Positions 1-51,470 of a stretch of 51,470 nt of DNA are shown here, piece after piece (the first letter of the stretch is position 1; every line of letters begins with the position of its first letter). The stretch spans positions 1 through 51,470 of the forward strand of contig CADBNR010000058.1 in assembly GCA_902796035.1 (NCBI GenBank), given 5' to 3'. The translations under genes were made by a program, and so were the position numbers. The notes under the pieces are model-generated. The model did no database searches, was not told the origin of the DNA, and saw only the letters and a list, made by a program, of their open reading frames with translations. The stretch comes from an uncultured Bacteroidales bacterium (lineage in GTDB: Bacteria; Bacteroidota; Bacteroidia; Bacteroidales; Muribaculaceae).

Positions 1-32
1 ACTGCGAAAGCGGAAGAGTAGGTAATCGCCAC
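1..32 (+). rRNA. rrf: 5S ribosomal RNA, 3' end only (gene starts before the window)
   Basis: The first 32 bases match the 3' end of a bacterial 5S rRNA: a GCGAAAGCGG hairpin followed by AGAGTAGGTAATCGCC, which forms the closing strand of helix 1. A strong terminator follows directly. The rest of the gene, and presumably the 16S and 23S genes, lie upstream of the window. The match is by recognition of the conserved 5S tail; no alignment was run. Confidence 0.8.
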
Positions 33-41
33 TTTGAAACG

Positions 42-69
42 AAGGGACTCAGGAATGAGTCCCTTTTTT
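42..69 (+). terminator. Rho-independent terminator of the rRNA operon
   Basis: A perfect 9-bp stem (AAGGGACTC at 42-50 with GAGTCCCTT at 57-65) closes a six-base loop and runs into a T-tract at 64-69. It lies about 10 bases after the 5S end, as expected for the end of an rRNA operon. Confidence 0.85.
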
Positions 70-80
70 GTTATACATAC

Positions 81-152
81 AAGTTAAACCTTATCCCGCC
101 GATGTGCGTGTCTATGTTACTGGGCGAAAGCGGAAGAGTAGGTAATCGCCAC
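81..152 (+). pseudogene. Degenerate partial 5S rRNA copy (3' half)
   Basis: This stretch resembles the 3' half of a 5S rRNA. It has AAGTTAA, then CCGCCGATG, then TACTG, GCGAAAGCGG and AGAGTAGGTAATCGCC. The last 27 bases repeat the end of the first 5S copy exactly. The 5' half is missing, since the T-tract of the preceding terminator comes directly before it. About a dozen extra bases sit between GATG and TACTG. It could not fold as a full 5S and looks like a decayed tandem duplicate. A processed or functional small RNA cannot be excluded. Confidence 0.6.
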
Positions 153-157
153 TTTAC

Positions 158-190
158 AACCAAGGAAATCCGAAAGGATTCCCTTGGTTG
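158..190 (+). terminator. Hairpin following the partial 5S copy
   Basis: A 15-bp stem with one A-C mismatch closes a GAAA tetraloop (arms 158-172 and 176-190). It sits the same distance after the partial 5S copy as the first terminator does after the real 5S, so it is probably that copy's own terminator. No T-tract follows, which weakens the call. Together the two hairpins suggest that a whole 5S-plus-terminator unit was once duplicated. Confidence 0.5.
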
Positions 191-294
191 GTCCGTATAT
201 GAGGCACTTATACATCTTTATGTTAGTATATCAGTCACATATACATCCGCGGGGTAGGGAAGCGCCTTCGACACATAGCAGTGGGGGGCCACGT

Positions 295-370
295 AATGAC
301 AGGGAAATGGAGTGTCAATGCAATGACAGGGAAATGGAGTGTCAATGCAATGACAGGGAGAAGGAGTGTC
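295..370. repeat. 27-bp tandem repeat, about 2.8 copies
   Basis: Two identical 27-base units (295-321 and 322-348) are followed by a 22-base partial third unit with two substitutions (349-370). Each unit carries TGACA near its start and TGTCA about 12 bases later, so each holds a short inverted repeat. The array lies in the noncoding stretch between the rRNA operon end and the GH31 gene. A 94-codon frame runs through it but gives a cysteine-rich low-complexity repeat and has no recognisable family, so I do not call it a gene. The rest of 190-510 shows no other structure I can name. Confidence 0.8.
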
Positions 371-511
371 GGCATAATCTGCCGGCGGTTTACATTCAAT
401 CTGTGTTGGTAATATTTGGAAAAGTCATGCGTAATATAGGCGTGAATAATAATATTGGGAAAATATAATATTAAAAAATATTAAAATCGAGATTAAAGAG
501 ATATAAAGTGT

Positions 512-519
512 TAACTTTG
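512..519 (+). promoter_or_regulatory. Probable -7 box for the GH31 gene
   Basis: TAACTTTG fits the Bacteroidetes -7 consensus TAnnTTTG exactly and lies in AT-rich DNA about 77 bases before the GH31 start codon. No TTTG is seen at the expected -33 spacing, so the call is moderate. Confidence 0.4.
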
Positions 520-595
520 TGAATTATCAATTTTATAATACCATATCATAGGCTAACATATATGTTAATAGCTCTATGTTGAAAACGGCAAGATA

Positions 596-2869
596 ATGAA
601 ACACACTAAACAAATCAGGACGCTTGCAATAGCAGCATCGTTGTTTTCGTTGTGGCCAGCTGCTGCGGTTATGGCCGACACACGGACTAACGCCGGCAAT
701 GCTTATCTACTCGATCAGTCAATTGATGTAAGTCGTGATTTTTCGGATTTCACCAATACATATTTCTTTGTAGATTCATTGACATCGTTTGATATAAATA
801 CTGGCAAGGGAACTGTAATATGGAAACGTCATCAATTGATGCCCAGACAGGCATTTAATGCCAATACTTATCTGCATCAGCCGCTAAAGAGTCTTGATTT
901 TCCCAATACAGCATATCCTCAGGATCCGGAATTGGGTTTCAGCGTAGAGCCGGTCAATGCGCGTACATTAAGGTTTCGGATGCATACATCGCCGGTGACT
1001 CCCGAGTGGCCAGACAGCCTTTCGCCTATGCTTGCAGGGCCGGTGAAGGTGAATACCAAAGACTGGAAGGTGACCCGGGAAGGGAAGGACATCGTATATA
1101 GTTCAGAATACGGCAAATTAGTGATAAAGGCCGATCCCTGGCGCCTGATAATGTATGACAAGGAAGGAAATGAACTGACTCGAAGCCGCGTATGGAGCGA
1201 CAACGATTCGACCCAGATTAAAGTACCGCCGTTTAGCTTTATAAAGAGGGGGTCAGATAATTCCCGTTCAATCAATCCTGTGCTTTCTATCCAACCTGCG
1301 GAAAAAATATTCGGTTTCGGCGAAGCGCCGGGGCCGTTAAACAAGGTAGGACAGAAGCTGAATCTGTTTGTGACGGATCCTCAGGGACCGGAATCACAGG
1401 ACATGTATAAGCCGATACCATTCTTTTTCAGCAATCTTGGTTATGGGGCTTTCATACATACGGCAGCTCCTCTGACAGTCGATGTCGGTCAGAGTTACAT
1501 TGGAGCCAACAAACTTTTCATGAAGGATGAGGATCTCGACATGTTTCTGTTCTGGGGCACGCCAAAAGAGATACTGAGCGAATACACAGCCCTGTCCGGA
1601 CGTCCCGAGATGCCGCCGCTTTGGTCGTTCGGCACATGGATGAGCCGCATAAGTTATTTTACGGAGGATGAGGGCCGTGAGATTGCCAAGCAGTTGCGTG
1701 CCAACAATATACCGGCAGACGTGATACATTTCGACACTGGTTGGTTTGACGTGGACTGGCAATGTGATTATGAGTTTTCACCCGCACGATTCAAGGATCC
1801 GGCCAAGATGATAAGGGATCTGGACAGGGAGGGATTCAAAATATGTCTATGGCAGTTGCCATATTTCGTGCCTGGAAATAAATATTACAAGACTCTGGTG
1901 GACGAAGGTATGGCAGTACGTAACGGACGTGGCACACTTCCATACGAGGATGTGGTTCTGGACTTCACTAATCCACGGACTGTACAATGGTATCAGGACA
2001 AGTTAGGGGGATTGCTTGAGATGGGAGTAGGCGCGATCAAGGTGGATTTCGGAGAAGCCGCACCGTTAGACGGAATTTACGCAAACGGACGCAGCGGACT
2101 GTATGAGCATAATCTTTATCCGGTGCGTTACAACAAGGCTGTGTCGGATATTACAAAGCGAGTGAAAGGCGACAACATAATCTGGGCACGCTCGGCGTGG
2201 AGCGGATCGCAGCGATATCCTCTTCACTGGGGAGGCGATGCGGCCAGCACCAATACCGGAATGCTTGGCACTCTGCATGCGGGACTGTCATTGGGAATGA
2301 GCGGTTTCAGTTTCTGGAGTCACGACATGGGAGGATTCGTGACCTCCACACCTGAAGAACTTTATCGACGTTGGCTGCCGATGGGTTTCCTGACATCGCA
2401 TACCCGTGCCCATGGCGCGCCTCCCACTGAACCCTGGCTCTACAATAAGAAGTTTACCGATTACTTCCGAAAGTGCGCCGAGATGAAATATTCGCTTATG
2501 CCGTATGTGGTAAAAGAGGCGGAGGAATGCGCGGCCAACGGATGGCCCATGTTCCGAGCGTTGCAGGTTGAATTCCCTGAAGATCCCGGCGTATGGCAGA
2601 TTGAAGACGAATATATGTTCGGGAAGGACTTTCTGGTAGCTCCCTTGCTGACTTCCGCCAAAAACAGACCGGTGTATCTGCCGGCCGGTCAGTATTGGGT
2701 GAACTATCAATCGGGAAAGACATATTCTCCCGGCTGGCATAAGCTGACGCCGGAAGGAGAGCTGGATTGCATCATATTGGTGCGTAAGGGTGCTGAAATC
2801 CCTATGGTTAAGCCTGCTCTTTCGACTTCCAAAATAGACTACGGCACCAGAAAAACAGTGAAATATTGA
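596..2869 (+). CDS. Secreted GH31 glycoside hydrolase, alpha-xylosidase (YicI)-like
   Basis: This 757-residue enzyme probably removes alpha-linked xylose or glucose from the ends of oligosaccharides. It begins with a basic stretch, a hydrophobic segment and an Ala-rich cleavage region (residues 1-27), so it is exported to the periplasm or surface. The GH31 barrel carries KVDFGE, whose Asp484 is the expected nucleophile. HWGGD carries Asp548, the expected acid/base. The surrounding ARSAWSGSQRYP and GFSFWSHDMGGF blocks match the YicI subgroup more closely than the maltase type. The ATG at 596 is chosen because the signal peptide follows directly. The gene stands alone between the 5S region and DUF4290, with no SusC/SusD pair nearby. 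Exact substrate (xyloside or glucoside) is inferred from motif similarity only. Confidence 0.88.
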   Translation: MKHTKQIRTLAIAASLFSLWPAAAVMADTRTNAGNAYLLDQSIDVSRDFSDFTNTYFFVDSLTSFDINTGKGTVIWKRHQLMPRQAFNANTYLHQPLKSLDFPNTAYPQDPELGFSVEPVNARTLRFRMHTSPVTPEWPDSLSPMLAGPVKVNTKDWKVTREGKDIVYSSEYGKLVIKADPWRLIMYDKEGNELTRSRVWSDNDSTQIKVPPFSFIKRGSDNSRSINPVLSIQPAEKIFGFGEAPGPLNKVGQKLNLFVTDPQGPESQDMYKPIPFFFSNLGYGAFIHTAAPLTVDVGQSYIGANKLFMKDEDLDMFLFWGTPKEILSEYTALSGRPEMPPLWSFGTWMSRISYFTEDEGREIAKQLRANNIPADVIHFDTGWFDVDWQCDYEFSPARFKDPAKMIRDLDREGFKICLWQLPYFVPGNKYYKTLVDEGMAVRNGRGTLPYEDVVLDFTNPRTVQWYQDKLGGLLEMGVGAIKVDFGEAAPLDGIYANGRSGLYEHNLYPVRYNKAVSDITKRVKGDNIIWARSAWSGSQRYPLHWGGDAASTNTGMLGTLHAGLSLGMSGFSFWSHDMGGFVTSTPEELYRRWLPMGFLTSHTRAHGAPPTEPWLYNKKFTDYFRKCAEMKYSLMPYVVKEAEECAANGWPMFRALQVEFPEDPGVWQIEDEYMFGKDFLVAPLLTSAKNRPVYLPAGQYWVNYQSGKTYSPGWHKLTPEGELDCIILVRKGAEIPMVKPALSTSKIDYGTRKTVKY

Positions 2870-2876
2870 CCATGGG

Positions 2877-2909
2877 TTTGCCTAAGTGAATTGAATTGAC
2901 TATATTTGC
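2877..2909 (+). promoter_or_regulatory. Bacteroidetes-type promoter at the DUF4290 start
   Basis: A -33 TTTG at 2877-2880 and a -7 box TATATTTG(C) at 2901-2909 are separated by 20 bp, the spacing typical for the primary sigma factor of Bacteroidetes. The start of transcription would fall at about 2914, which is the ATG itself. The mRNA would then be leaderless or nearly so. Confidence 0.65.
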
Positions 2910-2913
2910 ATAT

Positions 2914-3504
2914 ATGATTCCATATAATACAGATAACGAAAAATTACGACTTCCGGAGTTTGGACGTACAGTACAGACTCTGATAGAATATTGTGTGCAT
3001 CTTGAGGACCGAGAAGAGCGCAATAATTGCGCGTATGCCATAGCCGATGTAATGGCCAATCTGTTTCCTGAACTGATTGGCGAGAACAACGATATGTCGA
3101 AGATCTGGGATCAGATGCAGATCATGTCAGGATGCCGTCTTGACGTGGATGCTCCATACGAGCTTATCACGGCAGAGGCAATAAATCTCAGGCCCGAACG
3201 CATTCCGTATACTGCAGGTCACATAGCATTGCGCCACTATGGCAAATACGTGGAGAAGATGATACCGGTAATTGCAGATATGGAGGAAGGTGTTGAGCGT
3301 GACGAACTTATATCTGATATTGCCAATCACATGAAGAAGGTGATGCAGCTCAACAATAAAGAGGGTGTTGACGACGGCCGTATATTGCGAGATCTTGCAT
3401 TTTACTCCGGAGGAAAGATATCTTTAGATCCCGAAACGTATTATCTGCACGAGTTCAAGGAGAGTCCTCAGGCACAGCAGTCGAAGAAGAAACATAAGAA
3501 ATGA
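2914..3504 (+). CDS. DUF4290 family protein
   Basis: This 196-residue protein belongs to DUF4290, a family of unknown function that I know only from Bacteroidetes. The opening MIPYNTDNEKLRLPEFGR is characteristic. No signal peptide or membrane segment is visible, and the C-terminal tail is Lys-rich (KKKHKK), so it is probably cytoplasmic. A TTG start six codons earlier is possible, but it lies inside the predicted promoter, so the ATG at 2914 is preferred. The stop overlaps the murA start by four bases (ATGA), implying translational coupling and perhaps a role linked to wall precursor synthesis. That functional link is inference from position. Confidence 0.85.
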   Translation: MIPYNTDNEKLRLPEFGRTVQTLIEYCVHLEDREERNNCAYAIADVMANLFPELIGENNDMSKIWDQMQIMSGCRLDVDAPYELITAEAINLRPERIPYTAGHIALRHYGKYVEKMIPVIADMEEGVERDELISDIANHMKKVMQLNNKEGVDDGRILRDLAFYSGGKISLDPETYYLHEFKESPQAQQSKKKHKK

Positions 3505-4814
3505 GCAGTTTCATAGTTGAAGGCGGACATGCGCTGCATGGCGAGATAAACATCAATGGCGCGAAAAACGAGGCATTGGAAGTGATTTGCGCCACGTTGC
3601 TGACCAGTGACAAGGTTACTATAACCAATCTTCCGGAAATATCGGATGTAAGGAATCTGATAGCGATGCTGGCCGATATGGGAGTCAAGGTGCGCTATGT
3701 CACGCCTCGGGAATGCGAGTTTCAGGCAGATTCCATCAATCTGGATTATCTGAAAAGCGAACGGTACAGCAAGAAGGCAGCATCGTTGCGCGGGTCGGTA
3801 ATGATTCTCGGTCCCTTATTGGCCCGCTATGGCGAGGCTCTGATGCCTAAACCTGGCGGAGACAAGATAGGACGTCGCCGTATGGATACACATTTCGTTG
3901 GCTTCAGTAAATTGGGAGCGCGTGTAGAGTACAATCAGGAATTCAGGACTTATCAGGTATCGGCCGGGAACGGCTTGCGTGGCACATATATGCTTCTGGA
4001 CGAGGCTTCGGTGACAGGTACGGCGAATATAGTGATGGCAGCTGTTCTGGCCAAAGGGAAGACTGTGATTTATAATGCTGCATGCGAGCCATACATACAG
4101 CAGTTGTGCAAAATGCTGGTGGGCATGGGAGCCAAAATCGCAGGAATCGGATCGAATCTGCTGGAGATAGAAGGAGTGAACGAACTTCACGGCACCTCTC
4201 ACAGGCTGCTTCCGGACATGATAGAGGTCGGCAGCTTTGTCGGTATGGCCGCCATGACCGGATCCAACCTGTTGTTAAAAGACGTAGGAGTCCGCGATCT
4301 CGGAATGATGCCGGATGTATTTGCCAGACTGGGTGTGAACATGGAGATAGAGAATGACGATATCCGTGTTGACCAGAAAGAGATATATGAGATTGACCAG
4401 TTCATGGACAAATCGATCATGACCATAGCCGATGCGCCATGGCCCGGTCTATCTCCCGACCTTATAAGCATAATGCTGGTAGTGGCCACGCAGGCTTGCG
4501 GCAGCGTGCTGATACATCAGAAGATGTTTGAAAGCAGATTGTTCTTCGTCGATAAGCTGCTTGATATGGGAGCCCGTATCATCCTGTGTGATCCGCATCG
4601 GGCCGTAGTGATAGGAGCCGGGAAGTTTCATTGTCTGCGTGCCACAGACATGGTATCGCCTGATATCCGGGCCGGTATAGCCATGCTTATAGCAGCAATG
4701 GGAGCGCAGGGAACGAGCCGTATTCAGAACATCAATCAGATAGACCGTGGATATGCGGATATAGACGGCCGACTCAACAAATTGGGAGCGAAAATCATTA
4801 GAATAGAAGAGTGA
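3501..4814 (+). CDS. murA: UDP-N-acetylglucosamine 1-carboxyvinyltransferase
   Basis: MurA transfers enolpyruvate from phosphoenolpyruvate to UDP-GlcNAc, the first committed step of peptidoglycan synthesis, in the cytoplasm. The 437 residues match the usual family length. INGAKNEAL near the N-terminus supplies the conserved Lys-Asn pair. The active-site loop reads PGGDKIGRRR, with Asp121 where most MurA enzymes carry the Cys that fosfomycin alkylates. This natural Cys-to-Asp change is known in mycobacterial and some other MurA enzymes, where it keeps activity and gives fosfomycin insensitivity. Resistance here is an inference. The gene overlaps the DUF4290 gene by four bases and is followed after 63 bases by rimM, so the three are probably one transcript. 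Confidence 0.95.
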   Translation: MSSFIVEGGHALHGEININGAKNEALEVICATLLTSDKVTITNLPEISDVRNLIAMLADMGVKVRYVTPRECEFQADSINLDYLKSERYSKKAASLRGSVMILGPLLARYGEALMPKPGGDKIGRRRMDTHFVGFSKLGARVEYNQEFRTYQVSAGNGLRGTYMLLDEASVTGTANIVMAAVLAKGKTVIYNAACEPYIQQLCKMLVGMGAKIAGIGSNLLEIEGVNELHGTSHRLLPDMIEVGSFVGMAAMTGSNLLLKDVGVRDLGMMPDVFARLGVNMEIENDDIRVDQKEIYEIDQFMDKSIMTIADAPWPGLSPDLISIMLVVATQACGSVLIHQKMFESRLFFVDKLLDMGARIILCDPHRAVVIGAGKFHCLRATDMVSPDIRAGIAMLIAAMGAQGTSRIQNINQIDRGYADIDGRLNKLGAKIIRIEE

Positions 4815-4877
4815 CGAGGTTCGAGTTCAAGAAACTACAAGAATCGGCCCGTATTTAGACATGTAAATAACCCATAG

Positions 4878-5411
4878 ATGATAAAGGAGGAAGAAATAAT
4901 TGAGATAGGCAAGTTCCAGAAGACGCATGCATTGAAGGGTGAATTGAATGCATTGCTTGATGTGGGAGCTGAATATCTTGAGGACGGCAATCCTCTGGTG
5001 ATACCTGTTGACGGACTTTTTGTGCCGTTTTATGCAGAAAGCGTACGCCCTAAAGGAACGACCAGTTTTTTGGTCAAGCTTAAAGGTGTAGATGACGTGG
5101 AAGAAGCAACGGCATTTGTAAATAAACCCATATATGGACTCCGCAAGAGTCTTGCGGAGTATATGGAGATGGAAGAGGGCGACCTGCTTGATGATGACCT
5201 TATAGGATTCAGGGTTGAGGATGTGAATGCAGGTTACCTTGGAACCGTGGACAGAATAGACGATTCGACCATCAACACTCTGTTGGTTGTGGATGGCGAT
5301 AAGGGCGAGATATTTATTCCTCTTATCGACGATTTTATAGAGAGTATAGATGAAGGTGCTGAAACGATTATAGTAGACGTACCGGAGGATCTAATAAAAC
5401 TAAATGATTAA
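4878..5411 (+). CDS. rimM: Ribosome maturation factor RimM
   Basis: RimM helps fold the head of the 30S subunit during maturation and binds ribosomal protein S19. The 177-residue protein has the expected two parts. The N-terminal RimM barrel spans about residues 5-90 and starts with IGKFQKTHALKGE. The C-terminal PRC-type barrel spans about residues 100-172 and includes the block LIGFRVEDVNAGYLGTVDR. The length is normal. It sits between murA and a small acidic protein whose first possible ATG overlaps its stop codon, so it is part of the murA transcription unit. In many bacteria rimM sits with ribosomal genes, so the link to murA here is a Bacteroidales arrangement. Confidence 0.93.
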   Translation: MIKEEEIIEIGKFQKTHALKGELNALLDVGAEYLEDGNPLVIPVDGLFVPFYAESVRPKGTTSFLVKLKGVDDVEEATAFVNKPIYGLRKSLAEYMEMEEGDLLDDDLIGFRVEDVNAGYLGTVDRIDDSTINTLLVVDGDKGEIFIPLIDDFIESIDEGAETIIVDVPEDLIKLND

Positions 5412-5736
5412 GACCATGAGCGACGAAACTCTATATGACGAGGATAATGCCATAGCATTCATCCGCAAGACACTCCCCGAGAACATCAATGCCCGATACG
5501 ATGACGACGAGATACTGTATGTGATCGACATTATCTGGGAATGGTATGAGAAGAATGGATATCTTGATCTAAATTCGGAAGTGACCGAGGAGGAAGAGCA
5601 CGATTTGGGACGATTATCCGAGTATGTGAAGGCTCAGCTTAAGAAGGACAAGGAGATAGAGATGGATCCCGCTGACGTGGATCTGATAGTAAAAGGAGAG
5701 ATAGAATATGAGGAATCCATCGAAGATAATATGTAA
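5404..5736 (+). CDS. Small acidic hypothetical protein
   Basis: This is a 110-residue, strongly acidic, soluble protein without signal peptide or membrane segments. I do not recognise a family. It is rich in Asp and Glu, contains an aromatic patch (IIWEWYEKNGYLDL) and is probably mostly helical. The first ATG (5404) overlaps the rimM stop. A second ATG at 5416 gives MSDETLYDEDN and may be the true start. Its end overlaps the following OmpA-like gene by 29 bases. This chain of overlaps suggests translational coupling and makes a real gene very likely, even without a known function. Confidence 0.75.
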   Translation: MIKTMSDETLYDEDNAIAFIRKTLPENINARYDDDEILYVIDIIWEWYEKNGYLDLNSEVTEEEEHDLGRLSEYVKAQLKKDKEIEMDPADVDLIVKGEIEYEESIEDNM

Positions 5737-6406
5737 TTTATTGACAGGATGCGCTCTGTTTGGTTTTGCGTGCGCTCCACAACAAGTGCAGGCTCAGAGA
5801 AACAAACAGACACAGCCTCAGGTTCAGCAGTACATAGAACGGGATGACGCGTTGGACGATCTATCGTTCGTTGAGATGCTGAATAGTGTGCCGCTTGACG
5901 CCAAGAGTGCAGACCTGATAAGAAAATTCCAGGAGAAAGAGGGGCGCAACAGACTGCATAACAAAGAATACAACTCCAAAAACGGATGCACCGTCGAGAC
6001 ATTCCGCAATAAGGAAGTCCTGCTGGTTACCATACCGGCGTCGAAACTGTTCATGCCAAACGAAACTACTCTCTGTCCTGGGGCGCAGCAGTTACTGGCT
6101 CCGCTTAAAAGGTATCTCAAGGACCCGGATATGTATCGTGTGTTGATGGTGATGCATACCGACAATACGGGGTCGGAGACATATCGTGACAAGCTGACCG
6201 AAGAACGTTCGGAGGCAGTGTTTGAATGGTTCGAGAACCAACATGCAAATACCAGGTATCTGTTCCCGTATTCGTACGGAGACGAGATGCCGTTGGTGCA
6301 AAATAATACTATGAACAATCGCGCTAAAAACCGCCGTCTCGAGGTATACCTGGTTCCCGGCAAAAAAATGCTTGAGCAAGCCAAGAGAGGCAGGATTGTC
6401 TTCTGA
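5708..6406 (+). CDS. OmpA-family protein, exported
   Basis: The 232-residue product has an N-terminal export signal (hydrophobic residues 8-22, then AQA-type cleavage near residue 29). Its C-terminal OmpA domain (about residues 100-225) is the type that binds diaminopimelate in peptidoglycan. The signature HTDNTGSETYRDKLTEERSE and the later NNRAKNRRLEVYLVP give the Asp and Arg that contact the peptide. There is no barrel domain, so it is a periplasmic or outer-membrane-anchored wall-binding protein. It overlaps the preceding small gene by 29 bases and closes the murA unit, which places a wall-binding product in the same transcript as a wall-precursor enzyme. Confidence 0.85.
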   Translation: MRNPSKIICNLLTGCALFGFACAPQQVQAQRNKQTQPQVQQYIERDDALDDLSFVEMLNSVPLDAKSADLIRKFQEKEGRNRLHNKEYNSKNGCTVETFRNKEVLLVTIPASKLFMPNETTLCPGAQQLLAPLKRYLKDPDMYRVLMVMHTDNTGSETYRDKLTEERSEAVFEWFENQHANTRYLFPYSYGDEMPLVQNNTMNNRAKNRRLEVYLVPGKKMLEQAKRGRIVF

Positions 6407-6487
6407 TTGAAAGTCATATATTGAAGTAGGTGAACTTCACATAAAGATTTCACTATAATTATCAACAATTAAACAACACTAAGGCCT

Positions 6488-7789
6488 ATGAAGAAACTTT
6501 TTATGTTGGCGGTGCTTATGCTGCTGTCAACGATGTTGCTGCACGCAGCGACTGTGAAATTCGAGTTCAGCGCTAAAAGCGCACTCGCGTATATAGGATC
6601 GACTTATGTCCAAGTTCCAACACTTGAGATGGATCCAAGTCTTTCCTCTGAGAATGTGACTTATTCCGGCCCAGCTGTCGATGATAAGCCTTTTATCGTA
6701 GATTCAAAGACCGGAGAAGTAACACTGTTGAAGCCAAACCAGGGCAATAACATAACTGCGACTTACAAATATCCTAATTCCAGCCAAACGTTAACTGCTC
6801 AATATCAGTTAGTGGTTATAGACCCGGGATTAGGACAATATCGTAAGGTGACAGATATAAGTGAGCTGGAATCCGGAGATAATGATTACATGATGGTTAA
6901 TCGTGTAAATAATAACAATAAACAGTTTTATTTCTTACGGTACACTGGAAATGCATCAAATCTGGCATCTGGGCAAGCGAATATACTGACAGATTATTTA
7001 GCCTTGGATGATAGAAATATAATATATCCCCACGTGATTACAAATCCTCCGTATAAACTTATATTAAATGATTTAGGCTCAGCGTATTCGTTGGAATGCG
7101 CCGATCTCACTAATCCCGAAGTTCATAAATATATTGCATATCCTACAAGTGGTTCTGATTTGATTCTAAGTGATGATCCAAAGGAAATTACAATTAAATC
7201 AAATGATGCCGGCACGGATATAATAATGGCGTTTGTAGAAACAAGCAACAAAGTAATAGGTGCAAGTAAAAATAAATTTCAGAATATAACCACGGTTACC
7301 CCAACATTTGGATTATATAAGCATTATGGCTTCGATGCACCGGAGGGACCGAAGGTTATGATAGGTGATGCAGAGATAACAGGTACATCATATAACATAA
7401 CCGGTACTTCGGAAAATGTCGCAATCGTGGCGTCGAATGAGAATGTAACGGTGTATTACAACTGGAGGCCGACAACTTCAAGCGAAAATGGTATTGTAAA
7501 GGTTTCACCCGAGGTAAACAAATGGACCAAATATACCGAGCCGATTCAACTAAGCGAAGCAGGAACGCTGGAATATTACAGCGAGCAATATGGAATGCAG
7601 TCTGAACATAAAACGTTAACCATTACAAAGCAGTCGACTCCCACATCCGTGACGGAAATGACTGTTTCGGATGACACCAATGCAATATACTATACATTGG
7701 ATGGACAGAAACTGTCCGGAAAACCGAGTAAGGCAGGTGTTTATGTAGTACTTAAAGATAGTGTATCAAAAACATTGATTATCAAGTAA
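6488..7789 (+). CDS. Secreted protein with chitobiase-like C-terminal domain
   Basis: The 433-residue protein starts with a clear signal peptide (KKLFMLAVLMLLSTMLLHAA). I do not recognise the first 290 residues, which include a beta-rich start reminiscent of bacterial Ig-like repeats. Residues of about 295-395 resemble the chitobiase/beta-hexosaminidase C-terminal type (VTVYYNWRPT, YTEPIQLSEAGTLEYYSEQYG). This module is common on extracellular Bacteroidales proteins. The end (YYTLDGQKLSGKPSKAGVYV, then a Lys tail) is a C-terminal motif often seen on secreted proteins of this order and may be a sorting or anchoring signal. No catalytic motif is seen. It is flanked by its own terminator. Confidence 0.7.
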   Translation: MKKLFMLAVLMLLSTMLLHAATVKFEFSAKSALAYIGSTYVQVPTLEMDPSLSSENVTYSGPAVDDKPFIVDSKTGEVTLLKPNQGNNITATYKYPNSSQTLTAQYQLVVIDPGLGQYRKVTDISELESGDNDYMMVNRVNNNNKQFYFLRYTGNASNLASGQANILTDYLALDDRNIIYPHVITNPPYKLILNDLGSAYSLECADLTNPEVHKYIAYPTSGSDLILSDDPKEITIKSNDAGTDIIMAFVETSNKVIGASKNKFQNITTVTPTFGLYKHYGFDAPEGPKVMIGDAEITGTSYNITGTSENVAIVASNENVTVYYNWRPTTSSENGIVKVSPEVNKWTKYTEPIQLSEAGTLEYYSEQYGMQSEHKTLTITKQSTPTSVTEMTVSDDTNAIYYTLDGQKLSGKPSKAGVYVVLKDSVSKTLIIK

Positions 7790-7818
7790 GAAGTGATATA
7801 ATAAGTAATTGCATTTTA

Positions 7819-7856
7819 AAGTCCCTCACAGGCGGTTATAAGTCGGTGAGGGACTT
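7819..7856 (+). terminator. Terminator after the secreted protein gene
   Basis: A perfect 11-bp stem (AAGTCCCTCAC at 7819-7829 with GTGAGGGACTT at 7846-7856) is followed by CTGTTTT. It lies 30 bases after the stop codon. Confidence 0.8.
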
Positions 7857-7950
7857 CTGTTTTAATGGTTTTTGCACACATTCGTTAAAGTGTGCCAAAA
7901 GCTAATAATATTTAAAATGCTGATAATAACCACAAAAAGAGTGGGATACA

Positions 7951-7982
7951 TTTGGAATTATGGAAATGTTTAGTTAATTTTG
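7951..7982 (+). promoter_or_regulatory. Promoter of the NlpC/P60 gene
   Basis: TTTG at 7951-7954 and TAATTTTG at 7975-7982 are separated by 20 bp and fit the Bacteroidetes consensus fully. Transcription should begin near 7988, leaving a leader of about 92 bases before the ATG at 8081. Confidence 0.75.
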
Positions 7983-8080
7983 CAAACGTAAGAACAAAAA
8001 GGACGGATTCTTATTGATTGAGAAGCAGTCCTGCGGAACGAGAATGCTCGGTAGCAGATGCATTCGTAGCAACCAAAAAC

Positions 8081-8695
8081 ATGAAATTAAGACTGATCAC
8101 AAGTATGCTGATAGCGGCTGGCGTGGCCATGTCCGGTATGGCGCAAAACATAAATAACGGTAATAAGCATAACCGCTCGATGGCGGCTCATAAGGCGGCT
8201 CACGAACGACTGGCCAACGTCAATACAAAGATGGACATGTCGTCGGTAGCTAATCTGATAAAGGAGGATGTGGAGAAGCGCGAGCATGCGATCGCATCCG
8301 TACCGGCAATGGCGATGGATTTGCTTAAAGAAGCCAAGAAACATCTCGGTAAACCTTACCGTCATGGAATGAAAGGCCCAAATGCTTTTGATTGTTCAGG
8401 CTTCTCAAGCTATGTATTCAAACAGTTCGGCATAAGCCTCAGCCCCAGCTCTCGAATGCAGTCTACGCAGGGTACAAAGATAGACCGTAAGGAAATACGC
8501 GAAGGAGACCTTATTTTCTTTACAAGTCCCCGCAGCGGACGAAATGTGGGCCATGTGGGAATATGTATTTCTTCAAATCCGGAAACCGGAGAAATCAAAT
8601 TCATACACGCCAGCACCCGTAGAGGTATAACTGTAAACGAAGTATCCGGCAATTATGCCAGACGTTTCCTCTTCGCACGCCGTGTGATTGACTAA
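8081..8695 (+). CDS. NlpC/P60 peptidoglycan hydrolase, exported
   Basis: This 204-residue protein probably cuts D-glutamyl-meso-diaminopimelate bonds in peptidoglycan peptides. Starting at the ATG at 8081, it has a good signal peptide (KLRLITSMLIAAGVAMSGMAQ). An upstream in-frame ATG at 8018 would put 21 unrelated residues before the signal, so it is rejected. The C-terminal NlpC/P60 domain begins near residue 85. It holds the catalytic Cys105 in FDCSGF, His158 in GHVGI and a third polar residue in the FIHAS block. The N-terminal 60 residues after the signal are a charged linker with no SH3 domain. It has its own promoter and terminator. Confidence 0.9.
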   Translation: MKLRLITSMLIAAGVAMSGMAQNINNGNKHNRSMAAHKAAHERLANVNTKMDMSSVANLIKEDVEKREHAIASVPAMAMDLLKEAKKHLGKPYRHGMKGPNAFDCSGFSSYVFKQFGISLSPSSRMQSTQGTKIDRKEIREGDLIFFTSPRSGRNVGHVGICISSNPETGEIKFIHASTRRGITVNEVSGNYARRFLFARRVID

Positions 8696-8747
8696 AATAC
8701 CGGAAAACATTATATAAGTTTTATTATTTCGGACAAATACCGGAATA

Positions 8748-8794
8748 TAAAGAGCGGGAAGACTTATCCATGAATGGATGCTTCCCGCTCTTTA
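8748..8794. terminator. Terminator between the NlpC/P60 gene and uvrA
   Basis: A perfect 14-bp stem (8748-8761 with 8781-8794) built on AAAGAGCGGGAAG/CTTCCCGCTCTTT surrounds a 19-base loop. Outer A/T pairs supply a short U-run in the RNA. Confidence 0.75.
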
Positions 8795-8914
8795 TATTCG
8801 AATATAATTGTGAGGGGTAACGTGTGGGTTTATAATACCAAACGAAAGGCCCAGCAAGATTTTTTGGCATATAACTTGTTATATACAACGGATAAAATAC
8901 CTGCGTAGAATCAG

Positions 8915-11749
8915 ATGGCAATAAATATAAAGGAATCAAACATAAAGCAAGAAGGAAGCGTGGACGTATACGGCGCACGTGTCCATAACTTGAAAAACAT
9001 AGACGTCACGATACCTCACAACACGCTTACGGTGATAACGGGTCTGAGTGGATCCGGCAAGTCATCGCTAGCATTCGATACCATATTCGCCGAAGGCCAA
9101 CGTAGGTATATCGAGACATTTTCGTCTTATGCCCGCAATATGCTCGGCAGCATGGAACGCCCGGATGTGGATAAGATAACAGGTCTCAGTCCTGTAATCA
9201 GTATCGAGCAGAAGACTGTGAACAAGAATCCGCGTTCTACCGTTGGTACTACTACCGAGATTTACGACTTTTTCCGTCTGTTGTTTGCCAGAATGGGAGA
9301 GGCCCGGAGCTATCTGAGCGGAAAGCCCATGGCCAAATACTCCAAAGACCGCATTCAGGATATGATTCAGGAGCGCTACAACGGGAAGAAGATATATATC
9401 CTGGCTCCGTTGGTCAAGAACCGTAAGGGGCATTACAAGGAATTGTTCGAGAATCTACGCAAGAAAGGCTACATATATGTGCGCGTGGACGGTGAATTGA
9501 AGGAACTGGTATTTGGCATGAAGCTGAACCGATATCAGAACCATACCGTGGAACTGGTCGTTGATCGTCTTCGAGTCAACGGTGAAGATCCACAACGGTT
9601 GCGGTCGTCGGTAGAGACTGCTTTAAAGCAAGGCGACAAGCAAATGGCTGTAATGGATCTGGAAACAGGGGAGATGAGTCATTTCAGTCAAATGCTGATG
9701 GATCCGGAGACCGGCCTGTCGTATCCCGAGCCTGCACCTCATAATTTCTCGTTTAATTCACCACAAGGAGCCTGTCCGGTATGTAAGGGAATAGGAGAGG
9801 TGAATGTGGTGGATGAGGTCAAGGTAATACCCGATGCGTCAAAATCCATATATGCCGGAGGAATCGAAGCCTTAGGCCGTTATAGAAATTCCATGGTGTT
9901 CTGGCAGATAGAGGCCATCTGCAAGCTGTATGGCTGTACGCTTAAGACTCCGATAAAGGATTTACCACGCGAAGCATTGAACGATATATTGAACGGTACG
10001 GACGCACGACTGGACATCAAGAACGATACAGGTCTGGGACGCGCGCCATCGTATGAAGGTCTGGTGAAATACATCGAGATGCAGCAGGACGAGGAAGCCG
10101 GTTATGAAGCAAACAAATGGAGTGGACAGTTTTATTCCAGATGCACATGTCCTGAATGCCATGGCGATAGACTTAACAAGACATCCCTACATTTCTTTAT
10201 CGACGACAAGAATATCGCCGATGTGTCGCGGATGGATATCCGGGAGCTATACGAATGGACGCAAGGACTCGAGGACCGGCTTGACCAGCGTAAACGGCTT
10301 GTTGCCGAAGAAATTCTAAAAGAGATCAGAAGCAGACTGCAGTTTCTGCTTGATGTCGGTCTGGACTATATGTCGCTGAACCGGAGCAGTTCGAGCCTTA
10401 GCGGAGGAGAAAGTCAGCGCATTCGTCTCGCCACACAGATCGGTTCGCAGCTGGTTAACGTGCTTTACATTCTTGACGAGCCTTCAATCGGATTGCATCA
10501 GCGAGACAATACGCGACTGATAAACAGCCTGAAGCAATTGCGCGACAACGGCAATTCCATAATCGTTGTGGAACATGACCGCGACATAATGACGGAATCG
10601 GATTATGTGATCGACATCGGTCCGGGTGCTGGTAAGACCGGTGGGGAAGTGGTGTATCAGGGTACGCCACGAAATATGTTGAAATCGCATACGCTGACGG
10701 CCGACTATCTCAACGGAGTCAAGTCCATCAAAGTGCCTGAAACGCGCCGTATAGGCAATGGCAAATATATAGAGCTTAAAGGAGCCGCGGGCCACAATCT
10801 GAAGAATGTGGATCTTAGACTGCCTTTGGGTATGTTTGTATGTGTGACAGGTGTCAGCGGTAGCGGCAAGTCTTCGCTGATTAACGGTACGTTGCAGCCG
10901 ATTTTGAGCAAGGAGTTTTATCGCAGTATGCAGGAACCGTTACCGTACAAAGAGATCAAAGGCATTGAGAACGTCGATAAGATAGTGACTGTGGACCAGT
11001 CTCCCCTGGGACGTTCGCCAAGGTCGAATCCTGCGACATATACCGGAGTGTTCGCAGATATCCGAAAACTGTTTGTAGAGCTTCCGGAATCGCAGATAAG
11101 AGGTTACAAACCGGGTCGATTCTCATTCAATGTGTCCGGCGGACGTTGCGAAACATGTAAAGGCAACGGTTACAGGACAATAGAAATGAATTTCCTGCCT
11201 GATGTCCTGGTGCCGTGCGAAGAATGCCATGGCAAACGATACAATCGAGAGACCCTTGAAGTCAGATATAAAGGGAAATCTATATCGGACGTATTGGAAA
11301 TGACTGTGAACCAAGCAGTCGAGTTCTTTGCAAATGTGCCGGTCATATTGAAGAAAATCAAGGTGTTGCAGGATATCGGTCTGGGATACTTGAAGCTGGG
11401 TCAACCGTCCAGCACATTGAGCGGCGGAGAGAACCAGCGCGTGAAGCTTGCGACGGAATTGGCGAAGAAAGACACAGGCAGGACCGTGTTTATACTTGAC
11501 GAACCTACGACTGGATTGCATTTCGAGGATATCCGTGTATTGTTGAAGGTAATAAACAAACTTGTGGACAAGGGTAATACCATGGTTGTGATAGAGCATA
11601 ATATGGATGTGATCAAGAGCGCCGACTATATAATTGATCTTGGTCCTGGGGGCGGTCGAGACGGAGGAACTATTGTTGCAACCGGTACGCCTGAGGAGAT
11701 AATCAAGATCAAGACCCCGACAACGGAATATTTAGCCAAAGAGCTATAA
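8915..11749 (+). CDS. uvrA: Excinuclease ABC subunit A
   Basis: UvrA is the damage-sensing ATPase dimer that loads UvrB in nucleotide excision repair. The 944-residue length is standard. Two ABC ATPase modules are visible: Walker A GLSGSGKSS with Lys49 and GVSGSGKSS with Lys652, and signature motifs LSGGESQR and LSGGENQR. Two zinc modules are present: CPVC with CPEC in the first half, and CETC with CEEC in the second. The ATG at 8915 gives the normal N-terminus. The gene has terminators on both sides, so it is monocistronic. I see no LexA-like operator upstream. Confidence 0.97.
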   Translation: MAINIKESNIKQEGSVDVYGARVHNLKNIDVTIPHNTLTVITGLSGSGKSSLAFDTIFAEGQRRYIETFSSYARNMLGSMERPDVDKITGLSPVISIEQKTVNKNPRSTVGTTTEIYDFFRLLFARMGEARSYLSGKPMAKYSKDRIQDMIQERYNGKKIYILAPLVKNRKGHYKELFENLRKKGYIYVRVDGELKELVFGMKLNRYQNHTVELVVDRLRVNGEDPQRLRSSVETALKQGDKQMAVMDLETGEMSHFSQMLMDPETGLSYPEPAPHNFSFNSPQGACPVCKGIGEVNVVDEVKVIPDASKSIYAGGIEALGRYRNSMVFWQIEAICKLYGCTLKTPIKDLPREALNDILNGTDARLDIKNDTGLGRAPSYEGLVKYIEMQQDEEAGYEANKWSGQFYSRCTCPECHGDRLNKTSLHFFIDDKNIADVSRMDIRELYEWTQGLEDRLDQRKRLVAEEILKEIRSRLQFLLDVGLDYMSLNRSSSSLSGGESQRIRLATQIGSQLVNVLYILDEPSIGLHQRDNTRLINSLKQLRDNGNSIIVVEHDRDIMTESDYVIDIGPGAGKTGGEVVYQGTPRNMLKSHTLTADYLNGVKSIKVPETRRIGNGKYIELKGAAGHNLKNVDLRLPLGMFVCVTGVSGSGKSSLINGTLQPILSKEFYRSMQEPLPYKEIKGIENVDKIVTVDQSPLGRSPRSNPATYTGVFADIRKLFVELPESQIRGYKPGRFSFNVSGGRCETCKGNGYRTIEMNFLPDVLVPCEECHGKRYNRETLEVRYKGKSISDVLEMTVNQAVEFFANVPVILKKIKVLQDIGLGYLKLGQPSSTLSGGENQRVKLATELAKKDTGRTVFILDEPTTGLHFEDIRVLLKVINKLVDKGNTMVVIEHNMDVIKSADYIIDLGPGGGRDGGTIVATGTPEEIIKIKTPTTEYLAKEL

Positions 11750-11800
11750 TAATGTAGAAATACCGGATTCTGAGGAATAAAATTAACGGATAAGTAAATG

Positions 11801-11848
11801 GGTCATAATTGCTATTATGTTAAATAGCGGTTATGGCCAATTTTTATT
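11801..11848 (+). terminator. Terminator of uvrA
   Basis: A 16-bp stem (11801-11816 with 11823-11838) has three U-G wobbles in the plus-strand RNA and is followed by AATTTTTATTT. The wobble pattern favours the plus strand, in agreement with uvrA. The 210 bases after it (11849-12055) contain no gene I can support. A 23-codon minus frame at 11857-11928 is too short to judge. Confidence 0.75.
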
Positions 11849-12055
11849 TCACCTCCCTACTTAATGACATGCACCGGAAATTGGTTGTCCCATTGAAAAT
11901 GTATCGTTGGCTTTAACTTGCCGTGCATAGTAAAATAAAAAATAGGCTCGTGAAAAATGGGTCAGACATATAGTCATGGGTGTAAGCTCGCCTGAATACA
12001 GTCTGCGCTACCATGCAACTCCAGCGGCCTCTCAATTGGGACATTTATGAAAAAC

Positions 12056-12083
12056 AAAAACCTATCCATTGATGGATAGGTTT
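12056..12083 (-). terminator. Terminator of tRNA-Gln
   Basis: A 10-bp stem (AAACCTATCC paired with GGATAGGTTT) is followed on the minus strand by TTGTTTTT. It begins four bases after the tRNA 3' end. Confidence 0.8.
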
Positions 12084-12086
12084 CAG

Positions 12087-12157
12087 TTGCCTTGGAAAGA
12101 CTCGAACTCTCACAAACGGAACCAGAATCCGGTGTGCTACCATTACACCACAAGGCA
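12087..12157 (-). tRNA. tRNA-Gln, anticodon CUG
   Basis: The minus strand folds as a 71-base tRNA. Acceptor TGCCTTG pairs with CAAGGCA plus discriminator A. There is a short D arm with TAATGGTAGC, an anticodon loop TTCTGGT with CTG at positions 34-36, and a T arm GAGAG-TTCGAGT-CTTTC. The CCA end is not encoded. The anticodon stem has one C-U mismatch at its base. It has its own promoter and terminator. Confidence 0.9.
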
Positions 12158-12216
12158 ATGTTTTGTCTTCGGTTTCGATTTGGCTTTCGGCCTTATCTCT
12201 GTCCCTTTTGACGATG

Positions 12217-12248
12217 CAAAATTACAACTTTTTTCAATTCTGACCAAA
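12217..12248 (-). promoter_or_regulatory. Promoter of tRNA-Gln
   Basis: On the minus strand TTTG (12248-12245) and TAATTTTG (12224-12217) are separated by 20 bp, a full match to the Bacteroidetes consensus. Transcription should start near 12211, about 54 bases before the mature tRNA. Confidence 0.75.
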
Positions 12249-12262
12249 TATTCAGGCAAAAA

Positions 12263-12296
12263 AATAACGCAAAAAAATAACTTTTTTTGCGTTATT
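12263..12296 (-). terminator. A/T-rich hairpin terminator after the GH95 remnant
   Basis: A perfect 15-bp stem (AATAACGC plus seven A's, paired with seven T's plus GCGTTATT) closes a four-base loop. On the minus strand it is followed by a five-base T-run. It lies 80 bases after the GH95 stop codon and just upstream of the tRNA promoter. Confidence 0.7.
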
Positions 12297-12375
12297 CCGA
12301 TATATGTCTAAGTATCAGTTATAAATCAAAACTGCGAATTTTACATCAGATCATCTTCCGTGCATGTGATATTTA

Positions 12376-14036
12376 TCAGCGACAAATCTTGACAGATTGA
12401 TTGCCGCTTTTTCTAATGAAGATGCGATGTTCGGGTATGCCGGAGAGACGACGTCCGAGAGTATCGTAATATTCGTAATCATCACAGTGCTCACTGTCCT
12501 CCCCTTCGGTTATGACGTTAATACATGTAGAAGGATTATAATCATCGTTAAAAGAGCATACCAAGGGGAAAGAAACGATTGCCGGAAGGTGGAGCGTATA
12601 GGTTTCTGTCAGGGGGTCGTATGTGTATGACGCACCGTTCTCGCCTTCTCTCGTCACAGATTTGTGACGGTCGGCATAATATTGATCTTCGGCAAATAGC
12701 TTGACACCATTGATTCGTAATTGATATAGTTCAGATGGCATAGCATTTTTATGCAGACGGATTTTAATTCCATCACGCGAATTGTCGGTGATGCAATCGG
12801 TAATCGTGCAATTTTCAAGCATTCCGTCTTTCCATTTTATATCTACTTCATAGTTTCCGACAGCCTTTAGGCCTCGAATCGATCCGGAGGGCCACGACAT
12901 TCTGGGAAGAGCCGGCAGAATATCGATTACACCTGAATATGACTGTAGCAGCATTTCAGCCATGGCGGCAGGAGTGCCTCCATTACCGTCAATCTGGAAA
13001 ACGCCGCCGCAACGTGACAAGAGGTTGTTGGAAAACCGAGGTTCATGACCATTTGCGTTCAATGCGTATGCGAGCGTTCGCATTGCCATGTCGCCCTTGA
13101 GACTGCGGGCAAAGCAGCTCATTTTCCATGCGGTGTTCCATGCAGGATTGTCCGCATCCGTATCGTCGCCCCGTGCCAACAATGCGGCATAAGCGGCGTT
13201 GAAGTTGGATTGATCTTCATCATACGGAGTAACTTGGTTGAATGGATACAGCACATCAGGTGAGAAAGATGGCGATGGTTTGATTTGCCCGAGGAAGTTC
13301 CCTGCCATTCGCACATCTGGCCATCGGATGCAATCTCAATACCGTCATAAATATTTTCTATATATTGACTGCAGATGTCAGCCTCGGCGGTTCGGCCCAA
13401 TAATAGCGCCGCATCTCGAGTATTGCAGAGATGCTGATAAACTATTTACTGAGCATGAGTGGCATACCCATTGCCACCACCCGATTCGGGAGAATAATTA
13501 TTGGGAATCACATATCTCCCTTGATTATCTGTGGTGAAATATCCGAAATAGAACTTACATGCACCATACATAGTGTCGAAGTAATCGGAGAGGAAATTGA
13601 GATCCTGCGTATACAGAAAATGATTCCAGACATGTGACAGGTTCCATGCCGCTGCTTCCACATAATTGCCGTTGTATTGGGACGTATGACCGAAAGAATT
13701 CAACATCAGATGATGTGTCCAACCACCGGTGCCATCCACAATAAGGTCTGCGTTCTTGGTCCATTCTTTCTGAGCCATGGTTTTTATATAGCGGAAGAAC
13801 GGAATGTGGGTAGACGGAATGTTTGTATTTTCAGATGCCCAGTAATTCATCTGCAGGTTGATGTTGGCGTGGAAGTCACAGTCCCATCGGGGTTGAGGAT
13901 CGGACCAGATGCCCTGTAGGTTGCTTGGCAGCGATACATTCCCGCGCGAAGATGAAAGATTGAGATAACGCCCTATACCGAACAGCAGCATATCGATGGC
14001 CTGTGTATGGGGAGTCGAAACAGCGCAGGTTTCCAT
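12376..14036 (-). pseudogene. GH95 alpha-L-fucosidase remnant (truncated, nonsense and frameshift)
   Basis: The intact ancestor would remove alpha-1,2-linked fucose from host or milk glycans. Conserved GH95 blocks are legible: LPSNLQGIW, NINLQMNYW, a SPES Glu, HRHLSHL, AWKMSCFAR and QIDGNGG. Three lesions break it. The N-terminal part, about 200-300 residues including the signal peptide, is absent before 14036. An in-frame TAA at 13446-13448 follows ATHAQ, after which the same frame resumes with IVYQHLCN. A one-base deletion near 13251-13254 moves the frame between HRHLSHLM and LYPFNQVTP. The last 300 codons are otherwise open and end in a typical secreted-protein tail (YDTLGRRLSGIP). The ends are set by homology, and expression of a useful product is unlikely. 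Confidence 0.88.
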
Positions 14037-14108
14037 ATAGGCATCGTTGTAATCTAAATTACAAAATTTATTAAAATTTACAATTTAATAACAAAAAACA
14101 TATAATAA

Positions 14109-14140
14109 AAGTGCATTCCGCTGTTACCTGGAACGCACTT
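14109..14140 (-). terminator. Terminator of the small frameshifted gene
   Basis: An 11-bp stem (14109-14119 with 14130-14140) is complete on the minus strand through one G-U pair and mismatched on the plus strand. A TTTTATTAT run follows. This isolates the GH95 remnant from upstream transcription. The stretch from 14037 to 14108 is very AT-rich, with promoter-like TAAATTTTG on the minus strand. Confidence 0.7.
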
Positions 14141-14171
14141 GCAGGGTAATTGTATGTAGATCAGAGATGTG

Positions 14172-14385
14172 TTAACGATGTTTTTTCGACCAATCGGCCA
14201 GATTTACAAGGAAACTCTTGAGCTCGTCGCCGTAGTTACGGTTCGGGGCATCGGCACCTTCCTCTTTTGCAGATGCGCCATATTATCTGGGGATCCAGCC
14301 CCTCGACTTCCACTCCGGCCGAAGCGAATGTCTTGCTGTCGGCTTTAGCATATCCTGGTTTGAATTTAATCTTGTCGGTAATCAT
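14172..14385 (-). pseudogene. Small protein gene with an apparent one-base frameshift
   Basis: From the ATG at 14385 the frame reads MITDKIKFKPGYAKADSK, continues to EGLDPQIIW, then hits a stop about 14 codons later. In the next frame it continues naturally as ASAKEEGADAPNRNYGDEL and ends in DWSKKHR before a TAA at 14172-14174. Joining the two requires one extra base near 14270 and gives a protein of about 70 residues, charged and soluble, with no family I recognise. A good terminator follows the second-frame stop, which supports the joined reading. It could be a true pseudogene, a sequencing error, or less likely a programmed shift. Confidence 0.55.
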
Positions 14386-14519
14386 AGTATCTTAGTTTAA
14401 ACAGTCTCGGACTGTTAAGAATTGTTTCTATGATATAACCGTTTTAACGGACCAAATTGTTCACTCTGAAAGAAAGGAATTCGTCAGAATTAATGGAATT
14501 CCGGTTATAATATTGCGAG

Positions 14520-15458
14520 TCACAGCAATTCTTGGACACGTGTTTCAAATTCGGTATCTTCCAGATCGTAAGGCAGCCAATGGATTGTGGATCCGCGTCG
14601 TTCCATTCCGCGGAACCATGTCATCTGACGTTTGGCAAACTGATGGATTGATGTTTCAAGCTGATTGAACATTTCCTGATATGACAGTTCCCCCATCACG
14701 TGCAAGGTGACGTATTTATATTCCAGACCATAATATATAAGGTCTTCGGCATCTATGCCGGAATTGAGCAAATCCTGAATCTCTCGAATCAGTCCATCGG
14801 CGAGTCTTTGTTGCAGGCGTTGCGATATTCGGGCGCGTCTTTCTTCTCTGGGAATATCCAGGCCGATGATCAGTGCGTCGATAGGCTTCGCGTTCCGTCG
14901 AGATGTAGATATGGCCGCCTCGGGATGACGCAGATAATAATCCTGTATCTCGATTGCCCTTATTGCCCGCGAGCGGGTATCTATGTCAGTGACGTTATGC
15001 AGCTGTTTGTATCCGGACAGTATATCGGCGAGCTGATCCAGAGATTTGTGGGACAAGGAATGTCTTAATTCAGAATTTTCAGGCACTTCAGGCAGTGATA
15101 TCCCGTTCAGGGCATGCTCTACGTACATTCCCGAACCCCCGCAGATGACGGGACGTTTTCCGCGGGCAAGCATATCGTGATATGTCTGGTTGAAGTCTCT
15201 GAGATATTTATGAAGATTGTATTTGGATCCCGGTGCACAGATATCGATAAGATGGTATCTGATGTCTCCATATTCGTATAGATCCTTTCCGGTGCCGAGG
15301 TCCATGTTTCGATATACCTGTCTTGAATCGGCCGAAATAATCTCGCCGTTGAGTATGGATGCCAACTGTACGGCTCTGTGCGTCTTGCCGCAGGCGGTGG
15401 GGCCTACAACAGCTATGGCCCGCAATGCATTGGCGTCGCTATCGGACGGAATAATCAT
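14520..15458 (-). CDS. miaA: tRNA dimethylallyltransferase
   Basis: MiaA adds a dimethylallyl group to A37 of tRNAs that read codons starting with U. Starting at the ATG at 15458, the protein has 312 residues, the usual size. Visible motifs are the P-loop GPTACGKT near the N-terminus, ISADSRQVYR with the catalytic Asp, and CGGSGMYVEH. A basic C-terminal region (KRQMTWFRGM) is typical for tRNA binding. A longer frame reaches back to 15572, but its first 38 codons overlap the upstream gene and lack MiaA similarity, so it is rejected. The start lies five bases after the stop of the upstream membrane protein gene, indicating an operon. Confidence 0.93.
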   Translation of the reverse strand: MIIPSDSDANALRAIAVVGPTACGKTHRAVQLASILNGEIISADSRQVYRNMDLGTGKDLYEYGDIRYHLIDICAPGSKYNLHKYLRDFNQTYHDMLARGKRPVICGGSGMYVEHALNGISLPEVPENSELRHSLSHKSLDQLADILSGYKQLHNVTDIDTRSRAIRAIEIQDYYLRHPEAAISTSRRNAKPIDALIIGLDIPREERRARISQRLQQRLADGLIREIQDLLNSGIDAEDLIYYGLEYKYVTLHVMGELSYQEMFNQLETSIHQFAKRQMTWFRGMERRGSTIHWLPYDLEDTEFETRVQELL

Positions 15459-15463
15459 ATCGG

Positions 15464-16822
15464 TCACTGGCGCCACGAGGCACTTTGCTTGTTGTTGTTC
15501 AGCATCTTCTGCCATATTCGGCGTACGTGGAATCCTTTGGTATCGGAATTGAACATGGCTACACGGATCCATTTATCGTCTTGGAAATCGTAGTCTTTAT
15601 CACGGATTTCCTTCAGGTCGTAATTGGGTTGATATGACTTGACCTTGATTTTGCGGAATCCACGGTCATCGAATATTTTCTGAGTCAGCACCACTGTCGA
15701 CATTCTTGACATATCCGCCAGGAATGTGCCGGCCATAAGAGCGGGACTGGAATTATAAATGCTCTTGATCCGGCTAAAGTCCATCCATTCGCCTGTGATG
15801 TTAAGTTCAGGATAATCCTCGGGCTTACCGTCAAGGAAATAAAAATACCTGAGCAGACGATGTTTCTGCATGTCGGGATTACGGCGTCCATAGAAGAACT
15901 TAAGGTGTCCCGGATGCTGCACCATATTGTGGATCACATCGTTAACCTCATAGGTGGAAATACCGTTCACATTGCGTTTTGTCACGAAAGGTGTGTCAAT
16001 TATGTTGCGGTAAGGCATTTGCGGATCTACGGTCCTGGGATTGACATAGATGCTGTTGTCGCATATAACATAGAACCGCAGATATGTCTTCGTGGTCATG
16101 TCGCTGAGTTCCTCCTCCGTGATGATGTTGCCCCTCTCCTTCTGATCCAGATATATGTTGTAGTATCTTGCTGCGAAATACATACCGTCAATAAGGAATA
16201 TTACCAGATTGAGCCAGAAGAAGATGTAACGGTCGCGAATATTTATGTCGGCCGATCTGTCATAAAGAGTGAAGTAATAGGCCCAGACTATTATCGACAG
16301 CCCCCCGAACACACACAGAAGATTAAGAATCTGTAATCGGGATTCGTGATGTAGAATCTGTCCCAGTTTCCCGCGGTCTATGGAGAGGCCGTTCTTGAAC
16401 TTGCAGTCCATGCAAAAGCTCAGAGAATTGAGTCGGAGCATAATGATGCCGAATGTTACGAAACATATCGGGTCAAGCAGCAATGACGGTATGTAGGGAG
16501 GCGTGATGAATGTCAATTCCTTGGGCAATTCCATCATACCCCAGATATACAACAGATTGAGGATGATCGTGACGAATGAATAGGTAATTAGGCAATAGAA
16601 CAGGGCATAAATCATCACCATGCAGCTGGGATTATCCTCCAGTCTGTTGTTATAGAGCATGGTGTAAAGCACGGCCGCTCCTATTAATGAAGGAATAGGC
16701 GCAAAGTAGTATGGGAGAACCTGCGCGAGCAACATGGTGCCCATCAACACCAGAATGCCGATACAGAAGTCCTTCCAAAAGGCGAAAAGTCTCGAACTAC
16801 TTATTTTTTCCAAGTCGTGCAT
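15464..16822 (-). CDS. Six-helix membrane protein of unknown function
   Basis: I do not recognise this 452-residue protein. About six hydrophobic segments fall in residues 15-230 (for example FCIGILVLMGTMLLAQVL, FVTIILNLLYIWG and FFWLNLVIFLIDGMYF). They are followed by a soluble, charged C-terminal half of about 220 residues with many Tyr, Arg and Lys. A short cytoplasmic N-terminus lacks a cleavable signal. No enzyme or transporter motif is visible. It lies between the DPP-IV gene (gap of 63 bases) and miaA (gap of five bases) and is probably cotranscribed with both. A role in inner-membrane sensing or assembly is possible but unsupported. Confidence 0.75.
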   Translation of the reverse strand: MHDLEKISSSRLFAFWKDFCIGILVLMGTMLLAQVLPYYFAPIPSLIGAAVLYTMLYNNRLEDNPSCMVMIYALFYCLITYSFVTIILNLLYIWGMMELPKELTFITPPYIPSLLLDPICFVTFGIIMLRLNSLSFCMDCKFKNGLSIDRGKLGQILHHESRLQILNLLCVFGGLSIIVWAYYFTLYDRSADINIRDRYIFFWLNLVIFLIDGMYFAARYYNIYLDQKERGNIITEEELSDMTTKTYLRFYVICDNSIYVNPRTVDPQMPYRNIIDTPFVTKRNVNGISTYEVNDVIHNMVQHPGHLKFFYGRRNPDMQKHRLLRYFYFLDGKPEDYPELNITGEWMDFSRIKSIYNSSPALMAGTFLADMSRMSTVVLTQKIFDDRGFRKIKVKSYQPNYDLKEIRDKDYDFQDDKWIRVAMFNSDTKGFHVRRIWQKMLNNNKQSASWRQ

Positions 16823-16885
16823 TGTCGTTTTACATCCAGGTCACGCCCTCATAGTGAAATCCATAAACCCTATATATTCAACGTC

Positions 16886-19069
16886 TTAGCGAACATATTG
16901 GTCTAAGAAATCACATATTTTTTTGAACAGCATCGTCCTGGCATTACATTTGGGCAGACTGTGTTCAAACCCGGTCAAGGCCATCATGTCGAATACCGTT
17001 CCCTCAGAATAGAGCTTAGAGGTATATTTCAGAGTATTATAGACATGTACATTGTCATCGCTTGTGCCGGACATAATAAGTAGCCGGCCCTTCAGATTCT
17101 GTGTCCTGTTAAGGGCGGAAGCCAGGTCATAACCGGATTCGTTCTGCTGGGGTGTGGTCATGTACCGTTCGGTGTATATGGAATCGTAAAACCGCCAGTC
17201 GGTCACGGGAGCCATAGCCACTCCCGCCTTGAACGTGCAGTCGGGATTTCCGAGTTCCATAAGTGTCATATAGCCGCCATAGCTCCAACCGAAGCATGCC
17301 GTACGTTCGGGGTCTATATAACTCTGTTGCGTCATCCACTTGGTGCCTGCAAGCTGGTCTTTGGTTTCCAATTGTCCCAGACGGCGGTAAACGGAAGTGG
17401 CCCACTGACGCGAGCGATTGCCGGTTCCGCGGCCATCCACAGCTGCTACGACGTAACCCTGCGATGCCAGATAATAGATGCCTTCCATGCGCCACGCATT
17501 CAAGACCTCCTGAGAGTCCGGACCGTTATACTGATACATCAGCAACGGATACTTATTGCTTGCTGAGAAATCTGCAGGCTTGATGATGAAAGCGTCCATC
17601 ATTTCACCTTCGGCGTTAGGAATCTGCAGGAATTCTTTCTTGGGGGCCGAAGCATATTTGGATGCATACAGGGCATTGTTCTCTACTTCGGTCAGCAGTT
17701 TGCCACGGTTATCGCACAGAGTGAACACCGGAGGTGTGACGGCATTGCTGTAAGAACGGAGGAAATAGCGGCAGTCGCTGCTGAACCATGCGTTCTCGGT
17801 TCCGGGCGTATTGTTCAGTATTGTCACTTTGCCGTTACGTTCTACGGCGGCGACATTGCGGTTGATTGGACCAAGCTGTGTGGTCTGTACGTAAACAGTG
17901 CCTGTGCGCGGATCGCAACCGTAGAAGTCGGTCACGTTCCACTCCCCTTTTGTGACCTGACGCAGGCAGTTGCCGCTGTAGTCGTACTCATACAGATGGC
18001 GGTACCCGGACTTTTCGCTACCGATAAAGAATGACTTTTCGCCGTATTCCCCCATCCGGTATGCAGCCGGGCTGAGCCATGCGTCGCTTGTTTCCGTATA
18101 TATTACCTTGGCGACTGTGCTGCCGGGATTCACCTTATATAATCTGAGCGAATTCTGATCACGATTCAGAGTCATGACCATCAGGTTCGTGCCGGTGCCG
18201 TCAAACTCCATTGACGGAACGTAGTCCTTGCCAATCGGAATATCCATCTGCTTTACTGTCTGATTGTCGACATGGTAGGCCAGAACAGTCACAGTGGAGT
18301 TGGGATATCCGGCCAACGGATACTTGTACGAATAGCTTTCGGGATACACATCCGTGAGCGGATCGGCGTCGCAGTATGATTTATAGTTGTCAAAACTATA
18401 TACAGGCACCTCCGACTCGTCGAAACGGATGAATGCCAGCACATTGTTCTGCCCGTTCCAGGCCATTGCGGTCTGCATGCCGAATTCCTCCTCGTAAACC
18501 CAGTCAGGAATACCGTTTATCACCTTATTGGTCTGGCCGTCTTTGGTTATGGCCTTGTCGGTGCCGTAATCCAGATTGGAAATCCATAGATTGTTGTCGC
18601 GCATATAAGCCACCTGAAGGCCGTCATGGCTCATGGTCGCTCCACGTTGCGGACCGCATGTCGATACACGTTGCATTGTGCCGCGGAAAGTATCATATAC
18701 ATAATACTCCGCATAGAATGAATGTCGGTATATCTTGGAAGTCTCCTGCCACAGCATTATCTTTCGGCCGTTGTCAGAAATGGAGTATCCGTCGAACGAA
18801 TCTATCTTGACTTCGCCCTTCTGAGCGTCGAGGCTGAAAAGAGTCTCCAATTTCTTTCCGGTCTTGAAGCTGTATGACTCGATGCTGCGGCCATCAGCCG
18901 ATATCGCGGAATAAGACGTGCCGTCGGCCAGTGGCATCGGCGTCTTGACGCTGACCGGTCGCGTGAGATCGGGCTGGCAATAGTCTGCGACCGTGAGAGG
19001 TGCGGCTGTGGCTGTGGCGCACATAGTTACGGCGGCTGCCGAAATATAATGCCTTAGATTCTTATTCAT
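16886..19069 (-). CDS. Dipeptidyl peptidase IV-like serine peptidase (S9B)
   Basis: This exported 727-residue peptidase should release X-Pro and X-Ala dipeptides from peptide N-termini. A signal peptide covers residues 1-22. A beta-propeller domain follows, carrying the DWVYEEEF motif whose Glu residues hold the substrate amino group. The C-terminal alpha/beta-hydrolase domain carries Ser596 in GWSYGGY, Asp671 in GTSDDNVHV and His703 in GFEHSLP. The length matches bacterial DPP-IV. It lies 33 bases after proS and probably shares its transcript. Gut Bacteroidales enzymes of this type can act on host peptide hormones and gluten-like peptides. That is family knowledge, not shown here. Confidence 0.92.
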   Translation of the reverse strand: MNKNLRHYISAAAVTMCATATAAPLTVADYCQPDLTRPVSVKTPMPLADGTSYSAISADGRSIESYSFKTGKKLETLFSLDAQKGEVKIDSFDGYSISDNGRKIMLWQETSKIYRHSFYAEYYVYDTFRGTMQRVSTCGPQRGATMSHDGLQVAYMRDNNLWISNLDYGTDKAITKDGQTNKVINGIPDWVYEEEFGMQTAMAWNGQNNVLAFIRFDESEVPVYSFDNYKSYCDADPLTDVYPESYSYKYPLAGYPNSTVTVLAYHVDNQTVKQMDIPIGKDYVPSMEFDGTGTNLMVMTLNRDQNSLRLYKVNPGSTVAKVIYTETSDAWLSPAAYRMGEYGEKSFFIGSEKSGYRHLYEYDYSGNCLRQVTKGEWNVTDFYGCDPRTGTVYVQTTQLGPINRNVAAVERNGKVTILNNTPGTENAWFSSDCRYFLRSYSNAVTPPVFTLCDNRGKLLTEVENNALYASKYASAPKKEFLQIPNAEGEMMDAFIIKPADFSASNKYPLLMYQYNGPDSQEVLNAWRMEGIYYLASQGYVVAAVDGRGTGNRSRQWATSVYRRLGQLETKDQLAGTKWMTQQSYIDPERTACFGWSYGGYMTLMELGNPDCTFKAGVAMAPVTDWRFYDSIYTERYMTTPQQNESGYDLASALNRTQNLKGRLLIMSGTSDDNVHVYNTLKYTSKLYSEGTVFDMMALTGFEHSLPKCNARTMLFKKICDFLDQYVR

Positions 19070-19102
19070 GACGTCGACTGATGTGTGTTTCAGGTTAAGG
19101 TA

Positions 19103-20584
19103 TCAATAACTGCGGGCGAACAATACCCGTTGAGCGGAAGGTTTGCCTGTCACCATACATACGCCGGGTGTCTTGTCGGAATCGAACGGGATGCAACGTA
19201 TGGTAGCCTTAGTCTCTTCCTTGATTTTAGCCTCGGTCTCGGGAGTGCCGTCCCAGTGTGCCATGATGAATACGCCATCTTCGATTCGCTTCTTGAACTC
19301 ATCGTATGTGTCGACGGTGATGGTTTTCTCGATGCGGCGGTCAAGGGCTTTCTGATACAGACTTTTCTGTATGTCGTCGAGAACCTCTACGATATGGTCG
19401 GCGATGCCGTCGAAAGAAACAATCTCTTTCTGCAGTGTGTCGCGGCGCATCATTTCGACCGTGCCCTGTTCCAGATCTCGCTGTCCGATGGCCAGACGTA
19501 CAGGAACGCCCTTGACTTCATAGTCAGCGAATTTGAATCCCGGGCGCCGGTTGTCAGCGTCGTCATACTTGACGCTTATGCCTTTGGCACGTAATTCATT
19601 TATGAGAGGCTGAACTTTCTCCGAGATTGACTTCAAACCCTCGTTATTCTTGTAGATAGGCACAATCACAACCTGGATAGGAGCCAGCTTGGGAGGCAGT
19701 ACAAGACCGTTGTCATCGCTGTGAGTCATGATCAGCGCACCCATAAGGCGTGTCGAGACGCCCCAAGACGATGCCCATACATATTCCGGCTTGTTGTCCT
19801 TGTTCATGAACGTTACATCGAATGCCTTTGCAAAGTTCTGGCCCAGGAAGTGGGATGTGCCGGACTGCAGGGCTTTGCCGTCCTGCATCATGGCCTCGAT
19901 TGTATAGGTGTCGAGGGCGCCGGCAAAACGCTCGGTGGCAGACTTTACACCTTTTATGACGGGAATCGCCATGAAATCCTGTGCGAATGTGGCGTAAACC
20001 TCAAGCATTCTGCGAGCCTCTGCCTCGGCCTCCTCGCGGGTGGCGTGGGCTGTATGACCTTCCTGCCACAGGAATTCGGCAGTACGCAGGAACATGCGGG
20101 TACGCATCTCCCAGCGCATCACGTTGGCCCACTGGTTGATGAGCAACGGCAGGTCGCGATAGGAATGTATCCAATTCTTGAATGTGCTCCAGATGATGGT
20201 CTCGGATGTGGGTCGGATTATAAGTTCCTCCTCCAGCTTGGCCTCGGGGTCCACAATCACGCCGTTGCCCTCGGGGTCGTTCTTGAGCCGGTGATGGGTC
20301 ACGATGGCGCATTCCTTGGCAAAGCCCTCTACGTGCTCGGCTTCACGGCTCAGGAACGATTTGGGGATGAGAAGCGGGAAATAAGCGTTCTGATGCCCGG
20401 TGGCCTTGAACATATCGTCCAGCTGACGCTGCATCTTTTCCCAGATGGCATAGCCGTAAGGCTTGATTACCATACACCCTCTTACTGCCGACTGCTCTGC
20501 AAGATCAGCCTTTGCTACCAACTCGTTATACCACTGCGAATAATTATCCGCACGCTTCGTGAAGTTTTTAAGTTCTGTTGCCAT
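19103..20584 (-). CDS. proS: Prolyl-tRNA synthetase, archaeal/eukaryote-like short form
   Basis: ProS charges tRNA-Pro with proline in the cytoplasm. At 493 residues, without the editing insertion of the bacterial long form, and ending in ARSY, it is the archaeal/eukaryote-like type. The C-terminal Tyr is a hallmark of that type. Class II motif 2 is visible as [14 protein letters not shown], with TSETIIW before it and [14 protein letters not shown] further on. The ATG at 20584 is preceded by a consensus -7 box. It heads a likely operon with the DPP-IV gene, the membrane protein and miaA. Confidence 0.95.
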
Positions 20585-20655
20585 ATTGCGCTAAAAAACC
20601 GTCCACTGTCCCAGATCGACGTGAAAGGATTCTTTGTTCTTTTAAATTTATTTAG

Positions 20656-20663
20656 CAAAGTTA
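20656..20663 (-). promoter_or_regulatory. -7 box for proS
   Basis: The minus strand reads TAACTTTG(C), an exact match to TAnnTTTG, about 72 bases before the proS ATG. No clear TTTG is seen at -33. Confidence 0.5.
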
Positions 20664-20738
20664 GTAAAAAGTAGTGAAATATTAAAACATTTGACGCCTT
20701 GATTATTCAAAATGTATTCAAAAAGAGGATAAACAGAA

Positions 20739-20763
20739 AAAGAGGCGCCCGAAGCGCCTCTTT
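20739..20763 (-). terminator. Terminator of the MFS transporter gene
   Basis: A perfect 10-bp stem (AAAGAGGCGC with GCGCCTCTTT) has a five-base loop that reads TTCGG on the minus strand. A TTCTGTTT tail follows. It begins 16 bases after the transporter stop codon. Confidence 0.8.
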
Positions 20764-20779
20764 CTTCATATAATAATGT

Positions 20780-22132
20780 TTATTGCCGTTGCAACGTCTT
20801 GGGGTCGGCAACGCGTCCCAGACTGGAAGGCTGGTCTTCATAACTGTTGGCATCCGCTTCAATCACGAAACTGTGTCGTTTCCAGATTGCGACAAGCAGC
20901 ACTATCAGAATGATGCAGCCGTTGAATATGAACGAGAAGTTGACACTGTCTGAATGGAACAGATGGCGTGCGCCCGATATAACGAACGGTACTATCGAAA
21001 TACCCACATAGTTGCATGTGAGGAGGTAGGAGAAGTATGCGTTCTGTTTTGCAGCATTCGGCGCGACGTACGATGTCTTGTCATAAATCAAAGGCTGGAC
21101 TATTCCGTAACCGAGTCCCATGATGAAAATACCTGCGATATATGCCCAGTACGAGTGTACCAGCCCTACGAAAAAGAGTCCGAACACCACGAGCAACAAT
21201 GCCAATTCCATGGTCCACTCTTTACAGACTCTTATGGCCTGAGGCAGAATGAAACCGGACAGAGTGGCAGATGCGAAATACATGGCGGTGGCCACACCTA
21301 CATCGGTGGTGTCAAGTCCATAATCCTTCATGGCAAACGGCAGGTAATAGCTCACTACTTCGGTGCCGTATGTGGCTATGAAATAGAGGGCCATGAGACC
21401 GAATAGAAGTGCGAGTGCCGTCTTTCCTTGAAAATTGAAATTCGGGCCTGCCGGTTTGCCGGTCTTTTTCGTCTGCGCTATGTCCTGGTCAGACGGTCTC
21501 GACGGTTCTTTGACAGGAGGGACAATTTCACCGGGATAATCGATGCGATGAGCGTAGATATAACTGCGGGTCATGAATGGCACCAGACACAACGGTATGA
21601 TCGGTATCATGTACACGATGAACGCGAGGTGTCAATTGTATACAGCAACCCAGCCGACAAACAGTGTGGCGAAAATCACCATGAAGTTACTTACTCCGGA
21701 TTTCATACCCAGAGCTTTTGTACGTGCCTTACCGACTGTATATTCGGAGATCAGCGAGGCTGCCAGCGGTATGATCAGACCGCATCCCACACCTAACAGA
21801 CAGCTCAGCACTATCAGTTCCGTCATGGTCTTGGCGAAAAAATATAGTATTCCAGTCGCAGCATATATCACCAGACCGATGCCGAGTATCCACATCTGGT
21901 TTTTAGGTGTGCAGAATTTGCCTGAGCATAGAATAAACGGAATTGTCACCAGGTTAGGCAAGACCGTGAGCAACTGTATTTCGAGTTCAGTGACATTGGT
22001 GAACACATCATCCAGCTTGCCCATGATCGGCGATATCGCCAGACCCGGAAGGTTTACCGTCAGCGAAATGGAAAGGATGGCCAGCAGGGAAATATACGGG
22101 ATTTTCCCGCAGCCGCAATCTACATATTTCAT
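20780..22132 (-). pseudogene. MFS transporter interrupted by one in-frame TGA
   Basis: This is one 450-codon major-facilitator-type transporter reading frame broken only by a TGA at 21632-21634. The N-terminal part (from 22132) has five or six membrane segments with GVGCGLIIPLAASLISE. It ends at FVGWVAVYN, and the same frame continues as HLAFIVYMIPIIPLCLVPF through another six segments. A Trp codon (TGG) at the stop would restore a standard 12-helix carrier with its central cytoplasmic loop rich in Pro and charged residues. Substrate is unknown. A start at 21616 for the second half has no promoter. It is either a recent pseudogene, a base-call error or a leaky stop. Confidence 0.85.
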
Positions 22133-22179
22133 ATCAATAGATTTTAAAGTGGAATGAAGAAAACAATGTCTGTTTCACA

Positions 22180-22404
22180 TTATTTATTAACCTGCTTCTG
22201 GTAATATGTGTTGGAGATAGTGCCTATGAAGGTATGTCTCAGCAGGAATGCGAATATAAGGAATATGACACAGACCGCCACGCTGATGAAGAATGGGAAA
22301 GTGCTGTCCACCGATTTATGGAATAATTTGCAGATTCCTTGCGTCAATACTTCGGTTATTTTTTGAGAGTTTGTTAACGGCTCCTCGGAGCCGTTAACAA
22401 ACTC
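22180..22404 (-). pseudogene. C-terminal remnant of a membrane protein
   Basis: A 74-codon open stretch ends in a natural stop at 22180-22182. It reads a charged lead (TNSQKITEVLTQ), KLFHKSVDSTFPFF, one strong membrane segment (ISVAVCVIFLIFAFLL) and a polar tail ending NTYYQKQVNK. This is the look of the last helix of a transporter. The frame enters the nearer palindrome arm and is closed by a TGA in the outer arm, so the rest of the gene is missing. It lies 47 bases before the MFS gene and was probably its operon partner. The exact family cannot be told. Confidence 0.6.
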
Positions 22405-22426
22405 TCAAAAAATAACCGAAGTATTG
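22345..22426. repeat. 82-bp near-perfect palindrome (40-bp arms, 2-base centre)
   Basis: Bases 22345-22384 and 22387-22426 are exact reverse complements, separated only by TC. The arm at 22345-22384 continues the reading frame of the membrane-protein remnant, so it is the original copy. The other arm is its inverted duplicate and destroys the frame. TTTTTAAC follows on the plus side, so the RNA could also act as a terminator, but no plus-strand gene lies before it. Confidence 0.95.
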
Positions 22427-22542
22427 TTTTTAACAATGCTGACAAATAATGGTTCAAGTCATTCTTCGGGATTTATTGCAGCGTTCAAACAATATTTGTA
22501 TCATATCATAATTCTCTATAATACAAGGTCTCATAAGTAACG

Positions 22543-22588
22543 GTAACGGCGGGGTGGAGAATGACGCCATTCTCCACCCCGCCGTTAC
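22543..22588. repeat. GC-rich hairpin downstream of the DUF4293 gene
   Basis: A perfect 21-bp stem (22543-22563 with 22568-22588) closes a four-base loop. It includes the core GGCGGGGTGGAGAATG. It lies 24 bases after the DUF4293 stop and probably ends that transcript, although no T-tract directly follows on the minus strand. A short GTAACG duplication abuts its outer end. The 116 bases between it and the palindrome hold no gene I can see. Confidence 0.8.
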
Positions 22589-22611
22589 TTAAAAAATAAG
22601 GTAATATTTAC

Positions 22612-23082
22612 CTATCGGAGTCTGTCGGCTGCACGCAACTTGCGTCCGTCGGCACAGATCCTGTTATACGCCATGACATCGGCCACGATAGCAAGGAACG
22701 GCGCGATGATGAGCGAAGACCAGCTGACGGCGGCCTGCGGGAAGGAATAATATCCGTATACGGCTCCGATGCATATCACAGCTACAAGAAACAGGATTTC
22801 GATAAGGCACAGCAATTTCTGGAGACGCATGTTCCTGAAGCAGAATATCGCGATGAACGGCATGATGAAGCTGAGCATGGACACCGCAAAAAATATCCAT
22901 GTATGCGCCACGAAGCCGGTAGGACCACCGTCGGTGGCAATGCCCTCTATGTCAAAACCGAGAGTAGTGAAATTGCAGGTATAGTCGGGCAACTGCACCT
23001 GTCCGAGAGACATGAAAGTAAAGCAGCCCATCACAACGGCCGCAATCAGCAGAAGTGCCGACTGCCATCTTTGTATTACCAT
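22612..23082 (-). CDS. DUF4293 family membrane protein
   Basis: The 156-residue product fits DUF4293, a small four-helix membrane family of Bacteroidetes with unknown function. The opening MVIQRWQSALLLIAAVVMG is characteristic. Further membrane segments are WIFFAVSMLSFIMPFIAIF, LLCLIEILFLVAVICIG and a last one near residue 125. A longer frame back to 23199 would add 39 soluble residues across the predicted promoter, so the ATG at 23082 is chosen. The C-terminus is basic (GRKLRAADRLR). It is transcribed away from the TPR gene. Confidence 0.82.
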   Translation of the reverse strand: MVIQRWQSALLLIAAVVMGCFTFMSLGQVQLPDYTCNFTTLGFDIEGIATDGGPTGFVAHTWIFFAVSMLSFIMPFIAIFCFRNMRLQKLLCLIEILFLVAVICIGAVYGYYSFPQAAVSWSSLIIAPFLAIVADVMAYNRICADGRKLRAADRLR

Positions 23083-23156
23083 AGTTTTAATACTAAAATC
23101 AGTGAAAAATTGCGGTAAGACCCCAATCCATACGGTACAAGGCCCCATATCGTCTG

Positions 23157-23164
23157 CAAAATTA
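23157..23164 (-). promoter_or_regulatory. -7 box for the DUF4293 gene
   Basis: The minus strand reads TAATTTTG(C), an exact TAnnTTTG match, about 75 bases before the ATG at 23082. The -33 element is not obvious. Confidence 0.45.
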
Positions 23165-23269
23165 GCAAAAATATTTGAAACAACGGAGCCTGCTGACAAA
23201 TTTGTAGGTGCGCTTTTGCGTTACTATATCGGGGCGTATGTCGGGACGGATTAAACAAAGTGTGCCAAT

Positions 23270-23283
23270 CCTGTATATACAGG
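23270..23283. promoter_or_regulatory. 14-bp palindrome upstream of the TPR gene
   Basis: CCTGTATATACAGG is a perfect 14-bp palindrome located 33 bases before the TPR-protein start codon, in the region shared with the divergent DUF4293 gene. Its size and position suit a dimeric repressor operator. No regulator gene is nearby, so this is inference. Confidence 0.35.
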
Positions 23284-23316
23284 CGGTTTTTGGTGCATTA
23301 TTTGTTATCGAATTAT

Positions 23317-25485
23317 ATGAATGATACAGAAAGGAAACTTAAGCAGATAGAGAGCAACATAGATGGCGGAATGCTGAATCGCGCAATGCGCGATTTGCGT
23401 GATGTGGCGCAGCAGAGCGGCGATTATGAATCGCTGAACCGACTGAATGCCGCCTCGCAGTCTTACGGATATCTCAGGCGATACTATATAGAGGGGAAGC
23501 CCGACCCTACCCGGGCTTCGATGCTCAGTGATCTGGCCGAGCAGTTGCGCAATGTGTCGGATGCCTTGGCCAGACGGAGTAAAGCGGAGGAGCCCGGCGT
23601 CTATTATTCGTCACAGCGCCTTCTGTCATTGCGCAAAGGAAATCTAAACGCGTCTTTGACGAGATACAGGGAATTGATGGCTCAGATAGCACTTGCCGGA
23701 ATGGTACAGAAGGTGTCCGTCGACATGTCGCGTGAACGCTATGAGTTGCTTGAGACCATCTTCCTGACAACAATGCTGACATTTCAGGACAAGGCGGCTA
23801 TGCAGACGCTGCTCAAGGTAATGGAAGACCCGGATACCGACATTGCATTGCAGTATCAGCTGATTGCGGCTCTTACTCTTGGCTTGACTGCATGGTTTGA
23901 CGAAATGAAGCTTAACCTGATGATAGAGCTGTTGATGCATTCCGACCTCCAGACTCCGTCCAAGGCCAGACTTCTTGTCGGAGTTGTAGTATGTATGGCT
24001 GCGTGGCAGGGACGGATAGCTAAAACAGACCGTCTTAAAGACCGTATCAGATTGTTGCTTGATACCGATGATATGGCCGCGAGAGTCAAGACTGTAATCA
24101 AAGCCATTGCAGGAACACTGGACACACAGCGTATTTCGGACAAAATGAAAAACGAGGTATTGCCCGAAATCATGAAACTGCGTCCTGAGATGATCCAGAA
24201 ACTTAAAGGAATGTCAAAAGGCATCGATTCTGAATCATTGGAGAACAATCCAGATTGGGAAGAAATGCTCGACAAGACCGGCATAGGCCGCAAGCTGGAG
24301 GAACTGAGCGAGATGCAGAACGACGGAGCCGACCTGATGATGGTCACGTTCTCGCAGCTGAAAGGCTTCCCCTTCTTTCAGCGTGTCAACAACTGGTTTA
24401 TGCCCTTTGATTCCAAACATCCGGATTTGGGCTTTGACGAGAAGATGTCGGAAACCATCGGACGGATGACGGATTTCACGCCCTTTATATGCGACTCGGA
24501 CAAGTATTCGCTTGCATTGGCATTGAAGCAGGCTCCCGAAATGCAGCGCACTATGCTGCTGAAACAGTTCGACATGCAGTTCGAGCAGATGTCGCATGAG
24601 ATAAAAGAGAAATTACCAGATTCATCCCGTCCTGATTTTGACAACGAATCGGTCAAGGCTGTGCGAGATCTATACCGGTTTTATAAACTGTCGCGCAAAG
24701 ACGGAGACTTCTATAATCCGTTTGTCAAAGCCCTTGAATTCCTCAACATTCCGGGGCTTGACCGGCATCTGAATGACGGCCAGTTTATCGAGACGATGGC
24801 GGAATTCTATTTCAAGCGCCAGTACTACAAAGAGTCTCTTGGCCTGTTCCGCACATTGTCAGAGAAGAATTATGAAGACAATTCCATCTGGCAGAAGATT
24901 GGTTTCGCTTGTCAGAAACTGCAAGACTTCACCGGTGCCCGCGAGGCATACATGAAATCGGTGTTACTCGGTGACGACAGTTTATGGATTGAGAAAAAAC
25001 TGGCATACGTAAACCGTAGGCTCGGCAATTATCGGGAGTCACTGGAATATTATGATAAGGTGTTGGAACGTGATTCAGGAAATGTAAAGACGATGATAAC
25101 GGCCGCCAATGCAGCTTTAATGGCAGATATGCCGGAGCGGGCTGCAGCATATTTTTATCACGCACATTATCTGAACCCTGATATGAAGGAGGCCACCCGA
25201 GGTGCTGCATGGGCCGAATTAATGTCGGGACATATTCACAAAGCCTCCACGCTTTATGGAGAATTGCTGAAAAATGAATCCGATATGACCGATCTGCTCA
25301 ACGCAGGACATGTGTCTCATCTGTCGGGACGGATAGAGGAAGCCGTGAGCCGTTATCGTGCGGCCGCAAGGATGAATCAGTCGGATTTCGAACTGGCGTA
25401 TGTGGCCGATATTCCTATCCTTCTGAAATTAGGAGCCGATCCACAGGGCGTAAAACTATTGCTTGATGAAGTCCTGGATCAGTAA
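23317..25485 (+). CDS. Large TPR-repeat protein, cytoplasmic
   Basis: From the ATG at 23317 the protein has 722 residues and no signal peptide. The first 450 residues are alpha-helical with no recognised domain. They contain a block around LPEIMKLRPEMIQKLKGMSKG and several Met-rich helices. The last 230 residues form tetratricopeptide repeats (for example NSIWQKIGFACQKLQDFTGA and YRESLEYYDKVLERDSGN), which bind other proteins. I know similar long TPR proteins from Bacteroidales but no assigned role. An upstream in-frame start at 23260 would add 19 residues unlike the family and overlap the palindrome. It converges on dnaA over a shared terminator. Confidence 0.8.
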   Translation: MNDTERKLKQIESNIDGGMLNRAMRDLRDVAQQSGDYESLNRLNAASQSYGYLRRYYIEGKPDPTRASMLSDLAEQLRNVSDALARRSKAEEPGVYYSSQRLLSLRKGNLNASLTRYRELMAQIALAGMVQKVSVDMSRERYELLETIFLTTMLTFQDKAAMQTLLKVMEDPDTDIALQYQLIAALTLGLTAWFDEMKLNLMIELLMHSDLQTPSKARLLVGVVVCMAAWQGRIAKTDRLKDRIRLLLDTDDMAARVKTVIKAIAGTLDTQRISDKMKNEVLPEIMKLRPEMIQKLKGMSKGIDSESLENNPDWEEMLDKTGIGRKLEELSEMQNDGADLMMVTFSQLKGFPFFQRVNNWFMPFDSKHPDLGFDEKMSETIGRMTDFTPFICDSDKYSLALALKQAPEMQRTMLLKQFDMQFEQMSHEIKEKLPDSSRPDFDNESVKAVRDLYRFYKLSRKDGDFYNPFVKALEFLNIPGLDRHLNDGQFIETMAEFYFKRQYYKESLGLFRTLSEKNYEDNSIWQKIGFACQKLQDFTGAREAYMKSVLLGDDSLWIEKKLAYVNRRLGNYRESLEYYDKVLERDSGNVKTMITAANAALMADMPERAAAYFYHAHYLNPDMKEATRGAAWAELMSGHIHKASTLYGELLKNESDMTDLLNAGHVSHLSGRIEEAVSRYRAAARMNQSDFELAYVADIPILLKLGADPQGVKLLLDEVLDQ

Positions 25486-25510
25486 TAAGTCTTGGATCAG
25501 TAAAAATAAT

Positions 25511-25546
25511 AGAAATGCGACTTACAGGTCTGTAAGTCGCATTTCT
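25511..25546. terminator. Bidirectional terminator between the TPR gene and dnaA
   Basis: A perfect 16-bp stem (25511-25526 with 25531-25546) with the core AAATGCGACTTACA closes a four-base loop between two converging genes. Confidence 0.85.
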
Positions 25547-25564
25547 ATATAATGTGGGTAGCTT

Positions 25565-26962
25565 TTACCGCAGTAATACTTTTTCAATAGACTCAACGGC
25601 AGTGGCGGTATCCCTTGAGCATGAAATACGGTCCTTAACTGCTTTGATGCCATAAATTACTGTAGAATGCTCGCGTTTCAGCTTGGCGCCGATGGCAGGT
25701 GTGGAAAGATCGGTGTGCTTGCTGCAGAGATACATCACGATCTGCCGGGCATCCGCAATGTCCCGCATACGGCTCTTGGAAAACAGGTTGTCGGGATTAA
25801 GATTGAAATATTCCGCAGTATTTTCCACGATCATGTCGAAATTGATGATCTTTTTGACCGGTGTTTTAACCGTATGGCTAATCACCTCTTTGGTCATTTC
25901 GACCGACAGCGGCATGTTGGTCTTGATGGATCGTGTCAGAAGGCCCATAACAATGCCTTCGAGTTCGCGTACCGAACCCGTGGCGCGTTCTGCAATGAGG
26001 TCAATGATATCGTCCGACAGATCCAGACCGCTTCTGTTGGCTTTGGCATGAAGGATTTTCTTGCGAAGCTCCAGATCCGGAGCCGGGAGAGGTTCGGTAA
26101 TACCCCATTTGAAGCGGTCGATCAGGCGGTCGGCTATTCCGTCAAGTTCCTGAGGGGGACGGTCGCAGGAGAATATCAGCTTCTTGTTATGTGCATGCAG
26201 GTGGTTGAATATGGGAAACAACGCGCTCGCGCTCTTGGAACCGGTCAATTCCTGAAGATCGTCGAACAGCAGGCAGTCCATCGATTGGAAATAATTGATG
26301 AACTCGGGAATGCTGCCGTTTTTATCAAGTGCCACATGCTGATACATGTTCTGAAATTGACGCATGGTCATGAACAGCACGCGAGCTTTCGGATTTCTCT
26401 CCTTGATTCGGATGCCGATGGCCTGGATCAGATGAGTCTTGCCGACACCTACATTGCCATAAAGGAAAAATGGATTGAATTCCGGTTTTTCAGGATTGTT
26501 TGCAATGTGCTCAGCGATGGTGAAGGCAACTTTATTCGACTCTCCTACGCAATAATTCTCGAACGAGAGTTTGTCGTTGAGCTGAGAATCGAAATTGTTG
26601 CTCTGGTTCTCAACGGGAGCGGTTTCGGTCTGACGTGTCACCGAACTGGTGAGTGAACCGGAGCGTTCAGGACTAAGTACCTTTACGCGCGATTGATTGT
26701 CGTTGCCGATGATGTTGTATTCAAACTCCAGCGTATAGTTGCCGAAGGATTTGCGCAGAGCCACATTGAGGATATTGGCAAACTGATCCTCGTAGAGATC
26801 GGCGTAATATGCCGACGGAAGTTTCAGCACCAGATGGCCGTTGTCGAAGCTGACCGGGCGAGCCACGGCAAACCATATCTTGAACCGGTCCTCGCCGATG
26901 TTGGCGCGGAGCAGCTCACAGCATTTTGCCCATTTGCTTTGCAGTTCGTTCGAATTGGTCAT
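25565..26962 (-). CDS. dnaA: Chromosomal replication initiator DnaA
   Basis: DnaA binds the origin and opens it in its ATP form. The 465 residues show all domains. Domain I covers residues 1-90, a short Ser/Thr/Asn-rich linker follows, and the AAA+ domain has Walker A GNVGVGKT with Lys175 and Walker B LLFDDLQ. Domain IV carries the signature REHSTVIYGIKAV close to the end. The ATG at 26962 fits the family. A TTACTTTG box on the minus strand at 27033-27040 is a near-consensus -7. The upstream region is AT-rich, but I find no cluster of DnaA boxes, so an origin here is not supported. Confidence 0.96.
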   Translation of the reverse strand: MTNSNELQSKWAKCCELLRANIGEDRFKIWFAVARPVSFDNGHLVLKLPSAYYADLYEDQFANILNVALRKSFGNYTLEFEYNIIGNDNQSRVKVLSPERSGSLTSSVTRQTETAPVENQSNNFDSQLNDKLSFENYCVGESNKVAFTIAEHIANNPEKPEFNPFFLYGNVGVGKTHLIQAIGIRIKERNPKARVLFMTMRQFQNMYQHVALDKNGSIPEFINYFQSMDCLLFDDLQELTGSKSASALFPIFNHLHAHNKKLIFSCDRPPQELDGIADRLIDRFKWGITEPLPAPDLELRKKILHAKANRSGLDLSDDIIDLIAERATGSVRELEGIVMGLLTRSIKTNMPLSVEMTKEVISHTVKTPVKKIINFDMIVENTAEYFNLNPDNLFSKSRMRDIADARQIVMYLCSKHTDLSTPAIGAKLKREHSTVIYGIKAVKDRISCSRDTATAVESIEKVLLR

Positions 26963-27179
26963 TGGTGTTTGCGTGTTCTGATATGGCGATTGTGCGTTTA
27001 AGGTCCGGCCAACCGCTTCCCGATTCTCTATGCAAAGTAAGGATAAATAATCTTAATAAAAAAATTGTTTTGCTATTGCATTTTTCGATTGTTCTACTAC
27101 GCTCTGATATTCAACACATTATTTTACACATTTTTTTTGACCGATATTTTGACGGTTTCTATTGATAGCATGAGGCGTA

Positions 27180-27209
27180 TTGCGGAACCGTAAATTTTAA
27201 TTAGCTTTG
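27180..27209 (+). promoter_or_regulatory. Promoter of the thiS unit
   Basis: A -33 TTG (27180-27182) and the -7 TAGCTTTG (27202-27209) are separated by 19 bp. Transcription should start near 27216, giving a leader of only about 18 bases. That is too short for a TPP riboswitch. The AT-rich 27041-27179 stretch before it shows no other element. Confidence 0.65.
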
Positions 27210-27233
27210 TAGTTGCAAACATAATATGTTATC

Positions 27234-27437
27234 ATGAAGATAGAACTGAATAACGAGCCGGTGTCGTTAAGCGACGATACTAAAAGTGTGGCTGAACTGC
27301 TGGCCGATAGAGGTGTGAAAAGCGGAGGTACGGCCGTGTCGGTAAACAATAGAATAGTACGGCACAGCGACTGGGAGCATACCATGTTGCACGAGGGCGA
27401 CAGGGTGGTGATCATTACCGCGGCTTTTGGAGGATAA
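27234..27437 (+). CDS. thiS: Sulfur carrier protein ThiS
   Basis: ThiS is a ubiquitin-like carrier whose C-terminal Gly-Gly is adenylated and then thiocarboxylated to deliver sulfur for the thiazole ring of thiamine. The 67-residue protein has the expected beta-grasp pattern and ends in ITAAFGG, with Gly-Gly as the last two residues. It is followed with no gap by a ThiE/TenI-type gene, and after that by thiE. The partners ThiF, ThiG and ThiH are not in this window. Confidence 0.92.
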   Translation: MKIELNNEPVSLSDDTKSVAELLADRGVKSGGTAVSVNNRIVRHSDWEHTMLHEGDRVVIITAAFGG

Positions 27438-27983
27438 ATGAGATTCCTTAGAATAGGTATCACACCGCCTGATTTCAGACCGTGCGAGGGCGAATCCATA
27501 GTCCGGCTTCTTGACGAAAGAGCGGACATAATGCATCTGCGCAAGCCCGGGTGCACAATCAGAGAGATGGAGGCCTTGATAAGAAGCATTCCGGAGTCAT
27601 ATTATTATCGGCTACGTGTACACAGCTGTTTTGAATTGTGCGGCAAATATGGATTGAGGGGTGTGCATCTCAACAGCCGGGAGCATGATGTACCCGCAGG
27701 TGTGACAAACATATCACGATCATGCCATCACGTCGCGGAACTCGACAATCCGATTCCGGACGGATGCAGACTGGAATATCAGACACTCTCCCCTATTTAC
27801 GATTCAATATCAAAACAGGGATATTCATCTAATTTTAAACTTGAGGAAATTAAGGATTGCTTAATCGGGAAAGAGGTAATTGCACTGGGAGGTGTGACTA
27901 TTGATAAATTTGTTGAATTAAGCAATGCGGGTTTTATCGGAGCGGCCATGCTGGGTTGTCTTGAGGAATATTACAGACGTTGA
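27438..27983 (+). CDS. ThiE/TenI-family protein (thiamine phosphate synthase-like)
   Basis: This 181-residue protein is a short, divergent member of the ThiE/TenI barrel family. Visible features are HLRKPG on an early strand, RLRVHSCFELCGKYGLRGVH and LSPIYDSISKQGYSS with the phosphate-binding region. A final ALGGVTIDKF comes near residue 150. It lacks parts of the pyrimidine-binding site of the full ThiE encoded next, so it may be a TenI-like thiazole tautomerase rather than a synthase. Its start codon directly follows the thiS stop, which indicates strict co-expression. The choice between the two activities is inference. Confidence 0.75.
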   Translation: MRFLRIGITPPDFRPCEGESIVRLLDERADIMHLRKPGCTIREMEALIRSIPESYYYRLRVHSCFELCGKYGLRGVHLNSREHDVPAGVTNISRSCHHVAELDNPIPDGCRLEYQTLSPIYDSISKQGYSSNFKLEEIKDCLIGKEVIALGGVTIDKFVELSNAGFIGAAMLGCLEEYYRR

Positions 27984-28059
27984 ACGGCACGGTCTTTCGG
28001 TAAACTGTAAAGGTATACGGATCGTTAATATAATGAAGTAACACATAAATTACTTGGAA

Positions 28060-28692
28060 ATGGCATTGCAATATATAACGAATACGTCGTCTTCGGTGTC
28101 GGTAACGGATCAGATACGTGCGGTGATCAACGGCGGCTGTCGCTGGGTGCAGATACGTATGAAAGAGGCCGATGACAACGAAGTGCGTAAGGTTGTGGAG
28201 ACTGTTATGCCCTGGTGCATTGAGACGGAGACATTCCTGATACTGGATGATCGTGTAGAGCTGGCCAAGGAACTGCAGGCCGGAGGCGTGCATTTAGGCA
28301 AGACAGATATGCCTCCGGTCCAGGCTCGTCTTCAGTTGGGAGCCGGAGCTGTCATTGGTGTGACGGCCAACACGTTCGAGGACGTGGATAAAGTAAAGAC
28401 CCTCGACGTGGATTATATAGGCGTAGGTCCGTACCGGTACACGGAGACCAAAAAGAACCTTGCACCTCTATTGGGTCTGGAGGGAATAAGACATATCTGC
28501 GACGAGATGAAAAAGAACGACATAACAATTCCTGTGGTCGCTATAGGAGGCATTCGGCTCGAAGATGTGCAGCCTTTGATGGAGACTGGAGTAAACGGCA
28601 TAGCTGTAAGCGGAGCCATTGCATTTGCCCCCGATATTCAGCATGCCACGGAAGACTTTGTAAACGCTTTGAAAAAAGTTAATCAGGCGTGA
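28060..28692 (+). CDS. thiE: Thiamine phosphate synthase
   Basis: ThiE joins the hydroxymethylpyrimidine and thiazole phosphates to thiamine phosphate. From the ATG at 28060 (a TTG two codons earlier is less likely) it has 210 residues, the standard size. The barrel motifs are VQIRMKEAD, LILDDRVELAKEL with the Mg-binding Asp, GVHLGKTDMP, IGVTANTFEDV, DYIGVGPYR and VVAIGGIRLEDV. It lies 76 bases after the TenI-like gene and is probably in the same unit as thiS. No thiamine riboswitch is seen in that gap. Confidence 0.93.
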   Translation: MALQYITNTSSSVSVTDQIRAVINGGCRWVQIRMKEADDNEVRKVVETVMPWCIETETFLILDDRVELAKELQAGGVHLGKTDMPPVQARLQLGAGAVIGVTANTFEDVDKVKTLDVDYIGVGPYRYTETKKNLAPLLGLEGIRHICDEMKKNDITIPVVAIGGIRLEDVQPLMETGVNGIAVSGAIAFAPDIQHATEDFVNALKKVNQA

Positions 28693-28700
28693 CATATTAT

Positions 28701-28731
28701 TTTGTAACGCGCGATTTTTTGCTTAACTTTG
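28701..28731 (+). promoter_or_regulatory. Promoter of the mre cluster
   Basis: TTTG (28701-28704), 19 bp, then TAACTTTG (28724-28731) is a full consensus match. It lies just after the thiE stop and marks the rod-shape genes as a separate unit. Confidence 0.8.
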
Positions 28732-28740
28732 TAAGCTGAA

Positions 28741-28787
28741 AGACCAAGGCCGTGTGCGCTGACCTGTTGGGCGCACGATATTGGTCT
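28741..28787 (+). ncRNA. Folded 5' leader of mreB
   Basis: An outer 7-bp stem (AGACCAA at 28741 with TTGGTCT at 28781) encloses a second GC stem (GTGCGC at 28754 with GCGCAC at 28771). The predicted transcript start lies near 28737, so the mRNA would begin at the hairpin. The mreB ATG is 27 bases after it. This may stabilise the mRNA or regulate translation. No T-tract follows, so a plain terminator is unlikely. Confidence 0.45.
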
Positions 28788-28813
28788 GTCCAATAATAAG
28801 TTAGATAAGGCAA

Positions 28814-29833
28814 ATGGGATTATTTTCGTTTACACAGGAAATTGCGATGGACTTGGGTACCGCCAATTCCATCATCATACATAACGATAAGATAGTGGTG
28901 GACCAGCCGAGTGTCGTGGCCATCGAGAATAAGACGGACAAGCTTCTTGCAGTCGGCGAAACGGCTCATCAGATGGAAGGAAAGGAACCCCCGGGCATCC
29001 GTACTATCCGACCGCTTCGCGATGGTGTGATTGCAGACTTCAATGCCGCCGAGCAGATGATTCGCGGCATGGTCAAGATGGTGAACAACAAGCGCCGATG
29101 GTTCTCGCCTGCCCTCCGCATGGTGGTTTGCATCCCATCGGGATCGACCGAGGTCGAGATTCGCGCCGTGCGCGACTCCAGCGAGCATGCCGGAGGCCGC
29201 GATGTATATATGATATACGAGCCTATGGCCGCGGCTCTGGGTATCGGCATTGATGTCGAGGCTCCGGAAGGAAATATGATTGTGGACATAGGCGGCGGAT
29301 CGACGGAGATTGCCGTAATATCGCTTGGCGGTATCGTATCCAATAAGAGTATCCGTACGGCAGGCAACGACCTGACGGCCGATATTCAGGCACACATGGC
29401 CAACCAGCATAACGTAAAGGTCGGTTCCACCATGGCGGAGCAGATCAAGATAAATGTCGGTTCTGCCATTCCTAATCTGGATAATCCGCCGGAACCATTC
29501 GTGATATGCGGTCCGAACAAGATCAACGCCCTCCCGATGGAAGTGGCCGTGACCCACGATGAGATTGCGCACTGTATAGACAAGACTATCCAGAAGATGG
29601 AAAACGCAATCCGCGACGCTTTGGAACAGACACCTCCGGAGCTATATGCGGATGTGGTACGCAACGGTATCTATCTGGCTGGCGGCGGCGCGCAGTTGCG
29701 CGGTCTGGCCAAGAGGTTCTCGGACAAATTCGAGATTGAATTCAAGGTGCCCGACGACCCCTTGCACGCGGTGGCAAAGGGTACCGGTGTAGCCCTGAAG
29801 AATATAAACCGTTTCTCGTTCTTGATTAGATAA
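28814..29833 (+). CDS. mreB: Rod-shape actin homologue MreB
   Basis: MreB forms membrane-bound filaments that orient lateral wall synthesis. The 339 residues match the family. The nucleotide site shows LGTANSIIIH near the start, MIVDIGGGSTEIAVI in the middle, and LAGGGAQLRGL near residue 290. The Phe-rich N-terminus (MGLFSFTQE) is the usual membrane anchor. It is the first gene of mreBCD-mrdA-rodA, with a consensus promoter and a structured leader. The gap to mreC is 35 bases. Confidence 0.97.
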   Translation: MGLFSFTQEIAMDLGTANSIIIHNDKIVVDQPSVVAIENKTDKLLAVGETAHQMEGKEPPGIRTIRPLRDGVIADFNAAEQMIRGMVKMVNNKRRWFSPALRMVVCIPSGSTEVEIRAVRDSSEHAGGRDVYMIYEPMAAALGIGIDVEAPEGNMIVDIGGGSTEIAVISLGGIVSNKSIRTAGNDLTADIQAHMANQHNVKVGSTMAEQIKINVGSAIPNLDNPPEPFVICGPNKINALPMEVAVTHDEIAHCIDKTIQKMENAIRDALEQTPPELYADVVRNGIYLAGGGAQLRGLAKRFSDKFEIEFKVPDDPLHAVAKGTGVALKNINRFSFLIR

Positions 29834-29868
29834 ACATATAGTCCGATCGGATAATATAGATTGTCGGA

Positions 29869-30720
29869 ATGAACAATCTTCTGAATTTCATTCTGAAATA
29901 TTCGAAATGGTTTGTCTTCACGATATATGTGTTGATAAGCATCGTTCTGCTGGTAGTTAGCAATAACTATCAGCAGTCGATATATATGACCTCGGCCAAT
30001 GCTGTAACGGGATCCGTATATAGCGGCTGGTCGTCTGTGACCGGGTATTTCCATCTGCATTCCATCAATGAAAGTCTTCAGCACCGCAATGCGATGCTTC
30101 AGAACGAGGTGTTGAATCTGCAGAGTCAGTTGCGCGAACTCCGGGCAGCTGCCGGCGACAGTATACCCACTCCTACAGTGGAGAGATTCGATTACATAGC
30201 CGCCGGAGTGATCAACAACAACACCCGACACCCTAAAAACTTTTTTACAATCAACAAAGGGATGAACGACGGCGTCCGTACAGGAATGGGCGTGGTGGAT
30301 CAGAACGGTGTGGTTGGTATCGTGAATGTGGCCGGACGTCACATGGCCCGTGTCATATCGCTTCTTAACGAGACACAGCATTTTTCCGTGAAGATCAAGG
30401 ATACTTCTTTCGTAGGCTCATTGTCTTGGAAAGGACGTAATCCGGAAATAGGATATGTAGAGGAAATACCACGTCATGCCAGGTATAGTCCGGGTGACAC
30501 GATAGTGACATCCGGATATTCCACGGCTTTTCCCGAGGGAATACCTGTAGGCGTGATACTGAACCGCGTGCATAGCCGTGATGATTCCTTCTTCACTTTC
30601 AAGGTGAAGCTGACATCCGATTTCCGGACCATCAATTCCGTCAGGGTAATCAGGGATATTTATAAGAACGAGATAGATTCGCTGGCCGCCTTCGACGTGG
30701 TGACCTCAGAGGACAAATGA
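29869..30720 (+). CDS. mreC: Rod-shape-determining protein MreC
   Basis: MreC is a bitopic inner-membrane protein whose periplasmic part binds PBP2 and activates the elongasome. The 283-residue chain has one N-terminal membrane segment (FVFTIYVLISIVLLVV, residues 17-33). A coiled-coil stretch follows with SLQHRNAMLQNEVLNLQSQL. The beta-sandwich domain contains GVVDQNGVVGIVN, RVISLLNE and the VTSGYSTAFPEGIPVG loop. The order after mreB and before mreD is the classical one. Confidence 0.94.
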   Translation: MNNLLNFILKYSKWFVFTIYVLISIVLLVVSNNYQQSIYMTSANAVTGSVYSGWSSVTGYFHLHSINESLQHRNAMLQNEVLNLQSQLRELRAAAGDSIPTPTVERFDYIAAGVINNNTRHPKNFFTINKGMNDGVRTGMGVVDQNGVVGIVNVAGRHMARVISLLNETQHFSVKIKDTSFVGSLSWKGRNPEIGYVEEIPRHARYSPGDTIVTSGYSTAFPEGIPVGVILNRVHSRDDSFFTFKVKLTSDFRTINSVRVIRDIYKNEIDSLAAFDVVTSEDK

Positions 30721-30741
30721 CGGATTAACAGACATAGAGAT

Positions 30742-31263
30742 ATGGGACCGAAGTTGTTCGGAAATATAGTGTTGATGATTGTGCTGGTGCTTGCCCAGGT
30801 GCTGGTATGCAACCGCATCATGCTGTTCGGAGTGGCTGTGGCATTCGTGTTCATATATGTGGTTGTCAGTCTGCCCATGAAGCTGAAGACCGACTGGTTG
30901 CTGACGTGGGCGTTTGTGTCGGGGCTACTGGTGGATGTATTCGTGGACACTCCCGGGGTGAACGCATTGAGCTGCACGCTGCTGGCCATGATGAAGAAAC
31001 CGGTGCTGTACGCATATATTCCACGCGACGACCATACTAAAAATGTTGTACCGTCGCTCTCTACTCTCGGATTCGCTGTCTATGCAAAATATCTGCTTAC
31101 CATGTCGGCTCTGTATTGCGTCATGGTATTCACTATAGAATATTTCAGCTTCGTCAGCGTTAAAGAGATTGTCACAATGTCGGCCGCCAGCGCCGTATTG
31201 ACTTTTTTGATTCTATTGGCAATAGACAGCCTCATAATCTCAAGACGTGAGAAAAGACTATAA
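30742..31263 (+). CDS. mreD: Rod-shape-determining protein MreD
   Basis: MreD is a small polytopic membrane partner of MreC. The 173 residues contain about five membrane segments, including VLMIVLVLAQVLVCN and ALYCVMVFTIEYFSF. They also include the GLLVDVFVDTPGVNALSC stretch typical of the family (a DxxxxxxxG pattern in the second half). Its end overlaps the mrdA start by 17 bases, implying coupled translation. Confidence 0.9.
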   Translation: MGPKLFGNIVLMIVLVLAQVLVCNRIMLFGVAVAFVFIYVVVSLPMKLKTDWLLTWAFVSGLLVDVFVDTPGVNALSCTLLAMMKKPVLYAYIPRDDHTKNVVPSLSTLGFAVYAKYLLTMSALYCVMVFTIEYFSFVSVKEIVTMSAASAVLTFLILLAIDSLIISRREKRL

Positions 31264-33100
31264 TCTGGAAAAGCGTAAATATGTGGTAGGCGGGTTCATC
31301 ACCGTCATAATCCTTATCTACATAGTGCGTCTTTTCTATCTACAGATAGGAGACGCCAACTATAAGGCCCGAGCCGACAGCAATGCCTTTCTGCGTCGCA
31401 CCATATATCCGGCTCGAGGTCTGGTGTACGACCGCAACGACCGCCTGATAGTGCTGAACAAGCCTGCGTACGACGTAATGATAATTCCCAAGGATGTTAC
31501 GCCTTTCGATACCACCGCTCTATGTGGCGTACTTGGAATAACCAAGGATCAGCTTAAGGAGAAATGGGCCGAGATGAAGGACACGCGCAAGAATCCCGGT
31601 TATTCAGCCTACTCTCCCCAAAAGCTGATATCGCATCTTTCGCAGGAAGATTACGGAAAACTGCAGGAGAAACTTTATCTGTTTCCCGGTTTCTTTATCC
31701 AGAAACGAGCCGTGCGTGAATACTCCACCGTAGCCGGCGCTAACATTCTCGGCAATATACGCGAGGTATCGGCCAATGACATAGAGAATGACCGTTATTA
31801 TCGGCGTGGCGACTATACCGGTGATCTCGGTATCGAAAAAAGTTACGAGACGGCACTGCGTGGCAACAAGGGTGTGGAAATTCTGATGAAAGACGCGTAC
31901 GGACGTATCAAAGGGAAATATGAGAACGGTGCTTTTGATGTGGCTCCGACTTCAGGCCATAACCTGAAATTAGGCATAGACTGGGATCTTCAGGAATATG
32001 GCGAGCAGCTGATGGTTAACAAGATCGGAGCCATTGTGGCCATAGAGCCTGCGACCGGAGAAATACTATGCCTGGTGACATCGCCCAACTACGATCCGTC
32101 ATTGCTGGTAGGACGCAGCCGAGGCAAAAATTATGCTGATCTCGTCAAGAATCCGATGAAGCCGCTCTATAACCGGGCCATTCAAGGCGCGTATCCTCCC
32201 GGCTCAACTTTCAAGCCTACCCAGGGATTGATTTTTCTGCAGGAAGGCACGGTCAATCTGCACACCATGTATCCATGTTACAGAGGATATGTAAATGGAT
32301 TGCGGGTAGGATGTCACGGACATGGCTCTCCTATCGCCTTGAAACCGGCCATCCAGACATCTTGTAACGCTTACTTCTGCTGGGGCCTGAAGAACTTCAT
32401 CGACAAGCGGGGTACAACACCCTCCAGACAGCTTGAGAAGTGGAAAGACTATATGGTGCAGATGGGCTATGGATATAAACTCGGGGTCGATCTTCCTTCG
32501 GAAAGCAGAGGCTTCATACCGAATCCCGATTATTATAGCAAGAGCTTCCGTGGAGCGAACTGGACGGCCAACTCCATCATATCCATCTCTATCGGTCAGG
32601 GAGAAGTACTGGCCACACCGTTGCAGATAGCCAATCTGTGCGCTACCATAGCCAATCGGGGCTGGTTCCGGACACCGCATGTGGTGAAGGAGATAGCCGA
32701 CAGTACGATAGATGCGAAATACAAGGAACGTCATCGCCCCAGGATCAAGAGGGAATATTACGAGGATGTGGCCGAAGGAATGCGAATGGCTGTGTTGGGC
32801 GGTACATGCCGTACGGCCAATCTGCCCGGGGTCGAGGTATGCGGTAAGACCGGAACGGCTCAGAACCCGCACGGACGAGACCACTCGGTGTTCATGGGCT
32901 TCGCGCCGTATCACAATCCCAAGATCGCGGTATGCGTGTATGTGGAGAATGCAGGATTCGGTGCTACGTTCGGCGTGCCTATCGGCAGCCTGATAATCGA
33001 GAAGTATCTTAACGGTTCCATAGCGGAAAACCGTAAGCATATCGAAACAAGAATGTTAACATCCAATACTATAGCAAACAGTGGCGTCACCAAACACTGA
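31247..33100 (+). CDS. mrdA: Penicillin-binding protein 2, transpeptidase of the elongasome
   Basis: PBP2 cross-links new peptidoglycan with RodA. The 617 residues have a short cytoplasmic tail and one membrane segment (VVGGFITVIILIYIVRLFYL). A pedestal region follows, and then the transpeptidase domain. The catalytic motifs are STFK with Ser320, SCN with Ser372 and KTGT with Lys534. The length is normal. It overlaps mreD by 17 bases and rodA by 20 bases, so the three are translated as a coupled set. This enzyme is the main target of mecillinam-type beta-lactams in rod-shaped species. Confidence 0.96.
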   Translation: MRKDYNLEKRKYVVGGFITVIILIYIVRLFYLQIGDANYKARADSNAFLRRTIYPARGLVYDRNDRLIVLNKPAYDVMIIPKDVTPFDTTALCGVLGITKDQLKEKWAEMKDTRKNPGYSAYSPQKLISHLSQEDYGKLQEKLYLFPGFFIQKRAVREYSTVAGANILGNIREVSANDIENDRYYRRGDYTGDLGIEKSYETALRGNKGVEILMKDAYGRIKGKYENGAFDVAPTSGHNLKLGIDWDLQEYGEQLMVNKIGAIVAIEPATGEILCLVTSPNYDPSLLVGRSRGKNYADLVKNPMKPLYNRAIQGAYPPGSTFKPTQGLIFLQEGTVNLHTMYPCYRGYVNGLRVGCHGHGSPIALKPAIQTSCNAYFCWGLKNFIDKRGTTPSRQLEKWKDYMVQMGYGYKLGVDLPSESRGFIPNPDYYSKSFRGANWTANSIISISIGQGEVLATPLQIANLCATIANRGWFRTPHVVKEIADSTIDAKYKERHRPRIKREYYEDVAEGMRMAVLGGTCRTANLPGVEVCGKTGTAQNPHGRDHSVFMGFAPYHNPKIAVCVYVENAGFGATFGVPIGSLIIEKYLNGSIAENRKHIETRMLTSNTIANSGVTKH

Positions 33101-34550
33101 AAGTAGCCTTGGGGGATTCCGGGGCCTTGACTGGATCACGGTCCTGATTTATCTGGTGCTGGTATGTGCCGGAGCTCTCAGCATATACGCTGCGAGTTAT
33201 GATTTTGACAATGCTTCGCTGTTCGACCTGAATGAATTTTCCGGCAAGCAGATTATGTGGATAGGTCTTTCGCTGGCCTTGGGTGCCGTAATATTGCTGA
33301 TGGACTACCGGATATTCAAGACTTACGCCTATCCAATTTACATAGTCGTTCTGTTCGTGCTGCTTCTCACCATTTTCATAGCGCCTGATATCAAGGGATC
33401 GCATTCCTGGATATCGCTCGGTCCTGTCAGCCTGCAGCCGGCCGAATTCGGTAAGTTCGCCACCGCATTGGCATTGGCCAAACTGTTTGATTCCTACAAT
33501 TTCTCGCTTAATGCCAAGATCAGCAACTATTTCCGGGCTCTGATCATAATATTCCTGCCAATAATTCTGATATTGTTGCAGAACGAGACTGGCAGTGCTC
33601 TGGTATATGTATCATTGATATTCGTGCTGTATCGCGAGGGAATGAGCGGACTGGTACTCTTTTCGGTATTCTGCGCCGTAACATACTTTGTTGTGGCTGT
33701 GAAATTCGCGGAACCTTTGATTCTGGGACTTCCGATGGGAGAATTCACTGTGTTCATCATCATCATGCTGATTTATTCGTTGATGCTGTTGTTCTATTGC
33801 CGGGATCTGTTCATAGCACGCAATGTCATTATCGGATTTGCAGGTTCCGGTGCTATAGTGACTGTATTGAGTATATGCGGTGTAAATGTTAACGGACTCG
33901 CCTACTTCCTGACAATCATCGCTGCGGCTCTGATATATACAGGTATATCCATGTTCCGTCACAGGATCGGAAAATTTGTGGTGTCCATAGGTTTCTGCAT
34001 AGTGTCGGTACTATTCCTCTTTTCGGTGAATTATGCCTACAATAATATATTGCAGCCACACCAGCAGATGCGAATCAAGGTAGCCCTTGGCATAGAGGAA
34101 AATCTGCGGGGTGCCGGATATAACGTCAACCAGTCAAAAATCGCTATAGGATCCGGCGGTGTGACAGGCAAGGGATTTCTGAACGGAACGCAGACAAAAC
34201 TGAAATACGTTCCCGAGCAACACACGGACTTCATATTCTGTACAATTGGTGAGGAACAGGGCTTCGTAGGCGCCGCGGGCGTTTTGCTGCTGTTTTTGAT
34301 ATTGATATTGCGGCTGATACATATAGCCGAACGACAACGAACTCCGTTTGAACGGGTATATGCATATTGTGTCGTGTCGATATTGATATTCCACCTATGC
34401 ATCAACATTGGTATGGTGATCGGATTATGTCCTGTCATAGGCATTCCGTTGCCTTTCTTCAGCTATGGAGGTTCATCATTGTGGGGATTTACGATACTGC
34501 TGTTCATTTTGTTGCGTCTCGACGCATCGCGCAAGGACCGGCTTGATTGA
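33081..34550 (+). CDS. rodA: Peptidoglycan polymerase RodA (SEDS family)
   Basis: RodA polymerises lipid II into glycan strands in the inner membrane, paired with PBP2. The 489-residue protein has about ten membrane segments. Family motifs include SLQPAEFGKF, NETGSALVY, and a periplasmic loop with EQHTDFIFCTIGEEQGFVG, whose Asp is the expected catalytic residue. Near the end is PLPFFSYGGSS, the SEDS signature. It is longer than enteric RodA (about 370) because of extra residues in the central loops, a common Bacteroidetes trait. The likely start is GTG at 33081, inside mrdA; no upstream ATG is available in frame. Confidence 0.95.
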   Translation: MASPNTESSLGGFRGLDWITVLIYLVLVCAGALSIYAASYDFDNASLFDLNEFSGKQIMWIGLSLALGAVILLMDYRIFKTYAYPIYIVVLFVLLLTIFIAPDIKGSHSWISLGPVSLQPAEFGKFATALALAKLFDSYNFSLNAKISNYFRALIIIFLPIILILLQNETGSALVYVSLIFVLYREGMSGLVLFSVFCAVTYFVVAVKFAEPLILGLPMGEFTVFIIIMLIYSLMLLFYCRDLFIARNVIIGFAGSGAIVTVLSICGVNVNGLAYFLTIIAAALIYTGISMFRHRIGKFVVSIGFCIVSVLFLFSVNYAYNNILQPHQQMRIKVALGIEENLRGAGYNVNQSKIAIGSGGVTGKGFLNGTQTKLKYVPEQHTDFIFCTIGEEQGFVGAAGVLLLFLILILRLIHIAERQRTPFERVYAYCVVSILIFHLCINIGMVIGLCPVIGIPLPFFSYGGSSLWGFTILLFILLRLDASRKDRLD

Positions 34551-34681
34551 AAAATTTTAACACTTTGACGATAAAAACAGTCTGAATGACGTTATAATAT
34601 TAGAGCGTTCAGGACACAAGGAACCTTAATACCGTTCTAATGACATCAAGTATACTAATAACTCTAATATAACCTGAAACA

Positions 34682-35056
34682 ATGGCAAGCAAAAGAGATT
34701 TCAAGAAATATGTCGATCAGCTCGGATCGGTAGTGGTTGACGAGATGATATCGTCGTATTACAATGTGAAGGACGTGGATCGTGACAAGGTGTCGCTGGC
34801 CATAGAAAAAGTACTTGGCGCTATAGGCCGTGCAAAGTGCAACAGCAACGTTTACTTCGATCGTGGCGAAAAGGCATTCGAGAGCAAGGAGGCATATTCC
34901 AAAGCAAAGAAGGCATTCTTCGTGGCATTGTTCGACAAGATCATCACCGATTTCAACGAGGAGGTGAACCAGGCGTTGAAAGTGTTCAACGAGGCTCTGC
35001 CCGAAAGCGAGCGTGAGCGCAACAAGGCTTACGCCAAGGCCGAAGCTGAAGCATAA
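34682..35056 (+). CDS. Small helical protein of unknown function
   Basis: This 124-residue, highly charged, helical protein has no signal or membrane segment. I recall similar short proteins in Bacteroidales but know of no assigned function. It starts MASKRDFKKYVDQLG, contains a short YYNVKDVDRDK stretch and ends in an Ala/Glu-rich helix (YAKAEAEA). It follows rodA after 131 bases and precedes an acyltransferase by five bases, so it probably shares the latter's transcript. A structural or DNA- or ribosome-associated role is possible, but no motif supports it. Confidence 0.7.
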   Translation: MASKRDFKKYVDQLGSVVVDEMISSYYNVKDVDRDKVSLAIEKVLGAIGRAKCNSNVYFDRGEKAFESKEAYSKAKKAFFVALFDKIITDFNEEVNQALKVFNEALPESERERNKAYAKAEAEA

Positions 35057-35061
35057 AGGCA

Positions 35062-35610
35062 ATGGCCAACATCTGGGGTAAATTATTGCATAAGGCAGGA
35101 TGGAGAGTCGATATCACGGCTCCCCATCTTGACAAATGCATTATATGTGTCGCACCCCATACTTCCAACTGGGATTTCATAATCGGACTGGCTGCATACA
35201 GGTCATTGGGCTATAAGGCGAATTTCCTGATGAAGAAATTCTGGTTTTTCTGGCCGATGGGAATACTGATGCGGAAATTGGGCGGTATCGCCGTTCCCTC
35301 CCGTGGTTCGGGTGGAGAATTAAGCCAATATCTGATCGAGGCTTTCGCCCAGCATGACTATCTGAACCTGGCGGTCACGCCAGAAGGTACGAGAAGTGCG
35401 CGCGAGAAATGGCGCCGCGGATTCATATATATCGCTCTCGGTGCGCAAGTGCCCGTTCAGCTTGGGGTTATAGACTATAAGAACAAGACCGTTATTATCC
35501 GCGATTCGTTTGAACCTACCGGCAATATCGAACATGATATGGATTATGTGAAGAGGTATTACGCCAAGTATAAGGATGCGGCTAAATACCCTGACAAATT
35601 TACATATTGA
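35062..35610 (+). CDS. Lysophospholipid/glycerol acyltransferase family protein (PlsC-like)
   Basis: The 182-residue protein belongs to the LPLAT superfamily, which transfers an acyl chain to glycerol-3-phosphate derivatives or other lipid acceptors. Motif I is APHTSNWD, giving His and Asp in the HX4D arrangement. Motif III is PEGTRS. The hydrophobic WFFWPMGILMR segment suits membrane association. It is shorter than the usual PlsC (about 240), which is typical for this Bacteroidetes subgroup. The exact acceptor is unknown. It precedes the nitrilase gene with a two-base gap and is followed by the same transcript. Confidence 0.85.
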   Translation: MANIWGKLLHKAGWRVDITAPHLDKCIICVAPHTSNWDFIIGLAAYRSLGYKANFLMKKFWFFWPMGILMRKLGGIAVPSRGSGGELSQYLIEAFAQHDYLNLAVTPEGTRSAREKWRRGFIYIALGAQVPVQLGVIDYKNKTVIIRDSFEPTGNIEHDMDYVKRYYAKYKDAAKYPDKFTY

Positions 35611-35612
35611 CC

Positions 35613-36410
35613 ATGATATCCCAAGACTTGCATGTATGCCTGTTGTCTCTAAAGATAATCTGGGGCGACAAGATGACCAACCTAAGCCGGCTGGAGGATA
35701 CACTCAAGCTGGTGCATCCTCAGACGGATGTGGTGATTCTTCCGGAAACATTTTCCACCGGCTTCCCTGTTGACAAAGACAAGGAACAGGTTCGCGAACT
35801 GGCCGAAAGGAACAGCGGCGAAACTGTAGCGAGGCTTCAGGAACTGGCTTCGCGGCACAATGTGGCCATAGCCGGGAGTTTTATTGCAGATACCGGAGGA
35901 TCTTTGTATAACAGGGGCTTTTTCATAGAGCCTGGAGGAGAAGTCTCGTTTGAGGACAAGCATCATCTGTTTCACATGGCCGGTGAAGACAAGGTGTTCT
36001 CGCGTGGTTATGACCGTATGCTGATAAGATACAGGGGATGGAACATCGCTATGGTGGAATGTTACGATATCCGCTTCCCGGTATGGTGCCGTAATGCGGA
36101 CAATGCTTACGACGCTCTGTTCGTAGTGGCCAACTGGCCTGAAGTGCGTATTGACGCATGGAACAAGCTGCTGCCGGCACGTGCCATAGAAAATCAGGCG
36201 TATGTATGTGGCGTTAACTGCACCGGCATCGACGACAAGGGATTCGTGTATCCCGAATCTTCGCGAGCGTTGGATTTCAAGGGACGCGATATATCGGTGC
36301 TTCAGGAATCTACGGGACTTATATACGCTACATTGATGCGTGATAGACTCGATGCATTCAGAGTAAAGTTCGCGGCATGGCGTGACGCAGATCCGTTCAA
36401 GCTGCTGTAA
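35613..36410 (+). CDS. Nitrilase-family omega-amidase (YafV-like)
   Basis: This cytoplasmic enzyme probably hydrolyses alpha-ketoglutaramate or other small omega-amides to the free acid. The catalytic triad is visible as Glu45 in PETFSTGF, Lys116 in FEDKHH and Cys150 in ECYDIRFPVW. The 265-residue length from the ATG at 35613 is standard for YafV-type proteins. A TTG at 35607 would add only two codons. It lies two bases after the acyltransferase and ends in a shared terminator. In many bacteria this enzyme closes the methionine-salvage transamination cycle. No such partner genes are in the window. Confidence 0.88.
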   Translation: MISQDLHVCLLSLKIIWGDKMTNLSRLEDTLKLVHPQTDVVILPETFSTGFPVDKDKEQVRELAERNSGETVARLQELASRHNVAIAGSFIADTGGSLYNRGFFIEPGGEVSFEDKHHLFHMAGEDKVFSRGYDRMLIRYRGWNIAMVECYDIRFPVWCRNADNAYDALFVVANWPEVRIDAWNKLLPARAIENQAYVCGVNCTGIDDKGFVYPESSRALDFKGRDISVLQESTGLIYATLMRDRLDAFRVKFAAWRDADPFKLL

Positions 36411-36428
36411 ATATTCCAACCATATAAA

Positions 36429-36464
36429 AAAGACGTGTCAAAGAATAGTCCTTGACACGTCTTT
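36429..36464. terminator. Bidirectional terminator between the omega-amidase gene and clpC
   Basis: A perfect 13-bp stem (AAAGACGTGTCAA with TTGACACGTCTTT) lies between two converging genes and has A/T-rich outer ends. Confidence 0.85.
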
Positions 36465-36486
36465 ATATTTGCTATATTTATTTGCG

Positions 36487-39087
36487 TCAATGCACCTCTG
36501 CGCTGGGCACCTTGGAATCATCGGCATTGTCAGGGGTATCGGCAGCAATTAATGGAATGTATGTAAGCATGAGCTTGTCCTCATTGCCGTCATTGCTTTT
36601 AACAGCTTCGATGACACCGCCCAGACACGATTCGGCGTTCAGCTTAAGAATCAGTTCCGCCAGCTCGTCCTCCAGATACTTCTGGATGGCTCTCTTGAGC
36701 GGACGGGCACCGAAATTCTTGTCATATCCTTTTTCCGCGATAAAGTCCTTGGCTTCGGGCGACAACTTGAGCTTGAATCCAAGCTTCTCGATTCGGGTGT
36801 AGAACTCCTTCAGCTCGATGTCTATGATTTTGTCGATGGCGTTACGGTCAAGCTGGTCAAACATCACAATATCGTCCACGCGGTTCAGGAATTCAGGACT
36901 GAACGCCTTGTTCAGGGCCTTTGATATTACTCCCTGCGCCTGGGTTTTGGACGATTCCGATGTATTGAAACCGACACCTGAACCGAAGTCTTTGAGCTGA
37001 CGTGAACCGACATTGCTGGTCATGATGATGATGGTGTTCTTGAAGTCAATGCGACGACCTAAAGAGTCTGTAAGCCTGCCTTCGTCCATAACCTGCAGCA
37101 ACAGATTGAATACATCGGGATGGGCTTTCTCGATCTCATCGAGCAGGACTACGGAATAGGGCTTGCGTCGAACTTTTTCCGTGAGCTGTCCCCCCTCCTC
37201 GTATCCAACGTATCCCGGAGGCGCTCCGACCAGGCGCGACACTGTGAATTTCTCCATGAATTCGCTCATATCCACGCGTATCAGCGCATCGGACGAGTCG
37301 AAGAGATATTCTGCAAGTTTCTTGGCAAGCAAAGTCTTCCCCACTCCTGTGGGTCCCAGGAACATAAACACTCCGATAGGTTTGTCAGGGTCCTTAAGGC
37401 CGATTCGGTTGCGCTGGATGGCTTTCACAACTTTGGCTACGGCGTCATCCTGACCTATTACGGAACCCTTAAGTCTCTCCCCCATTTCCAGAAGGCGTGT
37501 TCCTTCGGTCTGGGCTATACGCTGAGTGGGAACGCCGGTCATAAGCGCCACGACTTCTGCCACTTTCTCATCGTCGACTATCTGGGGATGGTCGTTTAAC
37601 CCGGCCTCCCAGTCGGATTTAGCTTTCTCAAGTCGCTCACGGGCTTTAGTCTCTTCATCGAGCAGACGGGCGGCTTTTTCGTAATCCTGCGATTTGGCCG
37701 CATCGAGCTTGTCGAGTTTGAGCCGGTCGACTTCCCTTTCCATATTGTCGATTTCTTCGGGCACCACTATGTTGGTGATGTGCACACGGCTTCCCGCCTC
37801 GTCCAGGGCGTCCAGAGCCTTGTCGGGGAAATTGCGGTCGCTGACGTAACGCTCGGTAAGCGATACGCAAGCCTCAAGCGCCTGATCGGTGTAGGTCACA
37901 TTATGATGTTTCTCATATTTGTCCTTGACCTGCCGCAGTATGGCCAATGTCTCTTCGGGCGAAGTTGGTTCCACGATGACTTTCTGGAAACGACGTTCCA
38001 GAGCACCATCTTTCTCGATGTTATGACGATACTCATCGAGTGTGGTGGCGCCGATGCATTGTATCTCTCCTCGGGCCAATGCCGGTTTCAGCATATTGGC
38101 CGCATCCATCGATCCGGGAGCGCTGCCCGCGCCCACTATTGTGTGTATCTCGTCGATGAACAGTATGATCTTATCGTTTTGTGACAATTCGTCCAGAACG
38201 GCCTTGATGCGCTCCTCAAACTGCCCGCGATATTTTGTGCCGGCTACAATGCCGGCCATATCGAGACTTACCACTCGCTTGTCGAGCAAAACGCGCGGCA
38301 CCTGATGCTGGTTTATTCGAAGCGCAAGGCCCTCGACAATGGCGGATTTACCCACTCCCGGCTCACCGATCAGCACAGGATTGTTTTTCTTGCGTCGTGA
38401 CAGAATCTGTGCCAGACGTTCTATTTCGCGCTCTCGTCCCACTACGGGGTCAAGGCGTCCTTCGGCAGCAGCTTTAGTCATATCGTAGCCGAATTTGTCA
38501 AGCGCCGGCGTATCGCTGGCCTGTTTTCCTTTCCCTTTCGATTGCTGACGCGACGAATTCTTGGAACTTATGGGTGCGTCCTCATCGTCATCGTCCTCAT
38601 CGTCCGTGGCGTTGCCTTGGCCCATTGCCAAGGGCGGAATGTCGCCCAGTGCCTGAATGGAAATGTCGAAATGAAGATATTCATCCTTTATTTTACTGAG
38701 GATTTCGCTGTCCATTGCGCGAGAATCGTGAATCAGAGCCATGATGATGTGTTCGCTGCCTATGACGCTGCCGTTCATCTTGCGGGCTTCGGAAGTGGCA
38801 AGCTGTAGATGACGTACGGCGCCAAGACTTATGCGGTATTGCTGCTCGAACAAAGTTGTGGTTTCGCCCGGCTGCACTCCCGAAGTCAGATACCGTTCCA
38901 ATTCCTCTCGAATCTTGTCAAGAGGAATCTGCATGTGATTCAGAATCTTATATCCGTATCCGCTGGTGTCGCTCACGGCAACAAGCATGAAGTGTTCCGG
39001 CTGGATGGCTACCGACCCAAGTCGGTTCACCTCTCGCATCGACGCTTCAAGTATTGGTGTGAACAGTTTTGAAAAGTCTTGTTTCAT
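36487..39087 (-). CDS. clpC: Clp protease ATPase subunit ClpC
   Basis: ClpC unfolds proteins and passes them to ClpP or refolds aggregates. The 866 residues show a Clp-N domain (1-145) and a Gly/Ser-rich, acidic linker ([11 protein letters not shown]). The first AAA+ module has Lys247 in GEPGVGKS. A central region follows with the UVR motif [14 protein letters not shown]. The second AAA+ module has Lys584 in GPTGVGKT. The UVR motif and the missing long middle domain mark ClpC rather than ClpB. A weak -7 (TAATTTCG) lies at 39167-39174 on the minus strand. It is divergent from gyrA. Confidence 0.94.
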
Positions 39088-39238
39088 TTACAATCGTTTT
39101 ATAAGGCTAAAACAAATGTTATGCCAAAAAGTATATGCCGTAACCCTGCATTGATATTTCAGACTGCGAAATTAGTAAAAAATAACATGGATTACGGCAT
39201 AATGTGTGAAAATACAAACGTGCGGGGATGTATTTGAT

Positions 39239-39269
39239 TTTGATTAATGGGGATTTTTTTGTAATTTTG
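39239..39269 (+). promoter_or_regulatory. Promoter of gyrA
   Basis: TTTG (39239-39242), 19 bp, then TAATTTTG (39262-39269) is a full consensus match. The start near 39276 leaves a leader of about 82 bases that carries AAGGAGGCG, an unusually strong ribosome-binding-like sequence for this phylum, but too far from the ATG at 39358 to serve it directly. Confidence 0.75.
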
Positions 39270-39357
39270 TAGCAATAACCGCATGATTTAAGGAGGCGTT
39301 TCGATATGCTTCCGGAATAGAGAACTAAACCCAGATTTAGCGGTATTATAGAATAAA

Positions 39358-41952
39358 ATGCAAGGAGATGACAAGATAATCCCGATTAATATAGAATCGG
39401 AGATGAAGGAGGCTTACATCGACTATTCGATGTCGGTCATTGTGTCGCGTGCGTTACCCGATGTCCGCGACGGCTTCAAGCCGGTGCATCGACGCGTGTT
39501 GTTCGGCATGAATGAGCTTCACAACACTTTTGCCGGCGATACTAAGAAATCTGCTCGTGTGGTAGGAGAAGTAATGGGTAAGTATCACCCTCACGGCGAC
39601 TCCTCTATATATCTTACAATGGTGCGTCTGGCGCAAGAATGGTCGTTGCGTTATCCGCTGGTGTTCGGCCAGGGTAACTTCGGATCGATTGACGGCGACT
39701 CCCCCGCCGCCATGCGTTATACAGAGGTCAAACTGGCCCGCATGGGTGAGGAAATGCTGCGCGACTTGGATAAGGAAACGGTGGATTTCGTGCCCAACTT
39801 CGATAATACATTGTTGGAGCCGGCCGTTCTGCCTACCCGCATCCCTAACCTCCTGGTGAATGGAGCGTCCGGTATTGCAGTGGGTATGGCCACCAACATG
39901 CCGCCTCATAACCTCACCGAGTCATTGAACGCCTCCATAGCCTTGATAGACAATCCTGATATAGATCTTGACGGATTGATGGAACACATCAAAGCTCCGG
40001 ATTTCCCGACCGGTGGAGAGATTTACGGGCTGCAGGGCGTGCGTGATGCATACGAAACCGGCAGAGGCCGTATCGTGATCCGTGCAAAGGCTGAAATAGA
40101 ATCACACGACAATCACGATTCCATCGTGATATCCGAGATCCCTTACGGCGTAATCAAGTCGGAACTTGTAAAGAGCATAGCGGAACTCGCCGATGAAAAG
40201 AAGATAGACGGCATAGCCGACGTGACCGATACTTCGGCACGTGGCAAGATCAATATCGTTATCGATGTAAAGCGGGAGGCTAATGCCAAAGTGGTTCTCA
40301 ACAAGCTGTTCAAGATGACGGCGTTACAGTCGTCGTTCAGCGTGAATAACGTTGCATTGGTCAACGGGCGTCCCCAGTCTCTGAGCCTTAAGGAAATTCT
40401 TGAGGCGTTCGTTGAACATCGCCGTGAGGTCGTGTTGCGTCGCACGCGTCATGATCTGGCAGAGGCCGAAAAGGAGGCGCATCTGACCAAAGGACTGATA
40501 ATAGCCTGCGACAATATTGACGAGGTAATACACATCATCCGCAGTTCCGCCACGCCCGAGGAAGCCAAGCAGCGTCTGTGCGACCGCTTTGAACTCGATA
40601 TGGCACAGGCCGACAAAATCGTCGAGATGCGTTTGCGTCAGCTCACCGGCCTGGAGATGGACAAACTGCAGGAGAAGTATCAGAGCCTGTTGGCCGCCAT
40701 AGCACGTTATCAGGAGATCCTGAACAGCGAGCAGGTGCTCCGTGAGGTCATCAAGGGAGAATTGACAGATATTCGAGACCGTTACGGCGATGAACGACGC
40801 ACGAGTGTCAATCCGTTTAGCGGGGACTTCAATTCCGAAGATTTCTTCCCCGATGATCCCATGATTATCACGATATCGCATCTCGGATATATCAAGAGGA
40901 CTCCCCTCTCCGAATTCCGTGCCCAGCATCGAGGCGGTGTAGGAGCCAAGGGTAGCTCTACACGCGACGAGGATTTCATAGAATACATATATCCCGCCAC
41001 TAACCACAACCACATACTGTTCTTCACTCAGAAGGGACGTTGCTATTGGCTGAAGGTGTACGAGATTCCGGAGGGCGCCAAGAATTCTAAAGGACGTGCC
41101 ATCCAGAACCTGTTGCAGCTGGAGGCGGACGATCATGTAAATGCATTTATCCGGACCAAAGGACTGCTTGATCCGGCATACAACACGACACATAACCTTG
41201 TGTTCGCAACCAAGAAAGGTGTCATAAAGAAGACATCTCTGGCATCATACTCGCATCCTCGTGCAGTCGGTGTGACAGCTATCCTGCTGCGAGACGACGA
41301 CGAGGTGATAGGCGTACGCCTCACCGACGGCAAGTCGCAGATAGTACTGGCCAACAAGAACGGTCGTGCCATCCGATTCCCCGAAGAAACGGTGCGCACC
41401 ATGGGACGTGTCAGCACCGGTGTGCGCGGCATGACCCTCGACGATGACAACGACGAGGTAATCGGCATGATCACGCTGACCGGCAAGGAAGGCGAAACGA
41501 TTATGGTAGTGTCTGAAAACGGCTACGGCAAGCGTTCGGACATAGACGATTACCGCATCACAAACCGTGGAGGTAAGGGAGTCCGCACGCTTATGATAAC
41601 CGACAAGACGGGCAAACTTATCGCCATAAAGAATGTGACGGACGAGAACGACCTGATGATCATAAATCAGAGTGGCGTCGCGCTGCGTCTGCCCGTGAAT
41701 TCCATCCGCGTGATGGGACGAGCCACACAGGGCGTGAAACTGATTGACCTCGGCAAGCGTGGTGATACCATCGCTTCGGTATGCAAGGTGAAGTCTGACC
41801 CCGAAGAGGAACCTGCCGACGAAGAAGCCGGAAGCAATGACTCCGTCACTGACGGTCCTGTTGAGGAAGCTCCGGTAAATGATGTAAATAATGTTGATTA
41901 CGATCAGGATCAGCCGTCGGAAGAACAAAATGTGGAGGAACAACAACAATAA
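39358..41952 (+). CDS. gyrA: DNA gyrase subunit A
   Basis: GyrA forms the DNA-breaking part of gyrase, which adds negative supercoils. The 864-residue length is normal. The winged-helix domain carries the catalytic Tyr121 in AMRYTE. The quinolone-determining region reads [11 protein letters not shown]. Its Ser82 aligns with E. coli Ser83, and Leu86 aligns with Asp87. The coiled-coil gate follows to about residue 490. The C-terminal six-bladed domain has a modified GyrA-box (AQHRGGVG) near residue 525. The tail after residue 815 is very acidic and Glu/Asn-rich, as in other gyrases. It has its own promoter and is divergent from clpC. Confidence 0.96.
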
Positions 41953-42010
41953 ACGCATAACCGCGTTATTGCAGTTAAACTTTCGGATATAGTATGTATC
42001 TTATATAGAA

Positions 42011-42046
42011 AGACACATACCGTATAAAAGACACATACTGCATAAA
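42011..42046. repeat. 18-bp tandem repeat, two copies
   Basis: Two 18-base units (42011-42028 and 42029-42046) share the sequence AGACACATAC, then two variable bases, then AAA, with 16 of 18 bases identical. They lie in the gyrA to secreted-protein spacer and may hold regulator half-sites. Confidence 0.7.
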
Positions 42047-42065
42047 GGAAACCAATATTAATAAT

Positions 42066-42098
42066 GTATCCGGTCGTGGTACGACCGCGACCGGATAC
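42066..42098 (+). terminator. Hairpin in the spacer after gyrA
   Basis: An 11-bp stem (GTATCCGGTCG with CGACCGGATAC) encloses an 11-base loop and is followed by TTAACAG. The T-run is short, so it may be an attenuator or mRNA stabiliser rather than a full terminator. It lies 15 bases before the next start codon. Confidence 0.55.
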
Positions 42099-42113
42099 TT
42101 AACAGAACATAAC

Positions 42114-43328
42114 ATGAAAAAAATTCTCACGCTGATGCTGTGCGTCGGAGCCGCAGGCACGATGATGGCCCAGAAGGCAGTCGTTGACCAGGCAGCCAAG
42201 CTGTCGGGCAAAGCAGACAAGATTGCTGAATCGCGTAGTCTGATTGATCAGGCAAGCAAGAATCCCGAAACGGCTAACGATGCCCGAACCTATTATGTCG
42301 GAGGTAAGAACGAGTATGAGGTTTACGACCTGGCCCGCATCAAGCAGATGATCAATCCTCAGGACAAGGACGTCAAGCCGATTGAGATGGGCAAGCAGTT
42401 GCTGAACGGATACAAGATGTTCCAGAAGGCCCTTCCCCTTGATTCCGTACCCGATGCCAAAGGAAAGATAAAGCCCAAGTATTCGAAGGATATGATAAGC
42501 CGTATCAACGGCCACTTCAACGATTACTTCAACAGCGCCATTGCATTCTATAACGAAAAGATGTACTATCCCGAGGCATACGAATCGTTCATGCTGTATG
42601 GCGATCTTCCGAAGAGCGTACATGCCGACAAACTGATGAAGGCAACCGCTGATTCCGTGATCAATACGGCATACTTCAACGCCGGTATAGCTGCTTACGC
42701 AGGCAATGCACTTCCCGAGGCTGCACTGGCATTCAAGAAAGCCCGTCAGAACAATTACGACAATGCCCAGAATTATGTTTACGAAATCGCTTGCTGGCAG
42801 TATATGGCTCAGAACGATTCCACAAAAGCCGACGAGGCTCAGAAGCAGATCGAGGACATCGCGCTGGACGGTTATAAGAAGTTCGGTACTTCACAGATGC
42901 TGTTTATCAACAATCTGGTGAATTCCTGGATGAACGAGAACAAGACAGACAAAGTCCTGGCTCTGCTGAATGAAGAAATCGGAAAGAATCCCGAAAACGG
43001 TGCCCTTTATGGTCTGCGAGGATTTGTTTATGACCGCAACGGAAAGGATGACGAATCAGTAGCCGACTACCGTAAGGCCGCAAGCTTCGCCGACACCGAT
43101 TTCGAGACCCTGAAGAATGCCAGCAAGAAGATATTCCGCACCGGTACCACAAAATGGAACGCCATCGAAGGTGCCGCTCCCGAGGCTCGTCAGGACGTGA
43201 AAGTAAATTACTTCGAGGCTGCCAAGGCCATTGCCGACCGCGCCAAGTCCATGAATCCCGATGACAGCGACGTGAACTACGTATTGGAGAACATCAACTA
43301 CGCTCTCGATACATATTTCAACAAGTAA
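42114..43328 (+). CDS. Exported repeat-type helical protein
   Basis: This 404-residue protein has a signal peptide (KKILTLMLCVGAAGTMMAQ) and TPR-like helical repeats, for example TAYFNAGIAAYAGNALPEAA and GALYGLRGFVYDRNGKDDES. The Cys at residue 10 lies inside the hydrophobic core, not at a lipobox position, so it is a soluble periplasmic protein rather than a lipoprotein. I do not know its partner. It follows gyrA after 161 bases with a hairpin between, so it may be partly independent. Its own terminator follows. Confidence 0.82.
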   Translation: MKKILTLMLCVGAAGTMMAQKAVVDQAAKLSGKADKIAESRSLIDQASKNPETANDARTYYVGGKNEYEVYDLARIKQMINPQDKDVKPIEMGKQLLNGYKMFQKALPLDSVPDAKGKIKPKYSKDMISRINGHFNDYFNSAIAFYNEKMYYPEAYESFMLYGDLPKSVHADKLMKATADSVINTAYFNAGIAAYAGNALPEAALAFKKARQNNYDNAQNYVYEIACWQYMAQNDSTKADEAQKQIEDIALDGYKKFGTSQMLFINNLVNSWMNENKTDKVLALLNEEIGKNPENGALYGLRGFVYDRNGKDDESVADYRKAASFADTDFETLKNASKKIFRTGTTKWNAIEGAAPEARQDVKVNYFEAAKAIADRAKSMNPDDSDVNYVLENINYALDTYFNK

Positions 43329-43367
43329 TCCAGCATTACGACCGTTATCGGCGGAATTCAATCATAG

Positions 43368-43402
43368 CTCCGTTTCACGTTTGCGTGAAGCGGAGTTTTT
43401 TT
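43368..43402 (+). terminator. Terminator of the exported repeat protein gene
   Basis: A 12-bp stem (CTCCGTTTCACG with CGTGAAGCGGAG, one U-G pair) is followed by seven T's. It is a textbook intrinsic terminator on the plus strand. Confidence 0.9.
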
Positions 43403-43449
43403 GTATTGCACTGTCCCAAAATGTGTTCCGAAAAATATTAAATACGTTC

Positions 43450-43480
43450 TTTGCTAATCGCGCTATTATTATTAAATTTG
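43450..43480 (+). promoter_or_regulatory. Promoter of dnaE
   Basis: TTTG (43450-43453), 19 bp, then TAAATTTG (43473-43480) is a full match. Transcription should begin near 43486, so the leader is only about 10 bases. Confidence 0.8.
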
Positions 43481-43495
43481 TAAAAAAATAGCGTA

Positions 43496-46400
43496 ATGTC
43501 TTTTACTCATCTTCACGTACACACCCAGTATAGTCTTCTTGACGGCAAGGCTACGATACCGGAACTTGTGGATAAGGCCATATCCACCGGCATGAAGGGC
43601 ATAGCCATAACCGATCACGGCAACATGTTCGGTATCAAGGAATTCTGGAACTATGTGGACAAAGTGAACTCCAAACGCGATGAGGGCGACAAGTTCAAGC
43701 CCATCATAGGCTGCGAGATGTATGTGGCCCGCAACAAGATGACGGAGAAGAAAGACAAGAGCGACAACGGCTATCACCTGATTGTACTGGCCAAGAACCT
43801 GAAGGGTTATCATAATCTGGTGAAGCTGGTGAGCCGCGCATGGACCGAAGGCTATTACTACAAGCCCCGTACGGACCGGGCGGATCTTGAAGCCCACAAG
43901 GAGGGTCTGATAGTGTGCTCCGCATGTCTTGGCGGCGAGGTGCCTCAATTCATAATGCACGGTGAGCTTGAAAAGGCCGAGGAACGGGTCCTGTGGTACA
44001 AAAGCGTGTTCGGCGATGACTACTATCTTGAGCTGCAGCGTCACCAGACATTCAAGGAAAATGCCAACCGCGAGGTTTACACCGAGCAATGCAAGGTCAA
44101 TGATGTCTTGTTGCAGTTGGCCAGAAAACATGACATAAAGGTGATATGCACCAACGACGTGCACTTCACCAACGAGGAGGATGCGGAGGCACACGACCGT
44201 CTGATATGCGTGTCGATGCAGAAGACTTTTTCAGAACCTCGCCTGCACTATACCAAGCAGGAATGGCTCAAGACTCCGGAACAGATGCAGGAGATATTCA
44301 AGGATGTTCCGGAAGCACTGACAAATACGGAGGAGATTTTGAATAAAGTGGAGTTCTACTCCATCAACCATGCCCCCATCATGCCCTTCTTCGACATTCC
44401 GAAGGAATTCGGTACGGAGGAGGAATACCGTGCGCGCCTCACGGAAAAGGATCTGTTCGATGAATTCACTCAGGACGAGAACGGCAATGTGGTTCTGACT
44501 CCCGAAGAAGCGCAGAAAAAGATAGACCGTCTGGGCGGTTACGACAAACTTTACCGCATCAAGTTCGAAGCCGATTATCTTGCGAAGCTTACGATGGACG
44601 GTGCCAAGGAGCGTTACGGAGATCCCGTACCCGAAGATGTGGCCGAACGGTTGAAGTTCGAGCTGTATATAATGAAGACCATGGGTTTTCCGGGCTACTT
44701 CCTTATCGTGCAGGATTTTATTAATACCGGCCGAAAGAAGTTAGGCGTCAGCATCGGTCCGGGCCGTGGATCGGCCGCGGGATCGGCCGCCGCATATTGT
44801 CTCGGTATCACACAGATAGACCCTATCAAATATGATTTGCTGTTCGAGCGTTTCCTTAACCCGGACCGTATATCATTGCCTGATATTGATGTGGACTTTG
44901 ATGATGACGGCCGTTATGAGGTGCTTAAATATGTGACGGAGAAATATGGAGCCGAAAAGGTGGCCCATATCATCACTTTCGGTACAATGGCGGCCAAGAT
45001 GGCCATAAAGGATGTGGCCAAAGTGCTTGAGGTGCCGTTGCCTGAGGCGAACCGTCTGGCACGTCTTGTACCCGACCGCCTTCCGGATGTAGACGGCAAG
45101 TCGCCGAAGATCAATCTGAAAAACTGTCTTAAATACAGCAAGGAATTCGCAGCCGAGCAGAGCAATCCGGACGAACGCGTGCGAGAGACATTGAAATATG
45201 CGGAACAGCTTGAGGGCAATGTGCGCAACACCGGTATCCATGCCTGTGGCGTGATTATATGCCGCGATGATATCACTGACTGGGTACCTGTGTCGATGGC
45301 AACCGATGCCGACGGCTCCAAGGTGGTGTCCACTCAGTATGAAGGCTCCATCATCGAGGATACAGGCCTGATCAAGATGGACTTCCTGGGATTGAAGACC
45401 CTGTCCATCATCAAGGAGGCGCAGTACAACATCAAGATGCGTCATGGCCATGAGATAGACATCGACCACATCCCGCTTGACGATCCCAAGACATTCGAAC
45501 TGTACTGCAAAGGCGCCACAACGTCAACGTTCCAGTTCGAGTCCGCGGGTATGCAGAACTCGTTGCGCAGTCTTCAGCCATCCAAGTTCGAGGACCTCAT
45601 AGCCATGAACGCATTGTATCGTCCGGGACCTATGGACTATATTCCTACGTTCATCAAGCGAAAACACGGCGAGGAACCCATCGAGTACGATATTCCCTGC
45701 ATGAAGCAATATCTTGAGGAGACTTACGGTGTGACCGTATATCAGGAGCAGGTGATGTTGCTGTCGCGTCTGTTGGCCAACTTCACCCGAGGCGAATCGG
45801 ATATGCTCCGCAAAGCCATGGGTAAGAAGCAGATTGACAAGATGCAGAAGCTCAAGAAGAAATTCATGGAGCAAGGCCAGGGCAACGGATATGAGGAGAA
45901 GACTCTGAACAAGATATGGGAGGACTGGGAGAAGTTCGCGTCGTATGCATTCAACAAGAGTCATGCCACATGCTATACATGGGTGGCATATCAGACAGCA
46001 TATCTCAAGGCGCACTACCCTGCCGAATACATGGCCGGCGTCCTGAGCCGCAACCTTACTGCGAGTGACAAGATGACCAAGGTGATGGAGGAATGCCGAC
46101 GCATGGGTCTGAAAGTCCTCGGACCGGACATCAACGAGTCAATCGAGAAGTTTGGTGTCAACAAGGGCGGAGACATACGTTTCGGCCTTGCGGCTGTCAA
46201 AGGTGTGGGTCTGAATGCCGTAAAAGCCATAATCGACGAACGTAACGCCAACGGTCCTTACAAGGATATATACGACTTTGTGGAGCGCGTGAATCTGTCG
46301 GCCTGTAATCGTGGCGCCATCGAGAACCTTGCGATGGCAGGAGCGTTCGACAGCTTCGGACAGCGGCGTGAGGCTTACGTGCAGCAAGTGTTTGATTCAT

Positions 46401-47179
46401 CGTTTACTGATTGTCTGGTTAAGTATGGGCAGTCTGTACAGAATGATAAGAATTCTCTGCAACTGAGTCTTTTCGGCGAACTGGAGCCGATCGAGACCAA
46501 CCGTCCTCCCTTTCCCGAGGTTGAGCCATGGACTCAGCTGGCGTTGTTGAACAAGGAGAAGGAGCTTGTAACGCGTTATCTGTCGGCCCATCCTCTGGAT
46601 CCATACGCCATGGAGATAAAGTACGGCTGTACATGCACTTGCGACGAGTTCCAGCAGCGTGAGGAAGTACCGGGTAATGTGACGATTGCCGGACTGGTGA
46701 CCAAGGTGTCCACTAAGGTGTCGCGTACCGGCAAGGAGTTTTCCATTGTTGAGATAGAGGACTTCAGCGGCAAGGCTGAGATTAGGCTGTTCGGTCGGAA
46801 TCATGTCAATTTCAAGGATAAATTTCATGAGGAAGAGGCCATATTCATAGCCATATCCTATACTCCCAGCCGGTATCAGCCGGACCGGACCGACATGAAT
46901 ATCGTCAAGATCGAGCCTTTGGAGAACATCAAGGGAAAGATAGCCAATTCGCTTACCATTTTCTTGGATGTGGATTACAACAACGAGGAACTTTTCAAGA
47001 AAATCAACGAGTGTACCGGCAATAAGCGTAAGGGAGAGCTATATCTGGAGCTGATAGACCGAAAGACCCGGCAGAGTGTGAAGATTCATTCGCGCAGGCA
47101 TTACGACATCGATATCGACATGATCGAGCTATTGGAAGCCAATGGCGTGAAGTTCAGAGTGTCGACAATAGAATCATAA
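43496..47179 (+). CDS. dnaE: DNA polymerase III alpha subunit
   Basis: DnaE is the replicative polymerase subunit. The 1227 residues include an N-terminal PHP domain starting FTHLHVHTQYSLLDG, which keeps the metal-binding His residues and may be active. The polymerase palm has PDIDVDFD with catalytic Asp463 and Asp465. A third Asp should lie about 150 residues later, but I could not pinpoint it. The finger and beta-binding regions follow, then an OB fold near residues 1060-1150 (TIAGLVTKVSTKVSRTG). The ATG at 43496 is preceded by a consensus promoter with a very short leader. trxA follows after 28 bases and probably shares the transcript. Confidence 0.97.
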   Translation: MSFTHLHVHTQYSLLDGKATIPELVDKAISTGMKGIAITDHGNMFGIKEFWNYVDKVNSKRDEGDKFKPIIGCEMYVARNKMTEKKDKSDNGYHLIVLAKNLKGYHNLVKLVSRAWTEGYYYKPRTDRADLEAHKEGLIVCSACLGGEVPQFIMHGELEKAEERVLWYKSVFGDDYYLELQRHQTFKENANREVYTEQCKVNDVLLQLARKHDIKVICTNDVHFTNEEDAEAHDRLICVSMQKTFSEPRLHYTKQEWLKTPEQMQEIFKDVPEALTNTEEILNKVEFYSINHAPIMPFFDIPKEFGTEEEYRARLTEKDLFDEFTQDENGNVVLTPEEAQKKIDRLGGYDKLYRIKFEADYLAKLTMDGAKERYGDPVPEDVAERLKFELYIMKTMGFPGYFLIVQDFINTGRKKLGVSIGPGRGSAAGSAAAYCLGITQIDPIKYDLLFERFLNPDRISLPDIDVDFDDDGRYEVLKYVTEKYGAEKVAHIITFGTMAAKMAIKDVAKVLEVPLPEANRLARLVPDRLPDVDGKSPKINLKNCLKYSKEFAAEQSNPDERVRETLKYAEQLEGNVRNTGIHACGVIICRDDITDWVPVSMATDADGSKVVSTQYEGSIIEDTGLIKMDFLGLKTLSIIKEAQYNIKMRHGHEIDIDHIPLDDPKTFELYCKGATTSTFQFESAGMQNSLRSLQPSKFEDLIAMNALYRPGPMDYIPTFIKRKHGEEPIEYDIPCMKQYLEETYGVTVYQEQVMLLSRLLANFTRGESDMLRKAMGKKQIDKMQKLKKKFMEQGQGNGYEEKTLNKIWEDWEKFASYAFNKSHATCYTWVAYQTAYLKAHYPAEYMAGVLSRNLTASDKMTKVMEECRRMGLKVLGPDINESIEKFGVNKGGDIRFGLAAVKGVGLNAVKAIIDERNANGPYKDIYDFVERVNLSACNRGAIENLAMAGAFDSFGQRREAYVQQVFDSSFTDCLVKYGQSVQNDKNSLQLSLFGELEPIETNRPPFPEVEPWTQLALLNKEKELVTRYLSAHPLDPYAMEIKYGCTCTCDEFQQREEVPGNVTIAGLVTKVSTKVSRTGKEFSIVEIEDFSGKAEIRLFGRNHVNFKDKFHEEEAIFIAISYTPSRYQPDRTDMNIVKIEPLENIKGKIANSLTIFLDVDYNNEELFKKINECTGNKRKGELYLELIDRKTRQSVKIHSRRHYDIDIDMIELLEANGVKFRVSTIES

Positions 47180-47207
47180 AGAATACAAATAACCAAAATT
47201 ATAAACA

Positions 47208-47522
47208 ATGGCAAAGAAATTTACAGACGAGACGGCCCGCGAGGCCATCAACTCGGGTAAGGTGGTAGTGATAGACTTCTGGGCCACCTGGTGCGGACCC
47301 TGCATCAAGCTGGGACCGATTGTAGAGGAACTGGCAGAGAAGTATGCCGACAAGGCCGAGATCGGTAAGCTGAATATCGACGAGGAGTCGGACATCACCA
47401 TGGAGTATCGCGTACGCAACATCCCGACGGTGCTTTTCTTCAAGGATGGAGAACTGAAGGACCGCAGCGTCGGCCTCGTAAAGCTGGCCGACCTTGAGGA
47501 GAAACTGCTCCCCCTGCTCTGA
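47208..47522 (+). CDS. trxA: Thioredoxin
   Basis: Thioredoxin reduces protein disulfides in the cytoplasm, including those of ribonucleotide reductase. The 104 residues contain WCGPC with Cys29 and Cys32, the conserved cis-Pro in VRNIPTVLFF, and the buried Asp in VVIDFWA. There is no signal peptide. Its position 28 bases after dnaE suggests co-transcription and hence co-supply of a reductant for dNTP synthesis. A terminator follows after 22 bases. Confidence 0.95.
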   Translation: MAKKFTDETAREAINSGKVVVIDFWATWCGPCIKLGPIVEELAEKYADKAEIGKLNIDEESDITMEYRVRNIPTVLFFKDGELKDRSVGLVKLADLEEKLLPLL

Positions 47523-47544
47523 TTTCAGGATAAATACGTAATAA

Positions 47545-47579
47545 CAAAGCGTGCCGAGATTGAGTCCCGGCACGCTTTG
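47545..47579. terminator. Bidirectional terminator between trxA and the HAD gene
   Basis: A perfect 12-bp stem (CAAAGCGTGCCG with CGGCACGCTTTG) with an 11-base loop lies between converging genes. Confidence 0.85.
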
Positions 47580-47600
47580 TATTGCGTTACTCCCAGTTAT

Positions 47601-48224
47601 TCAATCAAGTTGAGCCAGTTTGGCTTTCAACTCCGGCAACCAGTCTTTGTCTGAATCAACCCATAATGTGTTGATGCCGAGACGAGCAGCTGCTTCGATG
47701 TTGCGTTTGCTGTCGTCAACGAACAGGACTTCATCAGGCTTTATCCCTTCGGCTTCAAGTATCTTGTTGAAGAATTCGGCCGAAGGCTTGCATACTCCCA
47801 TCCGGTAGCTGCAATACAGATGATTCAGGTAATGTCCTATGCCATGGCCATCGCCGCTGAATTCAGCGCTTTCGGTAAAATCCATCATAAATGGATTTGT
47901 ATTGCTGGCCAGACATGTGCGATATCTGGGGCGCAGATCGCTGATTTTGTTGAGTCGGTCAAGCGAGATCTCTTTCACGTATCCCAACCAGGCATGGCGC
48001 GCTTCTTCTTTCGAAACCGGATGACCGACCATATCACTGAGTCTGCTTACGAATTCCTCATCCCCTATGGCTCCACTCTCCAGGTCGAGGAATATACCGC
48101 GCTGTTCATACGCATCCAGGTAGCGTTCCGAATCAACGCCCAATGCTTCGAAACGACGCTTAGCCTGATCCGTGTCAATCTGAAACAGCACGCCCCCCAT
48201 ATCAAACAATATTGTCTTTATCAT
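47601..48224 (-). CDS. HAD-superfamily phosphatase
   Basis: This 207-residue cytoplasmic enzyme is a HAD hydrolase of subfamily IA. Motif I is LFDMGGVLF with the nucleophile Asp; the usual second Asp is replaced by Gly, as in several family members without phosphoglycolate activity. The cap domain covers residues 20-90, ASNTNPF is motif II, and FVDDSKRNIEAA is motif IV. Substrate is unknown. A longer frame back to 48287 adds 21 residues unlike the family, so the ATG at 48224 is chosen. It is a single gene converging on trxA. Confidence 0.88.
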   Translation of the reverse strand: MIKTILFDMGGVLFQIDTDQAKRRFEALGVDSERYLDAYEQRGIFLDLESGAIGDEEFVSRLSDMVGHPVSKEEARHAWLGYVKEISLDRLNKISDLRPRYRTCLASNTNPFMMDFTESAEFSGDGHGIGHYLNHLYCSYRMGVCKPSAEFFNKILEAEGIKPDEVLFVDDSKRNIEAAARLGINTLWVDSDKDWLPELKAKLAQLD

Positions 48225-48373
48225 CTTGTTTACATTATAATGATTCAACGTTGACAGTTCAACGCATATTGCGCTATGAAGTTTCAAATCGTTTGATTAT
48301 ATTCGCAGGATAAACCTCAAAATATAATTTAGCGGCGTACGGATACGTTAAAAAATGGTATTAGGATTAAGAT

Positions 48374-49783
48374 ATGGCATTATTAACAAGGTCAAGACAT
48401 CATGTCGACATGACTTCAGGGCCGCTGGCCGGTAAAATCCTATGGTTCGCGCTGCCGTTGATTGCCAGTGGTATCCTGCAGCAGTCGTTCAATGTGATAG
48501 ACGTGGCCGTGATAGGACATTATTCCGACAGTCACGACATAGCGGCCGTAGGCAGCAACGGCCCGATCATCAGCATAATGGTCAATCTGTTCGTAGGAAT
48601 AGCCGTAGGCGCCAATGCCGTGATAGCCCGTTTTATAGGCGAAAACAAATCAGACCGCATCCGCGAATCCGTAGGTACGGTGGCAATTATATCCATAGTG
48701 TCGGGACTCCTTCTCTTAGCCATAGGAACAACACTGACACGTCCCATACTCGAGGCCATGAGTGCTCCGGCCGATGTAATAGATCAGGCAGAAAAATACC
48801 TGCGGATATTTTTCTGCAGTATGCCTTTCATGATGATCTACAATTTCGGAGGGTCTATATTACGAAGCATCGGCGACACTCCCAAACTGTTTCAGTCTCT
48901 GTTCGTGGCCACTCTGTGCAATTTTCTGCTCGACCTGTTGTTTACCGGTCAGTTCGGCTGGGGCGTTGAGGGTGTGGCATGGGCCACGGTTATTTCCAAT
49001 GCCGTGAATGCCGCTATAATGGTTTTCTTCCTGAACCATGAGAACGATCCGTTCAAGATGCCTTTGAATCCGCACCGATGGAAACTATCAATGCCGGACC
49101 TTAAGGAAATGCTGCGCATCGGAGTACCGGCCGGACTGCAGGGAATGGTGTTTTCAATCAGCAATATTTTCATCCAGTCGTCCATCAATAAATTCGGAGC
49201 CGATGCCATAGCCGGTTCTGCCACAGCCCTGACATACGAGGCATATTGTTATTTCATTATAGGAGGCATAAACAGCGCGACCATCGCATTCACAAGCCAG
49301 AATTACGGCGCCGGGTTAAAGAACCGTTGCAAACGTGTCTGGGCCATATCCATGGCATACGCTTTCGGCCTATCTTTATTGGCCAATTTCGCCCTGATTT
49401 TTTTCGAAAACGGCGCACTTAGAGTGTTCACCGATATCCCCGAAGTGATACATTACGCCAAGCTCCGCTTTCATTACGTACTGATGTTCCAGTCCATAGC
49501 CGCAAGTTACGAGATATCCGGTTCGTATATGCGGGGACTCGGGTATTCGGTCATTCCCATGCTGTTGACCATTTTCGGATCCTGCGTATTGCGGCTTATA
49601 TGGGTGTGGGTATTTCCCTTAATCGATTACAGTTATCCTACGTTGCTCAGCATATATCCCATATCGTGGGCCGCTACTAGCGTCATGGTAGTGATTGCCG
49701 CCTTCTTAGTCCAGCGTAAGGTGTTCAGGACCATGCCGGGTAGTGAAAATATGAAATTGAAAGAAAAGCATACGGTTTCTTGA
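48374..49783 (+). CDS. MATE-family efflux transporter
   Basis: The 469-residue protein exports small molecules, typically cationic drugs or metabolites, using a Na or proton gradient. It has the twelve hydrophobic segments of the MATE fold in two halves. The motif GILQQSFNVIDVAVIGHYS lies near the start and the second-half counterpart GLQGMVFSISNIFIQSSIN near residue 260. The opening MALLTRSRHHVDMTSGP is a short cytoplasmic tail. No regulator gene is adjacent. It lies between the HAD gene (divergent) and the GH5 gene, with a 97-base gap before the latter. Confidence 0.92.
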   Translation: MALLTRSRHHVDMTSGPLAGKILWFALPLIASGILQQSFNVIDVAVIGHYSDSHDIAAVGSNGPIISIMVNLFVGIAVGANAVIARFIGENKSDRIRESVGTVAIISIVSGLLLLAIGTTLTRPILEAMSAPADVIDQAEKYLRIFFCSMPFMMIYNFGGSILRSIGDTPKLFQSLFVATLCNFLLDLLFTGQFGWGVEGVAWATVISNAVNAAIMVFFLNHENDPFKMPLNPHRWKLSMPDLKEMLRIGVPAGLQGMVFSISNIFIQSSINKFGADAIAGSATALTYEAYCYFIIGGINSATIAFTSQNYGAGLKNRCKRVWAISMAYAFGLSLLANFALIFFENGALRVFTDIPEVIHYAKLRFHYVLMFQSIAASYEISGSYMRGLGYSVIPMLLTIFGSCVLRLIWVWVFPLIDYSYPTLLSIYPISWAATSVMVVIAAFLVQRKVFRTMPGSENMKLKEKHTVS

Positions 49784-49820
49784 TATTATTTTTGCAATAT
49801 GTTGTAAAAATGTGCCTTGA

Positions 49821-49852
49821 TTTGATTATTAGCCAATGTTTTATTTTCTTTG
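49821..49852 (+). promoter_or_regulatory. Possible promoter of the GH5-luxS unit
   Basis: TTTG (49821-49824) and TTTCTTTG (49845-49852) are separated by 20 bp. The -7 box matches TAnnTTTG except at its second base. The start near 49858 would leave a leader of about 23 bases. Confidence 0.45.
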
Positions 49853-49880
49853 AAACTAAATTAAGATAATACTACGAGAA

Positions 49881-50888
49881 ATGAAGAAAATTACAGCTAT
49901 AGCAGCTTTGATGCTTATGGTCGGAAGTGCGGCCGTATCATGCAACGGCACCAAGAAACCGACAGATAACGCTGACGCACAGGACTCAACCTTTGTGACT
50001 CCCCTGCATGTAGAGGGTTTGTATCTGTTGAACGCCAAGGGTGACACAATGGTGCTGAACGGACCATCGCTGGGATGGCACTCTAACTGGGGCCGCTTCT
50101 ATAACGACTCGACAGTGATGGCGTTCAAGAAGAACTGGGGCGCGAATATAACCCGTGCCGCCATCGGTGCGCACACGTCATGGGACGTTGTGAACTGCTA
50201 CGACGCCGATTCCATCGATGCTATGAACAAGCTGTACCGCGTCATAGATGCCGCGATAGCCAACGACATGTACGTTATCGCAGACTGGCATACCCATAAG
50301 AATACCCTGGACAATGCCAAGAAATTTTTCACGGCAGTTACCGAGAAATATGACGATACTCCCAACATCTTGTACGAGATATGGAATGAGCCTGAGACCG
50401 TAAAATGGGACGAAGTGAAGGCCTACGCCGAGGAAGTAATACCTGTCATCCGTAAGAAAGCCCCCAATTCGGTGATAATAGTCGGCTCCCCCACCTGGGA
50501 TCAGGATGTAGACATCGCCTCCGAATCGCCACTGAAGTATGATAACCTGCTCTATTCGCTTCATTTCTACGCGGCTACACACAAACAGCCATTAATCGAC
50601 AAGGCAGAAAAGGCCATAGCCAACGGCCTGCCGCTGATTATATCGGAATGTGGCGGTATGGAGGCAACCGGTGACGGCCCCGTTGACGAGGAATCAATGC
50701 GGAAATGGGTTGAGTTCGCCGACAAGCATAAGCTGTCGATGTTGTTCTGGAGCATTGCCGACAAGACCGAGACTTGTTCTATGGTCACGCATGATGCATC
50801 GGACAACGGTATGCTTTGGACCGAGGAGCAGATCAAACCGTGGGGCAAGACAGCCAAGACCATCATAAAGAAACGTAATCGTAAATGA
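49881..50888 (+). CDS. GH5 endoglucanase-type lipoprotein
   Basis: The 335-residue product is a glycoside hydrolase family 5 enzyme that probably cuts beta-1,4-glucan or mixed-linkage glucan. The N-terminus has a lipoprotein signal with AAVSC at its end, so Cys21 would carry the lipid and anchor it in a membrane, possibly at the surface. The barrel shows YEIWNEP with acid/base Glu170 and IISECGG with nucleophile Glu256. VIADWHTH and LHFYA supply the usual substrate-site residues. No carbohydrate-binding module is present. The stop codon overlaps the luxS start by four bases (ATGA), so the two are translated together. No SusC/SusD pair is adjacent. Confidence 0.9.
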   Translation: MKKITAIAALMLMVGSAAVSCNGTKKPTDNADAQDSTFVTPLHVEGLYLLNAKGDTMVLNGPSLGWHSNWGRFYNDSTVMAFKKNWGANITRAAIGAHTSWDVVNCYDADSIDAMNKLYRVIDAAIANDMYVIADWHTHKNTLDNAKKFFTAVTEKYDDTPNILYEIWNEPETVKWDEVKAYAEEVIPVIRKKAPNSVIIVGSPTWDQDVDIASESPLKYDNLLYSLHFYAATHKQPLIDKAEKAIANGLPLIISECGGMEATGDGPVDEESMRKWVEFADKHKLSMLFWSIADKTETCSMVTHDASDNGMLWTEEQIKPWGKTAKTIIKKRNRK

Positions 50889-51364
50889 AGAAGATAGCAA
50901 GCTTTACAATCGATCACGAGCGTCTGGAACCGGGCATCTATGTATCGCGACGCGATACCACGCCCTCAGGCGACGTGATAACGACGTTTGACATCCGAAT
51001 GACTCGCCCCAACCGCGAGCCAGCCTTAACGCCAAAGTCGCTTCATGCCATGGAGCACTTGGCCGCCACGTTTCTGCGCAACCATCCCGAGTGGCAGAGC
51101 AGAATAGTTTACTGGGGGCCGATGGGATGCTGCACCGGGAATTATCTGTTGGTGCAGGGTGAATGTTCCAGTCGTGACATTCTGCCTCTGATTCGCGAGA
51201 CAATGCGGTTTGTGGCCGGTTTTGAGGGGGAAGTGCCGGGTGCGACTCCGCGTGACTGCGGAAACTACTCCTTCATGGACTTGGATCAGGCCAGAAAAGA
51301 TGCCCGCAGGTACCTCGACGTATTGGACAACGCTACTGATGTGAATCTAAATTATCCCGAATAA
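50885..51364 (+). CDS. luxS: S-ribosylhomocysteine lyase
   Basis: LuxS splits S-ribosylhomocysteine into homocysteine and DPD, the precursor of autoinducer-2, in the activated methyl cycle. The 159 residues match the family. Zinc ligands are visible as His54 and His58 in HAMEH with catalytic Glu57, and Cys125 in DCGNY. The nucleophilic Cys82 lies in GCCTG. The ATG overlaps the GH5 stop by four bases. The companion gene for S-adenosylhomocysteine nucleosidase (mtn/pfs) is not nearby. A weak hairpin follows at 51366-51394. Confidence 0.96.
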   Translation: MKKIASFTIDHERLEPGIYVSRRDTTPSGDVITTFDIRMTRPNREPALTPKSLHAMEHLAATFLRNHPEWQSRIVYWGPMGCCTGNYLLVQGECSSRDILPLIRETMRFVAGFEGEVPGATPRDCGNYSFMDLDQARKDARRYLDVLDNATDVNLNYPE

Positions 51365-51365
51365 G

Positions 51366-51394
51366 CACCAATAGCAATATCATAATTATTGGTG
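51366..51394. terminator. Possible terminator after luxS
   Basis: An 8-bp stem (CACCAATA at 51366 with TATTGGTG at 51387) encloses a 13-base loop. There is no T-tract on the plus side, so it is a weak call. The remaining 76 bases to the window end hold no gene I can support. Confidence 0.4.
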
Positions 51395-51470
51395 TCCGGC
51401 AAACGGCTATAATGCTCTATTCTTATTGATTTTGATGGTGGACAAGCCCTTTTCAGCCTAATAATAACGG

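Follow-up and report, generated by a model that had tools for sequence, protein, structure and literature searches.

Introduction

Nearly precise excision of the transposon Tn10 was reportedly described by Foster et al. 1981. The remnant of this excision is flanked by the target-site duplication of the transposon, and its formation involves no loss of host DNA. The process is covered in PMC5991714 and PMC12524634. In an inverted pair of insertion sequences (ISs), the DNA bounded by short repeats that lie a little inward of the two outer ends is lost, leaving a short remnant with both outer ends; in the account of PMC12524634, the process depends on inverted and short direct repeats and on copy choice. 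The palindrome reported here resembles the Tn10 remnant in that both outer IS ends are kept and are joined at a motif (GGCTCC/GGAGCC) just inside them. However, it has no target-site duplication, host DNA is missing, the IS is a different one, the product is a perfect palindrome of 82 bp, and it occurs at several loci in one genome. Since a flanking duplication is absent and host DNA is missing, the presumed IS pair did not enter the genome together as one composite transposon.

Terminal-only PATEs of Haloquadratum, which are of the IS605 type, are described as fused termini that remain after deletion between near-terminal palindrome repeats and that occur in multiple copies (PMC3119063). Our palindrome likewise amounts to a transposon reduced to fused terminal sequences, with multiple terminal-only copies. 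However, PATEs have an IS605-type parent and fuse the two ends of one element, whereas the parent here is of the DDE type and one left end (LE) is fused with another LE.

MITEs (e.g., MITEAba12, as characterized in PMC6382973) share with the palindrome its short length, the lack of a transposase, ends common to an IS of the same genome, and several copies. They differ from it in that the palindrome has no target-site duplication (0/4 copies), consists of LE and LE without an interior, and stands at sites with losses. The clean insertion of a MITE was not seen at either of the two copies that were compared with a sister genome, since 559 bp of the sister sequence were missing at the window copy and 1.5 kb at another. 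Template switching in quasipalindromes, as outlined in PMC7202029, is similar in that hairpin-primed copying perfects an inverted repeat, but the present case involves the joining of two complete IS ends together with a deletion. REP sequences and REPINs are also short dispersed palindromic units, but the partner presented for them in PMC3116915 and PMC2817692 is a RAYT tyrosine transposase, while the IS with this LE encodes a DDE transposase.

Among the papers listed in a literature search that covered few subscription journals, none described palindromic LE-LE scars from this kind of IS. The locus combines a known type of IS with what is probably a familiar type of process; for its form and setting, that search gave no published match.

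Results and discussion

Structure of the palindrome

The window (the whole stretch of 51,470 nucleotides analysed here; 48% G+C) is contig 58 of the 2.2-Mb assembly of an uncultured Bacteroidales bacterium of the Muribaculaceae, which has 76 contigs and is called 92% complete. A sequence-only reading of the window had described a palindrome with two exact 40-base arms and a two-base centre, and the listing of inverted repeats (arms >=16, spacing <=200) bore this out. The arms are 40 nt each and 100% complementary with a 2-nt gap (Table 1), and the palindrome is the longest of the ten inverted repeats listed in the window, the next longest measuring 21 bp. Besides the separate hairpin in Table 1, a second further perfect hairpin with 19-bp arms lies at 25509-25548, between convergent genes; both of these hairpins are located at gene ends.

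Table 1. Features around the palindrome; positions are those of the window.
Feature	Position	Strand	Remarks
proS (prolyl-tRNA synthetase)	19103..20584	-	conserved neighbour left of the scar
MFS transporter gene	20780..22132	-	split by one in-frame TGA; same locus in G063, elsewhere in ten other relatives sampled
C-terminal remnant of MFS transporter relative	22180..22344	-	54 codons and stop, flush with the palindrome tip
82-bp perfect palindrome	22345..22426	.	LE fused inside-to-inside with inverted LE; outer ends are IS tips CAATAC...GTATTG
Left arm	22345..22384	.	outermost 40 bp of the left end (LE) of the IS, tip at 22345
Centre GGCTCC-TC-GGAGCC	22379..22392	.	small hairpin of the intact LE; join point of both ends
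Right arm	22387..22426	.	LE in inverted orientation, tip at 22426
Unaligned 3 bp at right tip	22427..22429	.	G063 collinearity restarts at 22430; 559 bp of sister absent
Separate hairpin, 21-bp stem	22543..22588	-	lies downstream of DUF4293 and resembles a minus-strand terminator; outside the element
DUF4293 gene	22612..23199	-	conserved neighbour right of the scar

The predicted RNA fold of positions 22335-22440 had an energy of -66.6 kcal/mol (z = -16.8), which was equalled by 0/200 shuffles. Perfect inverted repeats with arms >=20 and a spacer <=6 were rare: the window and 14 other stretches of its own genome held five, of which four were the 82-bp unit, and 20 stretches of relatives held one. 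At 82 bp, the palindrome is shorter than the length that E. coli cannot maintain. The sequence-only reading had called palindromes of this kind normally unstable. According to a review (PMC7999016), longer arms and shorter spacers increase the risk of palindrome instability. Four copies with perfect arms would fit either a recent origin or upkeep via template switching of the kind outlined in PMC7202029.

Dispersal in the genome and the genus

The complete 82-bp unit was present at four sites of its own genome, namely on contigs C58 (the window), C29, C5, and C6, and the three copies outside the window adjoin genes other than those of the window. These three copies are identical over 82 bp, and the window copy differs by one base change that is present in both arms; the allele, AACTC or AATTC, is the same in both arms in 4/4 palindromes. 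A one-sided half of 48 bp, made up of an arm and the centre plus six bases from the opposite arm, was found at six further sites (C75, C50, C64, C23, C42, and C37), all of them at most about 250 bp from a contig end. Four of the six half copies carry AACTC and two carry AATTC. By our own arithmetic, four concordant palindromes would arise from independently drawn arms with a chance of about one in ten.

LE-type matches occurred in 24 of 111 same-genus genomes, the own genome included, and in a few of them (e.g., G065) consisted of the 20-21 bp tip alone. The full 82-bp palindrome was listed in none of the other 110 same-genus genomes, including the 23 with LE-type matches, although only 8 of 17 candidates were scored in G133, so that a full copy there may be missed. 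Its absence from the 23 other LE-bearing genomes fits an event in one lineage better than general recurrence. The exact palindrome core had no match in genome_contigs, where the own record was possibly excluded, and neither the core nor the LE patterns had an exact match in viral contigs, from which the own records were possibly excluded as well. A phage, plasmid, or viral origin was rejected, as positions 22000-22700 of the window were unmatched in phage and plasmid collections and the viral contigs held no exact core or LE match.

The parent insertion sequence

The palindrome arm with the centre is the left end of an IS, found at many unrelated loci and in other species. Beyond their 48 bp, the half copies run into a common interior for 85-133 bp from the tip, until the contig or the similarity stops. 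A nearly complete IS was found in genome G033 (L057 1187-2590). It is 1,404 bp long, extends from CAATACTTCGG to CTATTG, and has TAATTTA, a 7-bp duplication, on either side. Its terminal inverted repeats are imperfect (CAATACTTCG.. and CAATAGTTCG..), and target-site duplications of 6-7 bp were found in three of the eight IS copies having both ends, a set in which four copies are internally shortened and two have a common left flank. Two LE and right end (RE) pairs of the own genome also match over 6 bp in a duplication-like manner. Among all combinations of LE and RE flanks, matches of at least 6 bp occurred in 6/308, and five of these were the pairs counted as duplications.

The open reading frame (ORF) of the G033 copy has a DDE transposase domain, with 44.0 bits for PF13546 (DDE_5; cut-off 27) and 36.2 bits for PF01609 (DDE_Tnp_1; cut-off 23). 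Among NCBIfam models, those nearest to it were for the most part IS701 and IS4 transposases, and none reached its cut-off; the best, NF049999, scored 78.4 bits against an equivalog cut-off of 170, with a degenerate copy as the query. We describe the parent as a 1.4-kb DDE insertion sequence that is IS4/IS701-like, and no subfamily is claimed because the copy is degenerate. Relatives of the IS protein with 57-58% identity come from Segatella copri and Leyella, and other IS matches lie in records titled Muribaculaceae, Porphyromonadaceae, and Bacteroidales. Plasmid records (Segatella, Parabacteroides) contained two partial relatives of the G033 IS, at 64.5-67%.

The own genome has six REs, all at most 105 bp from a contig end, and contig C67 (17.2 kb) carries an RE at either end. 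One protein query, run without a positive control, did not detect the IS transposase in the assembly of this genome. Since the IS ends of this genome stop at contig ends, we take the IS bodies to have been lost from the assembly as a collapsed repeat.

How the two left ends are joined

The intact LE contains the inverted repeat GGCTCC-GA-GGAGCC 34 bases in from its tip, and the centre of the palindrome is exactly this repeat. When an LE and an inverted LE are joined at GGCTCC or GGAGCC, the 82 bp of the window result letter for letter, whereas joins at the other listed shared words give 62, 83, or 95 bp; all four genomic copies are the 82-bp product. Among 22 distinct LEs, the hairpin is paired in 88.6% of cells, compared with 18-58% when its position is slid. 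Its covariation does not go beyond that of shuffles, as 66/500 reach it, and two pairs show a compensatory change. We therefore regard the LE hairpin as conserved at the level of its bases and make no claim for conservation of the structure.

No target-site duplication was found at any of the four palindromes; the difference between 0/4 palindromes and 3/8 IS copies with a duplication is not significant. Flanks of different palindromes match each other in a duplication-like manner, over 6 bp between C29 right and C5 left and over 7 bp between C5 right and the window right, and these matches are AT-only (L029, L030, and the window).

Missing DNA at the window locus

The window is collinear with the sister genome G063 on both sides of the palindrome, over positions 14274-22344 (87.7% identity) and 22430-32139 (85.2%), and 559 bp of G063 between these blocks are absent from the window. 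The left break coincides exactly with the palindrome tip and the right break is 3 bp off the tip. The earlier observation that the palindrome cuts off a transporter-gene remnant was confirmed, as the remnant is flush with the tip and is 98% identical to G063 over 54 aa. The same reading took the inner arm as a continuation of the membrane-protein frame. A minus-strand frame (22404-22180) is indeed open through one palindrome arm, but its homology to a membrane protein is confined to the remnant, and G063 has other codons where the window frame enters the palindrome; the arm is not sequence of the gene.

In G063, the frame of the remnant belongs to an ORF of 157 aa (open frame of 161) with likeness to the MFS protein (32% over 103 aa); the complete transporter next to it is 450 aa long. 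The interrupted gene hence already looks decayed in the sister, and the 559 bp, which contain a short frame whose start looks by eye like a signal peptide as well as the initial portion of the 157-aa frame, cannot be taken as the true size of any host segment that was lost.

The prolyl-tRNA synthetase gene proS and the DUF4293 gene lie on one stretch in nine of ten relatives sampled at DUF4293, at most 250 bp apart in six and 2.8-2.9 kb apart in three. On the ten stretches sampled at the MFS gene, proS and DUF4293 were not found. G063 shares the placement of the MFS gene between proS and DUF4293, so the block had probably moved by the time the two lineages parted. The MFS gene that is split by a TGA in the window is an uninterrupted 450-aa frame in G063. 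In two of the ten relatives that have the MFS block elsewhere, the block adjoins an ORF of 442-447 aa and a second MFS-like ORF (likeness by eye).

The other three palindrome copies

On C29, the right flank is flush with the palindrome tip (L136 2037 corresponds to L191 9467), and 1,539 bp of G063 with an ORF of 467 aa are missing. These 1,539 bp were unmatched in the sequences compared outside G063, a set that did not include the rest of the genome of the window. The 238 bp to the left of the C29 palindrome match nothing but themselves in the sequences compared, so the event on C29 was more complex, which counts against a simple collapse of the kind discussed below.

On C6, gene homology starts 6-11 bp past the right tip, and the frame has 75 codons compared with 161-186 in relatives. 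The palindrome of this contig (L138 19077-19168) has arms of 45 bp, which extend 5 bp beyond the IS tip on each side (CATTA/TAATG), and the start codon of a lipoprotein-like ORF to its left is at most 3 bp from the left tip. The C6 palindrome lies 245 bp from the contig end and that of C5 lies 111 bp from the contig start, where its near flanks are unmatched. In all three copies that could be compared (window, C29, and C6), a loss adjoins the palindrome.

Origin of the palindromes

We lean, slightly beyond an even balance, towards the palindrome being a deletion scar made of two LEs, left when an inverted pair of ISs collapsed at the LE hairpin. The starting state would be two inverted IS copies with their LEs outward (LE-IS-RE-X-RE-IS-LE, where X is a host segment), derived from two insertions or from the duplicative inversion of one IS, which is known for other ISs. 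This long inverted repeat would fold during replication, and the new strand would slip or switch between the GGCTCC/GGAGCC of the two LEs. Both IS bodies and X would thereby be removed, and LE-LE' would remain as a perfect palindrome without target-site duplication; either the same collapse would have taken place at four loci, or its product would have spread among them. If one IS gave rise to both LEs, the same allele would be expected in both arms, as was seen in 4/4 palindromes. Collapse is the simplest single step that would explain the IS tips at both ends, the lack of a duplication, the loss of host DNA, and the fixed centre.

Contig C67, with an RE at both ends, shows a standing RE-X-RE arrangement, which would be an indirect sign of a parental inverted pair; no such pair was found alongside its collapsed form. 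Several points speak against collapse: the intermediate is itself something that we infer, the one protein query missed the IS transposase in the assembly, the covariation of the hairpin does not surpass shuffles, the 23 other LE-bearing genomes listed no full palindrome, and by our own estimate four nearby inverted pairs are unlikely to arise by random insertion.

The main rival is a MITE-like palindromic mini-element, an explanation that is possible but that we consider rather unlikely. In this case, an LE would have been made palindromic once by hairpin fold-back synthesis and moved in trans by the IS transposase, with adjacent deletions flush with the tips following later. The near identity of the four copies would suit such an element, as would its being listed in 1/111 genomes, which is expected of a new element spreading in one lineage, and its having an exact IS tip at either end. 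In Mre11- or Sae2-deficient yeast, according to PMC7999016, palindromic duplications are driven by fold-back at inverted repeats that measure 5-9 bp and have spacers of 3-12 bp, and the change shared by both arms of the window copy could be explained by quasipalindrome template switching as presented in PMC7202029. However, a target-site duplication was found at 0/4 palindromes compared with 3/8 IS copies having both ends, a contrast that is by itself not significant, and 3/3 comparable sites have missing DNA or a truncated gene, so that a second event would be needed each time.

A wider scenario, which we regard as speculative and more doubtful still, would combine both processes. An IS with an LE hairpin would make inverted pairs collapse repeatedly into LE-LE' palindromes, each time deleting host DNA; the palindromes, with their two functional tips, would then act as mini-elements that trigger further deletions flush with the tips, and this distinct, readable class of scars would drive genome reduction in this gut lineage.

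An assembly or library artefact, in which the LE hairpin linked reads that stem from separate IS left ends, is improbable, and so is the artefact at an assembly join that the sequence-only reading had raised. All four palindromes come from one assembly, two of them lie close to contig ends (111 bp on C5 and 245 bp on C6), and fold-back or palindromic chimeras in library preparation and amplification are documented in PMC10908179 and PMC6218980. However, collinearity with G063 holds on either side of the window copy, which shows that distant loci were not joined. Furthermore, there are 14 LE flanks (six half copies and eight at palindromes) but only six RE flanks were found, whereas chimeras of whole ISs should give equal numbers. 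The six LE half copies equal the six REs, and the eight palindrome flanks are without an RE partner; mis-joined ISs would therefore require eight more REs. A join of distant loci by the assembler at the window was rejected on the collinearity with G063 and the conserved neighbourhood of proS and DUF4293, the two genes that stand together in 9/10 relatives.

It is very improbable that the palindrome is kept for a function, such as that of a strong terminator or a hairpin regulator. The hairpin is very stable and a T run follows the palindrome on the plus strand, but the identified neighbour genes are encoded by the minus strand, and on that strand the palindrome is not followed by a T run. A terminator scan requiring a loop of 3-8 found none at the palindrome and only the separate hairpin of Table 1, and the palindrome sits in sequence that looks decayed in G063.

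The claim that the gene was cut when part of the transporter's coding sequence was duplicated in inverted orientation, for which the frame open through one arm could be cited, has next to no likelihood and is refuted by the dispersed copies of the arm: the arm is an IS left end found at unrelated loci and in other species, three further 82-bp copies stand beside other genes, and the G063 gene continues with a different sequence. The template switching or fold-back priming suggested along with it keeps a place here, as an event of this type at a hairpin is one plausible origin, but it would not have acted on the gene's own sequence.

If the palindromes are scars of collapsed IS pairs, perfect IS-end palindromes would recognisably mark places where DNA between inverted IS copies was once deleted. 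These marks could be searched for in any genome, so that gene loss driven by an IS could be counted after the IS has gone. They would also allow hairpin-directed deletion to be tested in nature in organisms other than E. coli, and would explain a type of palindrome that might otherwise be dismissed as an assembly error.

Other repeat ends and rearrangements

Several observations concern related or different repeat ends. In genome G086 (C70 and C52; L087 and L103), the same left end of ~57 bp occurs in several copies on a different interior, suggesting a chimeric or second element that uses the LE. Two records titled Segatella copri (L155 and L156) have in common ~1.5 kb of the left flank of a related IS copy and are entirely different past its right tip, a pattern that may reflect rearrangement flush with the tip in this IS family. 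The contig starts of C5 (L137 1-111) and C29 (L136 1-88) share, as judged by eye, a similar TGTCCCAG..GCTCCGG motif, and their matched parts are 157 bp apart in G063; the motif is perhaps the end of another repeated element. Finally, on contig C56 of G065 (L083, around 1505-1545), a repeat end other than the LE, CTTAGGGATATTCAGTTA..., forms a short palindrome end to end, which is possibly the same kind of scar from another IS.
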